From: an uncultured Selenomonadaceae bacterium
Lineage (GTDB): Bacteria; Bacillota; Negativicutes; Selenomonadales; Selenomonadaceae
Direction of reading: 5' to 3'
Assembly (NCBI GenBank): GCA_902778455.1
Contig: CACYXR010000009.1
Location: 1-64,000 of the forward strand
Length of the DNA: 64,000 bases
This document shows positions 1 through 64,000 of the stretch, piece after piece. The first letter of the stretch is position 1. Each line of letters starts with the position of its first letter. The notes beneath the pieces were generated by a model. The model had not been told where the DNA came from. It was given only the letters and a program-made list of their open reading frames with translations, and made no database searches. Both the position numbers and the translations under genes were made by a program.

Positions 1-19
1 AAGGTGGGAATAATTATTT

Positions 20-44
20 AACAGGCTCACAGTGTGGGCTTGTT
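20..44 (-). terminator. possible terminator downstream of the binding-protein gene
   Basis: An 11-bp stem (AACAGGCTCAC with GTGGGCTTGTT, two G-T wobbles) with a 3-nt loop lies 70 bases past the stop of the minus-strand binding-protein gene and is followed on that strand by an AT-rich but not purely T tract. It could end the ABC importer operon. The poor T tract keeps confidence low. Confidence 0.35.
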
Positions 45-116
45 TGTTGTGTTTATTGGCAGAAATCCTATGATTTTTGCCGTTTTTTTATTCTTTCACG
101 TGAAACATTCACACGA

Positions 117-1661
117 TTATTTTTTGTCCGTTTCCGCTGTGATCTGATAATAGTCGCAGGGATGGGCGTCGTAGCCGACGACGTTTTTCTTCGAGATCAG
201 GCTCATCTGCAGGAACGAGCAGAAGACGTAGCCGTTGTCGTCCAGAAGGACCTGCTGCATATCTACGGCGAGCTTCGCCCGTTTCGCCGGATCGAATTCG
301 CCGGACAGTTCCTTCGCCAGCGCTTCGAGCTTGTCGCTGTGGAAATGACCATTGTTCACCGGAGAACTATCGAGGCAGCAAGAGGTGAAGAAATACTCCG
401 GATCGCCGGTGGGCGCCGTGACCATCGCGCTGGCGTAGACGTCCCAAGCCGCGGAATCTTTGCGGAGCTTGTTGTGGCTGGCGGTGCTGTTCACCTCCAC
501 GTCAATGCCGATCTTTTTCAGTTCCGCCTGCGCAGACTCGGCGAGGAGCGGCAGCTCCAGACGACTCGGATAGGTCAGCCAGCGAACCGTCAGCTTCTTC
601 CCGTCCTTCTCGCGGATGCCGTCACCGTCCGTATCCACCCAGCCGGCAGCTTCGAGGACTTTTTTCGCCCCTTCGGGATTGTAACTTTCCGTCTTCACCT
701 TGTCACCGCCGAAGGCAAAGCCCGCGGGGAAGGCTCCGGCTCCGGGGTAGCCGTTGCCGCGGAGCAGCGTCTTGACGAAGCCCTCCTTATTGACGCCCAT
801 GGCAATCGCTTTGCGGACTGCGGGGTCGGAAGCAATCGGGCTCCGGTAGTTCATCCAGAGGAAGAACGCCCGGGAGGTCGCGACCTGCGAGAAATGAAAC
901 TTGTCGTTTTGAAACAACGGATAGCTCTCATAGGCCATGCCGTAAGCCGCGTCGATCTCGCCGGATTGGAGCGCCGCCGACAGCGTGCCGCCGTTGGAAA
1001 TCGCCTTTATCGTCAGCTCGTCGAGCTTCGGCGTGCCGTTCCAGTAATCCGCGTTCTTCTTCAGCGTCAGATGGTCGCCGGATTTGCAGTCGACAGCGAT
1101 ATAAGGGCCGGTGCCGACGACGATGCCGTCCTTGACGCCCGCCTTGACGTCCACAATACAGGCATAGGGATCACCGAGATAATGGAGGAACGCGGGGCGC
1201 GGCTCCTTTGTCCTGATGGTCAGCTTCTGACCGTTCGCCTCGATGGAGTCGATCATCAAATCCCTCGGGGCGCGGTCATGGTTCTTGACCAGCGCCTCCT
1301 GGCATTCCTTGACGGCGGCGGCGTCCATTGCGCGGCCGCTGTGGAACTTTACGCCGTCTTTCAGCGTCAATTCCCATGTCAGCGGGTCGACGTTTTTCCA
1401 CGAAACCGCCAGCCACGGCTTGACTTCCATATTGTCGCTGTATCGGACGAGAGTCTCACCGACGCCGTAGCGGATGCAGGCCCAGCCGGAATATTCGTCG
1501 TGAGGGTTGATGGTTTTTTCCAGATTGTCGGGCGTGAAGGTAGTGTCGCCGACAACCATTTTTTTCGTCGCCGCGCCCTTGTCCCCGCCGCCTCCGCCGC
1601 AGCCAGTCAACAGACCGACGGCAAGGCAAAGGGCAAAAAACAGTGCCAATACTTTTTTCAT
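117..1661 (-). CDS. ABC transporter substrate-binding lipoprotein, nickel/opine/peptide family 5 (NikA/DppA-like)
   Basis: This is the extracytoplasmic solute receptor of the importer encoded just upstream. A lipoprotein signal ends in LLTGC (lipid-anchored Cys21), followed by a Gly-rich linker and a family-5 binding domain filling the rest of the 514 residues. The early segment with GWACIRYGVGETLVRY, the VKFHSGRAMDAAAVK block and the late DTDGDGIREKDGKKL block are typical of the NikA/DppA superfamily. The start has a good AGAAGG site 6 bases upstream. It is the last gene of a six-gene minus-strand operon, 18 bases after the methyltransferase gene. Sequence alone does not decide between Ni2+-chelate, opine metallophore and peptide; the NikA-like N-terminus and embedded methyltransferase lean towards a metal complex. 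Confidence 0.88.
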   Translation of the reverse strand: MKKVLALFFALCLAVGLLTGCGGGGGDKGAATKKMVVGDTTFTPDNLEKTINPHDEYSGWACIRYGVGETLVRYSDNMEVKPWLAVSWKNVDPLTWELTLKDGVKFHSGRAMDAAAVKECQEALVKNHDRAPRDLMIDSIEANGQKLTIRTKEPRPAFLHYLGDPYACIVDVKAGVKDGIVVGTGPYIAVDCKSGDHLTLKKNADYWNGTPKLDELTIKAISNGGTLSAALQSGEIDAAYGMAYESYPLFQNDKFHFSQVATSRAFFLWMNYRSPIASDPAVRKAIAMGVNKEGFVKTLLRGNGYPGAGAFPAGFAFGGDKVKTESYNPEGAKKVLEAAGWVDTDGDGIREKDGKKLTVRWLTYPSRLELPLLAESAQAELKKIGIDVEVNSTASHNKLRKDSAAWDVYASAMVTAPTGDPEYFFTSCCLDSSPVNNGHFHSDKLEALAKELSGEFDPAKRAKLAVDMQQVLLDDNGYVFCSFLQMSLISKKNVVGYDAHPCDYYQITAETDKK

Positions 1662-1679
1662 GTTGAACCTTCTTTCTTC

Positions 1680-2405
1680 TTACTTCTCCGCCGAGATCGT
1701 GAAAATCGGCGTCGGATTGTAAAACTCGTCCGGCTCGGGGTAGACGCGCTTCCATACGCCCGTGTCCACCGTGACGCGGGAAAAGCCCGCGTCGATCAGC
1801 AGGCGCAGGTCCCACTCGGGGCGCCGGTTCTGGTACGCGCAAAGCTCCTGCGTGATCTCGTCGTTCTCTTCCACAAGATTGGCGGGAATCAGCTTGTGCG
1901 CGTGGTTCGGCAGCAGCGCGAGGTCCTCCGCGTCGGAAAATTCATGGCAATAATCCGCGTCGAAATTGATCAATGTCCCTCCTTTCGCCAACAGCTCATG
2001 CCATGAACGATAAGCTTTTTCCAGATTTGGGAGCGTCCAGGTCAGATTTCGCGTGACAATGGCGTCGAAGCTTTCCGGCGGGAAATCCGGGCACTCCGCG
2101 TCCATCACGAGGAACTTGGCGGGAACTTTTGCCGCCTTTGCGAAATCCTCGGCGCGGGCAATCATCTCGCGGGTCAGATCAATGCCCGTGACCGTATGCC
2201 CTTCGGCGGCCAGCAGGCAGGCGAGGAAACCGGTCCCCGTCCCGACGTCGAGAATCCGAAGCGTTTTTTTCTGCGGCAGACAGCGGGCGATTTCTTTGAG
2301 CCAAAGCCCGCGCTTCCCGCTCCCGAATTCCCGAAGCCGCTGCTCGACAAAAGACGGTGCACGCTTCGTCCAATAGCTTTTGATATGGTCCTTCAAGTTT
2401 TCCAT
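1680..2405 (-). CDS. class I SAM-dependent methyltransferase in ABC importer operon
   Basis: A 241-residue Rossmann methyltransferase. Motif I (ILDVGTGTGF) is at residues 51-60, followed by a post-I acidic strand ending in GIDLTREM, then an NLTWTLPNLEKAYRSW segment typical of small-molecule methyltransferases. No membrane segment is seen. It has a clear AAAGGAG site and sits between the ATPase genes and the binding protein of the importer, so it is probably co-expressed with uptake. I infer that it acts on the imported ligand or on a chelator used with the system. The substrate cannot be read from sequence. Confidence 0.82.
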   Translation of the reverse strand: MENLKDHIKSYWTKRAPSFVEQRLREFGSGKRGLWLKEIARCLPQKKTLRILDVGTGTGFLACLLAAEGHTVTGIDLTREMIARAEDFAKAAKVPAKFLVMDAECPDFPPESFDAIVTRNLTWTLPNLEKAYRSWHELLAKGGTLINFDADYCHEFSDAEDLALLPNHAHKLIPANLVEENDEITQELCAYQNRRPEWDLRLLIDAGFSRVTVDTGVWKRVYPEPDEFYNPTPIFTISAEK

Positions 2406-2444
2406 GTAGGTGCTCCTTTAAAAAAGTTCATGACCAAAACTTCT

Positions 2445-2595
2445 AAATCCCTAGCCCTCCCCTATGGGGAGGGGGGGACCGTCGAAGACGGTGGGTGAGG
2501 TCCTTAAAACGTAACAATTGTATCCGACGTAACGCCAAAAAACCTCATCCACCGCTAACGCGGTCCCCCTTCCCCAGAGGGGAAGGCCAGGTTAC
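2445..2595. repeat. intergenic palindromic repeat, copy A (inverted pair)
   Basis: Two units in inverted orientation fill the gap between the methyltransferase and ATPase genes. Each contains a self-complementary core (CCCTCCCC-tat-GGGGAGGG on the left, CCTTCCCC-aga-GGGGAAGG on the right) and a distal GGTGAGGT / ACCTCATCC box. The same unit occurs at 4152-4232, 9138-9297 and 59790-60012. It is non-coding and probably a REP/MITE-like family that folds in RNA; it may attenuate expression between operon genes. Confidence 0.75.
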
Positions 2596-2596
2596 G

Positions 2597-3349
2597 TCAC
2601 AGCACACTCTCGATCAACATTTTCGTATATTCCCGCTTCGGCGACTGCACGACCTCATCGGGCGCGCCTTCCTCCACGATCTTTCCCCTGTACATGACGA
2701 GGATGCGGCCGCAGAAGTTTTGCGCCAGCGCGATGTCGTGGCAGATGAACAGGCAGGCCATGCCGCGCTCCCGCATCAGGCGCGAAAGCAGCGCGACGAT
2801 TTCCGCCTGAACAGTGACGTCGAGGGCGCTGATGGCCTCGTCGCAGATCAGCAGCTTCGGACGGATTGCAATGGCGCGGGCAATAGCCGCCCGCTGGCAC
2901 TGCCCGCCGCTGACCTCATGCGGGTAGCGCTCCGCGAAATCCGGCGAAAGGCCGACGGCCTCCAAGAGCCGACCGACTTCCCCGCGGACCTCGGCGCGGG
3001 ACTGCCCGACATTCAAAAGGCTCTCGCCGATGCCGTCGCCCAATGTGCGGCGCGGGTCAAAGGATTCCTGCGGCGACTGGAAAATCATCTGAACGGTGCG
3101 GAAAATCTTCCGCGCCCCGGCGTCCGTTACGTCCTCGCCGTCAAGAAATATTCTGCCTTCCGTTGGATCGAGCAAGTGGGCGATCATATTCGCGACGGTG
3201 CTCTTGCCGCTGCCGGACTCGCCGATCAGTCCGACGCATTCCCCGGCGGAAATGTCGAAGCTGACGCCGTCCACGGCAAGGAAATCGCTTTGCCCGTCCC
3301 GCGTAAATATCTTTTTGAGGCTTTGCGCCTGCAAAATCGGCGTCGTCAT
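2597..3349 (-). CDS. ABC transporter ATP-binding protein, NikE/OppF-like
   Basis: Second ATPase of the importer, 250 residues. Walker A GESGSGKS is at 43-50, the Q-loop segment QSPQESFDPR at 91-100, the signature SGGQC at 147-151 and Walker B LLICDE at 166-171. The SFDPRRTL stretch is typical of the OppF/DppF/NikE subfamily. The start overlaps the stop of the preceding ATPase gene by an ATGA, so the two are translationally coupled. It should form a heterodimer with the 3346-4137 product on the inner face of the membrane. Confidence 0.92.
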   Translation of the reverse strand: MTTPILQAQSLKKIFTRDGQSDFLAVDGVSFDISAGECVGLIGESGSGKSTVANMIAHLLDPTEGRIFLDGEDVTDAGARKIFRTVQMIFQSPQESFDPRRTLGDGIGESLLNVGQSRAEVRGEVGRLLEAVGLSPDFAERYPHEVSGGQCQRAAIARAIAIRPKLLICDEAISALDVTVQAEIVALLSRLMRERGMACLFICHDIALAQNFCGRILVMYRGKIVEEGAPDEVVQSPKREYTKMLIESVL

Positions 3350-4137
3350 GCTCCCCTCCGAAGTCTAAGCTTTGGCACGGCCGCCATCAGTTTTTTGGTG
3401 TATTCCTGCGCAGGATGCTCCAGCACGTCCCGCGTGGCGCCGCTTTCCACGATCCGCCCGTCCTTCATCACGGCCACGCGGTCCGCCATCGCACGGACGA
3501 CGCCGATGTTGTGCGTGACGATGACGATGGATGTATGCCAGATTTCGCGGATCAAAAGCATTTCCTCCACAACCTGCTTCTGCACCGACACGTCGAGGGC
3601 GCTGGTCGGCTCGTCAGCCAGCAGCACGGCGGGATTCAGCAGCATGGCGGCGGCGATGCCCACGCGCTGCATCATGCCACCGGACAACTCGAAGGGATAG
3701 CTTTCGAGGATGCGCGCCGCGTCTTCAAAGCGGAGCTTTTGCAAAAGCGCCGCCGCCTGTTCGCGAAAGTCCGTTTCCGAAATGGTTTCATGGGCGGAAA
3801 CCGCCTCAAAAAGCTGCGCGCCCACGCTGCGGATCGAGCAAAAGGACGCGCCCGCGTCTTGAAAAATCATCGCGAGCTCCGCTCCGGAAAGGCGCCGCAA
3901 TTCCTCCTCCGGCAGGTCGGGGAGATTCCTCTCTTTGAACCATATATCGCCGCGGGTGACGACGCCGCCCGGCCCCAAGAGTCCCATCGCCGCTTTCAAG
4001 AGCGTACTTTTCCCACTGCCGGACTCGCCGACAACGCCGAGGATTTCCCCCTCGCGCAGGGAAAAGCTGACGTCATGAACGACGGGAACGGCGTTGTAGG
4101 AAATTGTCACATTTACATATCGTAAAATCTCATTCAT
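3346..4137 (-). CDS. ABC transporter ATP-binding protein, NikD/OppD-like
   Basis: First ATPase of the importer, 263 residues from the ATG at 4137. Walker A GESGSGKS is at 37-44, signature LSGGM at 151-155 and Walker B VLLADE at 171-176. The reading frame stays open for 280 codons upstream, but that extension crosses the repeat at 4152-4232 and the antisense of the permease gene and has no homology, so the internal ATG is used. The stop overlaps the start of the second ATPase gene. Confidence 0.92.
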   Translation of the reverse strand: MNEILRYVNVTISYNAVPVVHDVSFSLREGEILGVVGESGSGKSTLLKAAMGLLGPGGVVTRGDIWFKERNLPDLPEEELRRLSGAELAMIFQDAGASFCSIRSVGAQLFEAVSAHETISETDFREQAAALLQKLRFEDAARILESYPFELSGGMMQRVGIAAAMLLNPAVLLADEPTSALDVSVQKQVVEEMLLIREIWHTSIVIVTHNIGVVRAMADRVAVMKDGRIVESGATRDVLEHPAQEYTKKLMAAVPKLRLRRGA

Positions 4138-4151
4138 TGCGTTACTCCGGT

Positions 4152-4232
4152 CATTAAAAATCACGAAACTTGCCTTGCCTTCCCCTTGAGGGGAAGGTGG
4201 CGCGCGAAGCGCGACGGATGAGGTGGCAAGGC
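4152..4232. repeat. intergenic palindromic repeat, copy B (single unit)
   Basis: A single unit: a CATTAAAAATCACGAAA lead, the palindrome CCTTCCCC-ttga-GGGGAAGG, a GGCGCG/CGCG hairpin and a GGATGAGGT box. It separates the permease and ATPase genes of one operon. The same 17-base lead precedes the copy at 9138, showing that the mobile unit is longer than the palindrome. Confidence 0.75.
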
Positions 4233-4253
4233 GCTTACTCTTCTCTCTCGTTT

Positions 4254-5105
4254 TTAATTTCTCATCTTCGGATCCATCCAATCCCGCACCGCGTCGCCCA
4301 AAAGATTGAACGCCATGACGGCGACAAAGATCGCGACGCCGGGGGCGAAGACCGCCCACGGGACCGTTTGCAGCAGCCCCCGCGTCTCGCTCATCATGCT
4401 GCCCCATTCCGCCGTAGGCGGCTTTGCGCCGAGACCGAGGAACGAAAGCCCCGCCAGTTCCATCATCATCGTGCCGATATCCAGCATCGCCGTCACCAGG
4501 ATCGGACCCGCGATATTCGGCAGAATGTGTTTCACGATCAGCTGCGTCGTCGAGCATCCGGCGAGCATCGCCGCTTTCAGATAGGCAGTCTCCCGCACGG
4601 CAAGCGTCTGGCTGCGGGCAATCCGCGCGTACTTCGGCCATGAGATCGCGGCCAGGGCCAGCACCGCGTTGTGCAGGCCGCCGCCCAGGACGCCGGCCAC
4701 CGCCAGCGCGAAGACGAGCCCGGGGAACGCGAGGCAAAGGTCGGAACCGCGCATCAGCAAATCGTCCGCCCGTCCCCGCGCCCAGCCGCAGAAAACGCCG
4801 ACAGCCGTGCCGACAGCCGTGATGATTGCCACCAGCAGGAACGTCGAGAAAATGCTGGCGCGGCTTCCGGCGATGACCCGCGAGAGCATATCGCGCCCGA
4901 AGCGATCCGTGCCGAAGATATGCGCCGCCGACGGCTGCTGCAGCGCCGCGTCGAGATTTTGCAGATACGGGTCGTATGGGCAAAGGCTCTCGGAAAAAAG
5001 CGCGCCGACAATCAAGAGGATCGCTGCCGCGCCGAATATATAGAGCCGCGTTTTGCCGCTGCTCTTATGGACAATCGCCTCGCGAACCGTCGGTTCAGCC
5101 GTCAT
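4254..5105 (-). CDS. ABC transporter permease, NikC/OppC/DppC-like
   Basis: A 283-residue inner-membrane permease. There is one N-terminal membrane helix (about residues 22-42), then the OppC-type N-terminal domain with the HIFGTDRFGRDMLSRVIAGSR motif characteristic of DppC/NikC, then a five-helix core. The EAA-like ATPase-contact loop lies around KAAMLAGCSTTQLIVKHILPN. It overlaps the stop of the NikB-like permease by 4 bases. It forms the translocation pore with that partner. Confidence 0.92.
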   Translation of the reverse strand: MTAEPTVREAIVHKSSGKTRLYIFGAAAILLIVGALFSESLCPYDPYLQNLDAALQQPSAAHIFGTDRFGRDMLSRVIAGSRASIFSTFLLVAIITAVGTAVGVFCGWARGRADDLLMRGSDLCLAFPGLVFALAVAGVLGGGLHNAVLALAAISWPKYARIARSQTLAVRETAYLKAAMLAGCSTTQLIVKHILPNIAGPILVTAMLDIGTMMMELAGLSFLGLGAKPPTAEWGSMMSETRGLLQTVPWAVFAPGVAIFVAVMAFNLLGDAVRDWMDPKMRN

Positions 5106-6094
5106 TTCGTTTCACCGCCCATCCCAAGCTTCACGCGCGGATCGAGCACCAGATACAAAATATCGGCGACGAGATTCACGCTGACATAGATAATCGCCAT
5201 CCAGACCACATAGGCCTGAATCAGCGGATAATCGCGCATCATGATCGCGTCCACCGCCAATTTCCCGACGCCGTCCCACATGAAGATCGTCTCGACGATG
5301 GCCGTTCCGCCCAAGAGCGAACCGACGGAGAGCGCGAGCAGCGTCACGATCGTCATCAACGACGACCGCAGCACGCTTTTCGTCAGAATCACGCCGTCCG
5401 CCACGCCCCGCGCCTTCGCGCCCGTCACATAGTCCTTCGACAGCTCGTCCAGCACCGCCGCCCGCACCTGCCGGAGATACTTCGCCGACATCGCGATGGC
5501 CAGCGTCAGCGTCGGCATCACCGCGCCCGCGAGCGTCACGCCGCTGGAAATCACAGGCAGCCATCCGAGCCGGATGGCGAGGAAATGCATCAACAGCAGC
5601 GCCACAAAAAAATTCGGCGTCGAATTGCCGATAAAGCTCCCCAGCCGCACGACAAAATCCAGCAGGGAACAGCCGAAACGCAGGCCGGCATCCCGCGCCG
5701 TCCTCGCCTTTTGATTCGCGACGGCGGACAATACGCCGAGGGGAAGCGAAACGGCGACGGTCAAAAGTACGCTGAGCGCTGCCAAAAGAAGCGTCGCGGA
5801 CAGCTTTGAAAGGAACGTATCGGATACGTCCCGCCCGGAAACGAAGCTGACGCCCATGTCGCCCGTCATCATGCCGCCGAGCCAGGAAAGATACTGGACG
5901 AGAAACGGCCTGTCCAGCCCCAGCTTCGCCCTCGCCGCGTCCAAAGTCTCCTGGGAGACGGCGGCCCCGACGCCCGAATACATCTCCGTGATCGCGTCGC
6001 TCCCCGCCAGCCGCATCAGGGCGAAAGAAAGAAACGTGATTCCCAGGAGCACGGGAATCAACGCCAAAAGCCGCCGCAAAACATACCGTTTCAT
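5102..6094 (-). CDS. ABC transporter permease, NikB/OppB/DppB-like
   Basis: First gene of the importer operon, 330 residues. It opens with MKRYVLRRLLALIPVLLGIT, the classical start of OppB/DppB/NikB permeases, and has about six hydrophobic helices. The EAA-type loop is TKSVLRSSLMTIVTLLALSVG preceded by AKARGV. The start is followed by an uninterrupted chain of overlapping genes down to the binding protein at 117. A 155-base gap separates it from the nucleotidase remnant upstream; no convincing promoter was picked out there. Confidence 0.92.
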   Translation of the reverse strand: MKRYVLRRLLALIPVLLGITFLSFALMRLAGSDAITEMYSGVGAAVSQETLDAARAKLGLDRPFLVQYLSWLGGMMTGDMGVSFVSGRDVSDTFLSKLSATLLLAALSVLLTVAVSLPLGVLSAVANQKARTARDAGLRFGCSLLDFVVRLGSFIGNSTPNFFVALLLMHFLAIRLGWLPVISSGVTLAGAVMPTLTLAIAMSAKYLRQVRAAVLDELSKDYVTGAKARGVADGVILTKSVLRSSLMTIVTLLALSVGSLLGGTAIVETIFMWDGVGKLAVDAIMMRDYPLIQAYVVWMAIIYVSVNLVADILYLVLDPRVKLGMGGETK

Positions 6095-6201
6095 TCTTTC
6101 GCAACCACTTCCTGCTATTGTTTCAATATATTTTTCAACAGTTTACTCTTTTCATTCTCATCCGCACAAGCTCCCACAGGGGATAGACAGGCCGGAAAAC
6201 G

Positions 6202-6232
6202 AAAAAACCGCCGCACGTTTCCGTGTGACGGT
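6202..6232 (-). terminator. rho-independent terminator after the nucleotidase remnant
   Basis: On the minus strand ACCGTCACAC pairs with GTGCGGCGGT around a 6-nt loop and runs straight into six T residues. It lies 18 bases past the stop of the truncated nucleotidase copy and would also insulate the importer operon from upstream transcription. Confidence 0.7.
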
Positions 6233-6249
6233 CTTTGCTATGCCGTGTA

Positions 6250-6522
6250 TTACTTGATGATCGTGATCCGCCCCTGGCCCTGCCAGTTCGCGTATTCTTC
6301 GCCGATCTTCGCGTTCATGTGGTTCTGCACATACTCCATGATCATGTCCGCGTCAGTCAGGGTGCCGTCGTCGTGGATGACGAGCTTGCCCACCGTCTGC
6401 ATCTTCGTACTGGTCTGGGTAATCAGGACGTCTTTCCTTGTTCTTCGCCATAATACTCTTGAACTGCTCATGGGAATGGCCGTCGATGATGGCCGTGACG
6501 CCGCGCGTGTTTTCCGCGATCG
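6250..6522 (-). pseudogene. decayed internal-deletion copy of the neighbouring 5'-nucleotidase
   Basis: This stretch is a near-identical copy of two separated parts of the intact gene at 7487-9109: its C-terminal end (matching 7487-7610) fused directly to an internal part (matching 8255-8420). The junction is at a 13-base sequence, GGTGCCGTCGTCG, present twice in the intact gene (7598-7610 and 8255-8267) and once here. The missing 657 bases are a multiple of three. A further 5-base deletion near 6433 breaks the frame. There is no start region or signal peptide. Similarity stops abruptly at about 6522, close to the promoter of the next gene. Confidence 0.9.
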
Positions 6523-6542
6523 ATTTCGCGATTACCTCCTGT

Positions 6543-6571
6543 TTGACAGTGGATAGGGAAAACGATATGAT
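6543..6571 (+). promoter_or_regulatory. sigma-70 type promoter of the 79-aa/retropepsin pair
   Basis: Consensus -35 TTGACA (6543-6548) and -10 TATGAT (6566-6571) with a 17-base spacer, 35 bases before the ATG at 6607. It begins only 20 bases after the end of the nucleotidase remnant. Confidence 0.75.
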
Positions 6572-6606
6572 AAAGAAAAGAAAATCCATGAAAGGAGCTG
6601 AACACA

Positions 6607-6846
6607 ATGGAAAAGCGCATGACTTGGAAAGAGATTCAGGAAACCTATCCCGACCAGTGGGTAGGACTGTCCGAGGTGGAATGGAACGGCGGCAGCGTTG
6701 GCACCGCAGTCGTGAAGTACACAGACAAAACCTCCGATGAACTATATGACATGCAGATTGACGGTCAAGATGTAATTACAAAATACACAACGCCGCAAAA
6801 TTTTCCGTATGGACAAGTCCTGATTTGGGGGTGCGACAAAACTTGA
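6607..6846 (+). CDS. small conserved protein of unknown function, partner of a retropepsin-like protease
   Basis: 79 residues, acidic and soluble, without signal peptide or membrane helix. It starts at an ATG preceded by AAAGGAG. The N-terminus (MTWKEIQETYPDQWV) followed by EVEW and AVVKYTDK resembles small proteins I recall next to retropepsin-like genes in Negativicutes, but I cannot name a family. It is followed 5 bases later by the protease gene. The pairing suggests the two work together (substrate, inhibitor or antitoxin-like partner), which is inference only. Confidence 0.75.
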   Translation: MEKRMTWKEIQETYPDQWVGLSEVEWNGGSVGTAVVKYTDKTSDELYDMQIDGQDVITKYTTPQNFPYGQVLIWGCDKT

Positions 6847-6851
6847 TACAG

Positions 6852-7298
6852 ATGACGATGGAATTAGATTCGACATATCAGCGCCCTGTAGTCAAGCTGG
6901 ATAAGTTTCATTCCTTGGATGCCATGATTGATACAGGCGCAATCTATCCCGTATGGATGAACGGCGAGGAAAGACTTCGCCGTTTAGGTACAACCAAGGT
7001 AAAAGACGAAATTGAATTTGGCGGCCTTGGCGGCATGACGAAAGGCGCGCTTTATGAGATTCCGGTCTTTCAGCTTGGCGGCCTCATCTATCCCCACATG
7101 ATAATCATTGCCCACAGGTCGAATTTTCCAGTGCCGCTCCTGCTTCCCGCCACCATGTTCGCCAACCTTATTTACGAAATCGACAATAAAGCGCACCGAT
7201 TGAACATAACCGTACCCGATGACGAATCCCATATACGGAATCTCACCATCAAAGACGACAACGGCCGCTTGCACGTTTTCTGTTCGTCCGCTGAATAA
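6852..7298 (+). CDS. retropepsin-like aspartic protease
   Basis: A single-domain aspartyl protease of about 148 residues. The catalytic motif MIDTGAIYPVW (DTGA) lies near the N-terminus, followed by a flap-like FGGLGGMTKG region and a hydrophobic LPATMFANLIYEID segment. Enzymes of this size act as homodimers, each chain giving one catalytic Asp. I place the start at the ATG 6852, just after the stop of the upstream gene; TTG 6825 or GTG 6831 would give a small overlap instead. No signal peptide is seen, so action in the cytoplasm is likely. Substrate unknown. Confidence 0.8.
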   Translation: MTMELDSTYQRPVVKLDKFHSLDAMIDTGAIYPVWMNGEERLRRLGTTKVKDEIEFGGLGGMTKGALYEIPVFQLGGLIYPHMIIIAHRSNFPVPLLLPATMFANLIYEIDNKAHRLNITVPDDESHIRNLTIKDDNGRLHVFCSSAE

Positions 7299-7311
7299 CG
7301 CCCAATAAAAT

Positions 7312-7348
7312 CCTGCCCACAGGGGAATCCCTTCCGGGCAGTTTTTTG
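7312..7348 (+). terminator. rho-independent terminator of the retropepsin pair
   Basis: CTGCCC pairs with GGGCAG enclosing an inner AGGG/CCCT stem, followed by six T. It starts 14 bases after the stop codon. Confidence 0.8.
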
Positions 7349-7424
7349 TTTACAGCTTACACCTCTCCGAAGCTATTCCAGCACAGGAGCATCAAAATGC
7401 AAAAAATCTATTCACCGAATTGAA

Positions 7425-7462
7425 AAGGGCCTGCTGCACGTGAGAATCTGCAACAGGCCCTT
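7425..7462 (-). terminator. rho-independent terminator of the 5'-nucleotidase gene
   Basis: A 14-bp stem (AAGGGCCTGTTGCA with TGCAGCAGGCCCTT, one wobble) followed by a short TTTTC run on the minus strand, 25 bases past the nucleotidase stop codon. Confidence 0.8.
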
Positions 7463-7486
7463 CGTTATGACATTATGCGATTGTTA

Positions 7487-9109
7487 TTACTTGATAATCG
7501 TGATACGGCCCTGGCCCTGCCAGTCCGCGTATTCTTCGCCGATCTTCGCGTTCATGTGGTTCTGCACATATTCCATGATCATGTCCGCGTCGGTCAGGGT
7601 GCCGTCGTCGATCAGCTTCGCGCCCTTGAACATCACCATGCCGTTGCCGCCGTCCTTCAGCACATAGGTCGTGCCGCCGACGGTGTAGATCTTTTCCGGA
7701 TCGATGGGCTTGCCGCCGATCATGACGTCCCTGATACGGCGGTCGCCGCGCACCGCGACGAAGCTGCCGTGAGCGTCCAGTTCCACCGTGGAGGGGATCG
7801 TCGCGTCAATCGTATAGCTCATGCCCGAGACCTGCAGGAACCCGCCGTTCTCGTCGGGCAGATTCATCGCGCTGAGCTCCAGCGCGTCGAGGATCGTCTG
7901 TCCCGTGACCTCCACCGCCGAGCTCATATTGCCGAAGGGGAACGCAGTCAGGATATCCTGATAGGTGAACACGCCTTTCGAGATCTTGTTGCGGAGCGAA
8001 CCGCCGTTCACGAGAGCGACGTCGGTATTGAGCACGGCACGGAACGCGTCGGCCACGAAGTCGCCCATATTCGTCTCCTGGCTGCGCACGCGGCGCTCGC
8101 CCGTCGCGGGATCCCGCTCGCACAGATCGACCAGCGACTCGCCCACCGTCTGCTTCAGGATCGGCTCGAATTTCTTGTTTTCCTTCTCGATGACCTTCAG
8201 GATTTTCGGGTCGGGAGCGGGCAAAGTATCGTCCTTTTCCAGCGTCGAGGTCATGGTGCCGTCGTCGTGGATGACGAGCTTGCCCACCGTCTGCATCTTC
8301 GTGCCGGTCTGGGTGATCAGAACGTCCTTGCCGTCCTTGTTCTTCGCCATGAGGCTCTCGAACTGCTCATGGGAGTGACCGTCGATGATAGCCGTGACGC
8401 CGCGCGTGTTTTCCGCGATCGTAATGCTGGACCACTTGGGAATCGAGCCGTTCACGCCGAGATGACCGACGACGATCACATACTCCGCGCCTTCCGCTTT
8501 CGCCGCGTCTACGGCTTTCTGGATCGCGGCGTAGATTTTCGCGCCCGAATCATCCTCGGAGAAGCCGTAAATGAACTTCCCTTTGTCATCCTGGAAATAC
8601 TTCGGCGTCGAAGTCGCCAGCGTCTCCGGCGTCGTCACGCCGACGAAGGCGATCTTGTGGCCGCCCGCCTCGACAATCTTATAGGCCCGGAGCGGATGCT
8701 CGCCCGTGCGCAGGTCGGTGAAGTTGCAGGAAGCGTATTTCGTCTTCTGCAGCGCGTTCAGCTTGAAGAACTGCTCCATGCCGTAGTCGAACTCATGATT
8801 GCCCGGGATCAGGAAATCGTAGCCGATGGCGTTCATGATGTTCACGATGGACTCGCCCTTCGAGAGCTTGCCGATCGGCGCGCCCTGCACCGCGTCGCCG
8901 GCGTCCGCCAGCAGCACCGCGAGCCCCTGTTTCTTCAAATCCTTCTTGTACTGCGAGAGACGCGCGACGCCCACATTGTCCGAAATCCCGCAATGGATAT
9001 CGTTGGTGTGCAGGATCACCACGTCCGCCGCCCAGGCAATTGCCGAGAACGCCAGCGTGAAGACAAGCGTCAGCAACAGGGAAAAGAACCGATGAAATCT
9101 TTGCTTCAT
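7487..9109 (-). CDS. secreted 5'-nucleotidase / metallophosphatase (UshA/YfkN-like)
   Basis: 540 residues with a Sec signal peptide ending near AIAWAAD. The metallophosphoesterase domain shows HTNDIHCG, DAGDAVQG and the GNHEFDYG metal-binding motif; a later GHSHEQF supplies further ligands. From about residue 330 the 5'-nucleotidase C-terminal domain binds nucleotide (ETNMGDFVADAFR, LVNGGSLRN, FPFGN). It should hydrolyse extracellular nucleotides to nucleosides and phosphate in the periplasm. It starts at an ATG behind AAGGAAGGG. A broken copy lies at 6250-6522. Upstream lies a long repeat-containing, DnaA-box-rich gap shared with the divergent chemoreceptor. Confidence 0.93.
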   Translation of the reverse strand: MKQRFHRFFSLLLTLVFTLAFSAIAWAADVVILHTNDIHCGISDNVGVARLSQYKKDLKKQGLAVLLADAGDAVQGAPIGKLSKGESIVNIMNAIGYDFLIPGNHEFDYGMEQFFKLNALQKTKYASCNFTDLRTGEHPLRAYKIVEAGGHKIAFVGVTTPETLATSTPKYFQDDKGKFIYGFSEDDSGAKIYAAIQKAVDAAKAEGAEYVIVVGHLGVNGSIPKWSSITIAENTRGVTAIIDGHSHEQFESLMAKNKDGKDVLITQTGTKMQTVGKLVIHDDGTMTSTLEKDDTLPAPDPKILKVIEKENKKFEPILKQTVGESLVDLCERDPATGERRVRSQETNMGDFVADAFRAVLNTDVALVNGGSLRNKISKGVFTYQDILTAFPFGNMSSAVEVTGQTILDALELSAMNLPDENGGFLQVSGMSYTIDATIPSTVELDAHGSFVAVRGDRRIRDVMIGGKPIDPEKIYTVGGTTYVLKDGGNGMVMFKGAKLIDDGTLTDADMIMEYVQNHMNAKIGEEYADWQGQGRITIIK

Positions 9110-9137
9110 AAAATCCCTTCCTTTTTGTAATTTTGGC

Positions 9138-9297
9138 CATTAAAAATCACGAAATCTCGCCTTCCCCTTGAGGGGAAGGTGGCGCCCGCAGGGCGACGGA
9201 TGAGGTGTCTTCGAGATCTCGCAGACGTTAAGCGTTGCGGCTTTCCACCTCATCCGTCAGCTTCGCTGACACCTTCCCCTCAAAGGGGAAGGCAAGG
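9138..9297. repeat. intergenic palindromic repeat, copy C (inverted pair)
   Basis: Left unit at about 9138-9213 with the CATTAAAAATCACGAAA lead shared with copy B, a CCTTCCCC/GGGGAAGG palindrome and a GGATGAGGT box. The right unit, about 9247-9297, is inverted (ACCTCATCC, then CCTTCCCC-tcaaa-GGGGAAGG). Head-to-head units could fold into one long cruciform. The sequence between 9298 and 9390 holds no gene that I can support. Confidence 0.78.
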
Positions 9298-9392
9298 GAG
9301 TTTTGCAGCGAAATTTAATAGCCGGAGTAATATTTTGAATTTCAAGCCTCCTATATGATAAAAGATTTCATTGTGAAAGGCAAGGGAAAAAC

Positions 9393-9567
9393 GGTGGATA
9401 TTTTGTGAACAACCGATGTACAAATACAGGCGCAAAAGAAAAGTTTTCCACACCGAAGGGACGTTTTGTGAATAAAAATGTGGATAAGCGGATATTATTC
9501 CGCCCATTTTGCGATTTTTGCAGGATTTTTTTGCTTTGTGTCGAAAGATTATTTAATATTATCCACA
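9393..9567. other. cluster of DnaA-box-like 9-mers upstream of the chemoreceptor gene
   Basis: Relative to TTATCCACA and its complement, two perfect boxes lie at 9479-9487 (TGTGGATAA) and 9559-9567 (TTATCCACA). One-mismatch boxes are at 9444-9452 (TTTTCCACA) and 9467-9475 (TGTGAATAA), and two-mismatch boxes at 9393-9401 and 9404-9412. An AT-rich 70-base stretch separates the two perfect boxes. No replication gene is adjacent. The cluster could bind DnaA as a titration or regulatory site, or be an origin-like element; the last perfect box ends 15 bases before the chemoreceptor start. Confidence 0.5.
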
Positions 9568-9582
9568 AAAGGGGCGATTTGT

Positions 9583-11340
9583 ATGAACCAGCTTTCCATC
9601 TCGAAAAAACTGGCGCTGGCTTTCGGCATCCTGTTCCTGCTGTTCGCGGGCTTTGGGTATTTCGCCGTACGCTCGGCGGAGAACATCGGCAAGGAAGTCC
9701 GGAACATCGGCGACTGGATGGAGTCCCGCGACCGCGTGGCAACCATTTCCGAGACGGCGGCCGGGCTGCACCGCGCGCTGATGTACCGCATCACCGTTGA
9801 GGACCCGGCGGCACGGCAGGAGTGGGCGAAGGCGGAAAAGGAACGCATCGCCACGGTGAACGAGGCTTTTGCCGAATACGAGAAAACGCTGAACGAGACG
9901 GAATACGACACGGAAGAGGAAAAAGAGAGCGACTTCAAGATCCTGAACACGGAAAAGGCGCTTTGGGAAGCCTACCGCTCCGAAGTGGAAAAGGTCGACA
10001 AGCTGCTGGACGCGGGCAACCGGAAGGCGGCGGATACGCTCCTTGAAAAAGAGACCGCCAAGGCATTTTCCGCTTTGATCGACGCGATGGAAGAAGACGC
10101 CAAGAGCTGCCGTGAAGGCACGCAGGAAGCCCTGGACGCCGGTGAGGCGGCGTACCAGTCCGTCATCAAGATGGCGATTGCCGCCAGTATCCTGATCCTG
10201 GTGATTTCCATTCTCGTCCTCGTCGTGCTGACGAAGGCCATCCGAAAATCCGTCAAGACGATCACCACCACCGCGAAAAAGGCGGCGGACGGCGACCTTT
10301 CCCAAAACATCGAGCTGGAAACGGCAGACGAGTTCGGCGAGATCGCCAACTATTTCAACGAAATGCTCGACGCGACCCGCAGCGTGCTGCTTCGTATGCA
10401 GGGGACGGCGGAGGAAGTCGCGTCCAGCTCCGACAGCCTGACCGAGAACGCGGAACAGTCGGCGCAGGCGACCCAGAGCGTCGCCGAGGCCGTCACCAAC
10501 GTCTCGGCGTCTGCAGCGGAGCAGATGAACGCGCTGACCGAGACCAACGAGCGCATCGAACGCCTGAAGGAAGGCATGCACAACGTCGTCGATGTCGTAC
10601 GCTCCGGCATGAAGGGGGTCCACGACGCCGTGGAGGGAGCGAGTGAAGGCAACACGCTGGCGGCGAACACGGTCCAGCAGATGAACCGTATCGCCGAAAC
10701 CGTAGCGGAGTCGGCGGATACCGTCTCGAAGCTGGGCGAACGTTCAAAGGAAATCGGCTCGATCGTCGAAGTCATCACCGGCATCGCAGGGCAGACGAAC
10801 CTCCTGGCGCTGAACGCCGCCATCGAGGCGGCCCGCGCCGGCGAGCACGGGCGCGGCTTCGCCGTCGTCGCCGAGGAAGTCCGCAAGCTGGCCGAGGAAT
10901 CGCGCACAGCGGCGGAACAGATCGGCGAACGCATCCGCGCCATCCAGGATTCCACCGACGCGGCGGTGCACTCCATCGAACTTGGTCGCGACACCGTGCA
11001 GGAAGGCAAGGAAAACGTCACCCAGACCGGCGAATACTTCCAGCGCATCGTTTCGCAGATCGAAAACGTCCGCGAGTCCACGGAAAACATTATGAAGACC
11101 ATCGAGGATCTGCAGCGCCCGGTTGCCGAAATCGCCGCGAACGCGGAAGGCGTCTCCCGCCAGGCGCGCGCGGTTGCAGACGAGGCGCAAAGCGTCTCGG
11201 CGTCCTCCGAGGAGCAGGCAGCCGGCATGGACGAAATTGCCAACGCCAGCCGTTCGCTGGCGAAACTTTCCACCGAGATGCAGCAGATGGTCAGACAGTT
11301 CCGCCTTCGTAAAGGCGAAGAGAGGAGGCGTATCGTATGA
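9583..11340 (+). CDS. methyl-accepting chemotaxis protein
   Basis: 585 residues from the ATG at 9583 (AAAAGGGG upstream); the open frame extends 35 codons further but lacks a site there. TM1 is about residues 10-29, followed by a helical four-helix-bundle sensor domain (30-195), TM2 197-217 and HAMP 218-270. A cytoplasmic signalling hairpin has its tip at [20 protein letters not shown] (396-415). Glu/Gln-rich methylation helices flank it. There is no C-terminal CheR-binding pentapeptide. The ligand is unknown. A small gene overlaps the stop by ATGA and is presumably co-translated. Confidence 0.95.
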
Positions 11341-11567
11341 CGCTGGAAGAATATACCGACAAAATGCACGACGCAAGCAAGGAAAGAACGCGGAGCCGCG
11401 CGGAAATCCAGGCCCGCTACCAGAAAGCCCTTGACCAATACCGCCAGCTTCTGAAAAGCACCGAAAACGTGAAGGAACAGAAGCTGCTGGTCTTCAACGA
11501 GATCAAGCTGCTGGGCTGGATACTGGGCAAACGGGACAAGGACGTCGCGAAAGAACTGAACCAATAA
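11337..11567 (+). CDS. small charged helical protein coupled to the chemoreceptor
   Basis: 76 residues, highly charged and predicted almost entirely helical, without membrane segment or signal. Its ATG overlaps the chemoreceptor stop (ATGA), indicating translational coupling. Heptad-like spacing ([20 protein letters not shown]) suggests a coiled coil that could pack on the receptor bundle; this is inference. I recognise no family. Confidence 0.72.
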
Positions 11568-11572
11568 AATGC

Positions 11573-11615
11573 AACCGACCGTTCGCCGGATTTGAAGCGA
11601 ACGGTCGGTTTTCTT
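11573..11615. terminator. bidirectional terminator between convergent genes
   Basis: A 14-bp perfect stem AACCGACCGTTCGC / GCGAACGGTCGGTT with TTTTCTT after it on the plus strand. It ends the chemoreceptor pair and faces the convergent RhuM-like gene. Confidence 0.85.
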
Positions 11616-11618
11616 AAT

Positions 11619-12641
11619 TCAGTTTCCTTCTTCCATCACGAATCTGTCGAAGTCGGAAATGTATTCTTTGTCCTGTATCACGCGATATTTCTCGAACTCG
11701 CTGAGAGCGTGGAGGCGCGCGATTTCCGCGGTCACTTTCCCCGCGTCTTTCAGCAGCCCGTATTCAAACATTTCAATAAAACGGTTCAGCCGTTCTTCCC
11801 AGTCCGCCATGGTCAGTGGAATTTTCCGCTTCGCCATGTCCTCGGCGTAATCGAGATAGGCTGACACCATGCGATTGAGCTGCTGCATTTCCGGCTCGGC
11901 CAAATAGTTTTTTGCTACGATGACGTCGGAAGGCTTGATTTTCCCGTTCGGCGCGTCCTGCCATGAAGTCAGCCCCATGTGCGGCTTCCGGCTGTCCGCC
12001 CTGTCCACGATCAGCTCCGCCGCCGTATGGCCGTGGACGGCGAAATGCATCTTGTTCTGCACGTTCGCGTAAAAACGGCGAGTCGCCTTTGCCGTGCTGT
12101 CGTAGTCCACCGCCGTCGCGTAGATGTCCGTGACCTTTTGATAGAATTTCCGCTCGCTGGCGCGTATCTCGCGGATACGCTCCAGTTGTTCCTCATAGTA
12201 TTTGTCCGTCAGATAGGTGCCGCGTTTCAGACGCTCATCGTCCATGACCCAGCCCTTGATGGTGTATTCCTTGGCGATATGGTTCACCCATTTGCGGAAC
12301 TGCACCGCCCTCTCGGAGTTGACCTTGAATCCGACGGCGATAATCATTTGAAGATTGTAATGGTTTACCTTGCGACGAACGGTACGTCCGCCCTCATTTT
12401 GAACTATCCGGAAATTCCGGATAGTTGTCTCTTCTGATAACTCATGGTCTGCATAAATTTTTTTGATATGCTCGTTAACCGTCCGGATATTTACATCATA
12501 AAGCTGCGCCAGTTTTTTCTGTGTCAACCAGATATTTTCTTCCTCATAGCGTATTTCAATACTTTCTCCCCGCTCGCCCGTGGAAGCGACGAAGGTCAGG
12601 TATTCCGCCGCGCTGGAGCGGAGAGCAACGTCTTTGGGCAT
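11619..12641 (-). CDS. rhuM: RhuM-family protein
   Basis: 340 residues matching the RhuM family first named from Salmonella pathogenicity island 3. The N-terminal region has EIRYEEENIWLTQKKLAQLYDVNIRTVNEHIKKIY, a winged-helix-like recognition segment, followed by FRIVQNEGGRTVRRKVNHYNLQMIIAVGFKVNSERAVQFRKW, highly typical of RhuM. The C-terminal half is helical. The molecular role of the family is unsettled. The gene stands alone between terminators, as accessory, probably transferred genes do. Confidence 0.85.
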   Translation of the reverse strand: MPKDVALRSSAAEYLTFVASTGERGESIEIRYEEENIWLTQKKLAQLYDVNIRTVNEHIKKIYADHELSEETTIRNFRIVQNEGGRTVRRKVNHYNLQMIIAVGFKVNSERAVQFRKWVNHIAKEYTIKGWVMDDERLKRGTYLTDKYYEEQLERIREIRASERKFYQKVTDIYATAVDYDSTAKATRRFYANVQNKMHFAVHGHTAAELIVDRADSRKPHMGLTSWQDAPNGKIKPSDVIVAKNYLAEPEMQQLNRMVSAYLDYAEDMAKRKIPLTMADWEERLNRFIEMFEYGLLKDAGKVTAEIARLHALSEFEKYRVIQDKEYISDFDRFVMEEGN

Positions 12642-12734
12642 CGTTCACGCCTCCGTTGTTTTCAATGATTACCTATTTATATTCGCGCTTTTCGACTAAA
12701 ATCCTTTTGGTAAGCTATACAAAAATCGCGCCAT

Positions 12735-12772
12735 GAAAAAACGCCTGCCGGGAATCGTTCCCGACAGGCGTT
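12735..12772 (-). terminator. rho-independent terminator of ilvC
   Basis: On the minus strand AACGCCTGTCGGGAA pairs with TTCCCGGCAGGCGTT (one wobble) around a 3-nt loop and is followed by a T run. It lies about 20 bases past the ilvC stop. Confidence 0.9.
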
Positions 12773-12791
12773 TCGTTTGTTTTGCGCAATA

Positions 12792-14316
<1,525 letters not shown>

Positions 14317-14369
14317 CAAAGCCGCCTCCCCGAAGATTTTGCAGCGTTCCTCACCGCAAATATAAAGAT

Positions 14370-14398
14370 ATTATGGCAATCCGCGCCGCGTTTGTCAA
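14370..14398 (-). promoter_or_regulatory. ilvN-ilvC promoter
   Basis: On the minus strand: TTGACA (14393-14398), 17 bases, CATAAT (14370-14375). It lies 54 bases before the ilvN start. The leader of about 45 bases is too short for a T-box or a typical leader-peptide attenuator. Confidence 0.75.
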
Positions 14399-14461
14399 TG
14401 GCTTTAGTGTGTATACATGGAACAGAATACGACTTCCGACGTCCCGGAATAGTCATCCTTT

Positions 14462-15697
14462 CTATGATTCCGCCGCACAAGAATCCGACGATTCCAGCAA
14501 AAATTCCACAATATTTTTGTGCCGGATACCCTCATAGCCACGCCCCGTCATTTCATTCATCGACAATACGACTTTCTCGAAATTGTCCTGAATCCTGGCC
14601 AACGGCTCGAATTCACGCTTCCTGTTTTCTTCCGTCAGCAGATAGCAAACCTGGATATACAGCCTTTCGCCGTTTCTCTCCGCGACAAAATCCACTTCCG
14701 CATCCTGCTGCTTTCCGATATAGACCGTAAAATGACGCCGCAGCAGCTCCAAAAAAACAACATTCTCCAGCATCCCCGCAATATCCTGCTCCCGATACCC
14801 CATCACCGCATGGCGAAGCCCCAAGTCAGACAGGTAATACTTCTCCTGCGTTTCCAAGAGTCTCTTCCCTTTGATATCATATCGGGCCACGCGATGCACC
14901 AGGCAGGCAGATTCCATCGCAGCGAGATAATTATAGACGGTTTCCGTGCTCAATCGGCGCCCCTGGCTTTTCAAAAAATCCGAGATGGTTTTCGCCGAAA
15001 ACGTATTGCCGATATTGTCCATCAAATATACGGCAATTTTTTCCAAAAGCGCTGTATCCCGGACACGATTGCGGGCAACGACATCCTTCAACAAAATGGA
15101 ATTGTAGATATCCTGCAAATAGAGCAACAGCCTGTCCGTTTCCCATTTCATCTGGTGAATACCCGGGAGCCCGCCGAACTGAAGATAAGACAAAAAATAC
15201 TTTTGTTCGGATCGGCCAGCCTCCTCCGGATTTGCTTCCGCAAACGCCATAAATTCGCGAAAACCGAGCGGATACACCTTGATTTCCACATACCGCCCGG
15301 AAAGAAGCGTCGCCAGTTCTCCCGAAAACAGCTTGGCATTCGAGCCTGTCAAATAAATATCGCAGTCAAAGTCAACCCGAAAAGAATTGACGGCCCGCTC
15401 CCATTCGCTTGTTTCCTGGATTTCGTCCAAAAGCAGATACAAGCGCCCTTCCACTTTCGATGCCCGTTCTGCGATTTCGTCGTAGAGCGCGTGGTACTCC
15501 TTCAGCCGTTCATACCGCATAGATTCAAGATTGATGAATACGATATTGTTCGGCACGACGCCTCGTAATAAAAGCTCCTCCCGGATCAATTCCAGCATAA
15601 CGCTTTTCCCGCTCCGACGCATCCCGGTCAAGACTTTGATAACAGGACGATCCATGAAATCCCGAATCTGCCGCATATAGCACTCTCGCGGTATCAT
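14462..15697 (-). CDS. AAA ATPase with C-terminal DUF4143 (ATP-binding protein)
   Basis: 411 residues. Walker A GMRRSGKS is at 25-32, Walker B LYLLLDEIQE near residue 90, and an arginine-sensor-like LTGSNAKLFSGELATLLSGR follows. A winged-helix segment leads into DUF4143 (LENVVFLELLRRHFTVYIGKQQDAEVDFVAERNGERLYIQV), which resembles a PD-(D/E)XK-like fold with E/D and VDFV residues. These proteins are common, often multi-copy and of unknown role; links to defence or toxin regulation are only suggested for relatives. Single gene with its own promoter and a strong inverted repeat upstream. Confidence 0.88.
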   Translation of the reverse strand: MIPRECYMRQIRDFMDRPVIKVLTGMRRSGKSVMLELIREELLLRGVVPNNIVFINLESMRYERLKEYHALYDEIAERASKVEGRLYLLLDEIQETSEWERAVNSFRVDFDCDIYLTGSNAKLFSGELATLLSGRYVEIKVYPLGFREFMAFAEANPEEAGRSEQKYFLSYLQFGGLPGIHQMKWETDRLLLYLQDIYNSILLKDVVARNRVRDTALLEKIAVYLMDNIGNTFSAKTISDFLKSQGRRLSTETVYNYLAAMESACLVHRVARYDIKGKRLLETQEKYYLSDLGLRHAVMGYREQDIAGMLENVVFLELLRRHFTVYIGKQQDAEVDFVAERNGERLYIQVCYLLTEENRKREFEPLARIQDNFEKVVLSMNEMTGRGYEGIRHKNIVEFLLESSDSCAAES

Positions 15698-15730
15698 GTC
15701 ACCCCTCCTCGCCCTTTAGAAGTTTCTTTT

Positions 15731-15791
15731 ATAATATGATTTTTTATAAAAAATAGCAATAGTTTCTTGCATAAAAGAAACTATTGCTATT
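15731..15791 (-). promoter_or_regulatory. promoter of the DUF4143 ATPase gene overlapped by a 17-bp perfect inverted repeat
   Basis: On the minus strand a -35 TTGCTA (15754-15759) and -10 TATTAT (15731-15736) are 17 bases apart. A perfect inverted repeat, arms 15752-15768 and 15775-15791 (AATAGCAATAGTTTCTT) with a 6-base loop, covers the -35. Either a regulator binds here or the repeat acts as a terminator for convergent or upstream transcription. The position over the -35 favours an operator. Confidence 0.55.
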
Positions 15792-15841
15792 AACATTAGA
15801 AACTCCGCCGCAAAATCCTAAAATCTACATATAGCTGTTTA

Positions 15842-16540
15842 TTACAGAGAAATATTCAGCGTGTTTTCGATATAATCGCGGGCCGACGCCCCATTGGCGG
15901 TGGACTCGTCGTGAATCTTGCCTTTGTGCTGGAGAATGGCGTGGAAAATAGTGTCCTCGATACTTCCAGGAACCAATCGTTCCCAGCGGCGCGGGTCGTA
16001 TCGCTTATCCTCGACGTCGTTCGCGGGGCGTCCCGCGACTTCAATTTCACAAAGGAATTGGATTTGCTTTCTCTTTGGGCGAATCAAGTAATGTTCCAAA
16101 TAATATTTGGGCGGATATGTGTAGTCTTCCGGCGCATATTCCAAAGGCTCCAGCTTAATCCATACGTCGATCATCTTCTCGTCGATAGTATGCGGGATGT
16201 GCGTATAAAAGGCAGCTTTCCGATCCATGCTGTAGATGAAGGATTCGTCGCGGCAAATCTCGATGTATCGCGCTTTTCGTTTTTGCTCCTCTTCCTCTGC
16301 ATCTTTGCCGTCATCCGAGTCCGAACCATAATCCTCTTTTTTAGACGGATTCGTGAACCAATCGTCGGCGTGAGGCTCTGTTTCATCCCATGCATGCTCG
16401 CCTGTATAAACAGGCCCCGTCGTATCTTCCTCGATTTCCTCCGAGCCGCCCTCGAAACGACTTTCCCGCGCCTCCGTGCCCGTCGGCAGAGAAAGCATTG
16501 CCACTGCCGCCATGACCGCCAACCATTTCCCGTATCGCAT
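15842..16540 (-). CDS. exported protein of unknown function
   Basis: 232 residues from ATG 16540 (TTGGAG, 8 bases upstream; an upstream GTG at 16549 is possible). A signal peptide (MRYGKWLAVMAAVAMLSLP) is followed by an acidic, low-complexity linker (residues about 30-80, rich in E, D, T) and a globular domain with a KLEPLEYAPEDYTYPPKYYL segment. The hydrophobic content indicates a periplasmic or surface protein. It lies 24 bases after the neighbouring exported-protein gene, so the two probably form an operon. No family recognised. Confidence 0.75.
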   Translation of the reverse strand: MRYGKWLAVMAAVAMLSLPTGTEARESRFEGGSEEIEEDTTGPVYTGEHAWDETEPHADDWFTNPSKKEDYGSDSDDGKDAEEEEQKRKARYIEICRDESFIYSMDRKAAFYTHIPHTIDEKMIDVWIKLEPLEYAPEDYTYPPKYYLEHYLIRPKRKQIQFLCEIEVAGRPANDVEDKRYDPRRWERLVPGSIEDTIFHAILQHKGKIHDESTANGASARDYIENTLNISL

Positions 16541-16564
16541 GGTCACCACTCCAAGCCGATTATC

Positions 16565-17386
16565 TCAATACGTAACATTAATGTCGTCCAAGACTTCCTT
16601 CATCGCCTCACGGACGCCCCATTGGTATTTGCGCGCGCGACCCGTTCCTGCCCCGCCTGTTTCACCATAAGCCACTACATCTCGTCGATAAAGATAATCT
16701 CCGCTTTCTAAATCTACAAATCGTACTCGCAACCAAACTGATTTTTTCATTGTTGTGCTTGTAATCGGAGGCACGGGAAACCATGTATGTTTTTCCTCAT
16801 AGTAATTGCCGTGAGAGACCGTCACCGCAAGAATATAATCGTAATCACATTCACGTCCAGCTCGAACAAAATCCGACCGAGACACATAAGAAATATTGTT
16901 CGGCTGCTGCGGTTGAATTCTCAATCCGTCCTTGTCTAATGCCCGATCAGGCGCATTGCTTTCTCCTGTCGATGACCATCGCTCCCATTCATCCCCCTTA
17001 TCTTCCTCATATTGCAAGAGTTTCGTCATTACATCCGTACCCTTCATGACGGCAAACTCTTCGCGGGGGAATTTTTTGCGAATCTGCGTATAGATTTCAT
17101 CCTTGACGCGATTTTCAACAATCAGGTCTTCATCGCCATCTATTACAATAGCAATCCGCACCCGCCCTTCCGGACCACTTGGCGGATTCTGACCATAAAT
17201 GATGCGTCGCGCCCTCTCATAAAGGTCCGATTTTTGATAATCGCGGCTCTTTTTCATTTCGCGTTCCGCTACGCTCACATGCGCCCGCGCCTCGACAACA
17301 TTTTCGAAGCCTGCGAGCAACGTCACACAAGTTATCATACACAATGAAGCTGCCAACAAGATTTTATTCCATGTATTCCATCTCAT
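16565..17386 (-). CDS. exported protein of unknown function
   Basis: 273 residues from the ATG at 17386 (GAAGG 9 bases upstream); an in-frame ATG at 17410 adds 8 residues and also has a plausible site. A signal peptide or anchor (about residues 7-28) precedes a domain with RVRIAIVIDGDEDLIVENRV and later CDYDYILAVTVSHGNYYEEKHTWFPVPP. Alternating beta patterns suggest an alpha/beta periplasmic protein. It is the first gene of a probable two-gene unit with 15842-16540. No family recognised and no catalytic motif stands out. Confidence 0.75.
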   Translation of the reverse strand: MRWNTWNKILLAASLCMITCVTLLAGFENVVEARAHVSVAEREMKKSRDYQKSDLYERARRIIYGQNPPSGPEGRVRIAIVIDGDEDLIVENRVKDEIYTQIRKKFPREEFAVMKGTDVMTKLLQYEEDKGDEWERWSSTGESNAPDRALDKDGLRIQPQQPNNISYVSRSDFVRAGRECDYDYILAVTVSHGNYYEEKHTWFPVPPITSTTMKKSVWLRVRFVDLESGDYLYRRDVVAYGETGGAGTGRARKYQWGVREAMKEVLDDINVTY

Positions 17387-17549
17387 GTCACAGCGCCTTC
17401 CCTTCCGCATCTTTCCCTGTAATCCTAGGCTCTTATCATAACAGCTCCGACTTTATACATAAAATATTTTATCATTAGTGGGTGTGTTTTACAAGTGCAA
17501 TTTACACGCAAATTATAACTGTAATATTTATGTAGTATTTTTAATGTGT

Positions 17550-17579
17550 GTATTTTATCGAAAATCATACATAAAATAC
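17550..17579. promoter_or_regulatory. candidate operator of the ribbon-helix-helix gene
   Basis: Inverted 9-mers GTATTTTAT (17550-17558) and ATAAAATAC (17571-17579) lie 20 bases before the RHH start codon, with related ATACATAAAATA sequences at about 17455 and 17568. Ribbon-helix-helix proteins often bind such short AT-rich repeats to control their own gene. The flanking gap 17387-17598 is otherwise AT-rich non-coding. Confidence 0.4.
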
Positions 17580-17598
17580 TATATGAAGGGGGATTCCA

Positions 17599-17787
17599 AT
17601 GTTTTATGTGCAAAAGCCTGAAATGGTAAACAAGACCTTTCGCCTGCCGGAAAACCTTGTGAACCGCTTGAGCGCCGTCGCCCAGCAGCAGGGCGTTTCC
17701 ATGAACAATCTCGTTGCCCAATGCTGTTCCTACGCCCTCGACCACCTCGCCAATCCCGACGCAAAAGAGGATGCGAAAACGAATTGA
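17599..17787 (+). CDS. ribbon-helix-helix DNA-binding protein (Arc/HicB-type)
   Basis: 62 residues. The strand segment MVNKTFRLPENLVNRLSAVA followed by a second helix (SMNNLVAQCCSYALDHL) is a canonical RHH fold; it dimerises and binds DNA through the strand. A GAAGGGGG site precedes the ATG. It resembles antitoxins of HicAB/MazEF-like systems, but no toxin gene is adjacent: the next gene is convergent and behind a terminator. So it is likely an orphan regulator. Confidence 0.85.
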   Translation: MFYVQKPEMVNKTFRLPENLVNRLSAVAQQQGVSMNNLVAQCCSYALDHLANPDAKEDAKTN

Positions 17788-17794
17788 CATTTGT

Positions 17795-17840
17795 ATAGCA
17801 ATAAAAAAGAGAGCCTGATGGCTCTCTTTTTTATTGCTAT
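17795..17840. terminator. bidirectional terminator, 21-bp perfect stem
   Basis: Arms 17795-17815 and 17820-17840 are perfectly complementary with a TGAT loop; A-rich and T-rich ends give U tracts in both directions. It serves the RHH gene and the convergent antiporter gene. Confidence 0.92.
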
Positions 17841-17856
17841 GATGAATTTTCAAGAT

Positions 17857-18885
17857 TCAAACCCCGTACACCCGCCAAATCGCGTAGGCGACAAAGCCTA
17901 CGTAGCAGGCGAGCATCGTGATTCCTTCGCTCTTCATGAGTTTTCCTCCGTTCGTCGCCGAGAACAGCCAGACCAACAAGCTGAACAAAATCAGCATCAC
18001 GTCGTCCACTAGATTTTCCATCGTGAAGCTGACAGGGTGGATTGCCGTCGCTGTACCTAGGATGAACAGGATATTGAAGATGTTCGAACCGATGACATTG
18101 CCGAGGGCCATGTCCATTTCGCCTTTTCGCGCCGCCACTACCGACGTGACCAGCTCCGGCAGGCTTGTGCCGAGGGCAATGATGGTCAGGCCGATCAGCG
18201 TCTCGCTCATGCCCAGCATCCTCGCGATAGCCACCGCGCCGTAGGAAAGCGCATGCCCGGCGACAACCGCGTCACCGCCCACGACGAAATCGCCGCCGAA
18301 CTTGATGGCAAGGATGCCGCCGACGATATAGACGGCGCTCCTCATCGGAGAGAGAAGCTCTTCGCCGTCATCCTCCTCCATGTCGTTCCGCCCCTTGCGC
18401 GCCATATGCACGGTGTAGGCGAGGAATCCAACGAACAACGCCAGCAGCACGCATCCTTCCACGTGGCCGATCGTGCCGATGACGCCCGCACCTTCTGCCG
18501 GCCCCGTCATGCCGAAAATCGCCATCAGCACCGCGCAGAAGATTGAGAAGGGCAGCTGCCTCCGCCGTGTCTCGTCGTCCACCACCATCGGCGCGAACAG
18601 TGTCGATACACCGCAAACCACCATCAGATTGAAAATATTCGAGCCGGTCACGTTGCTGACAGCCACCTCGTTGCTGCCTGCCAGCGCCGCCGTCACGCTG
18701 ACTGCCAGCTCCGGCAGGCTCGTGCCCATGGAGACGATGGTCAGCCCCACGACGAGAGGCGGGATGCTGAGCCGGCGCGCCACCGCCGACGCGCCGTCCA
18801 CAAAATAATCGGCGCCCTTCACCAAAAGCCAGAAGCCGAATACCAGTACCGCGAACGCGATAAGAACAGAAACTACAGGATCCAT
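17857..18885 (-). CDS. calcium/sodium antiporter family protein (YrbG/CaxA-type)
   Basis: 342 residues, about ten membrane helices, from the ATG at 18885 (GGGAGG 7 bases upstream). Two inverted alpha repeats are clear: GLTIVSMGTSLPELAVSV with SNVTGSNIFNL, and GLTIIALGTSLPELVTSV with GNVIGSNIFNI. The paired GTSLPE and GSNIFN motifs define the CaCA superfamily. It should move Ca2+ or another divalent cation across the inner membrane against Na+/H+. A yybP-ykoY riboswitch in the leader points to Mn2+-responsive expression, so Mn2+ efflux is plausible. Confidence 0.93.
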   Translation of the reverse strand: MDPVVSVLIAFAVLVFGFWLLVKGADYFVDGASAVARRLSIPPLVVGLTIVSMGTSLPELAVSVTAALAGSNEVAVSNVTGSNIFNLMVVCGVSTLFAPMVVDDETRRRQLPFSIFCAVLMAIFGMTGPAEGAGVIGTIGHVEGCVLLALFVGFLAYTVHMARKGRNDMEEDDGEELLSPMRSAVYIVGGILAIKFGGDFVVGGDAVVAGHALSYGAVAIARMLGMSETLIGLTIIALGTSLPELVTSVVAARKGEMDMALGNVIGSNIFNILFILGTATAIHPVSFTMENLVDDVMLILFSLLVWLFSATNGGKLMKSEGITMLACYVGFVAYAIWRVYGV

Positions 18886-18902
18886 AAAACAACCTCCCAT
18901 AC

Positions 18903-19048
18903 ACAAAAGCAGCGAGCCCCTCGCCGCGCGCCAACTACGCGCAAAGCAAAGTCTCGCTGCACGATTCCAAACCATGCCGACCGCACCGGGGTATAAATAC
19001 CCGTCCTGACGATGCAGACCGTAAGGCTACTCCCTCTGTTTGCAGATT
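18903..19048 (-). promoter_or_regulatory. yybP-ykoY (Mn2+) riboswitch upstream of the cation antiporter
   Basis: In the minus-strand leader the family hallmarks appear in order: GGGAGTAGCC (about 19024-19033), CATCGTCAGGACGGG, then GCGAGACTTTGC. Further on, a GCAGCGAG segment can pair with CTCGCTGCTTTT, giving a terminator-like alternative fold just before the ribosome site. The family senses Mn2+ and is known upstream of Mn2+ efflux and related cation transporters, which fits the gene. Confidence 0.82.
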
Positions 19049-19049
19049 C

Positions 19050-19079
19050 AATATACCACAAATATATATTGCTTGGCAA
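19050..19079 (-). promoter_or_regulatory. promoter of the riboswitch-antiporter transcript
   Basis: On the minus strand TTGCCA (19074-19079), 18 bases, TATATT (19050-19055), placed just before the riboswitch. Confidence 0.6.
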
Positions 19080-19175
19080 GGGAATTCTGTTTTATTCTTC
19101 GGCCTAAATTTTTTCGAAATTTATCGTATCTTTCTTTATTTTTTTCGAATTTATCAAGGTTTCCCCTGTTTCCGC

Positions 19176-19204
19176 TTTACAAAATTAAGTCAAGTCTCTA
19201 TACT
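19176..19204 (+). promoter_or_regulatory. promoter of the alanine:cation symporter gene
   Basis: TTTACA (19176-19181), 17 bases, TATACT (19199-19204), leaving a leader of about 80 bases with a small stem (CAAGG/CCTTG-type) before the ATG. Confidence 0.65.
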
Positions 19205-19291
19205 ATTACTCGGGCGCGGTTTTTCGCGTCTTGATAAACGGCAAGGCTTGTCTATACAAGGATTTGCTGAAGAAAGGTTTTGAAGGAAACT

Positions 19292-20674
19292 ATGAATCTT
19301 GAGCAATTGCTGAATGACGTGAACAATTTCGTCTGGGGACCGATTATGCTGGCGCTTCTTGTCGGCACCGGCGTCTTCCTGACCATCCGTCTGAAATTCC
19401 TGCCCTGGCGCAACCTGTTTTACGCCATTGGCATGATTTTCGAAAAAAAGGAGCAGCACGAGGGCGATATTTCGCCGTTCCAGTCTTTGATGACGGCGCT
19501 TTCCGCTACTGTCGGCACAGGCAATATCGTCGGCGTCGCAACGGCGATGGTTCTCGGCGGCCCCGGCGCGCTTGTCTGGATGTGGGTCAGCGCGTTGTTC
19601 GGGCTTTCGACGAAATACGGCGAATCGGTGCTGGCAGTCAAGTATCGCGAGACGAACAGCGTCGGCGAAATGGCCGGCGGCCCGATGTACGCGATGAAGA
19701 ATGGTATCGGGGGCGCATTCGGCGGGCTCATGGCGACGCTTTTCGCACTGTTCGCGGTCTTTTCCTCCTTCGGCATCGGCAACATGACGCAGGCGCATTC
19801 GATTGCCTCGGCAATCCATACAAGCTTCGGCGTCTCGACGACCGTATCGGGCGCAATCATCATGATTTGCTCGTTCCTGATCCTCGTGCGCGGTATCCAC
19901 AGTATCGGTATGGTGTCCAGCGTCATCGTGCCCTTCATGGCGGTGTTTTATTTCATCGCGGCGGTCATCGCCATTCTCACGAACTTTTCTGCCGTCCCGG
20001 CCGGCGTCGCCGAGATTTTCCGCATGGCCTTCTCGATGGAGGCGGTGGCCGGCGGCGTCGGCGGCTCCATCGTAGCCTCGATGCTGACGGCTATGCGTTG
20101 GGGCGTCGCCCGCGGCGTCTTTTCCAACGAAGCAGGCATGGGCTCGGCTCCGATTGCCGCTGCGGCGGCCCGCACGGACCATCCGTCCCGTCAGGGCTAT
20201 GTCAATATGACCGGCACCTTCTTCGACACGATGATTATCTGCATGCTGACGGGGCTCGTCATCGCGTCTTCCGGCGTCCTCGGCATGACCGATCCTGCGA
20301 CAGGCAAGCTGGTTTCCGGCGCGAACCTGACCATTCTCGCGTTCAAGTCCGCCTTCGGCGACTCGGCGCCGATCATCGTTTCCGTTTCGTTGGCGATGTT
20401 CGCGTTCACGACGATCCTCGGCTGGGAGTATTACGGTGAGAAAGCCCTGGAATATCTGGTCAGCGCCCGCCCCGCCATCATGGCCTACCGCGTGATTTTC
20501 TCGCTGATCACCTTCGTCGGCGCGACCACGACCCTAGAGATCGTCTGGAATTTCTCAGACACGATGAACGGACTGATGTCCATCCCGAACCTGATCTGCC
20601 TGATCTGGCTCTCCAAGGATATCGCCCAGGAATGCTTCGAATATGAGAAAGACGTAATCGAGAAGGAAAAATAA
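19292..20674 (+). CDS. sodium:alanine symporter (AGCS family)
   Basis: 460 residues from the ATG at 19292 (AAGGA upstream; the TTG at 19280 is less likely). About ten to eleven membrane helices. Family signatures: FQSLMTALSATVGTGNIVGVA, GGPGALVWMW, and RGVFSNEAGMGSAPIAAAAA near the middle. It takes up alanine or glycine with Na+. It is monocistronic with its own promoter and terminator, divergent from the antiporter. Confidence 0.95.
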   Translation: MNLEQLLNDVNNFVWGPIMLALLVGTGVFLTIRLKFLPWRNLFYAIGMIFEKKEQHEGDISPFQSLMTALSATVGTGNIVGVATAMVLGGPGALVWMWVSALFGLSTKYGESVLAVKYRETNSVGEMAGGPMYAMKNGIGGAFGGLMATLFALFAVFSSFGIGNMTQAHSIASAIHTSFGVSTTVSGAIIMICSFLILVRGIHSIGMVSSVIVPFMAVFYFIAAVIAILTNFSAVPAGVAEIFRMAFSMEAVAGGVGGSIVASMLTAMRWGVARGVFSNEAGMGSAPIAAAAARTDHPSRQGYVNMTGTFFDTMIICMLTGLVIASSGVLGMTDPATGKLVSGANLTILAFKSAFGDSAPIIVSVSLAMFAFTTILGWEYYGEKALEYLVSARPAIMAYRVIFSLITFVGATTTLEIVWNFSDTMNGLMSIPNLICLIWLSKDIAQECFEYEKDVIEKEK

Positions 20675-20693
20675 GGAAAATATATAAGCATTC

Positions 20694-20737
20694 AATCGTC
20701 CCGAACGGTTCAACCAAATCGTTTCGGGACGATTTTT
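20694..20737 (+). terminator. rho-independent terminator of the symporter gene
   Basis: AATCGTCCCGAA pairs with TTCGGGACGATT and runs into seven T residues, 20 bases past the stop. Confidence 0.9.
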
Positions 20738-20751
20738 TTACGAAAGGAAAA

Positions 20752-20780
20752 TTGATTTTTCGCGTCGAATATAATAATAT
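20752..20780 (+). promoter_or_regulatory. promoter of the cupin gene
   Basis: TTGATT (20752-20757), 17 bases, TAATAT (20775-20780), followed by a very AT-rich run up to about 20810. Confidence 0.55.
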
Positions 20781-20847
20781 TATAATATATTGAACAAATC
20801 TAAAATTTCATCCGCATACCACAGAATTTGCAACAGAGGTGAACGTC

Positions 20848-21537
20848 ATGATCTCAGTCAATCGATGGGTTTTCCGCCCTCCCACGGAAGAAAAGCCGGG
20901 CGACGCGACGGAATCGCAGGAATCTGCGAAGGAGGAAACCGCATCAGAAACCGCTCCCGACGAAAACGCGCCGGAAGCCTCCGCACCCGCCTCCTCGGAT
21001 GCAGATCCGGCAAACGCCGCCGAAAATGAGAGCATGGAAGCCCCTGTCGACGAACACGACGCGGAAGCGAACAATCCGAGCCTTTTCCCTGTCGGCGAAC
21101 CGCTGACAGGCGACGTCGCGAAATTCTTCTCCGGCAAGACCTATCTGAACCACCTCGTCCCCCGGGGCGGCCCGGTCATCAACATGACCTTCGAACCCGG
21201 CTGCCGGACGAACTGGCACGTCCACCACAACGCAGGACAGGCGCTTCTCGTCACAGGCGGCGCCGGCTGGTATCAGGAGGAGGGCAAAGAACCGCAGCCG
21301 CTCCGCCCCGGCGATATAATCAATGTCCCGGCGGAAATCAAACACTGGCACGGCGCGGCCAGGGACAGCTGGTTCTCTCACCTGCTCGTCCCGATCGCGG
21401 TTCCCGGCGCTTCCAATGCGTTCCTGGAAGAAGTCGACGACAAAGAATACGACGCCCTGCCCCCGTCCGGGGAAGAAGGCGAGTCCTCGATACGCTCCCC
21501 CTTCGGCGACATCGCGAAGCTGTTCGGAAAAAAATAA
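20848..21537 (+). CDS. cupin-domain protein with a long acidic N-terminal extension
   Basis: 229 residues from ATG 20848 (AGAGGTG 7 bases upstream; a GTG at 20839 is an alternative). Residues about 12-75 are a disordered-looking stretch rich in E, A, S, P and D. The cupin fold follows, with metal-binding histidines in NWHVHHNAGQALLVTGGAGWY and IKHWHGAARDSW, like the cupins linked to carboxymuconolactone-decarboxylase-type proteins. Stand-alone members are normally about 130-140 residues, so the acidic arm is unusual. No signal peptide. Enzymatic role unknown. Confidence 0.85.
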   Translation: MISVNRWVFRPPTEEKPGDATESQESAKEETASETAPDENAPEASAPASSDADPANAAENESMEAPVDEHDAEANNPSLFPVGEPLTGDVAKFFSGKTYLNHLVPRGGPVINMTFEPGCRTNWHVHHNAGQALLVTGGAGWYQEEGKEPQPLRPGDIINVPAEIKHWHGAARDSWFSHLLVPIAVPGASNAFLEEVDDKEYDALPPSGEEGESSIRSPFGDIAKLFGKK

Positions 21538-21543
21538 AAAAAC

Positions 21544-21585
21544 AATCGCCGTCCAATCCTTTTCATTTCGGATTGGACGGCGATT
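21544..21585. terminator. bidirectional terminator between cupin and M48 genes
   Basis: A 16-bp perfect stem AATCGCCGTCCAATCC / GGATTGGACGGCGATT with T-rich ends on both strands, shared by the convergent genes. Confidence 0.92.
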
Positions 21586-21586
21586 C

Positions 21587-23455
21587 TCATTTTTTCTGCT
21601 CGTCGCTGTTTGTCTTCTGCGTGTCGCCCTTGGCGGGTTCTTTTTCCGCTTCGGCTTTCTTCTCCTCGCGCTTTTGGCGTTCCTCCGCCGCACGCTTCCG
21701 TTCCTTTTCGCGCTCCTTCTCGATGCGTTCCCATTGCTTCGGGTCGATCAGCTTGTAGTACTCGTCGGGGATGTCCATCGCGTCCGGCACCAGCTTGTGG
21801 TATGCGGCGTAATGCCCGCGTGCCGCGTCTTTGCGTCCAAGCTCGTCCTCGACGTCGGCGGCCATCTTGTGCGCAGCGATCGCTTTCGAGTCCAGTTCGA
21901 TGGACTTCGAGATATCCTCCAGCGCGGCCTCCGGCAAGCCCATCGCCCGCTTGACCTCGGCACGGTTCAGGAACACATAGGCGTCCTTCGGATCGAGACT
22001 GACTGCATAATCACAATCCATCATTGCGCCTTCAAAATCGCCCTGCAAGGCTTTCGCGCGGCCGCGTACCGCGTAGACGCCCGCCAGCTTCACATCTCTC
22101 CTGTCACAATGGAAAGTGCGCGCGCCTTCCGTGATGGAAAGCTCCGGCTCGTTGATGTCGTTGTAAGCGTCAGCGTTCTTGTACAGCCGCTCCACCAGTT
22201 TTTCGTTCGCGTCGGCGTTTTTCGCCATACGCTCCTGCCAATAGGAAAGCCGTTCCGCCTCCTCGGCCTTCATTTTCTCCCGCGCGCCCGTCGTCGCCTC
22301 GCTCGCATACGCCGCACGTACAAGCCGCTCCAGCTCCGCTTCGGCGTGATTCCGCTCAACGGCGTCCTGCAAATACGCATACACGCGGTCGGAATCCAGG
22401 AACGCGGTACGCCCGTTTTCTCCCGGGCGAAACGCCCATTCCTCCGCTGTCGCATACTTATGGAACGCGTGCGCCAATCCCCCCGCGATCAGATACGCCT
22501 GCTCCGGCGTGTCGTCGTAAACGTCCGTCGAATACAACGCCTTCAGAAGCGGCTGCCCGTCGATCAGGATCTCTTTCCTGTCCTGCACCGTCACATGCCC
22601 CGCGCTGTACGCGGTCATCATATCCGCCAGCTTTGCCTCGCGCTTGTCCGTGTCCGGATGGTCGTAAGGATCGGCGCCGTAGCTTCGATCGAAAGTGTCG
22701 GGATGCTTCGTCATATAGTCCATGCGCGCCATCGCCGCCGCAGGGCCGCCCGGATTGAATCCGGCACTGGCCGCGAGATAAAATCCGCCCTCGTCCGCCT
22801 CGTATTCGGCGGGCAGGATGACGTTCTTCGCGACAGAATAATCGGCCAGCACCCCCACCACATCAGGACGCACCGCGCCCGTCACCATGCCGAGGAAATT
22901 GATGCCGAAGGCCTGCGCCGCCGCCCGCGCGTAGTTATATGCCGCGTGCAGCTTGACGCCGTGAGTCATCTCGTGGGCAAGCACGCCGGCAATCTCATCG
23001 ATATTGCCGTTCAGCCCGATCACGAGCCCCTTGTTTACCGTGATATAGTTCGTTGGAAAGCAGGCCGCGTTGAACTCCGTACTGTTATTCACATTCCAGC
23101 GGAACGGCAGCGAACGGATGTCGAGCACATACGTCCCGCGCTCGATAAGCCCCTCCATGACCTCATCGACAATCCGATGGTCGGCGGGATTCCTGTCGAC
23201 GCCGTTCTCATGCTCGTCATAAAGCCTCGTCTGCTCCTGATAATAGGCATTGTTGCCCGCGTCGAGGATCGCGGACAGATATCCGCTGTACATCCCCGCC
23301 GTGCCAAGAAGCCCCGCCAGCGCCGTAAAAACATCCGCGCTGTCCGCCGCCTCCGCGCGCGCGGAAAAAGGCGCAGCCGGCGACAAAACAGGCGCGCCAA
23401 AAACAAGCGCCGCCAGCGCCGCCGCAATCCGCCGCTTCCAGCCCGAAAAATCCAT
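21587..23455 (-). CDS. exported M48-family metalloprotease with C-terminal TPR repeats
   Basis: 622 residues with a signal peptide (cleavage near PFSARAEA). The zinc motif is HEMTH in EIAGVLAHEMTHGVKLH, with the third ligand in the EYEADEGGFYLAA stretch, as in M48/BepA-like proteases. The C-terminal third carries tetratricopeptide-like helices (RGRAKALQGDFEGAMMDCDY, NRAEVKRAMGLPEAALEDI) and a Lys/Glu-rich tail. The arrangement resembles periplasmic BepA/YfgC quality-control proteases. A GGGGGTG site precedes the ATG. Its promoter region is shared with the predicted small RNA at 23490-23560. Confidence 0.9.
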   Translation of the reverse strand: MDFSGWKRRIAAALAALVFGAPVLSPAAPFSARAEAADSADVFTALAGLLGTAGMYSGYLSAILDAGNNAYYQEQTRLYDEHENGVDRNPADHRIVDEVMEGLIERGTYVLDIRSLPFRWNVNNSTEFNAACFPTNYITVNKGLVIGLNGNIDEIAGVLAHEMTHGVKLHAAYNYARAAAQAFGINFLGMVTGAVRPDVVGVLADYSVAKNVILPAEYEADEGGFYLAASAGFNPGGPAAAMARMDYMTKHPDTFDRSYGADPYDHPDTDKREAKLADMMTAYSAGHVTVQDRKEILIDGQPLLKALYSTDVYDDTPEQAYLIAGGLAHAFHKYATAEEWAFRPGENGRTAFLDSDRVYAYLQDAVERNHAEAELERLVRAAYASEATTGAREKMKAEEAERLSYWQERMAKNADANEKLVERLYKNADAYNDINEPELSITEGARTFHCDRRDVKLAGVYAVRGRAKALQGDFEGAMMDCDYAVSLDPKDAYVFLNRAEVKRAMGLPEAALEDISKSIELDSKAIAAHKMAADVEDELGRKDAARGHYAAYHKLVPDAMDIPDEYYKLIDPKQWERIEKEREKERKRAAEERQKREEKKAEAEKEPAKGDTQKTNSDEQKK

Positions 23456-23489
23456 CCTGCGTCACCCCCGAACGAACTCAACCGTGTTA

Positions 23490-23560
23490 TAAAAATGGAA
23501 AATGGCGGAGCCAGCACCTCCGCCATCAACCTTTGGAAACAATAGCAAACCTTTATTGCA
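23490..23560 (-). ncRNA. predicted antitoxin small RNA, divergent from a small membrane peptide gene
   Basis: A minus-strand promoter (-35 TTGATT 23589-23594, -10 TATAAT 23566-23571, 17-base spacer) should start RNA near 23560. A stem of TGGCGGAG with CTCCGCCA (23503-23525) followed by a T-rich stretch would end it after about 70 nt. Its first 30 nt are the complement of 23530-23559, a sequence nearly repeated at 23641-23668 over the toxin start codon: CCTTTGG, CAATAGCA and ACCTTT match in order. The RNA can therefore pair with the toxin ribosome-binding and start region. Prediction from sequence only. Confidence 0.55.
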
Positions 23561-23565
23561 ATTGT

Positions 23566-23603
23566 ATTATAACATAGCATCGTCTGAAAATCAATGGTAT
23601 AAT
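23566..23603. promoter_or_regulatory. back-to-back promoters of the toxin mRNA and the small RNA
   Basis: The minus-strand promoter elements (23566-23571 and 23589-23594) interlock with a plus-strand extended -10, TGGTATAAT (TATAAT at 23598-23603), so polymerases compete for the same 40 bases. The plus-strand -35 is weak. Confidence 0.6.
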
Positions 23604-23643
23604 GAACGTGCTGTGAAGCGCCCAGCCGAAAGGGGGGACGCCT

Positions 23644-23739
23644 TTGGTTTCAATAGCACACCTTTTGCTTGCGCTCGGAGTGAGTGTAGCCGCAGAGATT
23701 CTCGCGCACTACATCATCAAGTGGCTGGAGAGCAAGTAG
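23644..23739 (+). CDS. candidate type I toxin: 31-aa single-span membrane peptide (Fst-like)
   Basis: A 31-codon frame starting with TTG behind a strong AAAGGGGGG site 6 bases upstream. The peptide is a hydrophobic helix (about residues 4-25, containing IAHLLLALGVSVAAEILAHY) ending in the charged tail IIKWLESK. This single span with a short cytoplasmic tail is the layout of Fst/Ldr-type small toxins. It is followed by two stem-loops. The adjacent divergent RNA is complementary to its start region. The short length and TTG start leave some doubt. Confidence 0.6.
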   Translation: MVSIAHLLLALGVSVAAEILAHYIIKWLESK

Positions 23740-23762
23740 CAAGACCACAGCACAGCACATAC

Positions 23763-23818
23763 CCGAAGGATCCAGCAAGCCTTCGGGAAGGAAGGGGCGG
23801 CTTCGGCTGCCCCTTTCC
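23763..23818 (+). terminator. tandem stem-loops ending the small membrane peptide mRNA
   Basis: CCCGAAGG pairs with CCTTCGGG (23763-23788), then GGGGCGGC-TTCG-GCTGCCCC followed by TTTCC (about 23799-23820). The second hairpin, with its TTCG tetraloop, is the likelier terminator; the first may stabilise the mRNA. Confidence 0.65.
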
Positions 23819-23870
23819 GACTTTCGGGCGCATTTTAAGGAAACACCAAACAAGTCCCACCGAATCTTTT

Positions 23871-24725
23871 TCAAATAATCCCCAACGCCCGCATATACAC
23901 CGGCAAATTCGCCTCGAAATTGACTCCGTAGCGGATATCCGTTCCGGCCTTCGCCGTCGTCCGTATCGCCGCCACGGTGAAATCCACCGCCGCGCGCACC
24001 GCCTCCGAAAGCGTCATTCCGCGCACCAGCGCGCCGACAAGCGCGCTGCCGAAGACGTCGCCTGTGCCGTGATAGAGGCCGGGCACATTCTCACCGCAAA
24101 TGTAGGCGATCTCGCCCGTCTCCGCGTCAAAGGTCGCCGCGCCGAGACTCTTCTCGTTAAAATACACGCCGGTCAGCACGATCTGCCGCACTTTCGTCGC
24201 CTCCGCGAGACGCGCAAGAAGCCCCTCGACGTACTCCTTCGTGTACGGCCCGGGCTGATATTCCTCGCCGAGAAGCAGCGCCGCCTCGGTCATGTTCGGC
24301 TTGATCAGGTCGGCCAGCGTGCAAAGCTCGCGCATCGCGGGCGGAAAGGCCATATCGAAGGCCGCGTAGAGCTTCCCGTTGTCGCCCATGACAGGATCGA
24401 CGGCAATCAACGTGTCCTCGTCCGCAAGAATCGAAAAGACCTCACGCATCATATCCATCTGCGCGAACGAACCGAGATACCCCATATAAATCGCGTCAAA
24501 TTTTTCCCCGAGCTTTTCCCAATGCCTCGCCATCGGCAAAAAATCCTCGGTCAAGTCTCGGCACGTATAACCGGTGAACCCTCCCGTATGCGTCGACAGC
24601 ACCGCCGTCGGCAGCACCGAGCACTCGACGCCCGCCGCCGAAATGATCGGCAGCGCCACCGTCAGCGAGCAGCGGCCCACGCCCGAAATATCATGCACCG
24701 CCAAAACCCGTTTCTGTCTTTCCAT
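23871..24725 (-). CDS. pdxY: pyridoxamine kinase
   Basis: 284 residues of the ribokinase-like PdxK/PdxY group, phosphorylating pyridoxamine/pyridoxal for vitamin B6 salvage. Visible: VLAVHDISGVGRCSLTVALP at the N-terminus (substrate loop), the Mg-ATP region AVDPVMGDNGKLY, IKPNMTEAALLLG, and the anion-hole motif GTGDVFGSALVGAL with the catalytic Asp. The length is typical. The gene begins 3 bases after the manC stop, so it may be the last gene of that transcript. Confidence 0.93.
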   Translation of the reverse strand: MERQKRVLAVHDISGVGRCSLTVALPIISAAGVECSVLPTAVLSTHTGGFTGYTCRDLTEDFLPMARHWEKLGEKFDAIYMGYLGSFAQMDMMREVFSILADEDTLIAVDPVMGDNGKLYAAFDMAFPPAMRELCTLADLIKPNMTEAALLLGEEYQPGPYTKEYVEGLLARLAEATKVRQIVLTGVYFNEKSLGAATFDAETGEIAYICGENVPGLYHGTGDVFGSALVGALVRGMTLSEAVRAAVDFTVAAIRTTAKAGTDIRYGVNFEANLPVYMRALGII

Positions 24726-24728
24726 TCG

Positions 24729-26135
24729 TCAAGCGTCCTCCTCAATTTCCTCCGCCACGCGCCCATAGGCGTCCTCCAGCCGCACGATGTCGTCCTCTTC
24801 CAAATACTTTCCGTTCTGCACCTCGATAATCGACAGCGGCAGCTTGCCGGGATTTTCCAACCGGTGCGCGGTGCCGATCGGGATATAGGTGCTCTCGTTC
24901 TCGCGGAAAATGATTTCCTTCCCGTCCAGCGTCAGCTTGCCCGTACCGCTGATCACCGTCCAATGCTCGCTGCGATGATAATGGATCTGCAGGCTGATGC
25001 TCTGCCCCGGATTGATCACGATGCGCTTGACCTTGTAGCCGTCGCCCTCAGCCAGCGTCGTGTACTTGCCCCATGGGCGGTACATCGTGACGTTCTCCTC
25101 CGTCTCCCTGCGGCCTTCCTTTTTCAGCGTCTCGACCACCTCGCGGATTTCCTGCGAATCGCCCTTCCGCGCCACCAGCAGTACATCCGGCGTATCGACC
25201 ACCAGGAGGTTCTCTAAATGCATCCCGACCACAAGCCGCTCGTCCCCGAGAATCATCGTATTCTTGCAATCATTCGCGCGGACGTCGCCGGAAAACGCGT
25301 TGCCTTTATCGTCCGCCATCATATCGGCAATCGCGTCGAAGCTCCCCACATCGTTCCACGAAATACCGGAAAGCGGCGCCACCGCCATTTTCTTCGACCG
25401 CTCCGCCACCGCGTAATCGATCGAGATCGACGGCGTCGACTCGAAACTTTCCTTAGCCGCCGCCACGCTTCCCGCAGCGAGACACGACAGCTCCGGCGCA
25501 AACGCGGAAAACTCCTCCCGCATCGTCCCCATGCGGAACAGAAACATCCCGCTGTTCCAATAATAATTACCCGCACGCAGATATTCCTCCGCCGTCTCCC
25601 GTGTCGGCTTCTCCTTGAAGCGGATCACGCGCCGCACCGCCGCGTCGCCTTTCTCCGCCTCGATATAGCCGTAGCCCGTTTCCGGCGCGTCAGGCTTCAC
25701 GCCCAGCGTCACAATATCCCCCTGCGCCGCGCGATCCGCCGCCGTCTTCACCAACTCTGCGAACCGCTCCGCCGGACGAATCACATGATCCGACGGCGAA
25801 ACGCAAAGCACCTCATCCTCACCAGCACCCAGCCGCTCACGGCAATAAGCCATCGCCAACGCAATCGCGGGCGCAGTATTCCGCCCCACCGGCTCCAAAA
25901 GCACATGCGCCGCATCCGCCCCCACTTCGCGAAGCTCCGCCCGCACATGAAAAAAATAAGCCTCCTGCGTCACAACGACAAGATCCTCCGGAGCCGCCAA
26001 AAGCAAAAACCTCTCCAAGGTCTGCCCAAAAAGCGACCGCTCCGCCCCGATCCGCAAAAACTGCTTCGGATAACAAGCCCGGGAAAGCGGAAAAAGCCGA
26101 GTCCCGCCCCCGCCGGCAAGAATGATAATCTTCAT
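24729..26135 (-). CDS. manC: mannose-1-phosphate guanylyltransferase / mannose-6-phosphate isomerase
   Basis: 468 residues from ATG 26135 (GGAG 10 bases upstream). The N-terminal nucleotidyltransferase domain shows GGGGTRLFPLSRACYPKQF at 8-26 and an FKEKP motif; the C-terminal cupin (type II PMI) has YKVKRIVINPGQSISLQIHYHR and EHWTVISG. It makes GDP-mannose, the precursor for mannose, fucose or rhamnose-type residues, and so supplies the surface polysaccharide. It follows the polysaccharide genes on the same strand, but a strong terminator separates it from the aminotransferase gene. Confidence 0.93.
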   Translation of the reverse strand: MKIIILAGGGGTRLFPLSRACYPKQFLRIGAERSLFGQTLERFLLLAAPEDLVVVTQEAYFFHVRAELREVGADAAHVLLEPVGRNTAPAIALAMAYCRERLGAGEDEVLCVSPSDHVIRPAERFAELVKTAADRAAQGDIVTLGVKPDAPETGYGYIEAEKGDAAVRRVIRFKEKPTRETAEEYLRAGNYYWNSGMFLFRMGTMREEFSAFAPELSCLAAGSVAAAKESFESTPSISIDYAVAERSKKMAVAPLSGISWNDVGSFDAIADMMADDKGNAFSGDVRANDCKNTMILGDERLVVGMHLENLLVVDTPDVLLVARKGDSQEIREVVETLKKEGRRETEENVTMYRPWGKYTTLAEGDGYKVKRIVINPGQSISLQIHYHRSEHWTVISGTGKLTLDGKEIIFRENESTYIPIGTAHRLENPGKLPLSIIEVQNGKYLEEDDIVRLEDAYGRVAEEIEEDA

Positions 26136-26162
26136 GATAAACACGCTCCGATGTCATAGTTA

Positions 26163-26196
26163 GAAAAGCCGCATCCATTGTACAATGGATGCGGCT
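26163..26196 (-). terminator. rho-independent terminator, perfect 30-base palindrome
   Basis: AGCCGCATCCATTG and its exact complement form an almost loop-free palindrome (26167-26196) followed on the minus strand by TTTTCT. It ends transcription 70 bases past the DegT aminotransferase gene. Confidence 0.85.
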
Positions 26197-26266
26197 TTCA
26201 TGCAAGAGAAGCTCCTTCACAATGTATTATCCTGTAAAACCATAGTAATATTCTCTGCGCAAACAG

Positions 26267-27400
26267 TTAAGCCAAACAGGACATCAGCGCGTCGGACACT
26301 TTCGCCACAATTTCTTTCGTCATGTACGGATGCAACGGCAAACTCAATACCGTTTCGCAAAGTCGTTCCGTCACAGGGCAATCCGCTTTGGCGCTGTCCG
26401 TTCCCGCAAACGCCCCCTGCCCGTGCATCGGCCTCGGATAATACACCATCGTCGGAATACCCGCTTTTTTCATTTGCTCCTGCAGCTTCGCACGATCAAT
26501 CTTTTCCGGCAACTGCACTGTATATTGCGCCCAACTGCTAACAAAGCCGTCGGTAATTTCCGGCAGAACCAATTCCGTCCCCTTGAGCCGCTCCGTATAC
26601 CACGCCGCCGCCTGATTTACCGCATCCAATTCATTCTCACGAAACGCCTCGAACTTCGGCAAAAGGATTGCCGCCTGCAGCGTATCGAGACGGCTGTTCA
26701 CGCCAAGCCGTACGTTATTGTATTTATCCGATCCGCTTTTGCCATGCACACAAAGAGAGCGAATCAAGGCCGCCCACTCGTCGTTATCCGTGAAAATTGC
26801 GCCGCCGTCGCCATAGCACCCCAAAGGCTTCGCGGGGAAAAACGACGTCGTCCCGATATCGCCGAAAGAGCACGCGCGCTTTCCTCGAATCGCCCCACCA
26901 AAACCCTGCGCGCCGTCCTCCAAAAGCAAAAGCCCGTATTTCTCGCAAATCGGACGAATCGCATCATAGTCTGCCGGAAGCCCGAAAAGGTCGACCGTCA
27001 CCACCGCCCGCGGGCGGTACTTTTTTTCGTCCCGAACTTTGACAATCGCTTCTTCAAGCTTGACCGGGTCAATATTATAGGTATGCTCGTCCACATCTAC
27101 AAAGATCGGAGTCGCGCCGACACCAGCCGGACATTCGCCCGAGGCAAAGAACGTAAAGTCCGGCACAAACACCGCATCCCCTTCGCCGACGCCCCAAGCC
27201 ATCAAGGCAATGGTCAAAGCGTCCGTCCCGTTTCCGCAGGTAATGCAGTGGCGAACGCCGACATACTCCGCCAGCTTCCCCTCCAGCTCCGTCACCTGCG
27301 GCCCGGAAATAAAATGTGCCGAAGAAACGACTTCCGCAACGGAACGGTCGATGTCCGTCTTCAAAACCTCATACTGCTTTTGTAAGTCACGAAATTGCAT
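26267..27400 (-). CDS. DegT/DnrJ/EryC1/StrS aminotransferase, WbpE-like
   Basis: 377 residues from ATG 27400 (GGGAGG, 7 bases). A PLP sugar aminotransferase: the Schiff-base Lys is in TTSFFPAKPLGCYGDGGA, with GNGTDALTIAL, VPDFTFFA and EDGAQGFG cofactor contacts. The closest functional match by pattern is WbpE/WlbC, which aminates C3 of UDP-3-keto-GlcNAcA. The dehydrogenases, acetyltransferase and epimerase for the rest of that route are at 49-53 kb. It should act in the cytoplasm to make UDP-GlcNAc3NA. Confidence 0.88.
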   Translation of the reverse strand: MQFRDLQKQYEVLKTDIDRSVAEVVSSAHFISGPQVTELEGKLAEYVGVRHCITCGNGTDALTIALMAWGVGEGDAVFVPDFTFFASGECPAGVGATPIFVDVDEHTYNIDPVKLEEAIVKVRDEKKYRPRAVVTVDLFGLPADYDAIRPICEKYGLLLLEDGAQGFGGAIRGKRACSFGDIGTTSFFPAKPLGCYGDGGAIFTDNDEWAALIRSLCVHGKSGSDKYNNVRLGVNSRLDTLQAAILLPKFEAFRENELDAVNQAAAWYTERLKGTELVLPEITDGFVSSWAQYTVQLPEKIDRAKLQEQMKKAGIPTMVYYPRPMHGQGAFAGTDSAKADCPVTERLCETVLSLPLHPYMTKEIVAKVSDALMSCLA

Positions 27401-27459
27401 AACCAATCCTCCCTAAAAATAGTAAATCACCACCAGCGTACATCCCTTGATGATAATTG

Positions 27460-29379
27460 CTAAACGGCTTCCGCAGACTCTAACTTGCGACGGTATTCCC
27501 ACGCACGGTCATGAAATATCTGCTGCCAAAGCTCCAAACAGAAAAATCCCCAAAGATTTCGTGCAAAAGAGCCTTCTCCTTCCATCTTCGTCATCACTTT
27601 CTCATTATCAATAAATTGCCGTTGACGTGCCTGCTTCGTGGACAGCGTATCGCAAATGAAATCCCGAGCCTCGCCTTTCGCCCATACGGCGAAAGGCGTA
27701 GGAAATCCCATCTTGTCCGTGCGGTTCATCACACGCTCCGGCACATACTTGCTCATCGCCGAACGCAGGATATACTTCATTGTCCCGTTCTTAAATTTGA
27801 TGCTTGCGGGAATCGTCGCCACGAATTCTACCATCTCCCGATCCAGGAACGGAACGCGGGACTCCAGCCCATGCGCCATGCTCATCCTGTCTTCCACCTG
27901 CAAAAGCGCAGGCAGCAACGTCTTGAAATCAAAATGCGTCATACGGTCAAGATACGAACGCTTGTCGACATTTTCCGCAACAAACAATCGTTCATACGTC
28001 CGGTAAGGATCATACTCCGGCCAACCGTCGCGCCGAATGCAGTCTTCCATCGCAGGTGCACGATTAATCAACTGGAAATACCTCTTACTCGGCTCGTCAA
28101 ACAAGCCCTTGCTCCAAAAGCTCTTGAGCATCGGCTTGTAATTCCGCAAACTGGACAAGTTCGGGATAATCGACTCATAAGTGACTACATATGCTCCCGT
28201 CTGCTGCGTCCCTTCAATCGCGCCTTTAATGCACTGCTCGAAATACGCCACAAGATAACGCGTATAACCGCCGAAAATTTCATCTCCGCCCTGTCCGCCA
28301 AGCACCACTTTACGGTGCTTCGCAGCCAACATGGACACCATGTACTGTGAAAACGACCCTGGCCCCGCTACCGGTACATCCAAATGGTAAATCACATCGC
28401 CGATATGGTCGATAAAATCCTGCGAGGCAATATCCATCTCGTAAAGCGGAAATCCCTTTGCCCTAGCCACTTCCCTAGCATATTCACTCTCATCGTACTC
28501 CGGCCCAAGACTGAATTTTCCCGTAAAGCCTTCAAAACTGTCTCCCAAAAGCTCCCTCGCCAACGCCGATGTAATCGAGGAATCCACGCCGCCGCTGACA
28601 TAACCTCCCACCGGCACGTCACTTCGAACATGATACGTAAGCGAACGCCGGAAATGCGCCTCCAGTTCGTCGTGAAAATACTGCTCCGTATGATACAGGT
28701 CAGGACGATAATACACCTGCCAATAGCGCCGTTTACGAATCTCCCCTTCCGCCGATATCGTCAGACTATGCGCCGGTTCCAGTTCTCGTATCCCCTTGAA
28801 CAAGGTTTTTCCATCCATACAGAACTGGAATACGAGATAATCCTGAAACGCCTCCAAATCCGTTTCAATCGAAGGTAGAAAAGGTAGAAGCGCTTTCATC
28901 TCCGAAGCGAAAAGAAAAACGTCCCCGACCACGGCGTAATAAAAAGGCTTGATACCGAAATGATCCCGCGCGCAAAAAAGGCGTTGCTTCTTCTCGTCCC
29001 AAATGGCAAAGGCGAACATACCGGAAAAATGCTCCACACACGCCTCTCCCCATTTCTCGTAAGCATGAAGAATGACTTCCGTATCGCTGGTAGTTTGGAA
29101 ACTGCCGCCCAATTCCTGACGCAACTCTAAATAATTGTAAATCTCCCCATTGTAACATACCCAGTTTCCATGCCCATCCGTCATAGGCTGCTTCCCTGTC
29201 TCCAGATCGATGATACTGAGACGCCGGTGGGCAAAGCCAACATTTCCAGTCTCCCGCGTCCATATTCCCTCGCCGTCCGGCCCCCGATGCGCCTGGATTT
29301 CATTCATCATACCAAGCTTCCCCGCCAATGCTGGAATCCTATCACCTGTAAGGCTAATCATGCCCGCAATAGAACACAT
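27460..29379 (-). CDS. asparagine synthase (glutamine-hydrolysing)-like amidotransferase, first copy
   Basis: 639 residues beginning MCSIAGM, so Cys2 is the glutaminase nucleophile. The N-terminal Ntn domain has HRGPDGEG and HRRLSIIDL; the synthetase domain has the PP-loop YVSGGVDSS and LPALLQVEDRMSMAHGLESR. A second, divergent copy lies at 45967-47883. In polysaccharide loci such enzymes (WbpS-type) amidate uronic acid carboxyls rather than make asparagine; with the diacetamido-uronic acid genes here that role is inferred. Plain AsnB activity cannot be excluded. Confidence 0.9.
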   Translation of the reverse strand: MCSIAGMISLTGDRIPALAGKLGMMNEIQAHRGPDGEGIWTRETGNVGFAHRRLSIIDLETGKQPMTDGHGNWVCYNGEIYNYLELRQELGGSFQTTSDTEVILHAYEKWGEACVEHFSGMFAFAIWDEKKQRLFCARDHFGIKPFYYAVVGDVFLFASEMKALLPFLPSIETDLEAFQDYLVFQFCMDGKTLFKGIRELEPAHSLTISAEGEIRKRRYWQVYYRPDLYHTEQYFHDELEAHFRRSLTYHVRSDVPVGGYVSGGVDSSITSALARELLGDSFEGFTGKFSLGPEYDESEYAREVARAKGFPLYEMDIASQDFIDHIGDVIYHLDVPVAGPGSFSQYMVSMLAAKHRKVVLGGQGGDEIFGGYTRYLVAYFEQCIKGAIEGTQQTGAYVVTYESIIPNLSSLRNYKPMLKSFWSKGLFDEPSKRYFQLINRAPAMEDCIRRDGWPEYDPYRTYERLFVAENVDKRSYLDRMTHFDFKTLLPALLQVEDRMSMAHGLESRVPFLDREMVEFVATIPASIKFKNGTMKYILRSAMSKYVPERVMNRTDKMGFPTPFAVWAKGEARDFICDTLSTKQARQRQFIDNEKVMTKMEGEGSFARNLWGFFCLELWQQIFHDRAWEYRRKLESAEAV

Positions 29380-30204
29380 ACTTTTCCCTCCCTCGAATAT
29401 ATTATTACCACATAAGTTGTGCTTGTACTATCCTCATTCTATTAAACCTTCCACTTAACAATAGGCTTCTCGTAATATCAATTTTGCATGTTCTTGTTTG
29501 AAAGGTATCCGTCCCATAATTTAATTAAAAAGAAACCAAGAACGGAAGTGGCGTCCATGCTTACGGCGGCAAAAAATTATTATGACGCCCCCCATTATCG
29601 TAAACGAAAAACGCCTGTCTATGGACAAACAAAAAGTGTTACTTACTGTTTCTGAGAACAGCACAGATACAAAAGTCGCCAATGCTTCAAAATACAGAAT
29701 CAGGCCCAACACAAGAGCCAATGAATCTGAATGGTAAGCGTTTATGCCGGGAATCAACGGATTTACCGACGGCTTCATACTCAACGGGGCACCCCAATAA
29801 TCACTTCCGTAAGGGAACCATTCTGAAATTTAAGCCGGATACCAATATCTATATTTATGTTATCCAATACACCGGTTAAAACAATGTTCGTGAATTTTCC
29901 CGTGTTCTAAACTTTACAGTTGATAATTTGTATGAATAATTGTTCACAACGCCAGAACATTTCTTCTCCACAGAGACGATTACAAAAATATGCACCGCAT
30001 CTTTTATACCACCGCGTTTCATATCCTCAAAGTTAAACTATTTCCGCATATTCCATCTTACACCGAAAATCTTACGCAAGATCATGGAATCACTGCTCCC
30101 AAAACGCCAAATAGAAATGCCTCCACATATTAAGCCAAGAAACTTAATATAATCGTTCTTATTGTTACGAAAAATCTACAAATGCCCAAAATGACACTTA
30201 TTCG
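29380..30204. other. 825-base AT-rich gap without an intact gene
   Basis: No open frame here has a convincing start and family. It holds the 26-codon peptide relic at 29478-29558 and a longer minus-strand frame to 29784 containing a hydrophobic run (LALVLGLILYFEALATF) but no good ribosome site. It marks the junction between the ordinary-GC AsnB gene and the AT-rich module upstream, so it is probably a scar of insertion or decay. Confidence 0.6.
29478..29558 (-). pseudogene. probable relic of a small Fst-like membrane peptide
   Basis: A 26-codon frame, MDATSVLGFFLIKLWDG then YLSNKN, whose SVLGFFLIKLWDG aligns with EILAHYIIKWLES of the 23644-23739 peptide. A GGGGGGCGTC ribosome-site-like sequence lies about 28 bases upstream, too far for the ATG; a frameshift in the T6 tract (29571-29576) between them would explain this. 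No partner RNA repeat was found. Short, so uncertain. Confidence 0.35.
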
Positions 30205-31587
30205 TCAATGATACTTTTCAAAACTTATTTCGTTTGAATTCCATATTTTATCTTCATACCAATGATTAATGTACTCTTCCCATTTATCAGCATATTCCTT
30301 AAATATCTCATCACCAGTATACTCATATATCTTTTTAAAGTAATCAATATGAGCATAATGATATGAATTATAGTACAAACCTCCAGCTCCAATATAATTA
30401 AACACACAAGGATTCCCGAAAACATACTCGTTAATCCATCTAATCGGTATTATTATTTCTCCCTCACCTTTTTCTACATCATATTTCCCTATGAGTGTAT
30501 ATTGGGGATTAATTCCATCTACCCATTTAGGAGATAATTCAGGAACGTAAGCATAAAATGAAATACTCCCTGTTTCATTTGAAAAATATTGAAGTGAAAT
30601 TGTATTTTCTTTAGGATATGATATTCTCGAGACCATTATATTTAATTTTAAACCATTTGCAATCAATTCATCGTCAAAAATATACGAATCATACCTTGTC
30701 GTTTCAGATGATTTCTTCCTCAGTATTTTTCTTTCACCGATATTGGGAATACTAACTATACAATCTCCAAATTTAATATCTGATACCGTTGTATTTATTT
30801 GAAAGCACATTGGTCCTGATAGCATATATCTTGATGTGTGAATCGATGGAATATCAAATAATTCTATATAATTTTTAATAGTATCAATTTGACAATTAAA
30901 CAAATACTCGCATTCATCTTTTCTTTTAAGATTCATCTCTCCATAATTACGTAAAGAAATTGCAATACACAATTCCCCGTTTAATACTAAATCCGGAACT
31001 TCAAAAGGATATTCGGAAATAAAAGAATTCCCTTCTACATTCCAAAAAACTCCCCCCTCATCAATCGGAATAGTTAGTGAATTGAAGCACTGATTAGATG
31101 CATTCAAATATTTTTCATTCAAAGTTATGCTGTATAATTTATAAAAAATTTCTGCATAACTCATTTGTGTCAGGCCAGAATACATCTCTTTATAAAATGC
31201 CGAATAATTCATAAATCCCTTAGGATAATAAAAGCATAGAGCATTTTTCCTTTTTCTCATCTTATTAATAGATGAATCAGCTACAATTATTGCTGCAGCT
31301 AAATAACTATCCTCTCCCGTTTTCTCATATTGGCCAATGTAATCTTTTATTACATAATAGCCATATAAAGGATGTGGCAATAAACTACCATCTTCTTCTA
31401 ATTTACACGGATAATAAGATTCATCGAATTTAATATGGTAAAGATAGTCACTTACATTAGTCAATTTTTCCGTAAATTTCGGCATATTGCTAACATCATT
31501 TAATACAGGTGATCTAAATTGAAAATATACAGCTCCCATACTGGTCAGCAAAATAGCCACTCCCACCAAAAAAAAATATCGTTTCAT
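30205..31587 (-). CDS. membrane-anchored D-glucuronyl C5-epimerase-like protein (copy 2)
   Basis: 460 residues. One N-terminal membrane anchor (about 4-22), then a mostly helical (alpha/alpha)-like domain. The C-terminus reads YHYAHIDYFKKIYEYTGDE followed by YADKWEEYINHW, close to the ending of D-glucuronyl/heparosan C5-epimerases, and VPDLVLNGEL resembles their helix-repeat motif. Members invert C5 of uronic acids within polymers. The anchor places it outside the cytoplasm, acting on exported chains. A nine-T tract at codons 4-7 (31568-31576) makes the start prone to slippage. Very AT-rich compared with flanks. Confidence 0.7.
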   Translation of the reverse strand: MKRYFFLVGVAILLTSMGAVYFQFRSPVLNDVSNMPKFTEKLTNVSDYLYHIKFDESYYPCKLEEDGSLLPHPLYGYYVIKDYIGQYEKTGEDSYLAAAIIVADSSINKMRKRKNALCFYYPKGFMNYSAFYKEMYSGLTQMSYAEIFYKLYSITLNEKYLNASNQCFNSLTIPIDEGGVFWNVEGNSFISEYPFEVPDLVLNGELCIAISLRNYGEMNLKRKDECEYLFNCQIDTIKNYIELFDIPSIHTSRYMLSGPMCFQINTTVSDIKFGDCIVSIPNIGERKILRKKSSETTRYDSYIFDDELIANGLKLNIMVSRISYPKENTISLQYFSNETGSISFYAYVPELSPKWVDGINPQYTLIGKYDVEKGEGEIIIPIRWINEYVFGNPCVFNYIGAGGLYYNSYHYAHIDYFKKIYEYTGDEIFKEYADKWEEYINHWYEDKIWNSNEISFEKYH

Positions 31588-31602
31588 GAAATCTCCTCAA
31601 TA

Positions 31603-32559
31603 TTACTGATACACGTTATAGTACGCTAAAGGCGGTAATTGTTGTGTTTCTGACTGAAAGCTGATTTGTACAGATTGCCCCGTGACTGCCTCGTCCAATT
31701 GGAATTCAATCGAATATGATTTCTTATGCAATCTACCAGATACTGTAACGATATTCCCTTGCGAATCCATAATGCGACATTCCGCTAAAAAAGGTTCGGA
31801 CAAACGCTCCTTGAATCCAACCTCTATCCGATAAAAATCCTCATCATTATGAAAAGTAGTCATAATAGAATTTTTTTCCAACGATTCATCTATCTTAATA
31901 GAGGAAATGGCCTCTAATGCAGTTTGAGGAAGATTCGCCGAAGACATAGCCATTGTCCAACGCAACAAATTCAAGTCGTATACGTTGCAAACATTTGTAT
32001 AACGAACAATTTGAACAACCTCCGACCAAAATCGATCCGTCAAATAGTACGAATCCTTATCCGAGGGTATTCCTCCTCGATAATCTGGCACATTCTCACA
32101 TGTCAGAAGATGGTCTAAATCGTTATGATAAAAAATACCATACGTAGGATCAAATACCCTTCTCCCTTCCTCTGTCTGCACTTCAACGACAGTATGGGAT
32201 GCCGCAGGATTGCCATAAGGAGACGTCCTCAAATCATAAGCAATTCCTTCAACGCCATGACGCAACAATTCTTTGCAAAGCAAATAAGCATACATTCCGC
32301 AATGTCCTTTACCAGCCGCTAAAATTTCCTTTTCTGTCGGATTACGCCCTTCAACACGAGGTCCCTCACCATAGTCCAGCATCTTATTCACCTTAAGGTT
32401 GATATGTTGGACTTCCTTAACAGACAGAACGCCTGACTGCCGTGGGGTATCTTGAAAAAATACATCTTGTCCATGAGGTATTCTTACAAACAAATATACT
32501 GACACACTAAGTACCACTATGAATAATATTAAGAGGGAAAAATTCCAACCTCGTTTCAT
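31603..32559 (-). CDS. membrane-anchored transglutaminase-like protein
   Basis: 318 residues. An N-terminal anchor (about 6-25), then a transglutaminase-like core: Cys87 in GKGHCGMYAYLL, His122 in SHTVVEV and Asp137 in FDPTYGIFYH form the Cys-His-Asp triad in the proper order. The last 80 residues are beta-rich. Bacterial members act as transamidases, peptidases or ligases on cell-surface substrates. It starts 15 bases before the end of... the epimerase gene start region, i.e. the two are adjacent in one operon with a 15-base gap. Substrate unknown; polysaccharide or an anchor protein is inferred from context. Confidence 0.8.
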   Translation of the reverse strand: MKRGWNFSLLILFIVVLSVSVYLFVRIPHGQDVFFQDTPRQSGVLSVKEVQHINLKVNKMLDYGEGPRVEGRNPTEKEILAAGKGHCGMYAYLLCKELLRHGVEGIAYDLRTSPYGNPAASHTVVEVQTEEGRRVFDPTYGIFYHNDLDHLLTCENVPDYRGGIPSDKDSYYLTDRFWSEVVQIVRYTNVCNVYDLNLLRWTMAMSSANLPQTALEAISSIKIDESLEKNSIMTTFHNDEDFYRIEVGFKERLSEPFLAECRIMDSQGNIVTVSGRLHKKSYSIEFQLDEAVTGQSVQISFQSETQQLPPLAYYNVYQ

Positions 32560-32623
32560 CTGTCACCATCTTCCTGCGTAATGAATTGCTTCTCATTTCA
32601 ACGTAAAGCTTGGAAATCAGATA

Positions 32624-34411
32624 TTACTCAATATTCATCTTATTGTTGCGGTTTCCAACAAAGGTGCGAAATAACAATCGCTCAAAAACAGAATGCTTAC
32701 TCGGCTCACGATAGCATTCGTCCATATAACTTTTGTAATCATCCGTCGTAGCTGTTCCTTGCTTGATTGCCTCAAAAAGTGATTTTCCATTTTCGGATTG
32801 CGTACATTGGAACGCCAGCCACGCATCAAAATCCTCCTCAGGAGTTATATCAACCGGCAGCTTTTTTTTATAATAATACGAAACAAACGTATCTTTATAA
32901 GCCTGATACCGTGTTTTCCCTTCTTCAATTTGATTGGCAAAAGTATCTGTCAACATCCCCATATCACTCAAAAACACTTTCCAATACTCTTGATCTCCAA
33001 TAAATTCCCCATCAATATAATATGTATTATGTTTTCCGAACCTAATTATCCCAACGAAATCAACATCAGAACAAAAAAACAAAAAGGTTGCTGATTGTGG
33101 AGAGCCAAAAACATAATAGATATGATTCTTGGCAGATACTTTGCACGACCACATATTGTAAAAATAGTTATTCCGAAAAAATCGATTCAGCCATGTCGCA
33201 TTAGATGGATAAACTACCAACGGTATTTGTATTTTATTGCACCCCTGTATCAGCCAAAACGAACTAAATCCCGCCACAACGTCCATATCACTGCTATAAC
33301 CCTCGCAAAAAAAAGACTGCGGGACTTCTTTTTGCCTCTCAAAAAGATAGGCAAGATCATAAGGATATTGCGGCACATATGGCGAGCTTCCTCTAAGTTG
33401 CATTCGAGGTACTTCCTTGGAAAACTGTTTTAGTAAATTTCCTGACAAATCCATTTCTAAAATCCTATTAGCAAAAGTATCCGCCACATAAATCTTGTCC
33501 TCAGCGCCAATTGCCGTATAAGGATAGCTAAAATTTGTCACATACGGTCCATTTGCGCCCAGTGCAGTCTCATATTTCAGTTTTTCATTCAAAACAGTAA
33601 GCCGCCCCGTATGAGCATCCGTGACAATCAGCTTCCCTTTGTACAATTCCAACGCCGTTGGCCACATGTAAGCATTGACGCCCCTGTTCGCGCAATGTCC
33701 CACACGCCTGATTTCATTGCCATCATAATCAAACTGTATAATCTCCCTTGTACTCAAGCTAGTACCGTAAACCGACGAATCACTGATTTCTACACCATGC
33801 GCTAAAGGTACCTCTTTACGCCATAACATATTACCTTTATCATCAAACAAGAACAAGCTGTTTCCATCATAATCCGCTACAGCGATTCGATTGCCCACTT
33901 CGTTCACCGCTACATTTTCCGGCGACGTCAAACCTTCAGCAACAATCATTTTTTCAACAAAAAAGGTTTCCGAATCTGTGATTCTTCCAACCAAAATATT
34001 ATGTCCATTATAGTTTGCAATATAAAGCAGATTTGTACGACGATCATAATATAATCCTGTCGGATTCCATTTCTTTTTATTGGCAAATGAAGCCGGGCCT
34101 CCCACCACTTCGCACGTATTCATATTCTCCGGCTTAATTTCCTTTATTTCTCCCGTTTCTCTGCTGATCATTTCCAACTTATCATATCTCGCCATCAGTA
34201 AAGCATCTTTACTATATTCTCCCAAAGATACACAATATGCTTTTTCTGTGGTGCGAACGTATCGAAAATCTTCCCCCACCGTAAGTGTCGTCAAATCTCC
34301 ATTCTTGTTTTGCGGAAAAACGTCGTCTCTTTCATCAAAATAATATTTGGATGCAATCCCTATACATACCAGCAAAACAACTATACCTGCAATATATAAG
34401 TACCGTTTCAT
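32624..34411 (-). CDS. membrane-anchored NHL-repeat beta-propeller protein
   Basis: 595 residues. An N-terminal anchor (MKRYLYIAGIVVLLVCIGIA) precedes repeated propeller blades over about residues 60-350: NLLYIANYNGHNILVGRI, NRIAVADYDGNSLFLFDDKG, GKLIVTDAHTGRLTVLN and DKIYVADTFANRILEMDLSG fit the NHL pattern. Residues 350-595 form a separate aromatic-rich domain I do not recognise. NHL propellers act as binding scaffolds or as lyases. It lies centrally in the epimerase/transglutaminase module, so a scaffold or polymer-binding role outside the cytoplasm is inferred. Confidence 0.75.
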   Translation of the reverse strand: MKRYLYIAGIVVLLVCIGIASKYYFDERDDVFPQNKNGDLTTLTVGEDFRYVRTTEKAYCVSLGEYSKDALLMARYDKLEMISRETGEIKEIKPENMNTCEVVGGPASFANKKKWNPTGLYYDRRTNLLYIANYNGHNILVGRITDSETFFVEKMIVAEGLTSPENVAVNEVGNRIAVADYDGNSLFLFDDKGNMLWRKEVPLAHGVEISDSSVYGTSLSTREIIQFDYDGNEIRRVGHCANRGVNAYMWPTALELYKGKLIVTDAHTGRLTVLNEKLKYETALGANGPYVTNFSYPYTAIGAEDKIYVADTFANRILEMDLSGNLLKQFSKEVPRMQLRGSSPYVPQYPYDLAYLFERQKEVPQSFFCEGYSSDMDVVAGFSSFWLIQGCNKIQIPLVVYPSNATWLNRFFRNNYFYNMWSCKVSAKNHIYYVFGSPQSATFLFFCSDVDFVGIIRFGKHNTYYIDGEFIGDQEYWKVFLSDMGMLTDTFANQIEEGKTRYQAYKDTFVSYYYKKKLPVDITPEEDFDAWLAFQCTQSENGKSLFEAIKQGTATTDDYKSYMDECYREPSKHSVFERLLFRTFVGNRNNKMNIE

Positions 34412-34493
34412 GAAACATCCTCTGCTCTATTGATATATGTTATGGAACACCATCGAAGTTACCTGTTCTGACGGACGCCGTACCTTCTTCCCC

Positions 34494-36143
34494 TCAATCT
34501 GTACGACGCAGTTCAAAACTGGAACATCTGACAAAACAAAATTCTGGTCCACGGTAGTCGTGTGTCAACAAAATCTTTGCCGTATCAGATGACGGCACAA
34601 AAGTAATCCGCCATTGCATAGAAGCAGGCTTTTCGTTAGCAAACTCGTGTTCTGCCCCCGACATTATTGACGCATCTGTAGATACAGCTTTCGCTAAAAA
34701 AGTTCCTGGACTATCTCCGTTGTAAGAATCCGCTGTAACGACAAAATCATATTTTTCCCCTTCCTCCAATCCGTTTAACGTCCATTCTTGCATATTATTT
34801 ACGCCCGCTGCCCCAATGTACTGGATTCCTTGGTACTTTGCAGAAAAATCCATTTCCGTCAAAGACGAACTTTTATCGGACGAGAATTTCATGGTCAACG
34901 GATAAATCAAAGGGTGCGTGGGACCAATCACTCCTTTGGGATTGGCGTCCTCATAAATCCGTGGTCCCAAGAAACCGTAAGAATTCCTCCTGTTCAAACG
35001 TTGCGGAGTCGTTACTACGCAGACCACATCCTGATTATCGCCCTGTCCCTCTGCTAATTCTGCCAAACTCAGCACATACGGATGCACTGTCTCTTCTGCT
35101 GAAGATGTCGTATAATATGACCCATATGTAGGGTCGTACAAATGCCACTGATCGTCGTAAAACACTTCACATACAGCATGACCATCATTCTCTGGATAAT
35201 TTCCCAATGTTATCAACCGCGTCTGAAAGCCTTCCACAAAAGCCAACGCGGCCATCATATTTGCAAAACTTCCACATCTTCCTATATATTCGTTTATTCC
35301 TGTTAAATCATCATTTTTCCCCAGTCCAAATTGAAACTCCGAAATATAATCCATAAACACCATCATTTTCTGATGATTACTTAGCGCACCTGAACCTTCC
35401 AATAAACTATCCGCCAATTTATAATAATTGCTACTTACAGGAACCCGCCAAACGGATAACGGATTTCGTGGATCTTTTCCATCGAACACTACAGGATTTT
35501 CTCCCATCGTTCGTGTAATTTGGTTTGCAAAAACCTGCTTTCCTTTGATATGCAAATAACGTAACTCCAAGCCTGTTTCATCCGATGCTTTGACTAGCAA
35601 ATATTTGCACAACAACGGCGCATCAAAAACTTTAATATGCGGCATAGAAAATGCCATTTCTTCATAATTCTCTGCCATCGATCTATTCGTGACTATTGCA
35701 GTCAAACTTCCTGTCGCCAACACACCTATTTCCGATACCCAATAAGGACCATGCAAAGCCAAGAGAAACCAATCATTCCCTTTCATCTGCAAAGTCTTTG
35801 TCGATTCACCGGATAAAAAACGTACAATGTCTTTTTCTTTCATGCTATCACTTGCAGCAACAAGCATCAACGAACATTTCTCTTCATCAACTTTTTTTTC
35901 TGCTTGACGCCATATTGTTTTAGGGACGTACTTCGCCCGTTCTTCCGAGGTAACCGCAAATATGAACTTGTTCGTCCCTTCAATCAGTTCATCGTTAAGA
36001 TTCACTTTGGGGGAAGACAACTTATATTCCACACGTTCGAGCGACTCCATCTCTATTTTATGCTCTCGAATTCCGCAACCATATACAACCATTGCAATAA
36101 TCAAACTAAAGAAAATTTGCAATGTTTTATACCTTTGTATCAT
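34494..36143 (-). CDS. transglutaminase-like lipoprotein (tandem paralogue 1)
   Basis: 549 residues. The lipobox VVYGC places a lipid on Cys23. Residues 30-250 are a paralogue-specific region. The transglutaminase core has Cys290 (YIGRCGSFAN), His322 (DGHAVCEVFY) and Asp337 (LYDPTYGSYY). From about 450 a beta-sandwich follows (EWTLNGLEEGEKYDFVV ... CSSFELRR) like carbohydrate-binding or fibronectin-type modules. It is about two-thirds identical along its length to the next upstream gene, 8 bases away. Surface-exposed enzyme; probable cross-linking or attachment role. Confidence 0.8.
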   Translation of the reverse strand: MIQRYKTLQIFFSLIIAMVVYGCGIREHKIEMESLERVEYKLSSPKVNLNDELIEGTNKFIFAVTSEERAKYVPKTIWRQAEKKVDEEKCSLMLVAASDSMKEKDIVRFLSGESTKTLQMKGNDWFLLALHGPYWVSEIGVLATGSLTAIVTNRSMAENYEEMAFSMPHIKVFDAPLLCKYLLVKASDETGLELRYLHIKGKQVFANQITRTMGENPVVFDGKDPRNPLSVWRVPVSSNYYKLADSLLEGSGALSNHQKMMVFMDYISEFQFGLGKNDDLTGINEYIGRCGSFANMMAALAFVEGFQTRLITLGNYPENDGHAVCEVFYDDQWHLYDPTYGSYYTTSSAEETVHPYVLSLAELAEGQGDNQDVVCVVTTPQRLNRRNSYGFLGPRIYEDANPKGVIGPTHPLIYPLTMKFSSDKSSSLTEMDFSAKYQGIQYIGAAGVNNMQEWTLNGLEEGEKYDFVVTADSYNGDSPGTFLAKAVSTDASIMSGAEHEFANEKPASMQWRITFVPSSDTAKILLTHDYRGPEFCFVRCSSFELRRTD

Positions 36144-36151
36144 CTTTCCCC

Positions 36152-37783
36152 CTAATCCACACGCCGCAACTCAAAACCAGAAAACCTGACAAAACAAAAA
36201 TCTGGTCCTCGGTAGTCATGTGTCAATAAAACATCCGCCGTATCGGATGACGGGATAAAAGTAATCCGCCATTGCATAGAAGCAGGTTCTCCATTATCAA
36301 AGTGGTGTTCAGTTCCAAACAATATGGATGCATTTTTAGACATTGCTTTTGCTATAAATTTTCCGGGACGATCTCCATTATACGATTCCGCCGTAACCAC
36401 AAAATCATATCTTTCCCCTTCCTTCAATCCCTTCAACGTCCATTCATGCATATTATTTATTCCCGCTGCACCAATATATTCGATGCCTTGATACTTTGTA
36501 GAAAAGTCTTGCGCCGTCAGCGATGATCTTTCATCAGATGAGATTTCTAGAACCAAAGGATAAATCAAAGGATGATTGGGGCCAATCACGCCTTTAGGAT
36601 TTGCTGCTTCATAAATATGCGGCCCCAAGAAGCCATAAGAGTCTCTCCTTTCCAGCCGCTGCGGTACCGTCACCACACAGACCGCATCCGGCGTATTCCC
36701 TCCTCCCTGAGTCAATTCTTCAAATCCCAGCACATAAGGATGTTCCGCTTCCTCTGCCGACGACACGGTATAATATGCGCCATAAGTAGGATCATACAAA
36801 TGCCATGCGTTGTCGTAAAATACCTCACATACAGTATGTCCTTTATAAGTCGGATAATTTCCCATTGTTACTATTCTCGCCGGCATTTTTTGAGTCCAAG
36901 CAAGCGCAGATAATAAATCACTATATTCACCACATGCGCCGATATACTCTTCAATTCCAACCTCGTTCGTTGACAAGCCAACATAAAAATCAGCAATATA
37001 ATCCATGAACACCATCATTTTTTGGTGATTGCTAAGCGTACCTGAACCTTCCAATAATTTCTCCGCCAAATTGTAATAATTACGTCTTAAAGGAAAACGC
37101 CAAACATTTAATGGATTTTTGGGATCTTTCTCATCAAGCACAACAGGATTTTCTCCCATCGTTCGCGCAATCTGGCTCGCAAAAACCGTCTTGCCTTTTG
37201 TATGTAAATAACGTAATTCCACACCTGTTTCATCCGACGCTTTGACAAGCAGATACTTACACAACAACGGCGCATCAAAAGCCTTAACTTGAGGCACGGA
37301 AAATTCCATTTCCTCGTAATGCTTAACCATCGACCTATCCGTAACCATAGCGGTCAAGTTGCCTTTCGCACAAATCCCTAATTCCGACAGCCAATATGGG
37401 ACATTTAGTGCCAAAAGAAACCAATCGTTTTTCCCCATCCGCAAAATCTTTGAATCACCAGACAAAAAACGTACAATATCCTTTTCGTTCAACCTTTCAC
37501 TTGCAGCAACAAACGTAAACGTGTTTTCCTCTTCATCAACATTTTTTTCTGCCTGACGCCATATTGTTTTGGGGACATACTTTGCCCGTTCTTCCGGCGT
37601 AACCGCAAATACGATTTCATTCGCCCCTTCAATTAGCGTCTCATCAATAATCATTTTCGAGGGAGATAGCTTGTATTCCACACGTGGAAGCGAATCCATC
37701 TCTTTTTTTTGCTCTGGCGTTCCGCAACCATATATAACCATTGCAATAATAAGGATAAAGAATACGATCCATCTTTTCCCCAC
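36152..37783 (-). CDS. transglutaminase-like lipoprotein (tandem paralogue 2)
   Basis: 543 residues from the GTG at 37783 (AGAGAGG upstream); a GTG 30 bases further up lacks a site. Lipobox VIYGC gives lipidated Cys20. The triad is Cys284 (YIGACGEYSD), His316 (KGHTVCEVFY) and Asp331 (LYDPTYGAYY), with the same C-terminal beta domain as its neighbour. The catalytic-loop residues differ (GACGEY against GRCGSF), hinting at different substrates. An eight-A tract just after the lipid anchor (37703-37710) is another slippage-prone site. Confidence 0.8.
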   Translation of the reverse strand: MGKRWIVFFILIIAMVIYGCGTPEQKKEMDSLPRVEYKLSPSKMIIDETLIEGANEIVFAVTPEERAKYVPKTIWRQAEKNVDEEENTFTFVAASERLNEKDIVRFLSGDSKILRMGKNDWFLLALNVPYWLSELGICAKGNLTAMVTDRSMVKHYEEMEFSVPQVKAFDAPLLCKYLLVKASDETGVELRYLHTKGKTVFASQIARTMGENPVVLDEKDPKNPLNVWRFPLRRNYYNLAEKLLEGSGTLSNHQKMMVFMDYIADFYVGLSTNEVGIEEYIGACGEYSDLLSALAWTQKMPARIVTMGNYPTYKGHTVCEVFYDNAWHLYDPTYGAYYTVSSAEEAEHPYVLGFEELTQGGGNTPDAVCVVTVPQRLERRDSYGFLGPHIYEAANPKGVIGPNHPLIYPLVLEISSDERSSLTAQDFSTKYQGIEYIGAAGINNMHEWTLKGLKEGERYDFVVTAESYNGDRPGKFIAKAMSKNASILFGTEHHFDNGEPASMQWRITFIPSSDTADVLLTHDYRGPDFCFVRFSGFELRRVD

Positions 37784-37924
37784 TTTTATCAATTCCTCTC
37801 TTGTACGGGGCACCTAATATGTTCACAGATAACAACGCCACTTCTTAGCTATCCCGTTCACCTGTTCCCAATATTCATAAAGTACATCTGACACTCGAAT
37901 CTTTTATTGCAGTCCACTTCATCT

Positions 37925-39364
37925 TTATTCATCCATTTTCACATCTCCCGATACAACATCTAACCCCATCTTAACTTTTGCTTTGTGAAAATATTCTTTT
38001 GATTTTTCTTCCCAGATTGCCAACTCTGATGTATCGTTAAACAGTTCCTCTAGATATTGCTTATGTTTTTCGGCGTAGGACATCCCCACTGGCCAGCCTA
38101 AATCCTGCGGACGTATCGGGACACTCCATTGCCGCCATTCACCACTACCAGTCAATGACAATACTCCGTCACGCATCGTCACAAACTCCTCATCGGGAGC
38201 AATAGATCGTTGCTCCATAACAATATCCCCCCTCATCTCATCTTTGTACTGAATCGTCATTTTTAGCCACTCTCGACGAAGGTTATTGTTCCATACGGAC
38301 GGCAACTTACAATAAAAATAAGTATTCGGCTTCGTATTGGCAGTATTGACATCCGGCTCCGGCGCAACCGCTACAAGTCGACGCACAGTATGTCCATCTA
38401 CTAAACTTCCCGCTTGCCATCCCACTCCCGCCAAATAATTACCGTTTGAAGCTTTCATATCACTTTGACCGCCAACATCGATGATTGCGCTTTGCCCACT
38501 AACAGGATCTTCCAACCGTATCTCATCTACGGCCAATTCTGGCAACTTTTCTCCATACGGATTGTTGAAACGGAAAAGCAACCCTGATTTTTGTGGATTT
38601 AAATCATAGCGTATCCAGTACCCCGTGTCGTAAAGTGGCATCCAATGAACCAAGCTTGCCACGCCGCGCCGGTACCAATCAAAAACCTCCTCGTCTCCGG
38701 AAGCATCGTAAAGGCGACGCAACGCAAGTAGTGCGCGCATGTGCCCATTCAAAATATGAGAGGGCTCTCCCTCCTTGCTGGGTATTTCTTCAAACCATAT
38801 ATCATCACCCGAAATAAAAAGCTGCCCGCCTTCTTCTATCGGCACAAAAAGCATTTCAGCGGCTTCTCGCGCCAAATTCAAAGCCCCCTCGTCACCCGTT
38901 TTTTCATACCAGCAAACCAGCGCCTCTATGCCGCAGGCCTGACCAAAAGCAGAATACCAAGGAGCCTGAATAGAAACGTCATTATATGTATTGTCAAAGC
39001 CATAACGCCACCCCTTCATTCCCGGTCCAACGCCTTCTGCATGTTCCTTGAGCCAGAGAACACAATTCGCCGCGTAATCCATAGAAATAACTACGTCAAA
39101 ATCATCAAAGCGGTCATCCCCCATATAAGCAAGCGCATATAAAGCTATCGCACTCGGATGTTCCACCTTTCCAACCCCCATAATATGCTCAACGGGAACA
39201 CCATTGTCAAAAAAAATTTCCGCCGTGGCAACCGGAGTTTGAGTGCTTGAGGGAGCCTCTTTATCTTCTACCTCTTTGACAGATACAGCCGCATTCTTCC
39301 ATTGATATAAAGAAAAGAGTGCGATTAACAGTAAGCATAACGTCGATATTTTTTTTTTGTTCAT
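37925..39364 (-). CDS. membrane-anchored D-glucuronyl C5-epimerase-like protein (copy 1)
   Basis: 479 residues. An N-terminal anchor (6-21) precedes the epimerase C-terminal-type domain: helices with ACGIEALVCWYEKTGDEGAL, SHILNGHMRALLALRRLYDASGDE (202-225) and YDTGYWIRYDL (245-255), the latter a hallmark of glucuronyl/heparosan C5-epimerases with the Tyr residues of the active site. A beta-rich insert follows (about 265-400). It should invert C5 of uronic residues in an exported polymer. Ten consecutive A residues right after the start codon (39349-39358) could switch the gene on and off. Confidence 0.8.
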   Translation of the reverse strand: MNKKKISTLCLLLIALFSLYQWKNAAVSVKEVEDKEAPSSTQTPVATAEIFFDNGVPVEHIMGVGKVEHPSAIALYALAYMGDDRFDDFDVVISMDYAANCVLWLKEHAEGVGPGMKGWRYGFDNTYNDVSIQAPWYSAFGQACGIEALVCWYEKTGDEGALNLAREAAEMLFVPIEEGGQLFISGDDIWFEEIPSKEGEPSHILNGHMRALLALRRLYDASGDEEVFDWYRRGVASLVHWMPLYDTGYWIRYDLNPQKSGLLFRFNNPYGEKLPELAVDEIRLEDPVSGQSAIIDVGGQSDMKASNGNYLAGVGWQAGSLVDGHTVRRLVAVAPEPDVNTANTKPNTYFYCKLPSVWNNNLRREWLKMTIQYKDEMRGDIVMEQRSIAPDEEFVTMRDGVLSLTGSGEWRQWSVPIRPQDLGWPVGMSYAEKHKQYLEELFNDTSELAIWEEKSKEYFHKAKVKMGLDVVSGDVKMDE

Positions 39365-39394
39365 TGCTTTTCGAATTCCCCTCGCTACTGTCTA

Positions 39395-41113
39395 TCATAA
39401 CCCCAGTTCATTCATCATATTCTCAAACAATTGCTTTTGCGTTTCAAAATTAAACAAATTCTGACATTGCTCATAGTTCGCCTCGAGTTCTGCCAACCGC
39501 TTCTCATCATGCAAAAGCTCTGCCATCATCTGCCCGAAAAGTACGGGATTCTTCAAATCCACGCCAACACCGACATGGTTTTCTCCTGCAACCATAGTGA
39601 TTTCCCGCATGGAAGAATCATAGAGGATTGGAAGCTTTGCTTCGAAATATTCCATCAGCTTATTCGGGACGGAATAGGAAAAGTATTCATCCACGACAGT
39701 ATAAGGCAAGACGCCAAGATCAGCATTAACCGTATAGCGTAAAAGGTCCCCCTGACTGACCCAGCCGACCATAACAAGCCGATCAAACCTTCCTTCTTCC
39801 TTGGCAATCCTCAAAAATTCTTCTTCAAAATCGCCACCGCCAACGACGGCAAGATAACAGTCCTCCGGCAAATATTTTGTGGCTCTGGCGAGATTTTCAA
39901 GATTCCGCAAGCTGGTCAAACTTCCTTGGAAAATCGCAATACGCGCATTCTCCGGAACGCCAAATTGCTTCCAGAAATCCTTTTCCCTTCCGATTCCGCT
40001 TTCCTGCAGGCTTAATCTTGAACTCATGCAGGAATATATAACCCGAAAATCCTTTTGATAGCAGGCAGACATATCCTGTGCCAAATATTTACCCACAGTA
40101 ATGCAGAGATCGCATTCCGGGTACAGTTCCGCTTCGGTCTTTTCAGATATTTCAATCCTTTTCTTCATCCCGCTATTCCAGAGCTGCTCCTGCTTATACC
40201 ACCATTCATGGCAATCCACAATCAATTTGCAGCCCGTCGTTCGCTTGAGCATGATTCCGATGGGAAGAGTAGGTAGATCGGCCACATATACTAAATCCGG
40301 CCTTTCATCTTTCAAATTCGACGTCACTTGCCGAAATATCGGAGAAAAATCGTAAACTTGAGTCCGAAATTCTGTCCAATCAAAAGTTTGCCCCCCTAAT
40401 TCTTCCGAACAAAGCTCGCTGTATAGCTTCGGGGTTCCCCGATAAAGTGAGGGCGGAGAATCATGGAAAGCCCAAACGCCGTTGTCGTTTGACTTGCAGT
40501 GGGCGGCAAGCATCTTCCTGCGGTTACCCCATAGATAGCCTACCGCTATGTCCCCATAGGATACATGACCACCATTTTCAATTTCGTCTGTCTTCGTTCG
40601 GGAAAGGACTTCCTCATACTCTCGGGCCAAAGCTGCCGTCGAGCGGTTAGGAATTACAGTCACAAGTTGTGTGCAGCCATCATATACCAAACACCGCTCC
40701 CCCTGTCGTATACCGGCGACATATCCCCATCTTCCCCCTGAAGACATCAATTCATACCCACCCTGACGCTGATCAACATCCAACAACTGCCCAAAAGACG
40801 CAGCATAGTATCCCCTTTGAGTATGATAGTTTTCCTGTGCGGAAATAATTCGCTCCAATAGATTACGCTCTGCACTTTGACACTCTGCAAGAGAAAGCCC
40901 GTACAGCTTCACTAGATTCCAATCCATCGGACGGACAACATATTCCGGGTCGCATTCACAGGTTAAATCCGTGTATACGGAAGGAAACAAACTTACCGAC
41001 CACCCCCTCTGTAACAGCACATCGGCAAAAAAGAATATGCGTCTGTCAATATATGCGTCATGAGTAATTAACCAAGCGACTCTTTTTTTCACTTCATCAT
41101 CCGCCTCTTGCAT
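39395..41113 (-). CDS. glycosyltransferase, GT4/GT-B fold
   Basis: About 572 residues from the ATG at 41113. A TTG at 41182 with GGAGG 8 bases upstream is an alternative start that would overlap the methyltransferase gene by 94 bases. The C-terminal Rossmann domain has RIAIFQGSLTSLRNLENLARA, AVVGGGDFEEEF, MVGWVSQGDLLRYTVNADLG and EYFEAKLPIL, the nucleotide-sugar binding region of family 4. The N-terminal part has KRVAWLITHDAYIDRRIFFFAD plus a 150-residue insert. Cytoplasmic, adding a sugar during chain assembly; donor unknown. Confidence 0.82.
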   Translation of the reverse strand: MQEADDEVKKRVAWLITHDAYIDRRIFFFADVLLQRGWSVSLFPSVYTDLTCECDPEYVVRPMDWNLVKLYGLSLAECQSAERNLLERIISAQENYHTQRGYYAASFGQLLDVDQRQGGYELMSSGGRWGYVAGIRQGERCLVYDGCTQLVTVIPNRSTAALAREYEEVLSRTKTDEIENGGHVSYGDIAVGYLWGNRRKMLAAHCKSNDNGVWAFHDSPPSLYRGTPKLYSELCSEELGGQTFDWTEFRTQVYDFSPIFRQVTSNLKDERPDLVYVADLPTLPIGIMLKRTTGCKLIVDCHEWWYKQEQLWNSGMKKRIEISEKTEAELYPECDLCITVGKYLAQDMSACYQKDFRVIYSCMSSRLSLQESGIGREKDFWKQFGVPENARIAIFQGSLTSLRNLENLARATKYLPEDCYLAVVGGGDFEEEFLRIAKEEGRFDRLVMVGWVSQGDLLRYTVNADLGVLPYTVVDEYFSYSVPNKLMEYFEAKLPILYDSSMREITMVAGENHVGVGVDLKNPVLFGQMMAELLHDEKRLAELEANYEQCQNLFNFETQKQLFENMMNELGL

Positions 41114-43218
41114 CTCATATAAAAGTTCTTTACGCCCAAAGAAATCAATAGATTGTATATCTTTTTGTGTCGTCGAACCCAATTCTCCGTCCTCCGGAAA
41201 AACGGAATCATTTTCCCAAAGAACAATCGAAAATTAGCCAGTCCATTTATTTTATATAATCCAATACGTTCTTCCGTCCGCGCAGATTCTTTTAGAAGTT
41301 CCTGCATACCTGACAATGGCATTACAGCTCTTATGCAAGCCTTTTTCAATATGTCCTGCGTACGTGCAGAAACCCCATTTGTCAATTCCAGCCAAGCCTG
41401 GGGGCAATGAGACAGCGACATCCCTTCGGGATTTGGAAGAATCAGACGATATTTTATATTTTGATCTTCAAAACATAAGAATCCGGAATCCTCCGCTTTA
41501 TAGCATTCATAGCAAACGTCTTTCCCCCCCAACAGCCTACAAGCAAAAAGTTTTAACTCCGACTCCTCAAAATATAACTTAAAAAACAACGGTTTCTTCT
41601 CTGCCTCCTGTGGCAGAGCCAAGCGATAACGTTTTTGTTTCTCGTTCCATTGCCACCTGGTAAAAGACTGTTTCTCGCCATCAGCCATAGACATAGACAT
41701 TCGCACAGTCCCCGTCTGCGCCAACGCTCCTTCAAACTCCACTTCCGAATAACATTCGGGAAGTGCAGGAAAAGTGACGCCAACCCATGCCTGTGATGCT
41801 TTGCTGTTTTTATGAAAGCAATAAGCGTCCGTATCCTTTTCCATAAGGCAATCGCCTGCATAAAGACCGGGCAGCAAATCTTGTCGGCTGTACGACGATT
41901 TCACATCCACGCCATCATGGAACGATAAAGCATTCCGTTTACGATGCTCAAAAAACGAAGCGCCATCAATTTCCGTTAGTTCAGTTTCCTCATCGGCCCT
42001 GCAAAACAATACACCAATTTCCGTATAGACTGGGAAAGGACATTCGACGTCAAAATCTGTCATCCAATCCAACTTTTTTCGGTGTTCCATTCCTTGGCGA
42101 ACGCTCAATACTCCGCACTGAGGACATGGCACATTTTCTACATCATAAATCTCCCATCCAAGTGTTTCGGCCAGTTTTGCTTCTATCAAACCATTGCGAT
42201 GAAAAAAAACGTCTCCAGTATAATTGACCAATACGGGCTTCCATTCGTCTGATACCAACGAACAAAGCCGATCCTGATCAAAAAAATGCTTATGATGATT
42301 GACATGCCAAACATGGCCACATTGCGGGCAGTATGCATATGCCAAGAGCGGGTCTTCCATGAACGGAACCTGCAAATAAATATACTTGCGACTGACACGT
42401 TCCATCTCCTTCATGCCCGCCTGAAGAACTTCCTTCGGCAAATGCTCGATTACATCGCTAGCCAGGACAAGATCCACGGAACGGTCGGGAAGCGGTACGT
42501 CCATAATGTCACCTACACAGCTTGGACGCGGGTTACCGGCCAAAATTGCTTCATCGATGTCCATTGCAAGCACTGCGTAATCCGACGGAATCAAACGGTC
42601 AATATAGCCGGGACCGGAACCAATATCAAAAATACTTTCCACATCATCCGGGATTGCCGCCATCAGGGATTTTGCCGCATTTTCAATATACGCCTCGTTG
42701 CCGGATTCCTGATGCGCTTTCAGATAATCTCCCGCCTCCTGCCGATTGATTTCATTGACAACGCTTTTCCCTGTCACATGAAATTCTTGCGGATATGGAT
42801 ACTTTTCCCTCCATTTGCACCAAAAGCCGGAAAACTTCTTTTCCGGCTCTCCCGCAGTATAAAACACGCTTTGGCGACACACTTCTTCCAAAATTTCTTC
42901 GACCGAAAAATCAGTGAATGTTTCTCCAACTCCGGTTTGCTCTTTCAGCCACGAAGCCATCTCCGTCAGGTGCAGCTTCAACGATTCCGTCAACGGAGCA
43001 TCCGCATCAAGATAGGCAAGCGCCTCCAACAGAGAATGTGTCGCGGCAACCGAATATGCCACTCCGCCTGAAGTACAGATTTTCTCTTCGTCGGCATGGC
43101 GAATCGCCAGCTCAAAATCCGCCTGCAAAGCAACTGCGCGCAAAAGATTCTTCGCTAAAGGACGTATTTTTCTTTTCGCAATGAGAATATTCAATATCAA
43201 GCCCATATTTCTCCTCAC
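41089..43218 (-). CDS. class I methyltransferase with zinc-binding CPQCG motifs, large
   Basis: 709 residues. The N-terminal 150 residues are helical. The methyltransferase domain (about 195-330) shows SIFDIGSGPGY and DLVLASDVIEHLP. Two CPQCG clusters follow, the first after AYAY and the second after VENVP, probably binding zinc. The C-terminal half is beta-rich and not recognised. It lies next to a Wzt exporter ATPase with an extended C-terminus; in ABC-exported O-antigens a terminal methyl group can stop chain growth and be read by Wzt, so a capping role is inferred. The stop overlaps the next gene. Confidence 0.78.
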   Translation of the reverse strand: MRRNMGLILNILIAKRKIRPLAKNLLRAVALQADFELAIRHADEEKICTSGGVAYSVAATHSLLEALAYLDADAPLTESLKLHLTEMASWLKEQTGVGETFTDFSVEEILEEVCRQSVFYTAGEPEKKFSGFWCKWREKYPYPQEFHVTGKSVVNEINRQEAGDYLKAHQESGNEAYIENAAKSLMAAIPDDVESIFDIGSGPGYIDRLIPSDYAVLAMDIDEAILAGNPRPSCVGDIMDVPLPDRSVDLVLASDVIEHLPKEVLQAGMKEMERVSRKYIYLQVPFMEDPLLAYAYCPQCGHVWHVNHHKHFFDQDRLCSLVSDEWKPVLVNYTGDVFFHRNGLIEAKLAETLGWEIYDVENVPCPQCGVLSVRQGMEHRKKLDWMTDFDVECPFPVYTEIGVLFCRADEETELTEIDGASFFEHRKRNALSFHDGVDVKSSYSRQDLLPGLYAGDCLMEKDTDAYCFHKNSKASQAWVGVTFPALPECYSEVEFEGALAQTGTVRMSMSMADGEKQSFTRWQWNEKQKRYRLALPQEAEKKPLFFKLYFEESELKLFACRLLGGKDVCYECYKAEDSGFLCFEDQNIKYRLILPNPEGMSLSHCPQAWLELTNGVSARTQDILKKACIRAVMPLSGMQELLKESARTEERIGLYKINGLANFRLFFGKMIPFFRRTENWVRRHKKIYNLLISLGVKNFYMRCKRRMMK

Positions 43219-45080
43219 CCAAGTGTTGTTCCGTCAAATATGACCGATACGTCTTTAAATCTCCACTCACATGTGTGCAACAAATCCCCCAATGTCTTAC
43301 GAACCAACATAGGCTGCTCCACTTTGAAAAAAAGAGCTCTGTCCGCCACGACGTAAGATTCTTCCTCGGCATTGCGGGACATATCGCAGCTTTTGAACAC
43401 CCCGATGCTGGCCATATAATCCCCGGCGCCGATTCTCAACGGTGACAAACAAGCCTTGATAGTCACATCGCCTTCCTGTTGGATTATCCCCAAATCCTCG
43501 CTTCTACAAAATGCCTGAGTCACCGTTTTGCCGCTTGTGCTCATAATACAAACCACGACAACGAAGGATTCGATGGCCCGCCTCAAAAAAAGCTGAATCT
43601 GAAAACAAATCGTGCCCCCGGTAAAAAAACATCTGATACTTCTGCCGTCTGCATCGAAGATATCCAGATTTTTGATATTGACAATCCCTTCATCGGAACC
43701 ATAAATCGAGTTGCTTTTCCGCAGTTCATCTGAATCGACCTTGCTGCCTCCCTGCCCATCTTCATGAGCCGCTTCCGGAAGGAGACTCGTCTCCCCCTGT
43801 TCTTGCTCAAGTTTTTGCAAAGAAAACCCAAATGTCGTTTTCCCATTTTCCAATGTACCCAATCTGCAATAAGATTGCCCGTTAAAATACTCCAAATAGA
43901 CGTTTTCCCTTTCATCCGGTGCCGCGTCTATACATATCGTCAAAGGCTTGATTGCCAGATAAACGGGAATCGCCATTTGAAAAGAGGCCTGCTGGTTTTT
44001 CCCCTGGCAATTCGAATATGTCCTAAAGTATCTTCCCCGTTCTTTCTTTGACCCGCTCCAATCCATTCCCCCTTTATCAGAGAGGTCGGAAATTACTCGT
44101 GTAAACTGTGCAAGATCATCGTCGGCCGGAGCGCCTATATGAAGTTCGGACACAATCTCTTCTCCACATTTCAACCTACAGCCGTAAACAGGATGCGAAT
44201 ATTTGGGATGCGGCCGATCCCCGACGAGCCGAAACATCAATATCTGTGTTGACTCGTCCGCTTGAGCGAGGTTCATCATGCTTTTTTGACTGATACGATA
44301 TTCCTTTGCTTTTGCCCGAAGCTCTTCCTCGGCCCGGATTTTTTTATTGTAAATCTTGGAAACCTCCAACGCTGTTCCTTCATAGGTAATTTCCCCACGT
44401 TCCACAAGAATGGCTCTGTTGCAAATTTCCAATACACTGTCCATGCTGTGCGACACAAAAAGAACAGTGGCGCCCGTATCCTGTGTCAGCCGTTTCATGC
44501 GATCGGCGCACTTAGATAAGAACGCAGCATCCCCCGCTCCCAGCACTTCGTCAATTATCAATATTTCCGGCTGCACAGCAGTTGATACCGAAAAAGCTAA
44601 CCTCGAATACATCCCGGCAGAGTAAAACTTGACGGGCTGGTGAATATAGTCTTCCAGTTCACTAAATTCGATGATTTCGTCTATGGATTGGCTGATTTCC
44701 CGAGAACTCATACCCGCATAGGCAAGTGCCGTGCGGATGTTTTCTATTCCAGTAAAATCAGGATGGAACCCTGTCCCGATCTGCATAAGCGCCTGTATTT
44801 TTCCGTTCACGCGAACATTTCCCTCGGTTGGCCGAAGATTGCCCGTAATCAGTTTGAGCATTGTACTCTTCCCCGCACCGTTCCGCCCTATGATGCCAAT
44901 ACGCTCTCCCTTCGGCACTATTAAGTTCACATTTCGCAAGGCCCAAAATTCACGATATTTGGGGGTTCGATTCCAAAAACACAATTTATCAATCCCAAAT
45001 AAATCAAAAATGCGGTCCTTTTTACTGTCAAAAAGGCGATACATTTTTCCCAAAGATTCCAATTCAACTGCATTGTCCAT
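43215..45080 (-). CDS. wzt: polysaccharide ABC exporter ATPase with large C-terminal domain (Wzt-like)
   Basis: 621 residues from the ATG at 45080 (GAGG 9 bases upstream; a GTG overlapping the permease stop is an alternative). The ATPase (1-250) has Walker A IGRNGAGKS, KFYSAGMYSRLAFS as the Wzt/TagH-type signature, Walker B ILIIDEVLGAGD and a VSHSMDSV switch. Residues 260-621 are beta-rich, longer than the carbohydrate-binding domains of O8/O9a Wzt, and probably recognise the finished chain end. It pairs with the permease encoded upstream to export the polymer across the inner membrane. Confidence 0.9.
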   Translation of the reverse strand: MDNAVELESLGKMYRLFDSKKDRIFDLFGIDKLCFWNRTPKYREFWALRNVNLIVPKGERIGIIGRNGAGKSTMLKLITGNLRPTEGNVRVNGKIQALMQIGTGFHPDFTGIENIRTALAYAGMSSREISQSIDEIIEFSELEDYIHQPVKFYSAGMYSRLAFSVSTAVQPEILIIDEVLGAGDAAFLSKCADRMKRLTQDTGATVLFVSHSMDSVLEICNRAILVERGEITYEGTALEVSKIYNKKIRAEEELRAKAKEYRISQKSMMNLAQADESTQILMFRLVGDRPHPKYSHPVYGCRLKCGEEIVSELHIGAPADDDLAQFTRVISDLSDKGGMDWSGSKKERGRYFRTYSNCQGKNQQASFQMAIPVYLAIKPLTICIDAAPDERENVYLEYFNGQSYCRLGTLENGKTTFGFSLQKLEQEQGETSLLPEAAHEDGQGGSKVDSDELRKSNSIYGSDEGIVNIKNLDIFDADGRSIRCFFTGGTICFQIQLFLRRAIESFVVVVCIMSTSGKTVTQAFCRSEDLGIIQQEGDVTIKACLSPLRIGAGDYMASIGVFKSCDMSRNAEEESYVVADRALFFKVEQPMLVRKTLGDLLHTCEWRFKDVSVIFDGTTLG

Positions 45081-45091
45081 TCCGTTTATCC

Positions 45092-45877
45092 TCACAATTC
45101 GTCATCAAAAAGTTGTTTCATCTTGGAAAAAAATACATATCCACCCCAGTAAACAATCAGTGAAAAAGCCGCCAATGCCCAAAAGACGTAACCCCTCGGG
45201 AAACATCCCTGCAACAGGCAATCGCGATACGCGGAAATGAAATAATACAAAGGGTTGAACAACAGGAGTAGCTTGATTTCACCGGAAACCATATCCGTCG
45301 TATACGCAATCGGACTCAGCATCATCAAAACCATGATTATTATAGTAATCACATTTTTCATATCTTCGATTATTACCTGCAACGACGATATAATCCATGC
45401 AATCCCAATACAGAACAATATCTGAAAAAACCAGATGGGGAAAACCAGCAATATCCACCATGACAAATGCCCGAATAATACCAATGCGACAATAAACAAC
45501 GCCATGCCGACTATCCCGGTGCATTGGCTGGCAAGGACTGCTTTTACAGGAATAATTTCTATCGGATAGAGCGTATTTTTGACCAATGCAGAATTTGCCG
45601 TCACCGATACGACACTGCTGGATAGGCTTTCACTAATGCCCAAAAAAGGAATCAACCCAGCAAATATCATCAAGATATATTCCGAAATGTCCATCCCCAA
45701 GCGAACACGAAAAATAAAGCCATACACAATCGAATATGTCGCCAATAACAGCGCAGGATATAAAATCAGCCAGGACAATCCTAAGACCGACCCTGCATAT
45801 CGTGAACGTATATCCGCCATCGTAGTGGCCCACAGCATTTTTCTGTGCTGCCATATTACAAGAACCGCTTGTTTCAC
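45092..45877 (-). CDS. wzm: polysaccharide ABC exporter permease (Wzm-like)
   Basis: 261 residues with six membrane helices of the ABC-2 type. The N-terminal interface helix (IRSRYAGSVLGLSWLILYP) is the classical Wzm/TagG/KpsM signature, and FNPLYYFISAYRDCLLQG near the end is also typical. It forms the channel for the undecaprenyl-linked or lipid-linked polymer with the Wzt ATPase. A 12-base spacing to wzt supports co-translation. Confidence 0.93.
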   Translation of the reverse strand: MKQAVLVIWQHRKMLWATTMADIRSRYAGSVLGLSWLILYPALLLATYSIVYGFIFRVRLGMDISEYILMIFAGLIPFLGISESLSSSVVSVTANSALVKNTLYPIEIIPVKAVLASQCTGIVGMALFIVALVLFGHLSWWILLVFPIWFFQILFCIGIAWIISSLQVIIEDMKNVITIIIMVLMMLSPIAYTTDMVSGEIKLLLLFNPLYYFISAYRDCLLQGCFPRGYVFWALAAFSLIVYWGGYVFFSKMKQLFDDEL

Positions 45878-45966
45878 ACTGACCCCTTTCTCTTCACGAC
45901 TTCAGAATGTCGTCCGTCAGGAAAGATTTGCCTTTATTTCACATTCCAAAAATGCAGTCGCCCAAC

Positions 45967-47883
45967 TCACGCCACTTCAAACAGCCGCATAAAAATCTCC
46001 ACATTTAAAAACGCCTCTACCGCATAGTGGTACGGATCCTTCTCCCAAAGCTTTCGGATTGCTGGAACATTGAAGTATTTTCCGCATCTCGGCTTCTTCA
46101 GCATCTGTGCAACCCTCTTCCTGTCGAACCTGTCAATCCACCGATTCCTCGGCGACGGCCACCCCATCTTGTCCCTACGCCAGACCACACTGTCCGGCAG
46201 GCGCCCCTCGGCGTATTTCCGAAGTGGGTATTTCATATATCCATCGATGATTTTTAAAGGCTCCGGTATCTTGGATGCTTCCTCCATATACCTGTAATCG
46301 ATGAACGGGACCCGACTTTCCATGGAAAAGGCCATGTAAATTCTGTCGTCGTCATGAAGGATGGTTGTCAACTGTGTACTCCTCAGCTCGTTATAAAGAA
46401 GCTCGGCCATGCTCTTGAATTCCGTATATTTCCGCATGCTGTCATTTGCATTGAACAGTTTCATCATATATGGCGACGCGTATTTCCCCATTCGCCAATG
46501 GCAATAGGCTTTCCTGATGGGGTAGTTCAGGAAGCAGAGCATATATGCGGGCAGGAGATAGACCGGCAGGCTCCCGTTTTCCGTCACATTAAGCCATTCT
46601 TTGAGGAATTTCAGGACTCCCTTTTCCCGCAGGATGTCCCGCAGGTACCAAGTGTAGTATCTCGGGTAACCGAACATGGTCTCGTCCGATCCTTGCCCGT
46701 TCAGGATTACCTTTAGTCCGGTCTTCGAGATTTCCCGAACGGTCAGGAAAGCTCCAAGGGCTGTTAGTCTGGCTGTGTCCTCCACATGCCAGATCATTTT
46801 TTCCCAAGCGGAAAGGGTATCCGTTTCGTCGGGCCAGACAAAGTTTTCCGTTGTCCCGCAGTGCAGGTTCACATCATGGGCAAAGCCGCTTTCGTCTCCT
46901 TCCTTGAAGCCTTTATAACAGGAAGTGAAGGTATTGATTTCCGCCGCCGTCCGTCCCGTTTCCTTGAAGTATTCGCTGACGTCGGCGACCAATGTGGAGC
47001 TGTCCAGTCCTCCCGATAGCATCATGCCGATGGGGACGTCGCTCCGTGTTCGAATTTTTACGGCATCTTTGTGGATTTCCATTGCCCGGGCGATGGCGTC
47101 TTCTGTTTTTCCGACATCCGTATGGATGTCCCAATAGGGATAAATGTTTATCTCCCCGTCTAAATCGACGACCAGGTTATATCCCCCGCGCAGGACTTTG
47201 ACGTCTTTGATGAGGCACTCGTCCGAGAAGTCGTAGAGCGCCCACATGATCTGGGATGCGAGAAGCCCGTCGTTCATGGCGCGTGGCATCATGGGGTTCT
47301 GGCAGAGCTGCTTAAGCTCGGAAGCGAACAAGAAGTTTTGCCCGTCGCTGTAGTAATAAAAAGGTTTCGCTCCGAGCCTGTCCCTCGAACAAAAGAGTTT
47401 CTTTCTGTCCTCATCCCAGAGCGCAAATCCCCACATGCCGTTGAAATGCTCAACGCATTTCTCTCCCCATTCGCGGTACGCATAGAGAAGGACTTCCGTA
47501 TCTGAACCGGAACAGAATTTGTATCCTTTAGCGGTGAGCTCTTTCCGGACTTCTATGTAATTGTAGATTTCCCCGTTGAAAGTGACGCAGAGTTTTCCGT
47601 CTTCCGAGCGCATAGGCTGATGGCCGTTTACGGACAGATCCAAGATTGAGAGTCTTCGATGGGCAAATGCGAGAAAGAACGGGGCGCAAGCGCTGTCTGC
47701 CAAAAGCAGCGGCAGGTCGACGCCGTGACTGTCCTCCCCCCGATACAGGCGAACCGAATGGTCGGAGATAAGGGCATAGCCTTCATCGTCCGGACCGCGA
47801 TGGCAGGCGATGTTATTCATTTTTTTCAGGACGTTGATATCGATCCGACGGCCCGAACTGAGCCATCCGCAGATCCCGCACAT
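45967..47883 (-). CDS. asparagine synthase-like amidotransferase, second copy
   Basis: 638 residues beginning MCGICGW (nucleophile Cys2), with HRGPDDEG, HRRLSILDLS, PP-loop MLSGGLDSSTLVADVSE and a VILNGQGSDETMFGYPRY synthetase block. It is clearly homologous to, but divergent from, the 27460-29379 copy and sits between a glycosyltransferase and the exporter, so a polysaccharide role is more likely for this copy. Proposed reaction: ATP- and glutamine-dependent amidation of a uronic acid carboxyl. Direct asparagine synthesis remains possible. Confidence 0.9.
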   Translation of the reverse strand: MCGICGWLSSGRRIDINVLKKMNNIACHRGPDDEGYALISDHSVRLYRGEDSHGVDLPLLLADSACAPFFLAFAHRRLSILDLSVNGHQPMRSEDGKLCVTFNGEIYNYIEVRKELTAKGYKFCSGSDTEVLLYAYREWGEKCVEHFNGMWGFALWDEDRKKLFCSRDRLGAKPFYYYSDGQNFLFASELKQLCQNPMMPRAMNDGLLASQIMWALYDFSDECLIKDVKVLRGGYNLVVDLDGEINIYPYWDIHTDVGKTEDAIARAMEIHKDAVKIRTRSDVPIGMMLSGGLDSSTLVADVSEYFKETGRTAAEINTFTSCYKGFKEGDESGFAHDVNLHCGTTENFVWPDETDTLSAWEKMIWHVEDTARLTALGAFLTVREISKTGLKVILNGQGSDETMFGYPRYYTWYLRDILREKGVLKFLKEWLNVTENGSLPVYLLPAYMLCFLNYPIRKAYCHWRMGKYASPYMMKLFNANDSMRKYTEFKSMAELLYNELRSTQLTTILHDDDRIYMAFSMESRVPFIDYRYMEEASKIPEPLKIIDGYMKYPLRKYAEGRLPDSVVWRRDKMGWPSPRNRWIDRFDRKRVAQMLKKPRCGKYFNVPAIRKLWEKDPYHYAVEAFLNVEIFMRLFEVA

Positions 47884-47926
47884 ACTTCTCTCCCAGTTTT
47901 TTATAGTAAAAATGCTTAATTTGCTA

Positions 47927-49042
47927 TTATTCGATTTCTTGATACAACTTCAAGAGTTCCTTTTCCGCCACATCCCACGTGAACTGTTCCGTGAGGAGCC
48001 GCTTCCCGTTTTTTCCCATGACCTCCGCCTCTTCGGGATGATCCAGCAGCCATCGAATTTTTGAGGCGATGTCGCTTACGTCTTCAGGATTGGCTGTTAA
48101 TCCGAATTGATATTTTTCAATCAGCGCTCGGTTGTATGGGAAATCAGAAACAAGAACCGGCATTTCCATGGCCATATACTCATAGACTTTCGTCGGCATA
48201 ATTTCAAGCTTTTTGAACTGACCGTCATCGAGCAGCAGAGAAACGCCGATTGCGCACTCCGTATAGGTTCTGAACAATTCTTTGCGGTCGGTGATGAGCC
48301 CGAGATATCGGATATGCCCCCTATTAGATTCCAAAATTTCTCGTCTATATGCTTCCGAAGAAAACGATCCCATCAAAACAATGTCTGTCAACATCATAGC
48401 CCCTGCCTTTGCAAGGTTCGTGATACCACGCTGCGGCGTAAGGCTGCCGCTATAACAGACTCCTTCTCTTACATGATACGAAGGAATTTCGATTCCTTCG
48501 TATTCCGAAGCTCTCGGATAGTTTCCAACCATTGAAAACCGTCTGCACCGACCTGCAAACACGTCTCTGCCGTCAAAGCGCGTAGGAATAATGACGCCGT
48601 CTATACGCCCGCAGACGTAGGATTCATACGCGGTATAGGCGAAAGCGATCAGGTTTCTTGCCAAAAAAGGGAGATATTTCTTAGCTTTGATGTCTTCGCC
48701 ATGGATTTCATGGCTGTCAAAAATGACTTTCTTCCCCTGTTGTTTGAACTTCAGCGCAATCATCAAAAGCTCCGGATCGTGCAAATGATAAATATCGGCA
48801 TCTTGTGCCAATCCCAATTCGTATACACGCCGGACCCCCTCTGTCATGCGCTGCCTTCTCCCCTCGGGAACAAAGCCCGTGGAAAGTATCTGAACGCCGT
48901 TTCCCAGTGATTCACTGCCTTTTGCGTCGTTGACAACCAGTGAAACATCGTATCCATGCTCGCAAAGCGAGCAGCATTCCCGCCACAATATCCTTTGGTC
49001 ATAGCGGGGATGCGCACTGGTCAGGTGAACGACCTTTTTCAT
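47927..49042 (-). CDS. glycosyltransferase family 4 protein
   Basis: 371 residues from the ATG at 49042, which overlaps the acetyltransferase stop as TAATG. An N-terminal Rossmann domain (KKVVHLTSAHPRYDQRILWREC) precedes a C-terminal nucleotide-sugar domain with CYSGSLTPQRGI, IRYLGLITDRKELF and KVYEYMAMEMPVLVSDFP. The E-rich MPTKVYEYMA motif is the GT4 donor site. Cytoplasmic; adds one sugar of the repeat. Acceptor and donor are not predictable. Confidence 0.9.
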   Translation of the reverse strand: MKKVVHLTSAHPRYDQRILWRECCSLCEHGYDVSLVVNDAKGSESLGNGVQILSTGFVPEGRRQRMTEGVRRVYELGLAQDADIYHLHDPELLMIALKFKQQGKKVIFDSHEIHGEDIKAKKYLPFLARNLIAFAYTAYESYVCGRIDGVIIPTRFDGRDVFAGRCRRFSMVGNYPRASEYEGIEIPSYHVREGVCYSGSLTPQRGITNLAKAGAMMLTDIVLMGSFSSEAYRREILESNRGHIRYLGLITDRKELFRTYTECAIGVSLLLDDGQFKKLEIMPTKVYEYMAMEMPVLVSDFPYNRALIEKYQFGLTANPEDVSDIASKIRWLLDHPEEAEVMGKNGKRLLTEQFTWDVAEKELLKLYQEIE

Positions 49043-49611
49043 TAATGCGCCTCTTCTTCGATTTTGTCTCCCTGCTTCACATATTGTTTCCCGCAATCGG
49101 GGCAAACCAGTTTTTCATTTAAGACTTGCCCGCATTCGCACACCCACCCAATCTGCTTTGCGGGGACGCCAGCCATCAGCGCGTGGGACGGCACGTTTTT
49201 CGCGACGACCGCCCCTGCGGCGATGGTCGCATATTCCCCAACGGTATGTCCGCAGACAATTGTTGCGTTCGCCCCTATGGTGGCATCGTGCTTCACGACG
49301 GTTTTTTTGTATCCCGCCGCGCCTTTCGGGTATCTCGCCCTCGGCGTCAGGTCGTTGGTGAATACGCAGGAGGGCCCGCAAAAGACATGATCCTCCAATA
49401 CCACGCCTTCATAGAGGGAAACGTTGTTCTGCACTTTTACGCCGTCGCCTACTATGACGTTGTTGCTTACGTTTACGTTCTGGCCGAAGGAGCACTTTTC
49501 TCCGATCCGAGCACCGGACTGGATATGGCAGAAATGCCAAATTTTTGTGTTTTCCCCGATTTCCACGTTTTCATCCACGAAGCTGCTGGGATGAACAAAA
49601 TATTTACTCAC
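49042..49611 (-). CDS. wbpD: UDP-2-acetamido-3-amino-2,3-dideoxy-glucuronate N-acetyltransferase, WbpD-like
   Basis: 189 residues of left-handed beta-helix built from hexapeptide repeats (IGENTKIWHFCHIQSGARIGEKC, FGQNVNVSNNVIVGDGV, ATIGANATIVCGHTVGEYATI). It matches WbpD/WlbB, which acetylates the 3-amino group from acetyl-CoA to give UDP-GlcNAc3NAcA. A C-terminal extra with CECG and CPDCG is a small zinc-ribbon. It overlaps both neighbours by a few bases (dehydrogenase upstream, glycosyltransferase downstream), a tight translational unit. Confidence 0.9.
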   Translation of the reverse strand: MSKYFVHPSSFVDENVEIGENTKIWHFCHIQSGARIGEKCSFGQNVNVSNNVIVGDGVKVQNNVSLYEGVVLEDHVFCGPSCVFTNDLTPRARYPKGAAGYKKTVVKHDATIGANATIVCGHTVGEYATIAAGAVVAKNVPSHALMAGVPAKQIGWVCECGQVLNEKLVCPDCGKQYVKQGDKIEEEAH

Positions 49612-50708
49612 GGTTTTCCTCCGAGGTTTTGTTTTTTTCCGAATCGGCCCACAAAATCCATGGTCGATACGTTTTTCAACGGCAGTTTTACTGATTTTCC
49701 TTCCGCTGCGGATTTGTAGATAGCAAGCACCATTTCCAAGGCTCTTTTCCCCGCTTCCCCGTTCACGTAAGGTTCACGATTGTTCTTGATAGCGTCGATC
49801 ATGTCGGCGTAAAGCGGCGTATGGCCGAAGCCGTAGACGTTCGGCGGGGTCTCGTGGAATTCGTCAATGATTTCTTCTTCTTTATCCTGCCCGTCAGCGA
49901 ACTTCCAAGCCTCAATTTTGTTAACGCTGGTTCCCCCGGCTTTGACAGTTCCTTTTTCTCCAAAAAGATAGAGAGTTTCTTCGAGATTTTTCGGGTAAAC
50001 ATCCGTCGTTCCCTCGATGATCCCGTAGCTGCCGTTTTTGAATTTAACAAGGGCTACCCCCAAGTCTTCGCATTCCAAATACGGATGGTTCAGCTTGTCG
50101 GTCATGCCTACGACTTCTTCGACTTCGTCGCCCATCATCCAGCGCAGGAGATCAATATTATGGATGCACTGGTTCATCAGCGCGCCGCCGTCCTGTGCCC
50201 ATGTACCCCGCCAAGGCGCCTGCGCGTAGTAGTTATAATCCCGACACCAACGGATATGCGCCGTACCGTAAAACATTTTACCGAAGCGTCCCGCTTCCAT
50301 TGCTTCCCGGATTTTCTGTATGGATTTGTTGAAGCGGTTCTGGTGACTCGTGCAAACTTTAACACCGCGTTTTTTTGCGCGTTCAATGATTGCATCTGCA
50401 TCGGCAAGAGAGAGCGCAATTGGCTTTTCGATGATGACATGGCAGCCGGCATCTATACAATCCATCGCAATCCTCGCGTGCTCCCCCGATTCGGTGCAAA
50501 TAGCCACGAGTTCCGGTTTTTCCTTTGCCAGCATTTCCTTATAGTCGGCATAACCTTTTGTATTGCCGTCCAGATCAAATTTTGCTCTTTTTTCGTCCAT
50601 TTTCTCCGGCAGGATGTCGGATATAGCGACAATGTCCAACTTGTTCGCCTGCGCCGCCGCGATATGGTTCACCGAAATCCGGCCACAGCCGATGAGTGCG
50701 TATTTCAT
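49608..50708 (-). CDS. wbpB: UDP-GlcNAcA 3-dehydrogenase, Gfo/Idh/MocA family, WbpB-like
   Basis: 366 residues. The N-terminal Rossmann fold has YALIGCGRISVNHIAAAQ; the family EKP motif lies in CHVIIEKPIALSLADA; the catalytic region has AQDGGALMNQCIHNIDLLRWMMG with the His/Asp pair. It matches WbpB/WlbA, which oxidises C3 of UDP-GlcNAcA to the 3-keto sugar used by the DegT aminotransferase. Its stop overlaps the WbpD-like gene by 4 bases. Confidence 0.88.
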   Translation of the reverse strand: MKYALIGCGRISVNHIAAAQANKLDIVAISDILPEKMDEKRAKFDLDGNTKGYADYKEMLAKEKPELVAICTESGEHARIAMDCIDAGCHVIIEKPIALSLADADAIIERAKKRGVKVCTSHQNRFNKSIQKIREAMEAGRFGKMFYGTAHIRWCRDYNYYAQAPWRGTWAQDGGALMNQCIHNIDLLRWMMGDEVEEVVGMTDKLNHPYLECEDLGVALVKFKNGSYGIIEGTTDVYPKNLEETLYLFGEKGTVKAGGTSVNKIEAWKFADGQDKEEEIIDEFHETPPNVYGFGHTPLYADMIDAIKNNREPYVNGEAGKRALEMVLAIYKSAAEGKSVKLPLKNVSTMDFVGRFGKKQNLGGKP

Positions 50709-50735
50709 CTAACTCCTCCTAATTATGTTGCTTTT

Positions 50736-51809
50736 TTATTTGCACCCTTCCAATGCCCGGACAATTTGCTCTGCGGCATGCCCGTCGCCGAAGGGTTGGT
50801 AGGAATCATCAATCTGCTGTTTTAAATCCAGTTTTTCCAGAATATCTTCTGCATCGGGCCTTGCCAAATCGTTCCGATGGAAAACCATGGTTTCCGGCCA
50901 AATGGGAATTCCAAAAACAGTCACGCATTTCTTCCCCGCAAAGAAGGCTTCCCGCTGAAGCCCGCCCGAGTCCGTAACGATTTTTTCCGCATGGAGGACA
51001 AGGCAAGCGCTTTCCAAATAGCCGACAGGCTCCGTGAGAAACACTTTTGAGAGGCCGTGTTGCGCCTGCAGTTTGAGGGCGTGGTTCCGATTTCGAGGAT
51101 GCACGGGATAAACCGTCGGCGCTTCCAATGTGTCCATAGCTCTTAGGATTTCCAAAAGCGACATGTCTTCTTTTGTGTTTTCTTCCCGATGACAGGTCAG
51201 GTAATAGAAGCTATCAGGAACGGGGATTTCTTCCCCGGTCAGGAGCCGAAGGCGGATGTCTTTGATGTTCAGTTTTTCACTGTAGACCCGGAAGGCATCA
51301 TACATCGGGTCACCTACGAACAAACTACGGCCTCCGAGGTTTTCCTTCTTCAATTCGTCCAAACTCGTCTGCGTGGACGCGAGCAGGAGAGTCCCGACAT
51401 GGTCTGTGCAGACCCGGTTGATTTCCTCGGGATTGTTCAGACTATGAAGCCTCGCCCCCGCTTCTGCATGGCAGACAGGAATATGGAGTTTTGCTGCAGC
51501 CAAAGCGGCGGCAAGCGTGGAATTAGTATCCCCATAAACAAGAAGCCAGTCGGGCTTTTCTTTTTGCAGGGCTTCCTCGATTGCGATCATCATGCGCCCG
51601 GTCATCTCGGCGTGAGTCCCGCCGGAAATTCCCAAGTTGTAATCCGGCTTCGGGATATCCAGTTCCTCGAAAAACAAATCCGACATATTATGGTCGAAAT
51701 GCTGACCCGTATGAACAAGAATCTCCGTATGCTTCTTTCGTAAAACATGGGACACGACCGCAGCTTTGATGAACTGCGGCCTTGCCCCCACAACGGTCAC
51801 TACCTTCAT
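50736..51809 (-). CDS. wbpI: non-hydrolysing UDP-(di)N-acetyl sugar 2-epimerase, WbpI/WecB-like
   Basis: 357 residues with the family start VVTVVGARPQFIKAAVVSHV, the HTGQHFDHNMSD segment, HAEAGARLHSLNNPEEINR, and the UDP-binding VTDSGGLQREAFFAGKKC block. In the Wbp route this enzyme inverts C2 of UDP-GlcNAc3NAcA to UDP-ManNAc3NAcA. WecB-type action on UDP-GlcNAc is the alternative. The start overlaps the dehydrogenase stop (TAATG), which supports a dedicated pathway. Confidence 0.92.
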   Translation of the reverse strand: MKVVTVVGARPQFIKAAVVSHVLRKKHTEILVHTGQHFDHNMSDLFFEELDIPKPDYNLGISGGTHAEMTGRMMIAIEEALQKEKPDWLLVYGDTNSTLAAALAAAKLHIPVCHAEAGARLHSLNNPEEINRVCTDHVGTLLLASTQTSLDELKKENLGGRSLFVGDPMYDAFRVYSEKLNIKDIRLRLLTGEEIPVPDSFYYLTCHREENTKEDMSLLEILRAMDTLEAPTVYPVHPRNRNHALKLQAQHGLSKVFLTEPVGYLESACLVLHAEKIVTDSGGLQREAFFAGKKCVTVFGIPIWPETMVFHRNDLARPDAEDILEKLDLKQQIDDSYQPFGDGHAAEQIVRALEGCK

Positions 51810-53125
51810 TACAGTACCTCGATGTTGTCTTTAACTTTGATATCTTTCATCGCATTCTTTGTGTCAAAGATTGCCTGCGCATTCTTCTGCACCATGTCAT
51901 AGTCCACGTCTTTGTGCGCAGTGGTGATGATGACGAGATCATAGGATGCGATGATTTCCGGCGTCAACGTCGGGATACTGGTTCCACTTTCGCCGTACAT
52001 GTTATTGAAGCTCTTGACCCACGGGTCGTAATAGGAAACTTCCGCGCCGAGTTTTTTCAATTCCTTCCAGACCCGAATTGCCGGACTTTCCCGGTAGTCG
52101 TCGATGTCGTTTTTATAAGCAACGCCCAATAGAAGCACTTTCGCTCCGTTGATCGCTTTTTTGTTCCGATTTAAGATATGCATGGCACGTTCTGCTACAT
52201 ATTCCGGCTGTCCGTCATTGATGGTCATGCTGTTCTCGATCAAGGTCGTATGGAAGCCATATTCTCTCGCTTTCCATGTCAGGTAGTAAGGATCAAGCGG
52301 GATGCAGTGGCCTCCTACGCCCGCGCCGGGGTAAAAGGCTTGAAAGCCATACGGTTTTGTTTTCGCTGCATCGATGACTTCCCAAATGGAGATGCCCATG
52401 CGATTGCAAAGCCTTCCCAGTTCGTTAACAAGTCCGATGTTGATGTTTCTGTATGTGTTTTCAAGGATTTTCGCCATTTCTGCCACTGCAGGCGTGGATA
52501 CGGTAACGATATCTCCATCCAAAACGACGCTATACATTCTGGAGATGACTTCCGATGCATCTTCTCCGATTGCGCCGACAATCTTCGGCGTGTTCTTGAC
52601 TTTAAAGCGCTTATTGCCCGGGTCGACACGCTCCGGGCTAAAGCCAAGATAGAAGTCCTCACCACATTTGAGGCCAGATTCTTTTTCCAGTATGGAGCGA
52701 ACCAACCCTTCTGTGGTACCCGGATAGGTGGTGGATTCCAAGACGACAATCATGCCTTTGTGCAGGTTTTTTGCCACCGATTTCGCGGAAGATTCCACGT
52801 AGCTTGTATCCGGTTCCTGGTGCGCGTCGAGCGGAGTCGGAACGCAGATGGCGACGAAGTCCACTTCCCGAAGACCGCCGAAGTCCGCCGAAGCGGAGAG
52901 TTTTCCTTCTTTAACGAGTTTTGCAAGGTCTTCGTCCACAACGTCGCCAATATAATTCTGCCCGGCATTAACCATGTCCACTTTTGATGCCTGCACATCA
53001 AAACCGATGGTCTTGAATCCCGCTTTCGCCTTTTCCACCGCCAACGGCAGACCGACATAGCCGAGGCCGACGACGCCAGCGACAAGCGAGCGTTCATTGA
53101 TTTTCTTGAGTAACATTTCTTTCAT
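51809..53125 (-). CDS. wbpA: UDP-GlcNAc 6-dehydrogenase, WbpA-like
   Basis: 438 residues of the UDP-glucose/GDP-mannose dehydrogenase family. NAD-binding VAGVVGLGYVGLPLAVEKAK, catalytic Cys in GAGVGGHCIPLDPYYL, and ESTTYPGTTEG and AYKNDIDDYRESPAI support four-electron oxidation of C6. The WbpA subgroup is preferred because the epimerase, dehydrogenase and acetyltransferase of the ManNAc3NAcA pathway follow directly. It is the committed first step of that branch. Confidence 0.92.
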   Translation of the reverse strand: MKEMLLKKINERSLVAGVVGLGYVGLPLAVEKAKAGFKTIGFDVQASKVDMVNAGQNYIGDVVDEDLAKLVKEGKLSASADFGGLREVDFVAICVPTPLDAHQEPDTSYVESSAKSVAKNLHKGMIVVLESTTYPGTTEGLVRSILEKESGLKCGEDFYLGFSPERVDPGNKRFKVKNTPKIVGAIGEDASEVISRMYSVVLDGDIVTVSTPAVAEMAKILENTYRNINIGLVNELGRLCNRMGISIWEVIDAAKTKPYGFQAFYPGAGVGGHCIPLDPYYLTWKAREYGFHTTLIENSMTINDGQPEYVAERAMHILNRNKKAINGAKVLLLGVAYKNDIDDYRESPAIRVWKELKKLGAEVSYYDPWVKSFNNMYGESGTSIPTLTPEIIASYDLVIITTAHKDVDYDMVQKNAQAIFDTKNAMKDIKVKDNIEVL

Positions 53126-53129
53126 TGAT

Positions 53130-54356
53130 TCATTCCTCCGTCATAACTGCTAATAGTTTTTTTGTCAAACTCTTGAAGTCATATTCTTCCGCGCCTTTCC
53201 GGGCATTTTTACAATATCCGGCATATGTTTCCTTATCCATGGCCGCGAAATCCTCGATTGCTTTTGCAATGTTTTCGACTGTGGGATTGGATACTTCAAT
53301 TCCTGCGCCGCAGGTTATCAATGGGTTGTATCTGCACGGAAAATCCGCCAAGATTGGTTTCCCCGCCGCCATATAGTCAAAGAGCTTATTGAGGCTCGCC
53401 CCGAAACGCCATATTGGCGTGGACGCGTTATGAACGATGTTGAGGTCTGCCCGGTTGGCAATAGATGGAATGAATATTTTGTCCACATAGCCTTTGAATG
53501 CGACATTGTGGATGTTTTCTTTTTCTATCCGTTTTTCCAGTGCCGGAAGTTCATCACCTTTGCCCCAAATCAAAAATTTAATCTTTCGGTTTTGAATTCG
53601 CCTCGCGACATCCAGCAGTTTCCCTAGGTTATTCACACGCCGGATGGAGCCGGTATAGACTACTTTGAATGTTTCTCCGTTATCTAGGTCGTCATCTTCA
53701 ATCTGGAATTTTTCCCGATTTTGATCGAATATTTCCAAGTCTATACCATTGTTGACATAATGAACCTTCGTCTGCGGGATATCATTTTCCCACCCGCGTT
53801 CCTTGATGTAGTCATAGCCTCCTTCTTGAGTGAAGATGACTTCGTCGGCGGCTTCATAGAGTTTTTTCTCGGCCATCCGCATCGGAATCAATATGGGATT
53901 GTTTGTCCCCAGCATTCCGTATGCCACGGCTGTCTCCGGCCACAAATCCCGGATCTCCACGATGGATTTCGCTCCGTATCGTCTCGCGATTCGTATCGCT
54001 TCCATGCAGGCAAATGGCGTCAGGGATGACCCCAGAACCACGTCGGGCTTTTCCAAAAACTGCTTATATACCCTGTCAAGCTTGAGGGGAAATTCAAGCA
54101 TGTTAAAAATGCGTCCAAGCCCGTTTCCTTTATATTGACGACATTTAATATAAGTGAACGGCACACCGTCGACAGTTTCTTCCCGATACAGCCTATCATC
54201 TTCTATTAAATTGACGTCACTGTTGTGCACCGTACTGGCAGCTATGACCCGAACGTTATGCCCTTCCCTGAGCATGTACTTCGCGAACTGTGGCGTTCTG
54301 TTCCCCGGCCAGTATTTTAGCGGGACTGCGTAATGGTTAATCAGCCAAATGTTCAT
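53130..54356 (-). CDS. glycosyltransferase family 4 protein (WbuB-like)
   Basis: 408 residues from the ATG at 54356, which overlaps the sugar-transferase stop (ATGA). It opens [20 protein letters not shown] and has the GT4 donor region VVYTGSIRRVNNLGKLLDVARR, FLIWGKGDELPALEKR and LNKLFDYMAAGKPILADFP. WbuB/WcaI-type enzymes add the second sugar after the initiating transferase, and the position directly after the PglC-type gene fits that. The open frame extends 38 codons upstream into the sugar-transferase gene and is not used. Confidence 0.9.
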   Translation of the reverse strand: MNIWLINHYAVPLKYWPGNRTPQFAKYMLREGHNVRVIAASTVHNSDVNLIEDDRLYREETVDGVPFTYIKCRQYKGNGLGRIFNMLEFPLKLDRVYKQFLEKPDVVLGSSLTPFACMEAIRIARRYGAKSIVEIRDLWPETAVAYGMLGTNNPILIPMRMAEKKLYEAADEVIFTQEGGYDYIKERGWENDIPQTKVHYVNNGIDLEIFDQNREKFQIEDDDLDNGETFKVVYTGSIRRVNNLGKLLDVARRIQNRKIKFLIWGKGDELPALEKRIEKENIHNVAFKGYVDKIFIPSIANRADLNIVHNASTPIWRFGASLNKLFDYMAAGKPILADFPCRYNPLITCGAGIEVSNPTVENIAKAIEDFAAMDKETYAGYCKNARKGAEEYDFKSLTKKLLAVMTEE

Positions 54357-54976
54357 GGGCGGCCCTTTTTTCCTGTACCGCCCTCCACGACGCCTTCTTG
54401 CTTGGCGACACAAGCAAATGTGCGGAGAAAACATTTCGCGTCCATCTGGAATGCATCCCATCCGCCGCATTTCAAAACTCTCACATACTCCCCGTCCAAT
54501 CTTGCTTTCTCCGCAATTTCCAACTCGTCTCGCCCGTTAATTTGCGCCCAGCCAGTCAGCCCGGGACGCACATCATTCGCCCCGTATTTGTCCCGCTCTG
54601 CGAGCAGATCCTCTTGATTCCACAATGCCGGACGGGGACCAACGATGCTCATGTCGCCGATTAGAATATTCCAAATCTGTGGCAATTCATCCAAACTGCT
54701 TTTGCGCAGAAATGTTCCAACTCTCGTTATGTACTGATCCGGATTTTCTAATAGGTGTGTAGGGACATTATGCGGAGCCGACATCTTCATAGAACGAAAT
54801 TTATACATGGAAAATGGGATTTTATTTTTTCCAATACGCTTTTGGACAAAGAAAACTGGGCCTGGATCGTCAATCCAAATTATAATCGCAAGGAATCCAT
54901 AAAGCAATGCCAAAATGATAATGCCGCAAAAGGAAACCATGACGTCAATTGCTCGCTTGATAAACCCTTCATACAT
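54353..54976 (-). CDS. initiating sugar-1-phosphate transferase, PglC/WcaJ-type (small monotopic PGT)
   Basis: 207 residues from the ATG at 54976. One re-entrant membrane helix at the N-terminus ([20 protein letters not shown]) precedes the catalytic core: [25 protein letters not shown] with the Asp-Glu dyad, GPRPAL, and [16 protein letters not shown]. The length matches the minimal PglC class rather than the five-helix WbaP class. It loads a UDP-sugar phosphate onto undecaprenyl phosphate to start the chain; with a PglF-type enzyme next to it the first sugar may be a diNAcBac or QuiNAc-like residue. Confidence 0.92.
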
Positions 54977-55097
54977 ATTTCCATCTTTCCAATCATTTGA
55001 CGCCGACCTGAAAAATTGCATACAAACTTAAAAAAGTTAACCGCATAGCGCATGCCTCCTGCGCTATACGATATTTCCTTGTTGTCTTGCAAGTTCA

Positions 55098-57005
55098 TCA
55101 GCCATCTGCGGCGTCACGTTCTCCGGAGAAGCTAGGTACTGTTTTTTTCAGAGCTTCTTTGGCTTCCTTGTTTTCGTTTTTGTTGACCGCCGCTTGAAGA
55201 AGCGCCAATTTTTCTTTTATTTCCTCTCTCGTCTTCGGCGTATCCCTTTCGATATAAATTAAATCGTTTTCTGTTTTTTCACAGGCTTCCCCCTGGATGT
55301 GGAGTTCCTCATAAAGTTTTTCTCCTGGGCGAAGACCGATTTCCACGATGTCGATGTCTTTATACGGCTCGTGCCCCATCAAACGAATCAGGGCTTCCGC
55401 CAGATCGAGTATCTTGACCGGTTGCCCCATGTCGAGGACATAAAGCTCGCCCGCTTTGCTCAGAGCGCCCGCTTGCAGAACCAGCTGACAAGCTTCGGGA
55501 ATAGTCATGAAGTATCTTGTGATGCGTTTGTCGGTGATCGTGACCGGGCCGCCCTTTTCAATCTGTCGACGGAAAAGCGGCACTACGCTACCGCGGCTGC
55601 CGAGAACGTTGCCGAATCTTGTGCAGCAGAAATTTGTCTTGCTGTCTCCTCGGCTTTGGAAAATCATTTCACAGACGCGTTTCGTCGCGCCCATGACGCT
55701 GGTGGGATTGACCGCCTTGTCCGTGGAAATCATGACGGCTTTTTCGACTTCGTATTTCTCACAGCAGTCCGCAACATTCAGCGTACCAAATACATTGTTC
55801 TTAATGGCCTCGACCACATTCTTTTCGAGAAGCGGCACATGCTTATGCGCAGCGGCGTGAAAGACGATATCGGGACGAATCCGTTGAAAGGCTTTGTCAA
55901 GTTGCCCCATGTCGCAGATAGAAAGGATTTCCACCGAGAGATTCAAGTTTGCGCCAAAAGCAGCTTGCAATTCCTGCTGAATATCATAGGTTGCATTCTC
56001 GTAAATGTCAAGCAAAACTAGGCTTTCCGGCTGCATCCCGGCAATCTGGCGCGCAAGTTCGCTGCCGATACTGCCGCCGCCGCCGGTAATCAAGACCGTT
56101 TTCCCTCGATAATAGGACTCTGCTTTTCCTTCCATAATATAGCGAGGCTTGCGGAACAGTAAATCTTCAATGTCGAAAGCCCGCAGGCGGCGCGTCTCTT
56201 TCCGGAAGGCCTCCACCGACGGGTAGTCGTAAATCGCAAGCTTGCAACCGAATGCACGATAACGTTCATAAAACGCCTTCCTACGCTCGACGGTCATATC
56301 CGATATAGCGAAAATGAAGGTATCAATAGAAAGCGTTTCCGCCAACCCGGCGGTCATGTCGCCCTCTGAATAAATACGGATTCCGTTGATTTGGCGACCG
56401 ATTTTTTCAGGGTCGACCTCGACGAAGCAACAAGGCTGATAGATTGCCCTCGGATTTTTCAGGAGTTCGTCCATCAAGTCGGCGCCGAGACGTCCTGCGC
56501 CTACAATTGCAGCGTTTCTCCGTTGCCATTTGGCCGTATTTTCCTGCTTGATGTCCACATTGAGTAACGTTTTCGCCAATTGGCGACTTTGCAGGATTTT
56601 CCACGATTGCCGGGACGCATTGTCAAGCAAGTATTGGTATGTGAGACGCATCGCAATAGCCAGCAACAGATTGAAAAGGGCAATGTCCATCAAAGATGGA
56701 TACAGCACCTGTGGGATATGCGTCCCCAACGCATAGAGATAGGCAAACAATCCCGCCAATGTATCCGCAATCATTAGCCGGAGATAAAGCGCGGCGTTTC
56801 CATAGCGCCAGATATGGCTGTAAATTCCAAACTTTGCACGGCTCAAAAGTAAACATATTCCCCACACCGCCGTATACAGCAAAAATTCACGGACCCCAAA
56901 CTTGGAAGCCCGAACGTCTACCAGCATCAGCAGCGAGCTCATAGACACAAAAAGAAGCGCCAGATCGTATTTAATTAGTTGCCACGAGTGTTTGTGCAGT
57001 TTCAT
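55098..57005 (-). CDS. membrane UDP-HexNAc 4,6-dehydratase, PglF/WbpM/CapD family
   Basis: 635 residues. About four N-terminal helices (15-110) are followed by a CoA-binding-like Rossmann domain (AAIVGAGRLGADLMDEL) and the SDR domain with VLITGGGGSIGSELARQI. The SDR catalytic Tyr is replaced by Met in NPTSVMGATKR (MxxxK), the hallmark of this subgroup, which removes water from UDP-GlcNAc to the 4-keto-6-deoxy sugar. First gene of the polysaccharide locus, with a promoter at 57100-57128. The AGGAGG sequence lies 14 bases from the ATG, longer than usual. Confidence 0.93.
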   Translation of the reverse strand: MKLHKHSWQLIKYDLALLFVSMSSLLMLVDVRASKFGVREFLLYTAVWGICLLLSRAKFGIYSHIWRYGNAALYLRLMIADTLAGLFAYLYALGTHIPQVLYPSLMDIALFNLLLAIAMRLTYQYLLDNASRQSWKILQSRQLAKTLLNVDIKQENTAKWQRRNAAIVGAGRLGADLMDELLKNPRAIYQPCCFVEVDPEKIGRQINGIRIYSEGDMTAGLAETLSIDTFIFAISDMTVERRKAFYERYRAFGCKLAIYDYPSVEAFRKETRRLRAFDIEDLLFRKPRYIMEGKAESYYRGKTVLITGGGGSIGSELARQIAGMQPESLVLLDIYENATYDIQQELQAAFGANLNLSVEILSICDMGQLDKAFQRIRPDIVFHAAAHKHVPLLEKNVVEAIKNNVFGTLNVADCCEKYEVEKAVMISTDKAVNPTSVMGATKRVCEMIFQSRGDSKTNFCCTRFGNVLGSRGSVVPLFRRQIEKGGPVTITDKRITRYFMTIPEACQLVLQAGALSKAGELYVLDMGQPVKILDLAEALIRLMGHEPYKDIDIVEIGLRPGEKLYEELHIQGEACEKTENDLIYIERDTPKTREEIKEKLALLQAAVNKNENKEAKEALKKTVPSFSGERDAADG

Positions 57006-57099
57006 TGCCCGATTATAGTCCTCCTCGGGTTCCCAAAGGGATTCCGCCCTATGGATTCACGTTCTGCCGCTGTCCGGCAAAAAGCATTTATATTTTTTT

Positions 57100-57128
57100 A
57101 CTATATCATATATTGCAGACGTAGGCAA
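57100..57128 (-). promoter_or_regulatory. promoter at the head of the polysaccharide locus
   Basis: On the minus strand TTGCCT (57123-57128), 17 bases, TATAGT (57100-57105). The leader to 57005 is about 88 bases and contains small stems (GCCG-gaca-CGGC and TCCC-TTT-GGGA). No RfaH-type ops element was seen. Confidence 0.6.
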
Positions 57129-57190
57129 TGTTTGCTTCCTTAAGACCTCTTTTCGTGCTATGATATGAAAGAAGGGAGCGTACTTTTTCT

Positions 57191-58684
57191 ATGATAAAAT
57201 TCGTTCAACAGCTCGGAAAGGCTTTGATGCTGCCCGTGGCCTGTCTGCCGCTCTGCGGACTTTTGATGGGTATAGGCTATCTCTTATGCCCCGCTTCGAT
57301 GCAGGGCGACGAGGTGACCGGATTCGCTCCGTTGGTCAGTTTATTTCTTGTAAAGGCCGGAGGCGCGCTGATTGACAACATGGCGCTGCTTTTCGCTATC
57401 GGCGTGGGCGTGGGCATGTCGGAGAACCAGGACGGCACCGGCGCCATTGCTGCACTGACTTCATGGTTTATGATCACGACGCTGCTCTCTCCCGATTTCG
57501 TCGCGAAGCTTCTGCCTTCCGTTGTCGGAGACGCCGGCCGGACCTTGGCCTTCGCGAAAATCGCAAATCCTTTTATCGGTATTCTCGCGGGCGTCATCGG
57601 CGCCCTTTGCTACAACCGATTCAAGGACATGAAGATGCCGGATTGGCTGGCGTTTTTCAGCGGCAAGCGCTGCGTCGCTATCGCGGCGGGACTCGTTTCC
57701 ATCCTCGTTTCCGTCGTGCTGCTTTGCGTCTGGCCGATTCTCTACCAATCGCTGATTTCCCTCGGGCAGGCGATTGCGGGCATGGGCGCGGTCGGCGCAG
57801 GCGTTTACGTTTTTTTGAACCGTCTTCTGATTCCCTTCGGCCTGCACCACGCACTGAATAATGTATTTTGGTTCGACACCATCGGGCTCGGGGATCTCAC
57901 CCATTTCTGGGCGGGGGATACCAGTGAGGACGTTCCCTGGTCGCTGGGCATGTATATGTCCGGTTTCTTCCCCTGCATGATGTTCGGCGTGCCGGGAGCG
58001 GCTCTCGCGATGCTGCAATGCGCGAAACCGGAAAATCGGAAGACTACGGCAGGAATTTTGACCTCCGCCGCGATCTGCTCGTTTGTCTGCGGTATCACCG
58101 AGCCCTTTGAATTCGCTTTCATGTTCGCCGCCCCGGCGCTTTATGTCGCCTATTCAATGCTGTACGGTATTTTCACCGTGATCGTCGCCTATCTGGATTT
58201 CCGCGCCGGCTTCGCGTTTTCAGCGGGCGCCACAGATCTGATGTTTTCCGCGAGCCTGCCCGCAGCGCAGAACACTTGGCTGATCGTTCCGTTGGGGCTG
58301 GCGGCTTTTGTCTCGTTTTACCTCATATTCCGCATCATGATTGCGAAGCTCGATTTGAAAACGCCGGGACGCAAGGACGAGGATACTGCATCGGAAGAAA
58401 AGAGTGAAATACTGTCAAAAGAGCGCACGCAGAAAAACCGCGCGTTCGTCGAGATGGCCGAAATCGTACTGGTCGGCGTCGGCGGCAGGGAGAATATCGT
58501 ATCCATCGACCATTGCATCACACGCCTGCGGCTGGAGGTCAAAAACGCCGACCTCGTGGACGAGCAAAAGATCAAGTCGGCGGGCGTCCCCGGCGTCATT
58601 CGTCCGAGCAAGGAAAGCGTGCAGGTCGTCGTCGGGCAGAACGTGCAGTTCGTCGCGGAAGAGTTCAAAAAACTTTGTAAGTGA
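57191..58684 (+). CDS. PTS transporter EIICB, N-acetylglucosamine/glucose family (NagE-like)
   Basis: 497 residues. The EIIC domain (1-385) has about ten helices and the FGLHHALNNVFWF motif characteristic of GlcNAc/glucose-type permeases, with FVCGITEPFEFAFMF as the sugar-site region. After a charged linker the EIIB domain (about 415-497) carries the phosphorylated Cys in DHCITRLRLEV. No EIIA domain is fused, so it needs a separate EIIA-Glc protein. An extended -10 (TGCTATGAT, 57156-57164) lies upstream. The next gene begins 12 bases after the stop. Confidence 0.92.
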   Translation: MIKFVQQLGKALMLPVACLPLCGLLMGIGYLLCPASMQGDEVTGFAPLVSLFLVKAGGALIDNMALLFAIGVGVGMSENQDGTGAIAALTSWFMITTLLSPDFVAKLLPSVVGDAGRTLAFAKIANPFIGILAGVIGALCYNRFKDMKMPDWLAFFSGKRCVAIAAGLVSILVSVVLLCVWPILYQSLISLGQAIAGMGAVGAGVYVFLNRLLIPFGLHHALNNVFWFDTIGLGDLTHFWAGDTSEDVPWSLGMYMSGFFPCMMFGVPGAALAMLQCAKPENRKTTAGILTSAAICSFVCGITEPFEFAFMFAAPALYVAYSMLYGIFTVIVAYLDFRAGFAFSAGATDLMFSASLPAAQNTWLIVPLGLAAFVSFYLIFRIMIAKLDLKTPGRKDEDTASEEKSEILSKERTQKNRAFVEMAEIVLVGVGGRENIVSIDHCITRLRLEVKNADLVDEQKIKSAGVPGVIRPSKESVQVVVGQNVQFVAEEFKKLCK

Positions 58685-58696
58685 AGGAGAATATTC

Positions 58697-59761
58697 ATGG
58701 GTTGGAAAGTATTATCGTTGTCGGCCCTTGTGCTTGCATTTGCCGGTCTTTCCCATACGAGCACAGTCTCGGCTGCTCCCCTCCCCCGTGTCCTTGTGCT
58801 CGCCACCGGCGGGACCATCGCGGGAAGCGCACCGTCGCCTTCGGATGTCACCGGGTACCGGGCGGGGGTGATCGGCGTTGACGCGCTTCTGTCCGCCGTG
58901 CCGGAAATCGAGTCCATTGCCGACGTCCGGGGCGAGCAGCTTTGCAATATCGACAGCAAGGACATGACCGACGAGATCTGGCGACAACTCGCCGCCCGCG
59001 TCAATGAGATCGTCGCAGGGGACGATGTGGACGGCGTCGTCATCACGCACGGCACAGACACGATGGAAGAAACCGCTTTTTTCCTCAGCCTGACCGTCAA
59101 AACAAACAAGCCCGTCGTACTGACCGGAGCCATGCTGCCGGCAACGGCGCGAAACGCGGACGGGCCGCGAAACCTGCTCGACGCGGTGCGCGTCGCCGCA
59201 CGTCCTGAATCCGCGGACAAGGGCATCCTGGTCGTGATGAACGGCAAAATCTTTGCCGCGAAAGAAGTCACGAAGACACATACGACGAAAATCGACGCTT
59301 TCACGTCGCCAGATTTCAGTCCGCTTGGATATGTCGACGAGAATGGCGTTGCGTTCGAGCGCACACCAAATCTGCCCCGACTGCACTTTCCCGCCGAGAC
59401 GCCTCTGCCCCGCGTCGATATCCTGTACGGGCATGAGGGCGACGACGGCACGCTGGCGGAAGCCGCCCTTCGCGCGGGAGCGAAAGGGATTGTCTATGCG
59501 GGCATGGGCAACGGCAACATCCCCGCCAAAGCGGAAAAAATTCTGGTAAAGGCTTCCGAAAAAGGCATCGTCGTCATCCGCGCCTCGCGCTCGAACAGCG
59601 GCCCGGTGCTCCCCGCCGATCCATCCTATACGGCGGCGGGATTCATCGACGGCAGCGTGCTGAATCCGCAAAAGGCGCGGATACTTTTAAGGATCGCGCT
59701 GGGGCAAACGGAAGACCAAGAGGAAGTGCGGCGGATTTTTCGAGAGTATCTGAATCCGTAA
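58697..59761 (+). CDS. ansB: secreted L-asparaginase type II
   Basis: 354 residues with a signal peptide (cleavage near TVSAA). The first catalytic Thr lies in LVLATGGTIAGS and the second active-site group in VVITHGTDTMEETAFFL; GPRNLLDAVRVA and RASRSNSGPV are also family blocks. It converts asparagine to aspartate and ammonia in the periplasm. It is probably co-transcribed with the PTS gene. Aspartate could feed the dicarboxylate/amino acid symporter at 62.8 kb, although that gene is in a separate unit. Confidence 0.94.
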   Translation: MGWKVLSLSALVLAFAGLSHTSTVSAAPLPRVLVLATGGTIAGSAPSPSDVTGYRAGVIGVDALLSAVPEIESIADVRGEQLCNIDSKDMTDEIWRQLAARVNEIVAGDDVDGVVITHGTDTMEETAFFLSLTVKTNKPVVLTGAMLPATARNADGPRNLLDAVRVAARPESADKGILVVMNGKIFAAKEVTKTHTTKIDAFTSPDFSPLGYVDENGVAFERTPNLPRLHFPAETPLPRVDILYGHEGDDGTLAEAALRAGAKGIVYAGMGNGNIPAKAEKILVKASEKGIVVIRASRSNSGPVLPADPSYTAAGFIDGSVLNPQKARILLRIALGQTEDQEEVRRIFREYLNP

Positions 59762-59789
59762 AACTCATCTCTCTTTTAATGCTTACAAA

Positions 59790-60012
59790 CTCCTTCCGTC
59801 AGCCCTTTGGGCTGCCGCCTCCCTCAGAGAGGGAGCCAAACAAACCCTCCTCTTTGAGGAGAAACAATCCAGCGGATTGTTTCGGAGGACCGCTTGAGCG
59901 GTGGATGAGGCGGCTAAAACCTTGAGCTTGCATTAGGCGTTACGTTTTACACCTCATCCGGCGCTTCGCGCCACCTTCCCCTCAAGGGGAAGGCAAGGTG
60001 AATTGCGTCCCC
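59790..60012. repeat. intergenic palindromic repeat, copy D (composite block)
   Basis: Contains a CCTCCCTC/GAGGGAGG unit, a CCTCCTC/GAGGAG unit with a GGTGGATGAGG box, then an inverted standard unit with ACCTCATCC, GGCGC/GCGCC and CCTTCCCC-tcaa-GGGGAAGG. It is related to copies at 2445, 4152 and 9138 but built of several diverged pieces. It fills the gap between the asparaginase and helicase genes; no gene is visible within it. Confidence 0.75.
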
Positions 60013-60031
60013 TCGCGGGGAAGGCACGACA

Positions 60032-60071
60032 AAAACTGCGCGAAGGTTGCGAATCGCCTTCGCGCAGTTTT
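60032..60071. terminator. bidirectional terminator of the helicase gene
   Basis: A 15-bp perfect stem AAAACTGCGCGAAGG / CCTTCGCGCAGTTTT with a 10-base loop; A/T ends give U tracts both ways. It lies 5 bases past the helicase stop. Confidence 0.92.
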
Positions 60072-60076
60072 GCGTT

Positions 60077-62656
60077 TTATCGGTTTTCCACATATTTCCT
60101 GGGGATGCTTACCAGGAGCGGGCTGGGAGATTTCTCCCAGCCGTTTTCGTATTGGCGCCACGACAGGAACAGACGCTTTTTCGCGCGGGTAATCGCGACA
60201 TAGAACAGCCGTTTCTCTTCCTCCGTTTGTCCGGATTGCATCGTTTGTATTGACGGAAATACGCCTTCCTGCATCCCCGCGAGAAAAACGTAGTCGAACT
60301 CCGCGCCTTTTGCCTGATGCACGGTAATGACCGGGGTTTTCGGATGATCTTTCAGGCTCATCTCGAATTCGCTGTTCGTCAACGTCGCCAGTGTCAGGAT
60401 CTTCCTGAGCGACTCCCGGGGCGAAAGCAACTCGCTGTCCCGCTCGCGGACGATCCGGTAAAGCTGCCGCAAATGGTCCATGCGCTTCGGGTCTTTCGCG
60501 TAATACCGTTCCAACTGGCTTTTCACGATATGCGCGAGGAAATCCGTCGGGCGCGTCTTGCAGGCAAGGCCGCGCATTTCCGTGACCGCCGAGGCGATGG
60601 CGTGGAAGACCTTGCCGAAAGTCGCGACACAGGCCCGGCGCGGCTCCACTGTGGGCATGATATTCGTTTCGACGGCATAGAGCAGAAGCTCCGCCGTCGC
60701 GCAGACGTCGTCGAGAGCGTTATGAGAAGATTTGTGCTTCACCGAGAAATGCTCGCCAAGAAATTCCAGCTTGTGGTTCGGCAGATTCGGATAAAACCGG
60801 CGGAAGATATCCAGCGTGTCGAAATAACCGACAAACTCCGGCTCGGGCAAATCCAGACGCTCCAGTTCGCTGGTCAGGATGGAAATGTCGTAGGTCACGT
60901 TGTGGCCGACAATCATCGCGCCCCTCAGGAACTCCAGGAAATCTGTCAAAACCTTTTCCGGCGGCTCGCCGTTTTCCCGCAGGAATTCGTCGGAAAATCC
61001 GTGGACCGCCTCCGACGAGCCGACGCTTTTGTCGTTCCGCAGGAACCGCATGAAAGTCTCCTTCGTCTCGCCGTCCTTGCCGATACGGATCGCAGCAATC
61101 TGCACGATCTCGTCCGTCATGACGTCCGTGCCCGTGGACTCCACGTCGAAGACGACGATATTCTCCCGCACCAGTGCGCCCAGAAGCGGCGCGAAGGGAT
61201 CGCCCGCCTCCAGCGCTTCTGTATCGAGAAAGTCCGTCAGCCGCAGCCCCGCCGCCCGCATGGATTCCGACTCAATCTTCTCGATGGTTTTCGCGCCGAT
61301 ACCGAGGCCGAAGCGCTTCAACACGCGCCGCAGACTCACGAGGTCATGCCGGCTGACCGCGAGCTTCACGAAGGCCAGCGCGTCCTTGATTTCCTGCCGC
61401 CGGAAAAATTGAAACTCGTCGATCAACATGAACGGCCAAGGCTGCTCCTGCGGGTAATTCCGCGCCGCCGCCTCCAGCGCACGGCAAAGCCTTTGATTCT
61501 GCCTGTTGGTCCGGGTCAGCACACAGACCTGCGACGGATCGCTTACGCCAAGGCTGCGAATCGCCCGATAGATCCATTCCCCTTCCTCCCATAAATCGCG
61601 ACAGGCTTTCAGCACGATCGGCGCCCCCTCTTCAGGACTGGCCGCCTCGAAATCTCCCCGGTACATCTCCGAAAGCTCCGCCGGGAATAATGTTTCGAGG
61701 CACGCCCGAGACGCCCGGATCAGTGTGCGCGTCGCGCGATAATTCCTGCAGAAGGAAATCTCCACAGGCGCGCAGTCTTCCCGATATCTCTCCAATATCC
61801 GCAGCGGCTGTGAACCGCGCCATTCGTAAATCGTCTGGAAATAATCGCCGGCCAGCAGGATATTCCTGCCGTCGAACAGCTTGGACAAAATCTCATATTC
61901 CAGTTCGCTGGTGTCCTGTACTTCGTCGATGGTGATAAAACGAAAGCGATCCCTCCATCGACGGGCAGCCGCTTCCTCGCGGAAAAGCGCATACGTCCGC
62001 TCGACCAGATCGTCAAAATCCACCCCGTGAAGCTCCGCAAGCGACCGATTATATTCCAGGAGGAACTCCGCACCCCGCTGCGCGAAGAAATCGGCCAGGC
62101 TCGCGTCGAATTGGTATTGGCGAACGCAAAGGGAATTCATCTTATCTCGTTGTTCCTCAAAAAGCCGGGCGACAGTCTGCCGATAATCCTCCGTCTCGTT
62201 TCCCGAGTATAGGTCGTAAATCGCCCGGCTTCTCTTGACAAAACCGACAAGATTCTGAAGCAACGAAAGCGAAAAGCCGCCCACATTCAGATCCTTAAGC
62301 AATTCCCGGCAATCCTCCTCGTCGAAAACCGTAAAATCCGAAAACAGCGCGGCCTGCCGCTTCGCCTCCTGTCGTACGATCTCGCAGCAAAGACCGTGAA
62401 TCGTCTTCACCATGACGCACCGCCCTTCGGCGGGAAGCGCCGCCTCGACGCGTTCCGTCATCTCCCTGCAGGCTTTGTTGGTAAAGGTAAGGCAAAGGAT
62501 TTCCTCCGGCGCGGCCAGTTTCCGTTCCAGGATATGCGCGATACGCATAGAAAGCGTATCGGTCTTCCCGGTACCCGCCGGAGCAAGAAGCAGAAGGTTT
62601 CGGTCGAGGGTATTCGCGACCTTTTGCTGGTCTGGATTCAATGCGGACAGATCCAT
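60077..62656 (-). CDS. UvrD/Rep-family helicase with inserted DEDDh exonuclease domain
   Basis: 859 residues from the ATG at 62656 (AGAGG 8 bases upstream); the frame runs on upstream only antisense to the symporter. Walker A is LLLAPAGTGKTDTLS; motif II is FITIDEVQDTS and motif III-like GDYFQTIYEWRGS. At about 497-660 a DnaQ-like exonuclease is inserted (VVFDVESTGTD, VGHNVTYDIS, HNALDDVCATAEL give the DEDDh residues). Helicase motifs V-VI resume at TVHQAKGAEFDYVFL and FYVAITRAKKRLFLS. Likely an ATP-driven 3'-5' helicase coupled to nuclease in DNA repair. Confidence 0.9.
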   Translation of the reverse strand: MDLSALNPDQQKVANTLDRNLLLLAPAGTGKTDTLSMRIAHILERKLAAPEEILCLTFTNKACREMTERVEAALPAEGRCVMVKTIHGLCCEIVRQEAKRQAALFSDFTVFDEEDCRELLKDLNVGGFSLSLLQNLVGFVKRSRAIYDLYSGNETEDYRQTVARLFEEQRDKMNSLCVRQYQFDASLADFFAQRGAEFLLEYNRSLAELHGVDFDDLVERTYALFREEAAARRWRDRFRFITIDEVQDTSELEYEILSKLFDGRNILLAGDYFQTIYEWRGSQPLRILERYREDCAPVEISFCRNYRATRTLIRASRACLETLFPAELSEMYRGDFEAASPEEGAPIVLKACRDLWEEGEWIYRAIRSLGVSDPSQVCVLTRTNRQNQRLCRALEAAARNYPQEQPWPFMLIDEFQFFRRQEIKDALAFVKLAVSRHDLVSLRRVLKRFGLGIGAKTIEKIESESMRAAGLRLTDFLDTEALEAGDPFAPLLGALVRENIVVFDVESTGTDVMTDEIVQIAAIRIGKDGETKETFMRFLRNDKSVGSSEAVHGFSDEFLRENGEPPEKVLTDFLEFLRGAMIVGHNVTYDISILTSELERLDLPEPEFVGYFDTLDIFRRFYPNLPNHKLEFLGEHFSVKHKSSHNALDDVCATAELLLYAVETNIMPTVEPRRACVATFGKVFHAIASAVTEMRGLACKTRPTDFLAHIVKSQLERYYAKDPKRMDHLRQLYRIVRERDSELLSPRESLRKILTLATLTNSEFEMSLKDHPKTPVITVHQAKGAEFDYVFLAGMQEGVFPSIQTMQSGQTEEEKRLFYVAITRAKKRLFLSWRQYENGWEKSPSPLLVSIPRKYVENR

Positions 62657-62789
62657 TATATGAGCCTCTTTTCCATATTTGCCTTCCCCTATTTCCTTTC
62701 CTTGACGACTCAGCCCGAAATCGCTACAATGTTGCCATGCGGTGCGACGTTTTGCTCCGCGAGATGCAATAAGAAAGGAAGGATTTTCC

Positions 62790-64000
62790 GTGACTGATCG
62801 GAACCCAAATACAAATGTAGACGAAACGGCGCGCGCCGTCCTGGAGGCAAATCGCCCGCAGGGGCAAGGCAAGCAGCTGATGCTTTGGATTGCGGCGCTG
62901 GCCATCGGCGGCGTTCTCGGCTGCCTCGGCATCCCGCAGCTCAATGAGCTGTTTTCGTTCATCGCCGCCGTTTTCACACGTTTCTTCCAGTTCATCGCCG
63001 TGCCGACCATCGCTCTCGCGGTGATTACCACGCTGTCGGAGCTCGGCGCGGACAAGAACACGAAAAGCATTTTCGCCCACGCCGTCACCTATACGCTCTT
63101 AACAACCTTCGCGGCAGCTTTCGTCGGGCTCGCGCTGTACCTCTGGATCGCGCCCGGGAACCTGCCCGCCGAGGTCATCGGCCGCGGCGCGGCGGACGTA
63201 CCGCTGGAAAAGCTTGGCTCCCTTTCCTATTATAATCATTTTCTGACAGTCGTGCCAAACAATATGCTCCAACCCTTCCTTTCCGGCAACGTGCTTTCGA
63301 TCATCTTCATCGCGGCGGCGGCGGGCATCGGCCTCGCCTTCATGCCGAAAACGGAGAACCGCGCCGTGCTGCTGAAAGGGCTTCTCGGAGCGCAGGAACT
63401 CCTTTTCACGATGATCCGCGGCCTGCTCAAAATCCTGCCGCTGGGTATCATGGCCTTCGCCGCGGAGCTTTCGGCGCAGATCGCGGCAGGCGTCATCGTC
63501 GGCGCTCTCGGCAAATATGTCGCCGTCGTCCTCGGCGGCAACGCCATCCAGTTTTTCATCGTGCTGCCGCTGTTCTTACTGGCACGCGGGCTGAACCCGA
63601 TCCATGTGTTCCGCCAGATGTCTCCCGCCCTTGCCGTGGCTCTGTTCACGAAGAGCTCGGCGGGCACACTGCCGGTCACGCTGGCCTCGGCGGAGCAGAA
63701 CCTCAAGGTCAATCCCGCCGTCTCCCGCTTCGTTCTGCCGATCTGCACTACTATCAACATGAACGGCTGCGCGGCGTTCATTCTCGTGACCTCCCTTTTC
63801 GTGATGCAGAACGCAGGATTTGAGCTGACAATGGGAACTATGCTCTCATGGGTCGTCATTGCCGTCCTGGCCGCCGTCGGCAACGCCGGCGTCCCAATGG
63901 GCTGCTATTTCCTTACCCTGTCGCTGATGTCCTCGGTGGGCGCGCCGCTGGGACTCATGGGCGTGATCCTGCCGATCTACACCATCATCGACATGATCGA
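62790..64000 (+). CDS. dicarboxylate/amino acid:cation symporter (DAACS), 3' end outside the window
   Basis: GTG start at 62790 behind AAGGAAGG; 403 codons are present before the window ends. A 30-residue hydrophilic N-terminus precedes membrane helices. Family landmarks: FQFIAVPTIALAVITTL, the serine-rich re-entrant loop ALFTKSSAGTLPVTLA, and the substrate/Na+ motif TTINMNGCAAF. It takes up glutamate, aspartate, serine or C4-dicarboxylates with Na+ or H+. Divergent from the helicase gene across a 133-base gap. Confidence 0.92.
   Translation, partial: MTDRNPNTNVDETARAVLEANRPQGQGKQLMLWIAALAIGGVLGCLGIPQLNELFSFIAAVFTRFFQFIAVPTIALAVITTLSELGADKNTKSIFAHAVTYTLLTTFAAAFVGLALYLWIAPGNLPAEVIGRGAADVPLEKLGSLSYYNHFLTVVPNNMLQPFLSGNVLSIIFIAAAAGIGLAFMPKTENRAVLLKGLLGAQELLFTMIRGLLKILPLGIMAFAAELSAQIAAGVIVGALGKYVAVVLGGNAIQFFIVLPLFLLARGLNPIHVFRQMSPALAVALFTKSSAGTLPVTLASAEQNLKVNPAVSRFVLPICTTINMNGCAAFILVTSLFVMQNAGFELTMGTMLSWVVIAVLAAVGNAGVPMGCYFLTLSLMSSVGAPLGLMGVILPIYTIIDMI

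Follow-up and report, generated by a model that had tools for sequence, protein, structure and literature searches.

We have identified a six-gene module in which C5-epimerases are coupled to transglutaminase (TGase)-superfamily proteins. We lean towards the view that it edits an ABC-exported polysaccharide outside the cytoplasm, a polymer that would be amidated before export and then deamidated and inverted at C5 after it; if so, the module ties cytoplasmic amidation to extracytoplasmic editing. A 2015 review named no bacterial post-polymerisation epimerases beyond AlgG/AlgE and one GlcE homolog, and described the C5-epimerase responsible for the guluronic residue of VPS as unknown (PMC4432689). 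The conserved, fused epimerase-TGase unit described here, with its amidotransferase and Wbp-type pathway, supplies specific candidates for reactions of this type, and the question can be tested in Pseudomonas and Thauera.

The module lies in a 64,000-nucleotide stretch of DNA from an uncultured Selenomonadaceae bacterium (contig CACYXR010000009.1; the window). It encodes two GlcE-type (PF06662) C5-epimerases, three TGase-superfamily proteins and one NHL protein in six co-directional genes on the minus strand, the strand of every feature given below, inside a Wzm/Wzt polysaccharide locus. The order of transcription is epimerase, TGase, TGase, NHL, TGase, epimerase. An ORF check bore out the six ORFs and their order as given in a preliminary description of this DNA. 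The N-terminal anchor or lipobox that it had assigned to all six proteins was likewise found, as a lipobox in TG1 and TG2 and a hydrophobic N-terminus in the other four. Its nesting of the module in an ABC-exported polysaccharide locus agrees with the presence of Wzm, Wzt, glycosyltransferases, a methyltransferase, Wbp-type genes and an AsnB-like pair. The host carries the lipid A gene LpxC. A defence system was ruled out because a PADLOC defence-system search returned no match.

The epimerases are Epi1 (37925..39364; PF06662 E 1.5e-27) and the divergent Epi2 (30205..31587; PF06662 E 3.3e-27), both anchored, with scores of 96.8 and 95.7 bits on PF06662 (C5-epim_C) at a curated cut-off of 23.3. 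In related loci, the first epimerase domain is orthologous to Epi1 (43-56% identity), which also matches the human GlcE structures 6i01/6hzz (phmmer, 1.7e-12). The GlcE catalytic residues were taken to be E499, Y500, N510, Y560 and Y578 (PMC13308652). Epi2 retains all five; Epi1 retains the equivalents of E499, N510, D553, Y560 and Y578 and has Ile where Epi2 has the Tyr of Y500. Across seven loci, the equivalents of E499, N510, Y560 and Y578 are present in all 14 epimerase domains, and at the Y500 position 13 of the 14 carry Ile or Val. The two hallmark motifs previously noted for the epimerases are real but divided, YDTGYW occurring in Epi1 and YH..H..TGD in Epi2, with both together in neither. 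Epi2 has a GC content of 30% and shares 31% identity with a stand-alone epimerase of Pseudomonas; being divergent and of low GC, it may act on another substrate.

TG1 (36152..37813) and TG2 (34494..36143) are lipoproteins that share 69% identity, and TG3 (31603..32559) is a smaller anchored protein. Against Transglut_core, TG2 lies above the cut-off (3.2e-5; 24.6 bits on PF01841, cut-off 23), with TG1 (1.2e-3) and TG3 (6.2e-3) below it. Relatives of TG1 and TG2 from Pseudomonas, Thauera and Fournierella exceed the cut-off, and those in loci L025, L027 and L028 score 31-34 bits on PF01841. The Cys-His-Asp triad that the preliminary description had read in all three proteins proved invariant (Cys290/His322/Asp337 in TG2 numbering) in ten of ten aligned TGase sequences, TG3 among them, and a profile of these ten matches the TGase-like structure 3isr (3.4e-5). 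In AlphaFold models of the TGase proteins, full-length and core-only, examined for a papain-like fold, confidence was low (pLDDT 53 and 63) and the top Foldseek matches were proteins other than TGases; the active-site claims are not based on these models. Partial, low-confidence models hint that the TG2 core may be flanked by an N-terminal F5/8C-like and a C-terminal carbohydrate-binding-like beta-sandwich. A TG3 counterpart occurs only in Fournierella (37% identity to L025 11654-12514), where the TGase ORFs as called have no N-terminal hydrophobic stretch. The remaining module protein (32624..34411) is an NHL beta-propeller (NHL 2.9e-9; solved NHL propellers, 7.7e-9) with an unassigned C-terminal region, and no counterpart of it was found in six related loci.

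These six loci, each with the same rare TGase, come from two Bacillota, three Pseudomonas and one Thauera. Each of the seven TGase loci has an adjacent pair of C5-epimerase domains along with Wzm/Wzt, AsnB2, WbpI-type sugar genes, a glycosyltransferase and a methyltransferase, and six loci that have only the C5-epimerase contain no TGase, Wzm or AsnB. In the three Pseudomonas species and Thauera, the order epimerase-epimerase-TGase is a single ORF of 1399-1423 aa. Epimerase and TGase co-occur beyond chance in this neighbourhood survey, chance co-location being ruled out by the seven-of-seven co-occurrence and the fusion. Because epimerase and TGase are fused in distant bacteria, they almost certainly work as a single unit. 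When Epi, TG, AsnB2, Wzt, Wzm and WbpI are compared between the seven loci, their pairwise identities also correlate (r 0.76-0.98), which fits a co-inherited cassette, but part of this is to be expected from host relatedness.

One could still regard the genes as unrelated glycan-tailoring functions gathered by horizontal transfer, as in O-antigen islands. The region has a GC content of 32-41% versus about 58% in its flanks, PF06662 occurs in one of 189 genomes of the host family, and Epi2, NHL and TG3 vary between loci. We consider this reading very improbable, given an epimerase/TGase unit present in both Bacillota and proteobacteria, four fusions and the correlated divergence; for Epi1, TG and AsnB2 it is already contradicted, and NHL, TG3 and Epi2 may possibly be such coincidental neighbours. 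A vertically inherited housekeeping module was ruled out by the same rarity of PF06662 and by the occurrence of the TGase in one of 151 family genomes, and a plasmid-borne origin by the lack of any match to the fused protein among 72,556 plasmid records. Acidobacterial matches in the genome scan (L029-L034) were set aside as mostly short matches to the TGase core; PF06662 is absent from the five acidobacterial genomes checked (L029-L033). A survey at order level around Thauera, aimed at WbmE-like relatives, gave non-Thauera matches of at most 39 bits versus 558; the few proteins inspected resembled generic TGases, and a window-like sugar gene (initial transferase) lay beside just one of the 24 short loci annotated.

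The genes around the module bear on its substrate. Those of an ABC-dependent (Wzm/Wzt) locus comprise the Wzm permease (45092..45877; ABC2_membrane), a Wzt ATPase with a C-terminal carbohydrate-recognition domain (43215..45095; ABC_tran and Wzt_C), a glycosyltransferase, initial sugar transferase and WbpM-like dehydratase (53130..57005; Glyco_transf_4, Bac_transf and Polysacc_synt_2), and a further glycosyltransferase directly upstream of Epi1 (39395..41182; Glycos_transf_1). The latter has relatives in all seven loci, as does a methyltransferase (41089..43218; Methyltransf_11) that is possibly chain-terminating. Homologs, by Pfam class, of all of WbpA, WbpB, WbpD, WbpE and WbpI of the UDP-ManNAc3NAcA pathway are present: WbpD/WbpB/WbpI/WbpA-like genes that would supply a 2,3-diacetamido-hexuronic acid sugar nucleotide (49042..53125; Pfam, with NDP-sugar dehydrogenase TIGR03026), of which relatives have the same set, and a WbpE-like sugar aminotransferase (26267..27406; DegT_DnrJ_EryC1 3.6e-103), whose relatives adjoin WbpD in other loci. 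From WbpA, a UDP-sugar dehydrogenase, and WbpB/D/E/I, we infer a uronic-acid-based polymer. The AsnB-type glutamine amidotransferase AsnB2 (27460..29379; Asn_synthase 8e-89, with GATase_7 and TIGR01536 above cut-off) has an N-terminal Cys2 and an ortholog in all seven TGase loci. A second such enzyme, AsnB1 (45967..47883; Asn_synthase 3.7e-61), accompanies it, and Ch109 and Thauera likewise have a second copy. Judged by their family, these proteins could in principle make uronamides, and they may instead use another carboxylate or amine. The preliminary description mentions neither the amidotransferases that flank the module nor the Wbp-type pathway; together these narrow the likely substrate beyond a mere uronic acid.

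The mechanism that we favour would begin in the cytoplasm, where a 2,3-diacetamido-hexuronic acid polymer would be made and partly amidated, presumably at C6, by AsnB. WbpS provides a precedent: it is described as an amidotransferase that turns a Wbp-pathway sugar into its uronamide (PMC7468200). The chain would then be assembled, capped and exported via Wzm/Wzt. On the far side of the cytoplasmic membrane, the Cys of the anchored TGases would form a thioester with the uronamides, most likely leading to their hydrolysis to free uronates, the outcome reported for WbmE of Bordetella. The GlcE-type epimerases would flip C5 and so convert D-manno residues to the L-gulo form; the L-gulo amino-uronic acid amide of VPS has been proposed to come from C5 inversion (PMC3901696). 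A relay along a single chain is suggested by the fused proteins of other phyla. The preliminary description had pictured an exported uronic-acid-rich polymer that is epimerised and then covalently attached or cross-linked. The export anchors of the window proteins, a probably uronic-acid-based polymer and the link between epimerase and TGase all stand; attachment or cross-linking does not stand as the default, because WbmE is reported as a deamidase and an amidotransferase occurs in every TGase locus.

Sequence cannot tell TGase hydrolysis from transfer. A uronamide-dependent ligation, in which the AsnB-made amide would be the acyl donor and the TGase would transfer the uronyl group to an amine, is a further possibility, although we find it doubtful. 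It spells out in chemical terms the attachment or cross-linking of the preliminary description. The acceptor could be a protein lysine, a peptidoglycan amino group, a polyamine, an amino acid or another chain, and the polymer would be attached, cross-linked or decorated outside the cell without ATP. The putative cytoplasmic amide-maker is paired with a TGase in every locus, amide-linked uronic acids are known in surface polymers (GulNAcA-Gly of VPS and diacetamido-mannuronoyl-alanine; PMC3901696, PMC3210612), and the TGase domain of Pseudomonas aeruginosa TgpA has been assayed for amine transfer (PMC3507681). Set against this, WbmE, the only functionally described O-polysaccharide TGase-superfamily enzyme that we found in the literature, is a deamidase, a dedicated acceptor gene conserved across loci was not seen, and hydrolysis is the simpler reaction. 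Slightly less probable still is a variant in which the TGase joined to C5-epimerases would transfer epimerised uronyl groups and so cross-link or anchor the polymer without ATP. If true, uronamide-driven ligation would be the polysaccharide counterpart of protein transglutamination.

Alternatively, the TGase domains could be proteases or amidases that trim protein or regulate assembly, with the epimerases acting independently. Caulobacter HvyA, a periplasmic TGase-like protein, is described as restricting capsulation in a manner that needs its catalytic triad (PMC4241560). The fusion with two epimerase domains and the carbohydrate-binding-like flanks point to a glycan substrate, and we regard this alternative as improbable. 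HvyA is comparable as a periplasmic TGase-like protein with a role in capsulation; it differs as a negative regulator of the BTLCP family, with an epimerase partner unreported in the portions of that work consulted.

Hydrolytic editing finds its closest known parallel in WbmE of Bordetella bronchiseptica, compared here by description: a periplasmic TGase-superfamily enzyme that acts after assembly, deamidating uronamide-rich O chains (PMC3507681). The window offers the same setting: its Wzm/Wzt locus encodes both an extracytoplasmic TGase and an amidotransferase, the latter assigned its putative uronamide role from its family. The Bordetella O antigen is described as a polymer of 2,3-diacetamido-2,3-dideoxy-L-galacturonic acid, and its sugar, unlike that predicted here, is made by the short-chain dehydrogenases WbmF/WbmG/WbmH (PMC2279256). 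The Bordetella accounts, as far as consulted, do not mention a polymer C5-epimerase, whereas in the present loci the TGase is either fused to GlcE-type epimerases or lies next to them. In Porphyromonas gingivalis, WbpS similarly converts the Wbp/Vim linking sugar, a diamino-uronic acid of the Wbp pathway, to a uronamide, but there an amide bond joins the sugar to the C terminus of a protein, PorU being the proposed sortase, and the sections seen mention neither a C5-epimerase nor a TGase (PMC7468200). In the literature searched, the sole three papers that name both a C5-epimerase and a TGase appear, by their titles and abstracts, to concern mammals. Human and Bermanella glucuronyl C5-epimerases (GlcE) share PF06662, the catalytic E/N/Y/Y and an expected polymer-level action with the window epimerases, which differ in being duplicated, in their fusion or adjacency to a TGase and in their predicted substrate, which is not GlcA but diacetamido-mannuronic acid or the corresponding amide. 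The alginate C5-epimerases AlgG/AlgE belong to a different family from the GlcE-type enzymes, and we know of no TGase partner for them. What they share with the mechanism proposed here is the reaction itself, the conversion of D-manno to L-gulo residues on the polymer (PMC4432689).

The six open reading frames that the preliminary description had placed at 30205-39364 were found there on the minus strand and in the order claimed: a C5-epimerase (Epi1, 37925-39364), two transglutaminase-superfamily proteins (TGases; TG1 and TG2), an NHL protein (32624-34411), a third TGase (TG3) and a second epimerase (Epi2, 30205-31587). In Pfam, both epimerases matched C5-epim_C, the NHL protein matched NHL, and all three TGases matched Transglut_core (TG2 above the cut-off, TG1 and TG3 below it); NCBIfam held no family for the module epimerases or TGases. 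A membrane anchor or lipobox on every protein was likewise borne out, as a lipobox in TG1 and TG2 and as a hydrophobic N-terminal stretch, not shared by cytoplasmic control genes, in Epi1, the NHL protein, TG3 and Epi2.

The locus is ordered, in the direction of transcription, as a WbpM-like dehydratase, an initial transferase, a glycosyltransferase, homologs of WbpA, WbpI, WbpB and WbpD, a glycosyltransferase, an AsnB-type amidotransferase (AsnB1), Wzm, Wzt, a methyltransferase, a glycosyltransferase, the six-gene module, a second amidotransferase (AsnB2), a WbpE-like aminotransferase and ManC. Between Epi2 and AsnB2, approximately 0.8 kb (29380-30204) has no open reading frame of at least 150 amino acids and may be what is left of a gene since lost. 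Elsewhere in the window are a RhuM-family protein (11619-12641, minus strand; E = 8.6e-109) and a UvrD-like helicase (60077-63088, minus strand), in which an RNase_T-type exonuclease domain (amino acids 645-802) is enclosed by the UvrD_C match (444-979) and looks like an insertion.

Genome-wide scanning of drawn samples of genomes with three TGases as queries identified close relatives in Candidatus Fournierella, Bacillota MAG Ch109, Pseudomonas sp. B28(2017) and Thauera sp. Sel9, and two further relatives came from 299 Pseudomonas genomes. Their genes are ordered Wzm, Wzt, methyltransferase, glycosyltransferase (the latter two merged in one reading frame in Ch109), epimerase pair and TGase, with AsnB2 nearby. 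Co-occurrence of epimerase and TGase beside Wzm/Wzt, for which a survey had been proposed, was present in all six. Fournierella and Ch109 encode two epimerase domains in one protein and the TGase separately; the Thauera and the three Pseudomonas relatives have both epimerase domains and the TGase fused in a single reading frame of 1399-1423 amino acids, and in the two fusions checked in Pfam, C5-epim_C was matched twice, alongside Transglut_core and, weakly, F5/8C. For six proteins, pairwise identity correlates over the seven loci (r 0.76-0.98), in keeping with a cassette that moves as a unit, with host relatedness also feeding the correlation. In an order-level survey around Thauera (349 genomes), no other match scored more than 39 bits, against 558 for the TGase of Thauera itself. 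TG3 has a counterpart solely in Fournierella and the NHL protein in none of the six relatives, so both are tied to the core unit by position.

GC content is 32-41% across 30-38 kb vs about 58% in the flanks, and is lowest in Epi2 (30%). The occurrence of PF06662, the C5-epimerase family, in 1/189 Selenomonadaceae genomes and of this TGase in 1/151 points to horizontal acquisition. LpxC is present in the host genome, and therefore lipid A is probably made; LptD was not detected there with its Pfam model. For the exported polymer, an O chain and a capsule are both conceivable.

Two hallmark motifs had been attributed to the epimerases; both are present, divided between Epi1 and Epi2 rather than shared by each. 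Alignment with human glucuronyl C5-epimerase (GlcE; catalytic residues from PMC13308652) showed equivalents of E499, N510, D553, Y560 and Y578 retained in Epi1 and Epi2, and Ile at the Y500 position in Epi1. Searching solved structures with the epimerase alignment profile is partly circular, as it includes a GlcE fragment; Epi1 alone, a query free of that circularity, matched human GlcE at E = 1.7e-12 (phmmer). Epi1 corresponds to the first domain of the relatives' paired epimerase, a pair that is split in the window. Epi2 is divergent and may be of separate origin, given its GC content against 46% in Epi1 and its match to a stand-alone Pseudomonas epimerase (31%).

Six loci (four Pseudomonas, two Bacillota) have a C5-epimerase and lack TGase, Wzm and AsnB; three of them contain WbpI and WbpM homologs. 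PF06662 exceeded the cut-off in 9/299 Bacillota genomes, where the two strongest matches besides the window and Ch109 are such epimerase-only loci. C5 inversion of the D-manno form yields the L-gulo form. Other Pseudomonas have stand-alone epimerases whose N-termini are hydrophobic (L059, 8725-10401; L060, 8812-9822), in O-antigen-type Wbp/WbpM loci that lack TGase and Wzm; these enzymes are candidates for forming L-gulo diacetamido-uronic acid at the polymer level.

Cys, His and Asp of the TGases, said to be kept, are each invariant in 10/10 sequences, and the ten-sequence profile matched a TGase-like structure (3.4e-5). AlphaFold modelled the core poorly; among other folds, Foldseek matched non-core parts to lectin or carbohydrate-binding beta-sandwiches, which, the fold being generic, lend weak support to a glycan substrate. 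In Porphyromonas, WbpS converts a sugar of the Wbp pathway to its uronamide (PMC7468200), and WbmE, a periplasmic TGase-superfamily enzyme, is a reported deamidase of uronamide-rich O chains (PMC3507681). The simplest reading is that a polymer sugar would be amidated inside the cell, the polymer exported, and deamidation and epimerisation carried out outside, the amide being removed either before or after inversion. Since amide-linked uronic acids occur in surface polymers (PMC3901696, PMC3210612), we retain amine transfer by the TGase, with the amide as a stored acyl donor, as a live though less probable alternative.

In our literature search, which covered mainly open-access papers, we met no published account of an epimerase and a TGase fused or encoded side by side and constantly accompanied by an amidotransferase; the only three papers there that name both 'C5-epimerase' and 'transglutaminase' deal, by their titles and abstracts, with mammalian tissue. 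The component parts are of known kinds, and we file the module as putative post-assembly editing of a surface polysaccharide.
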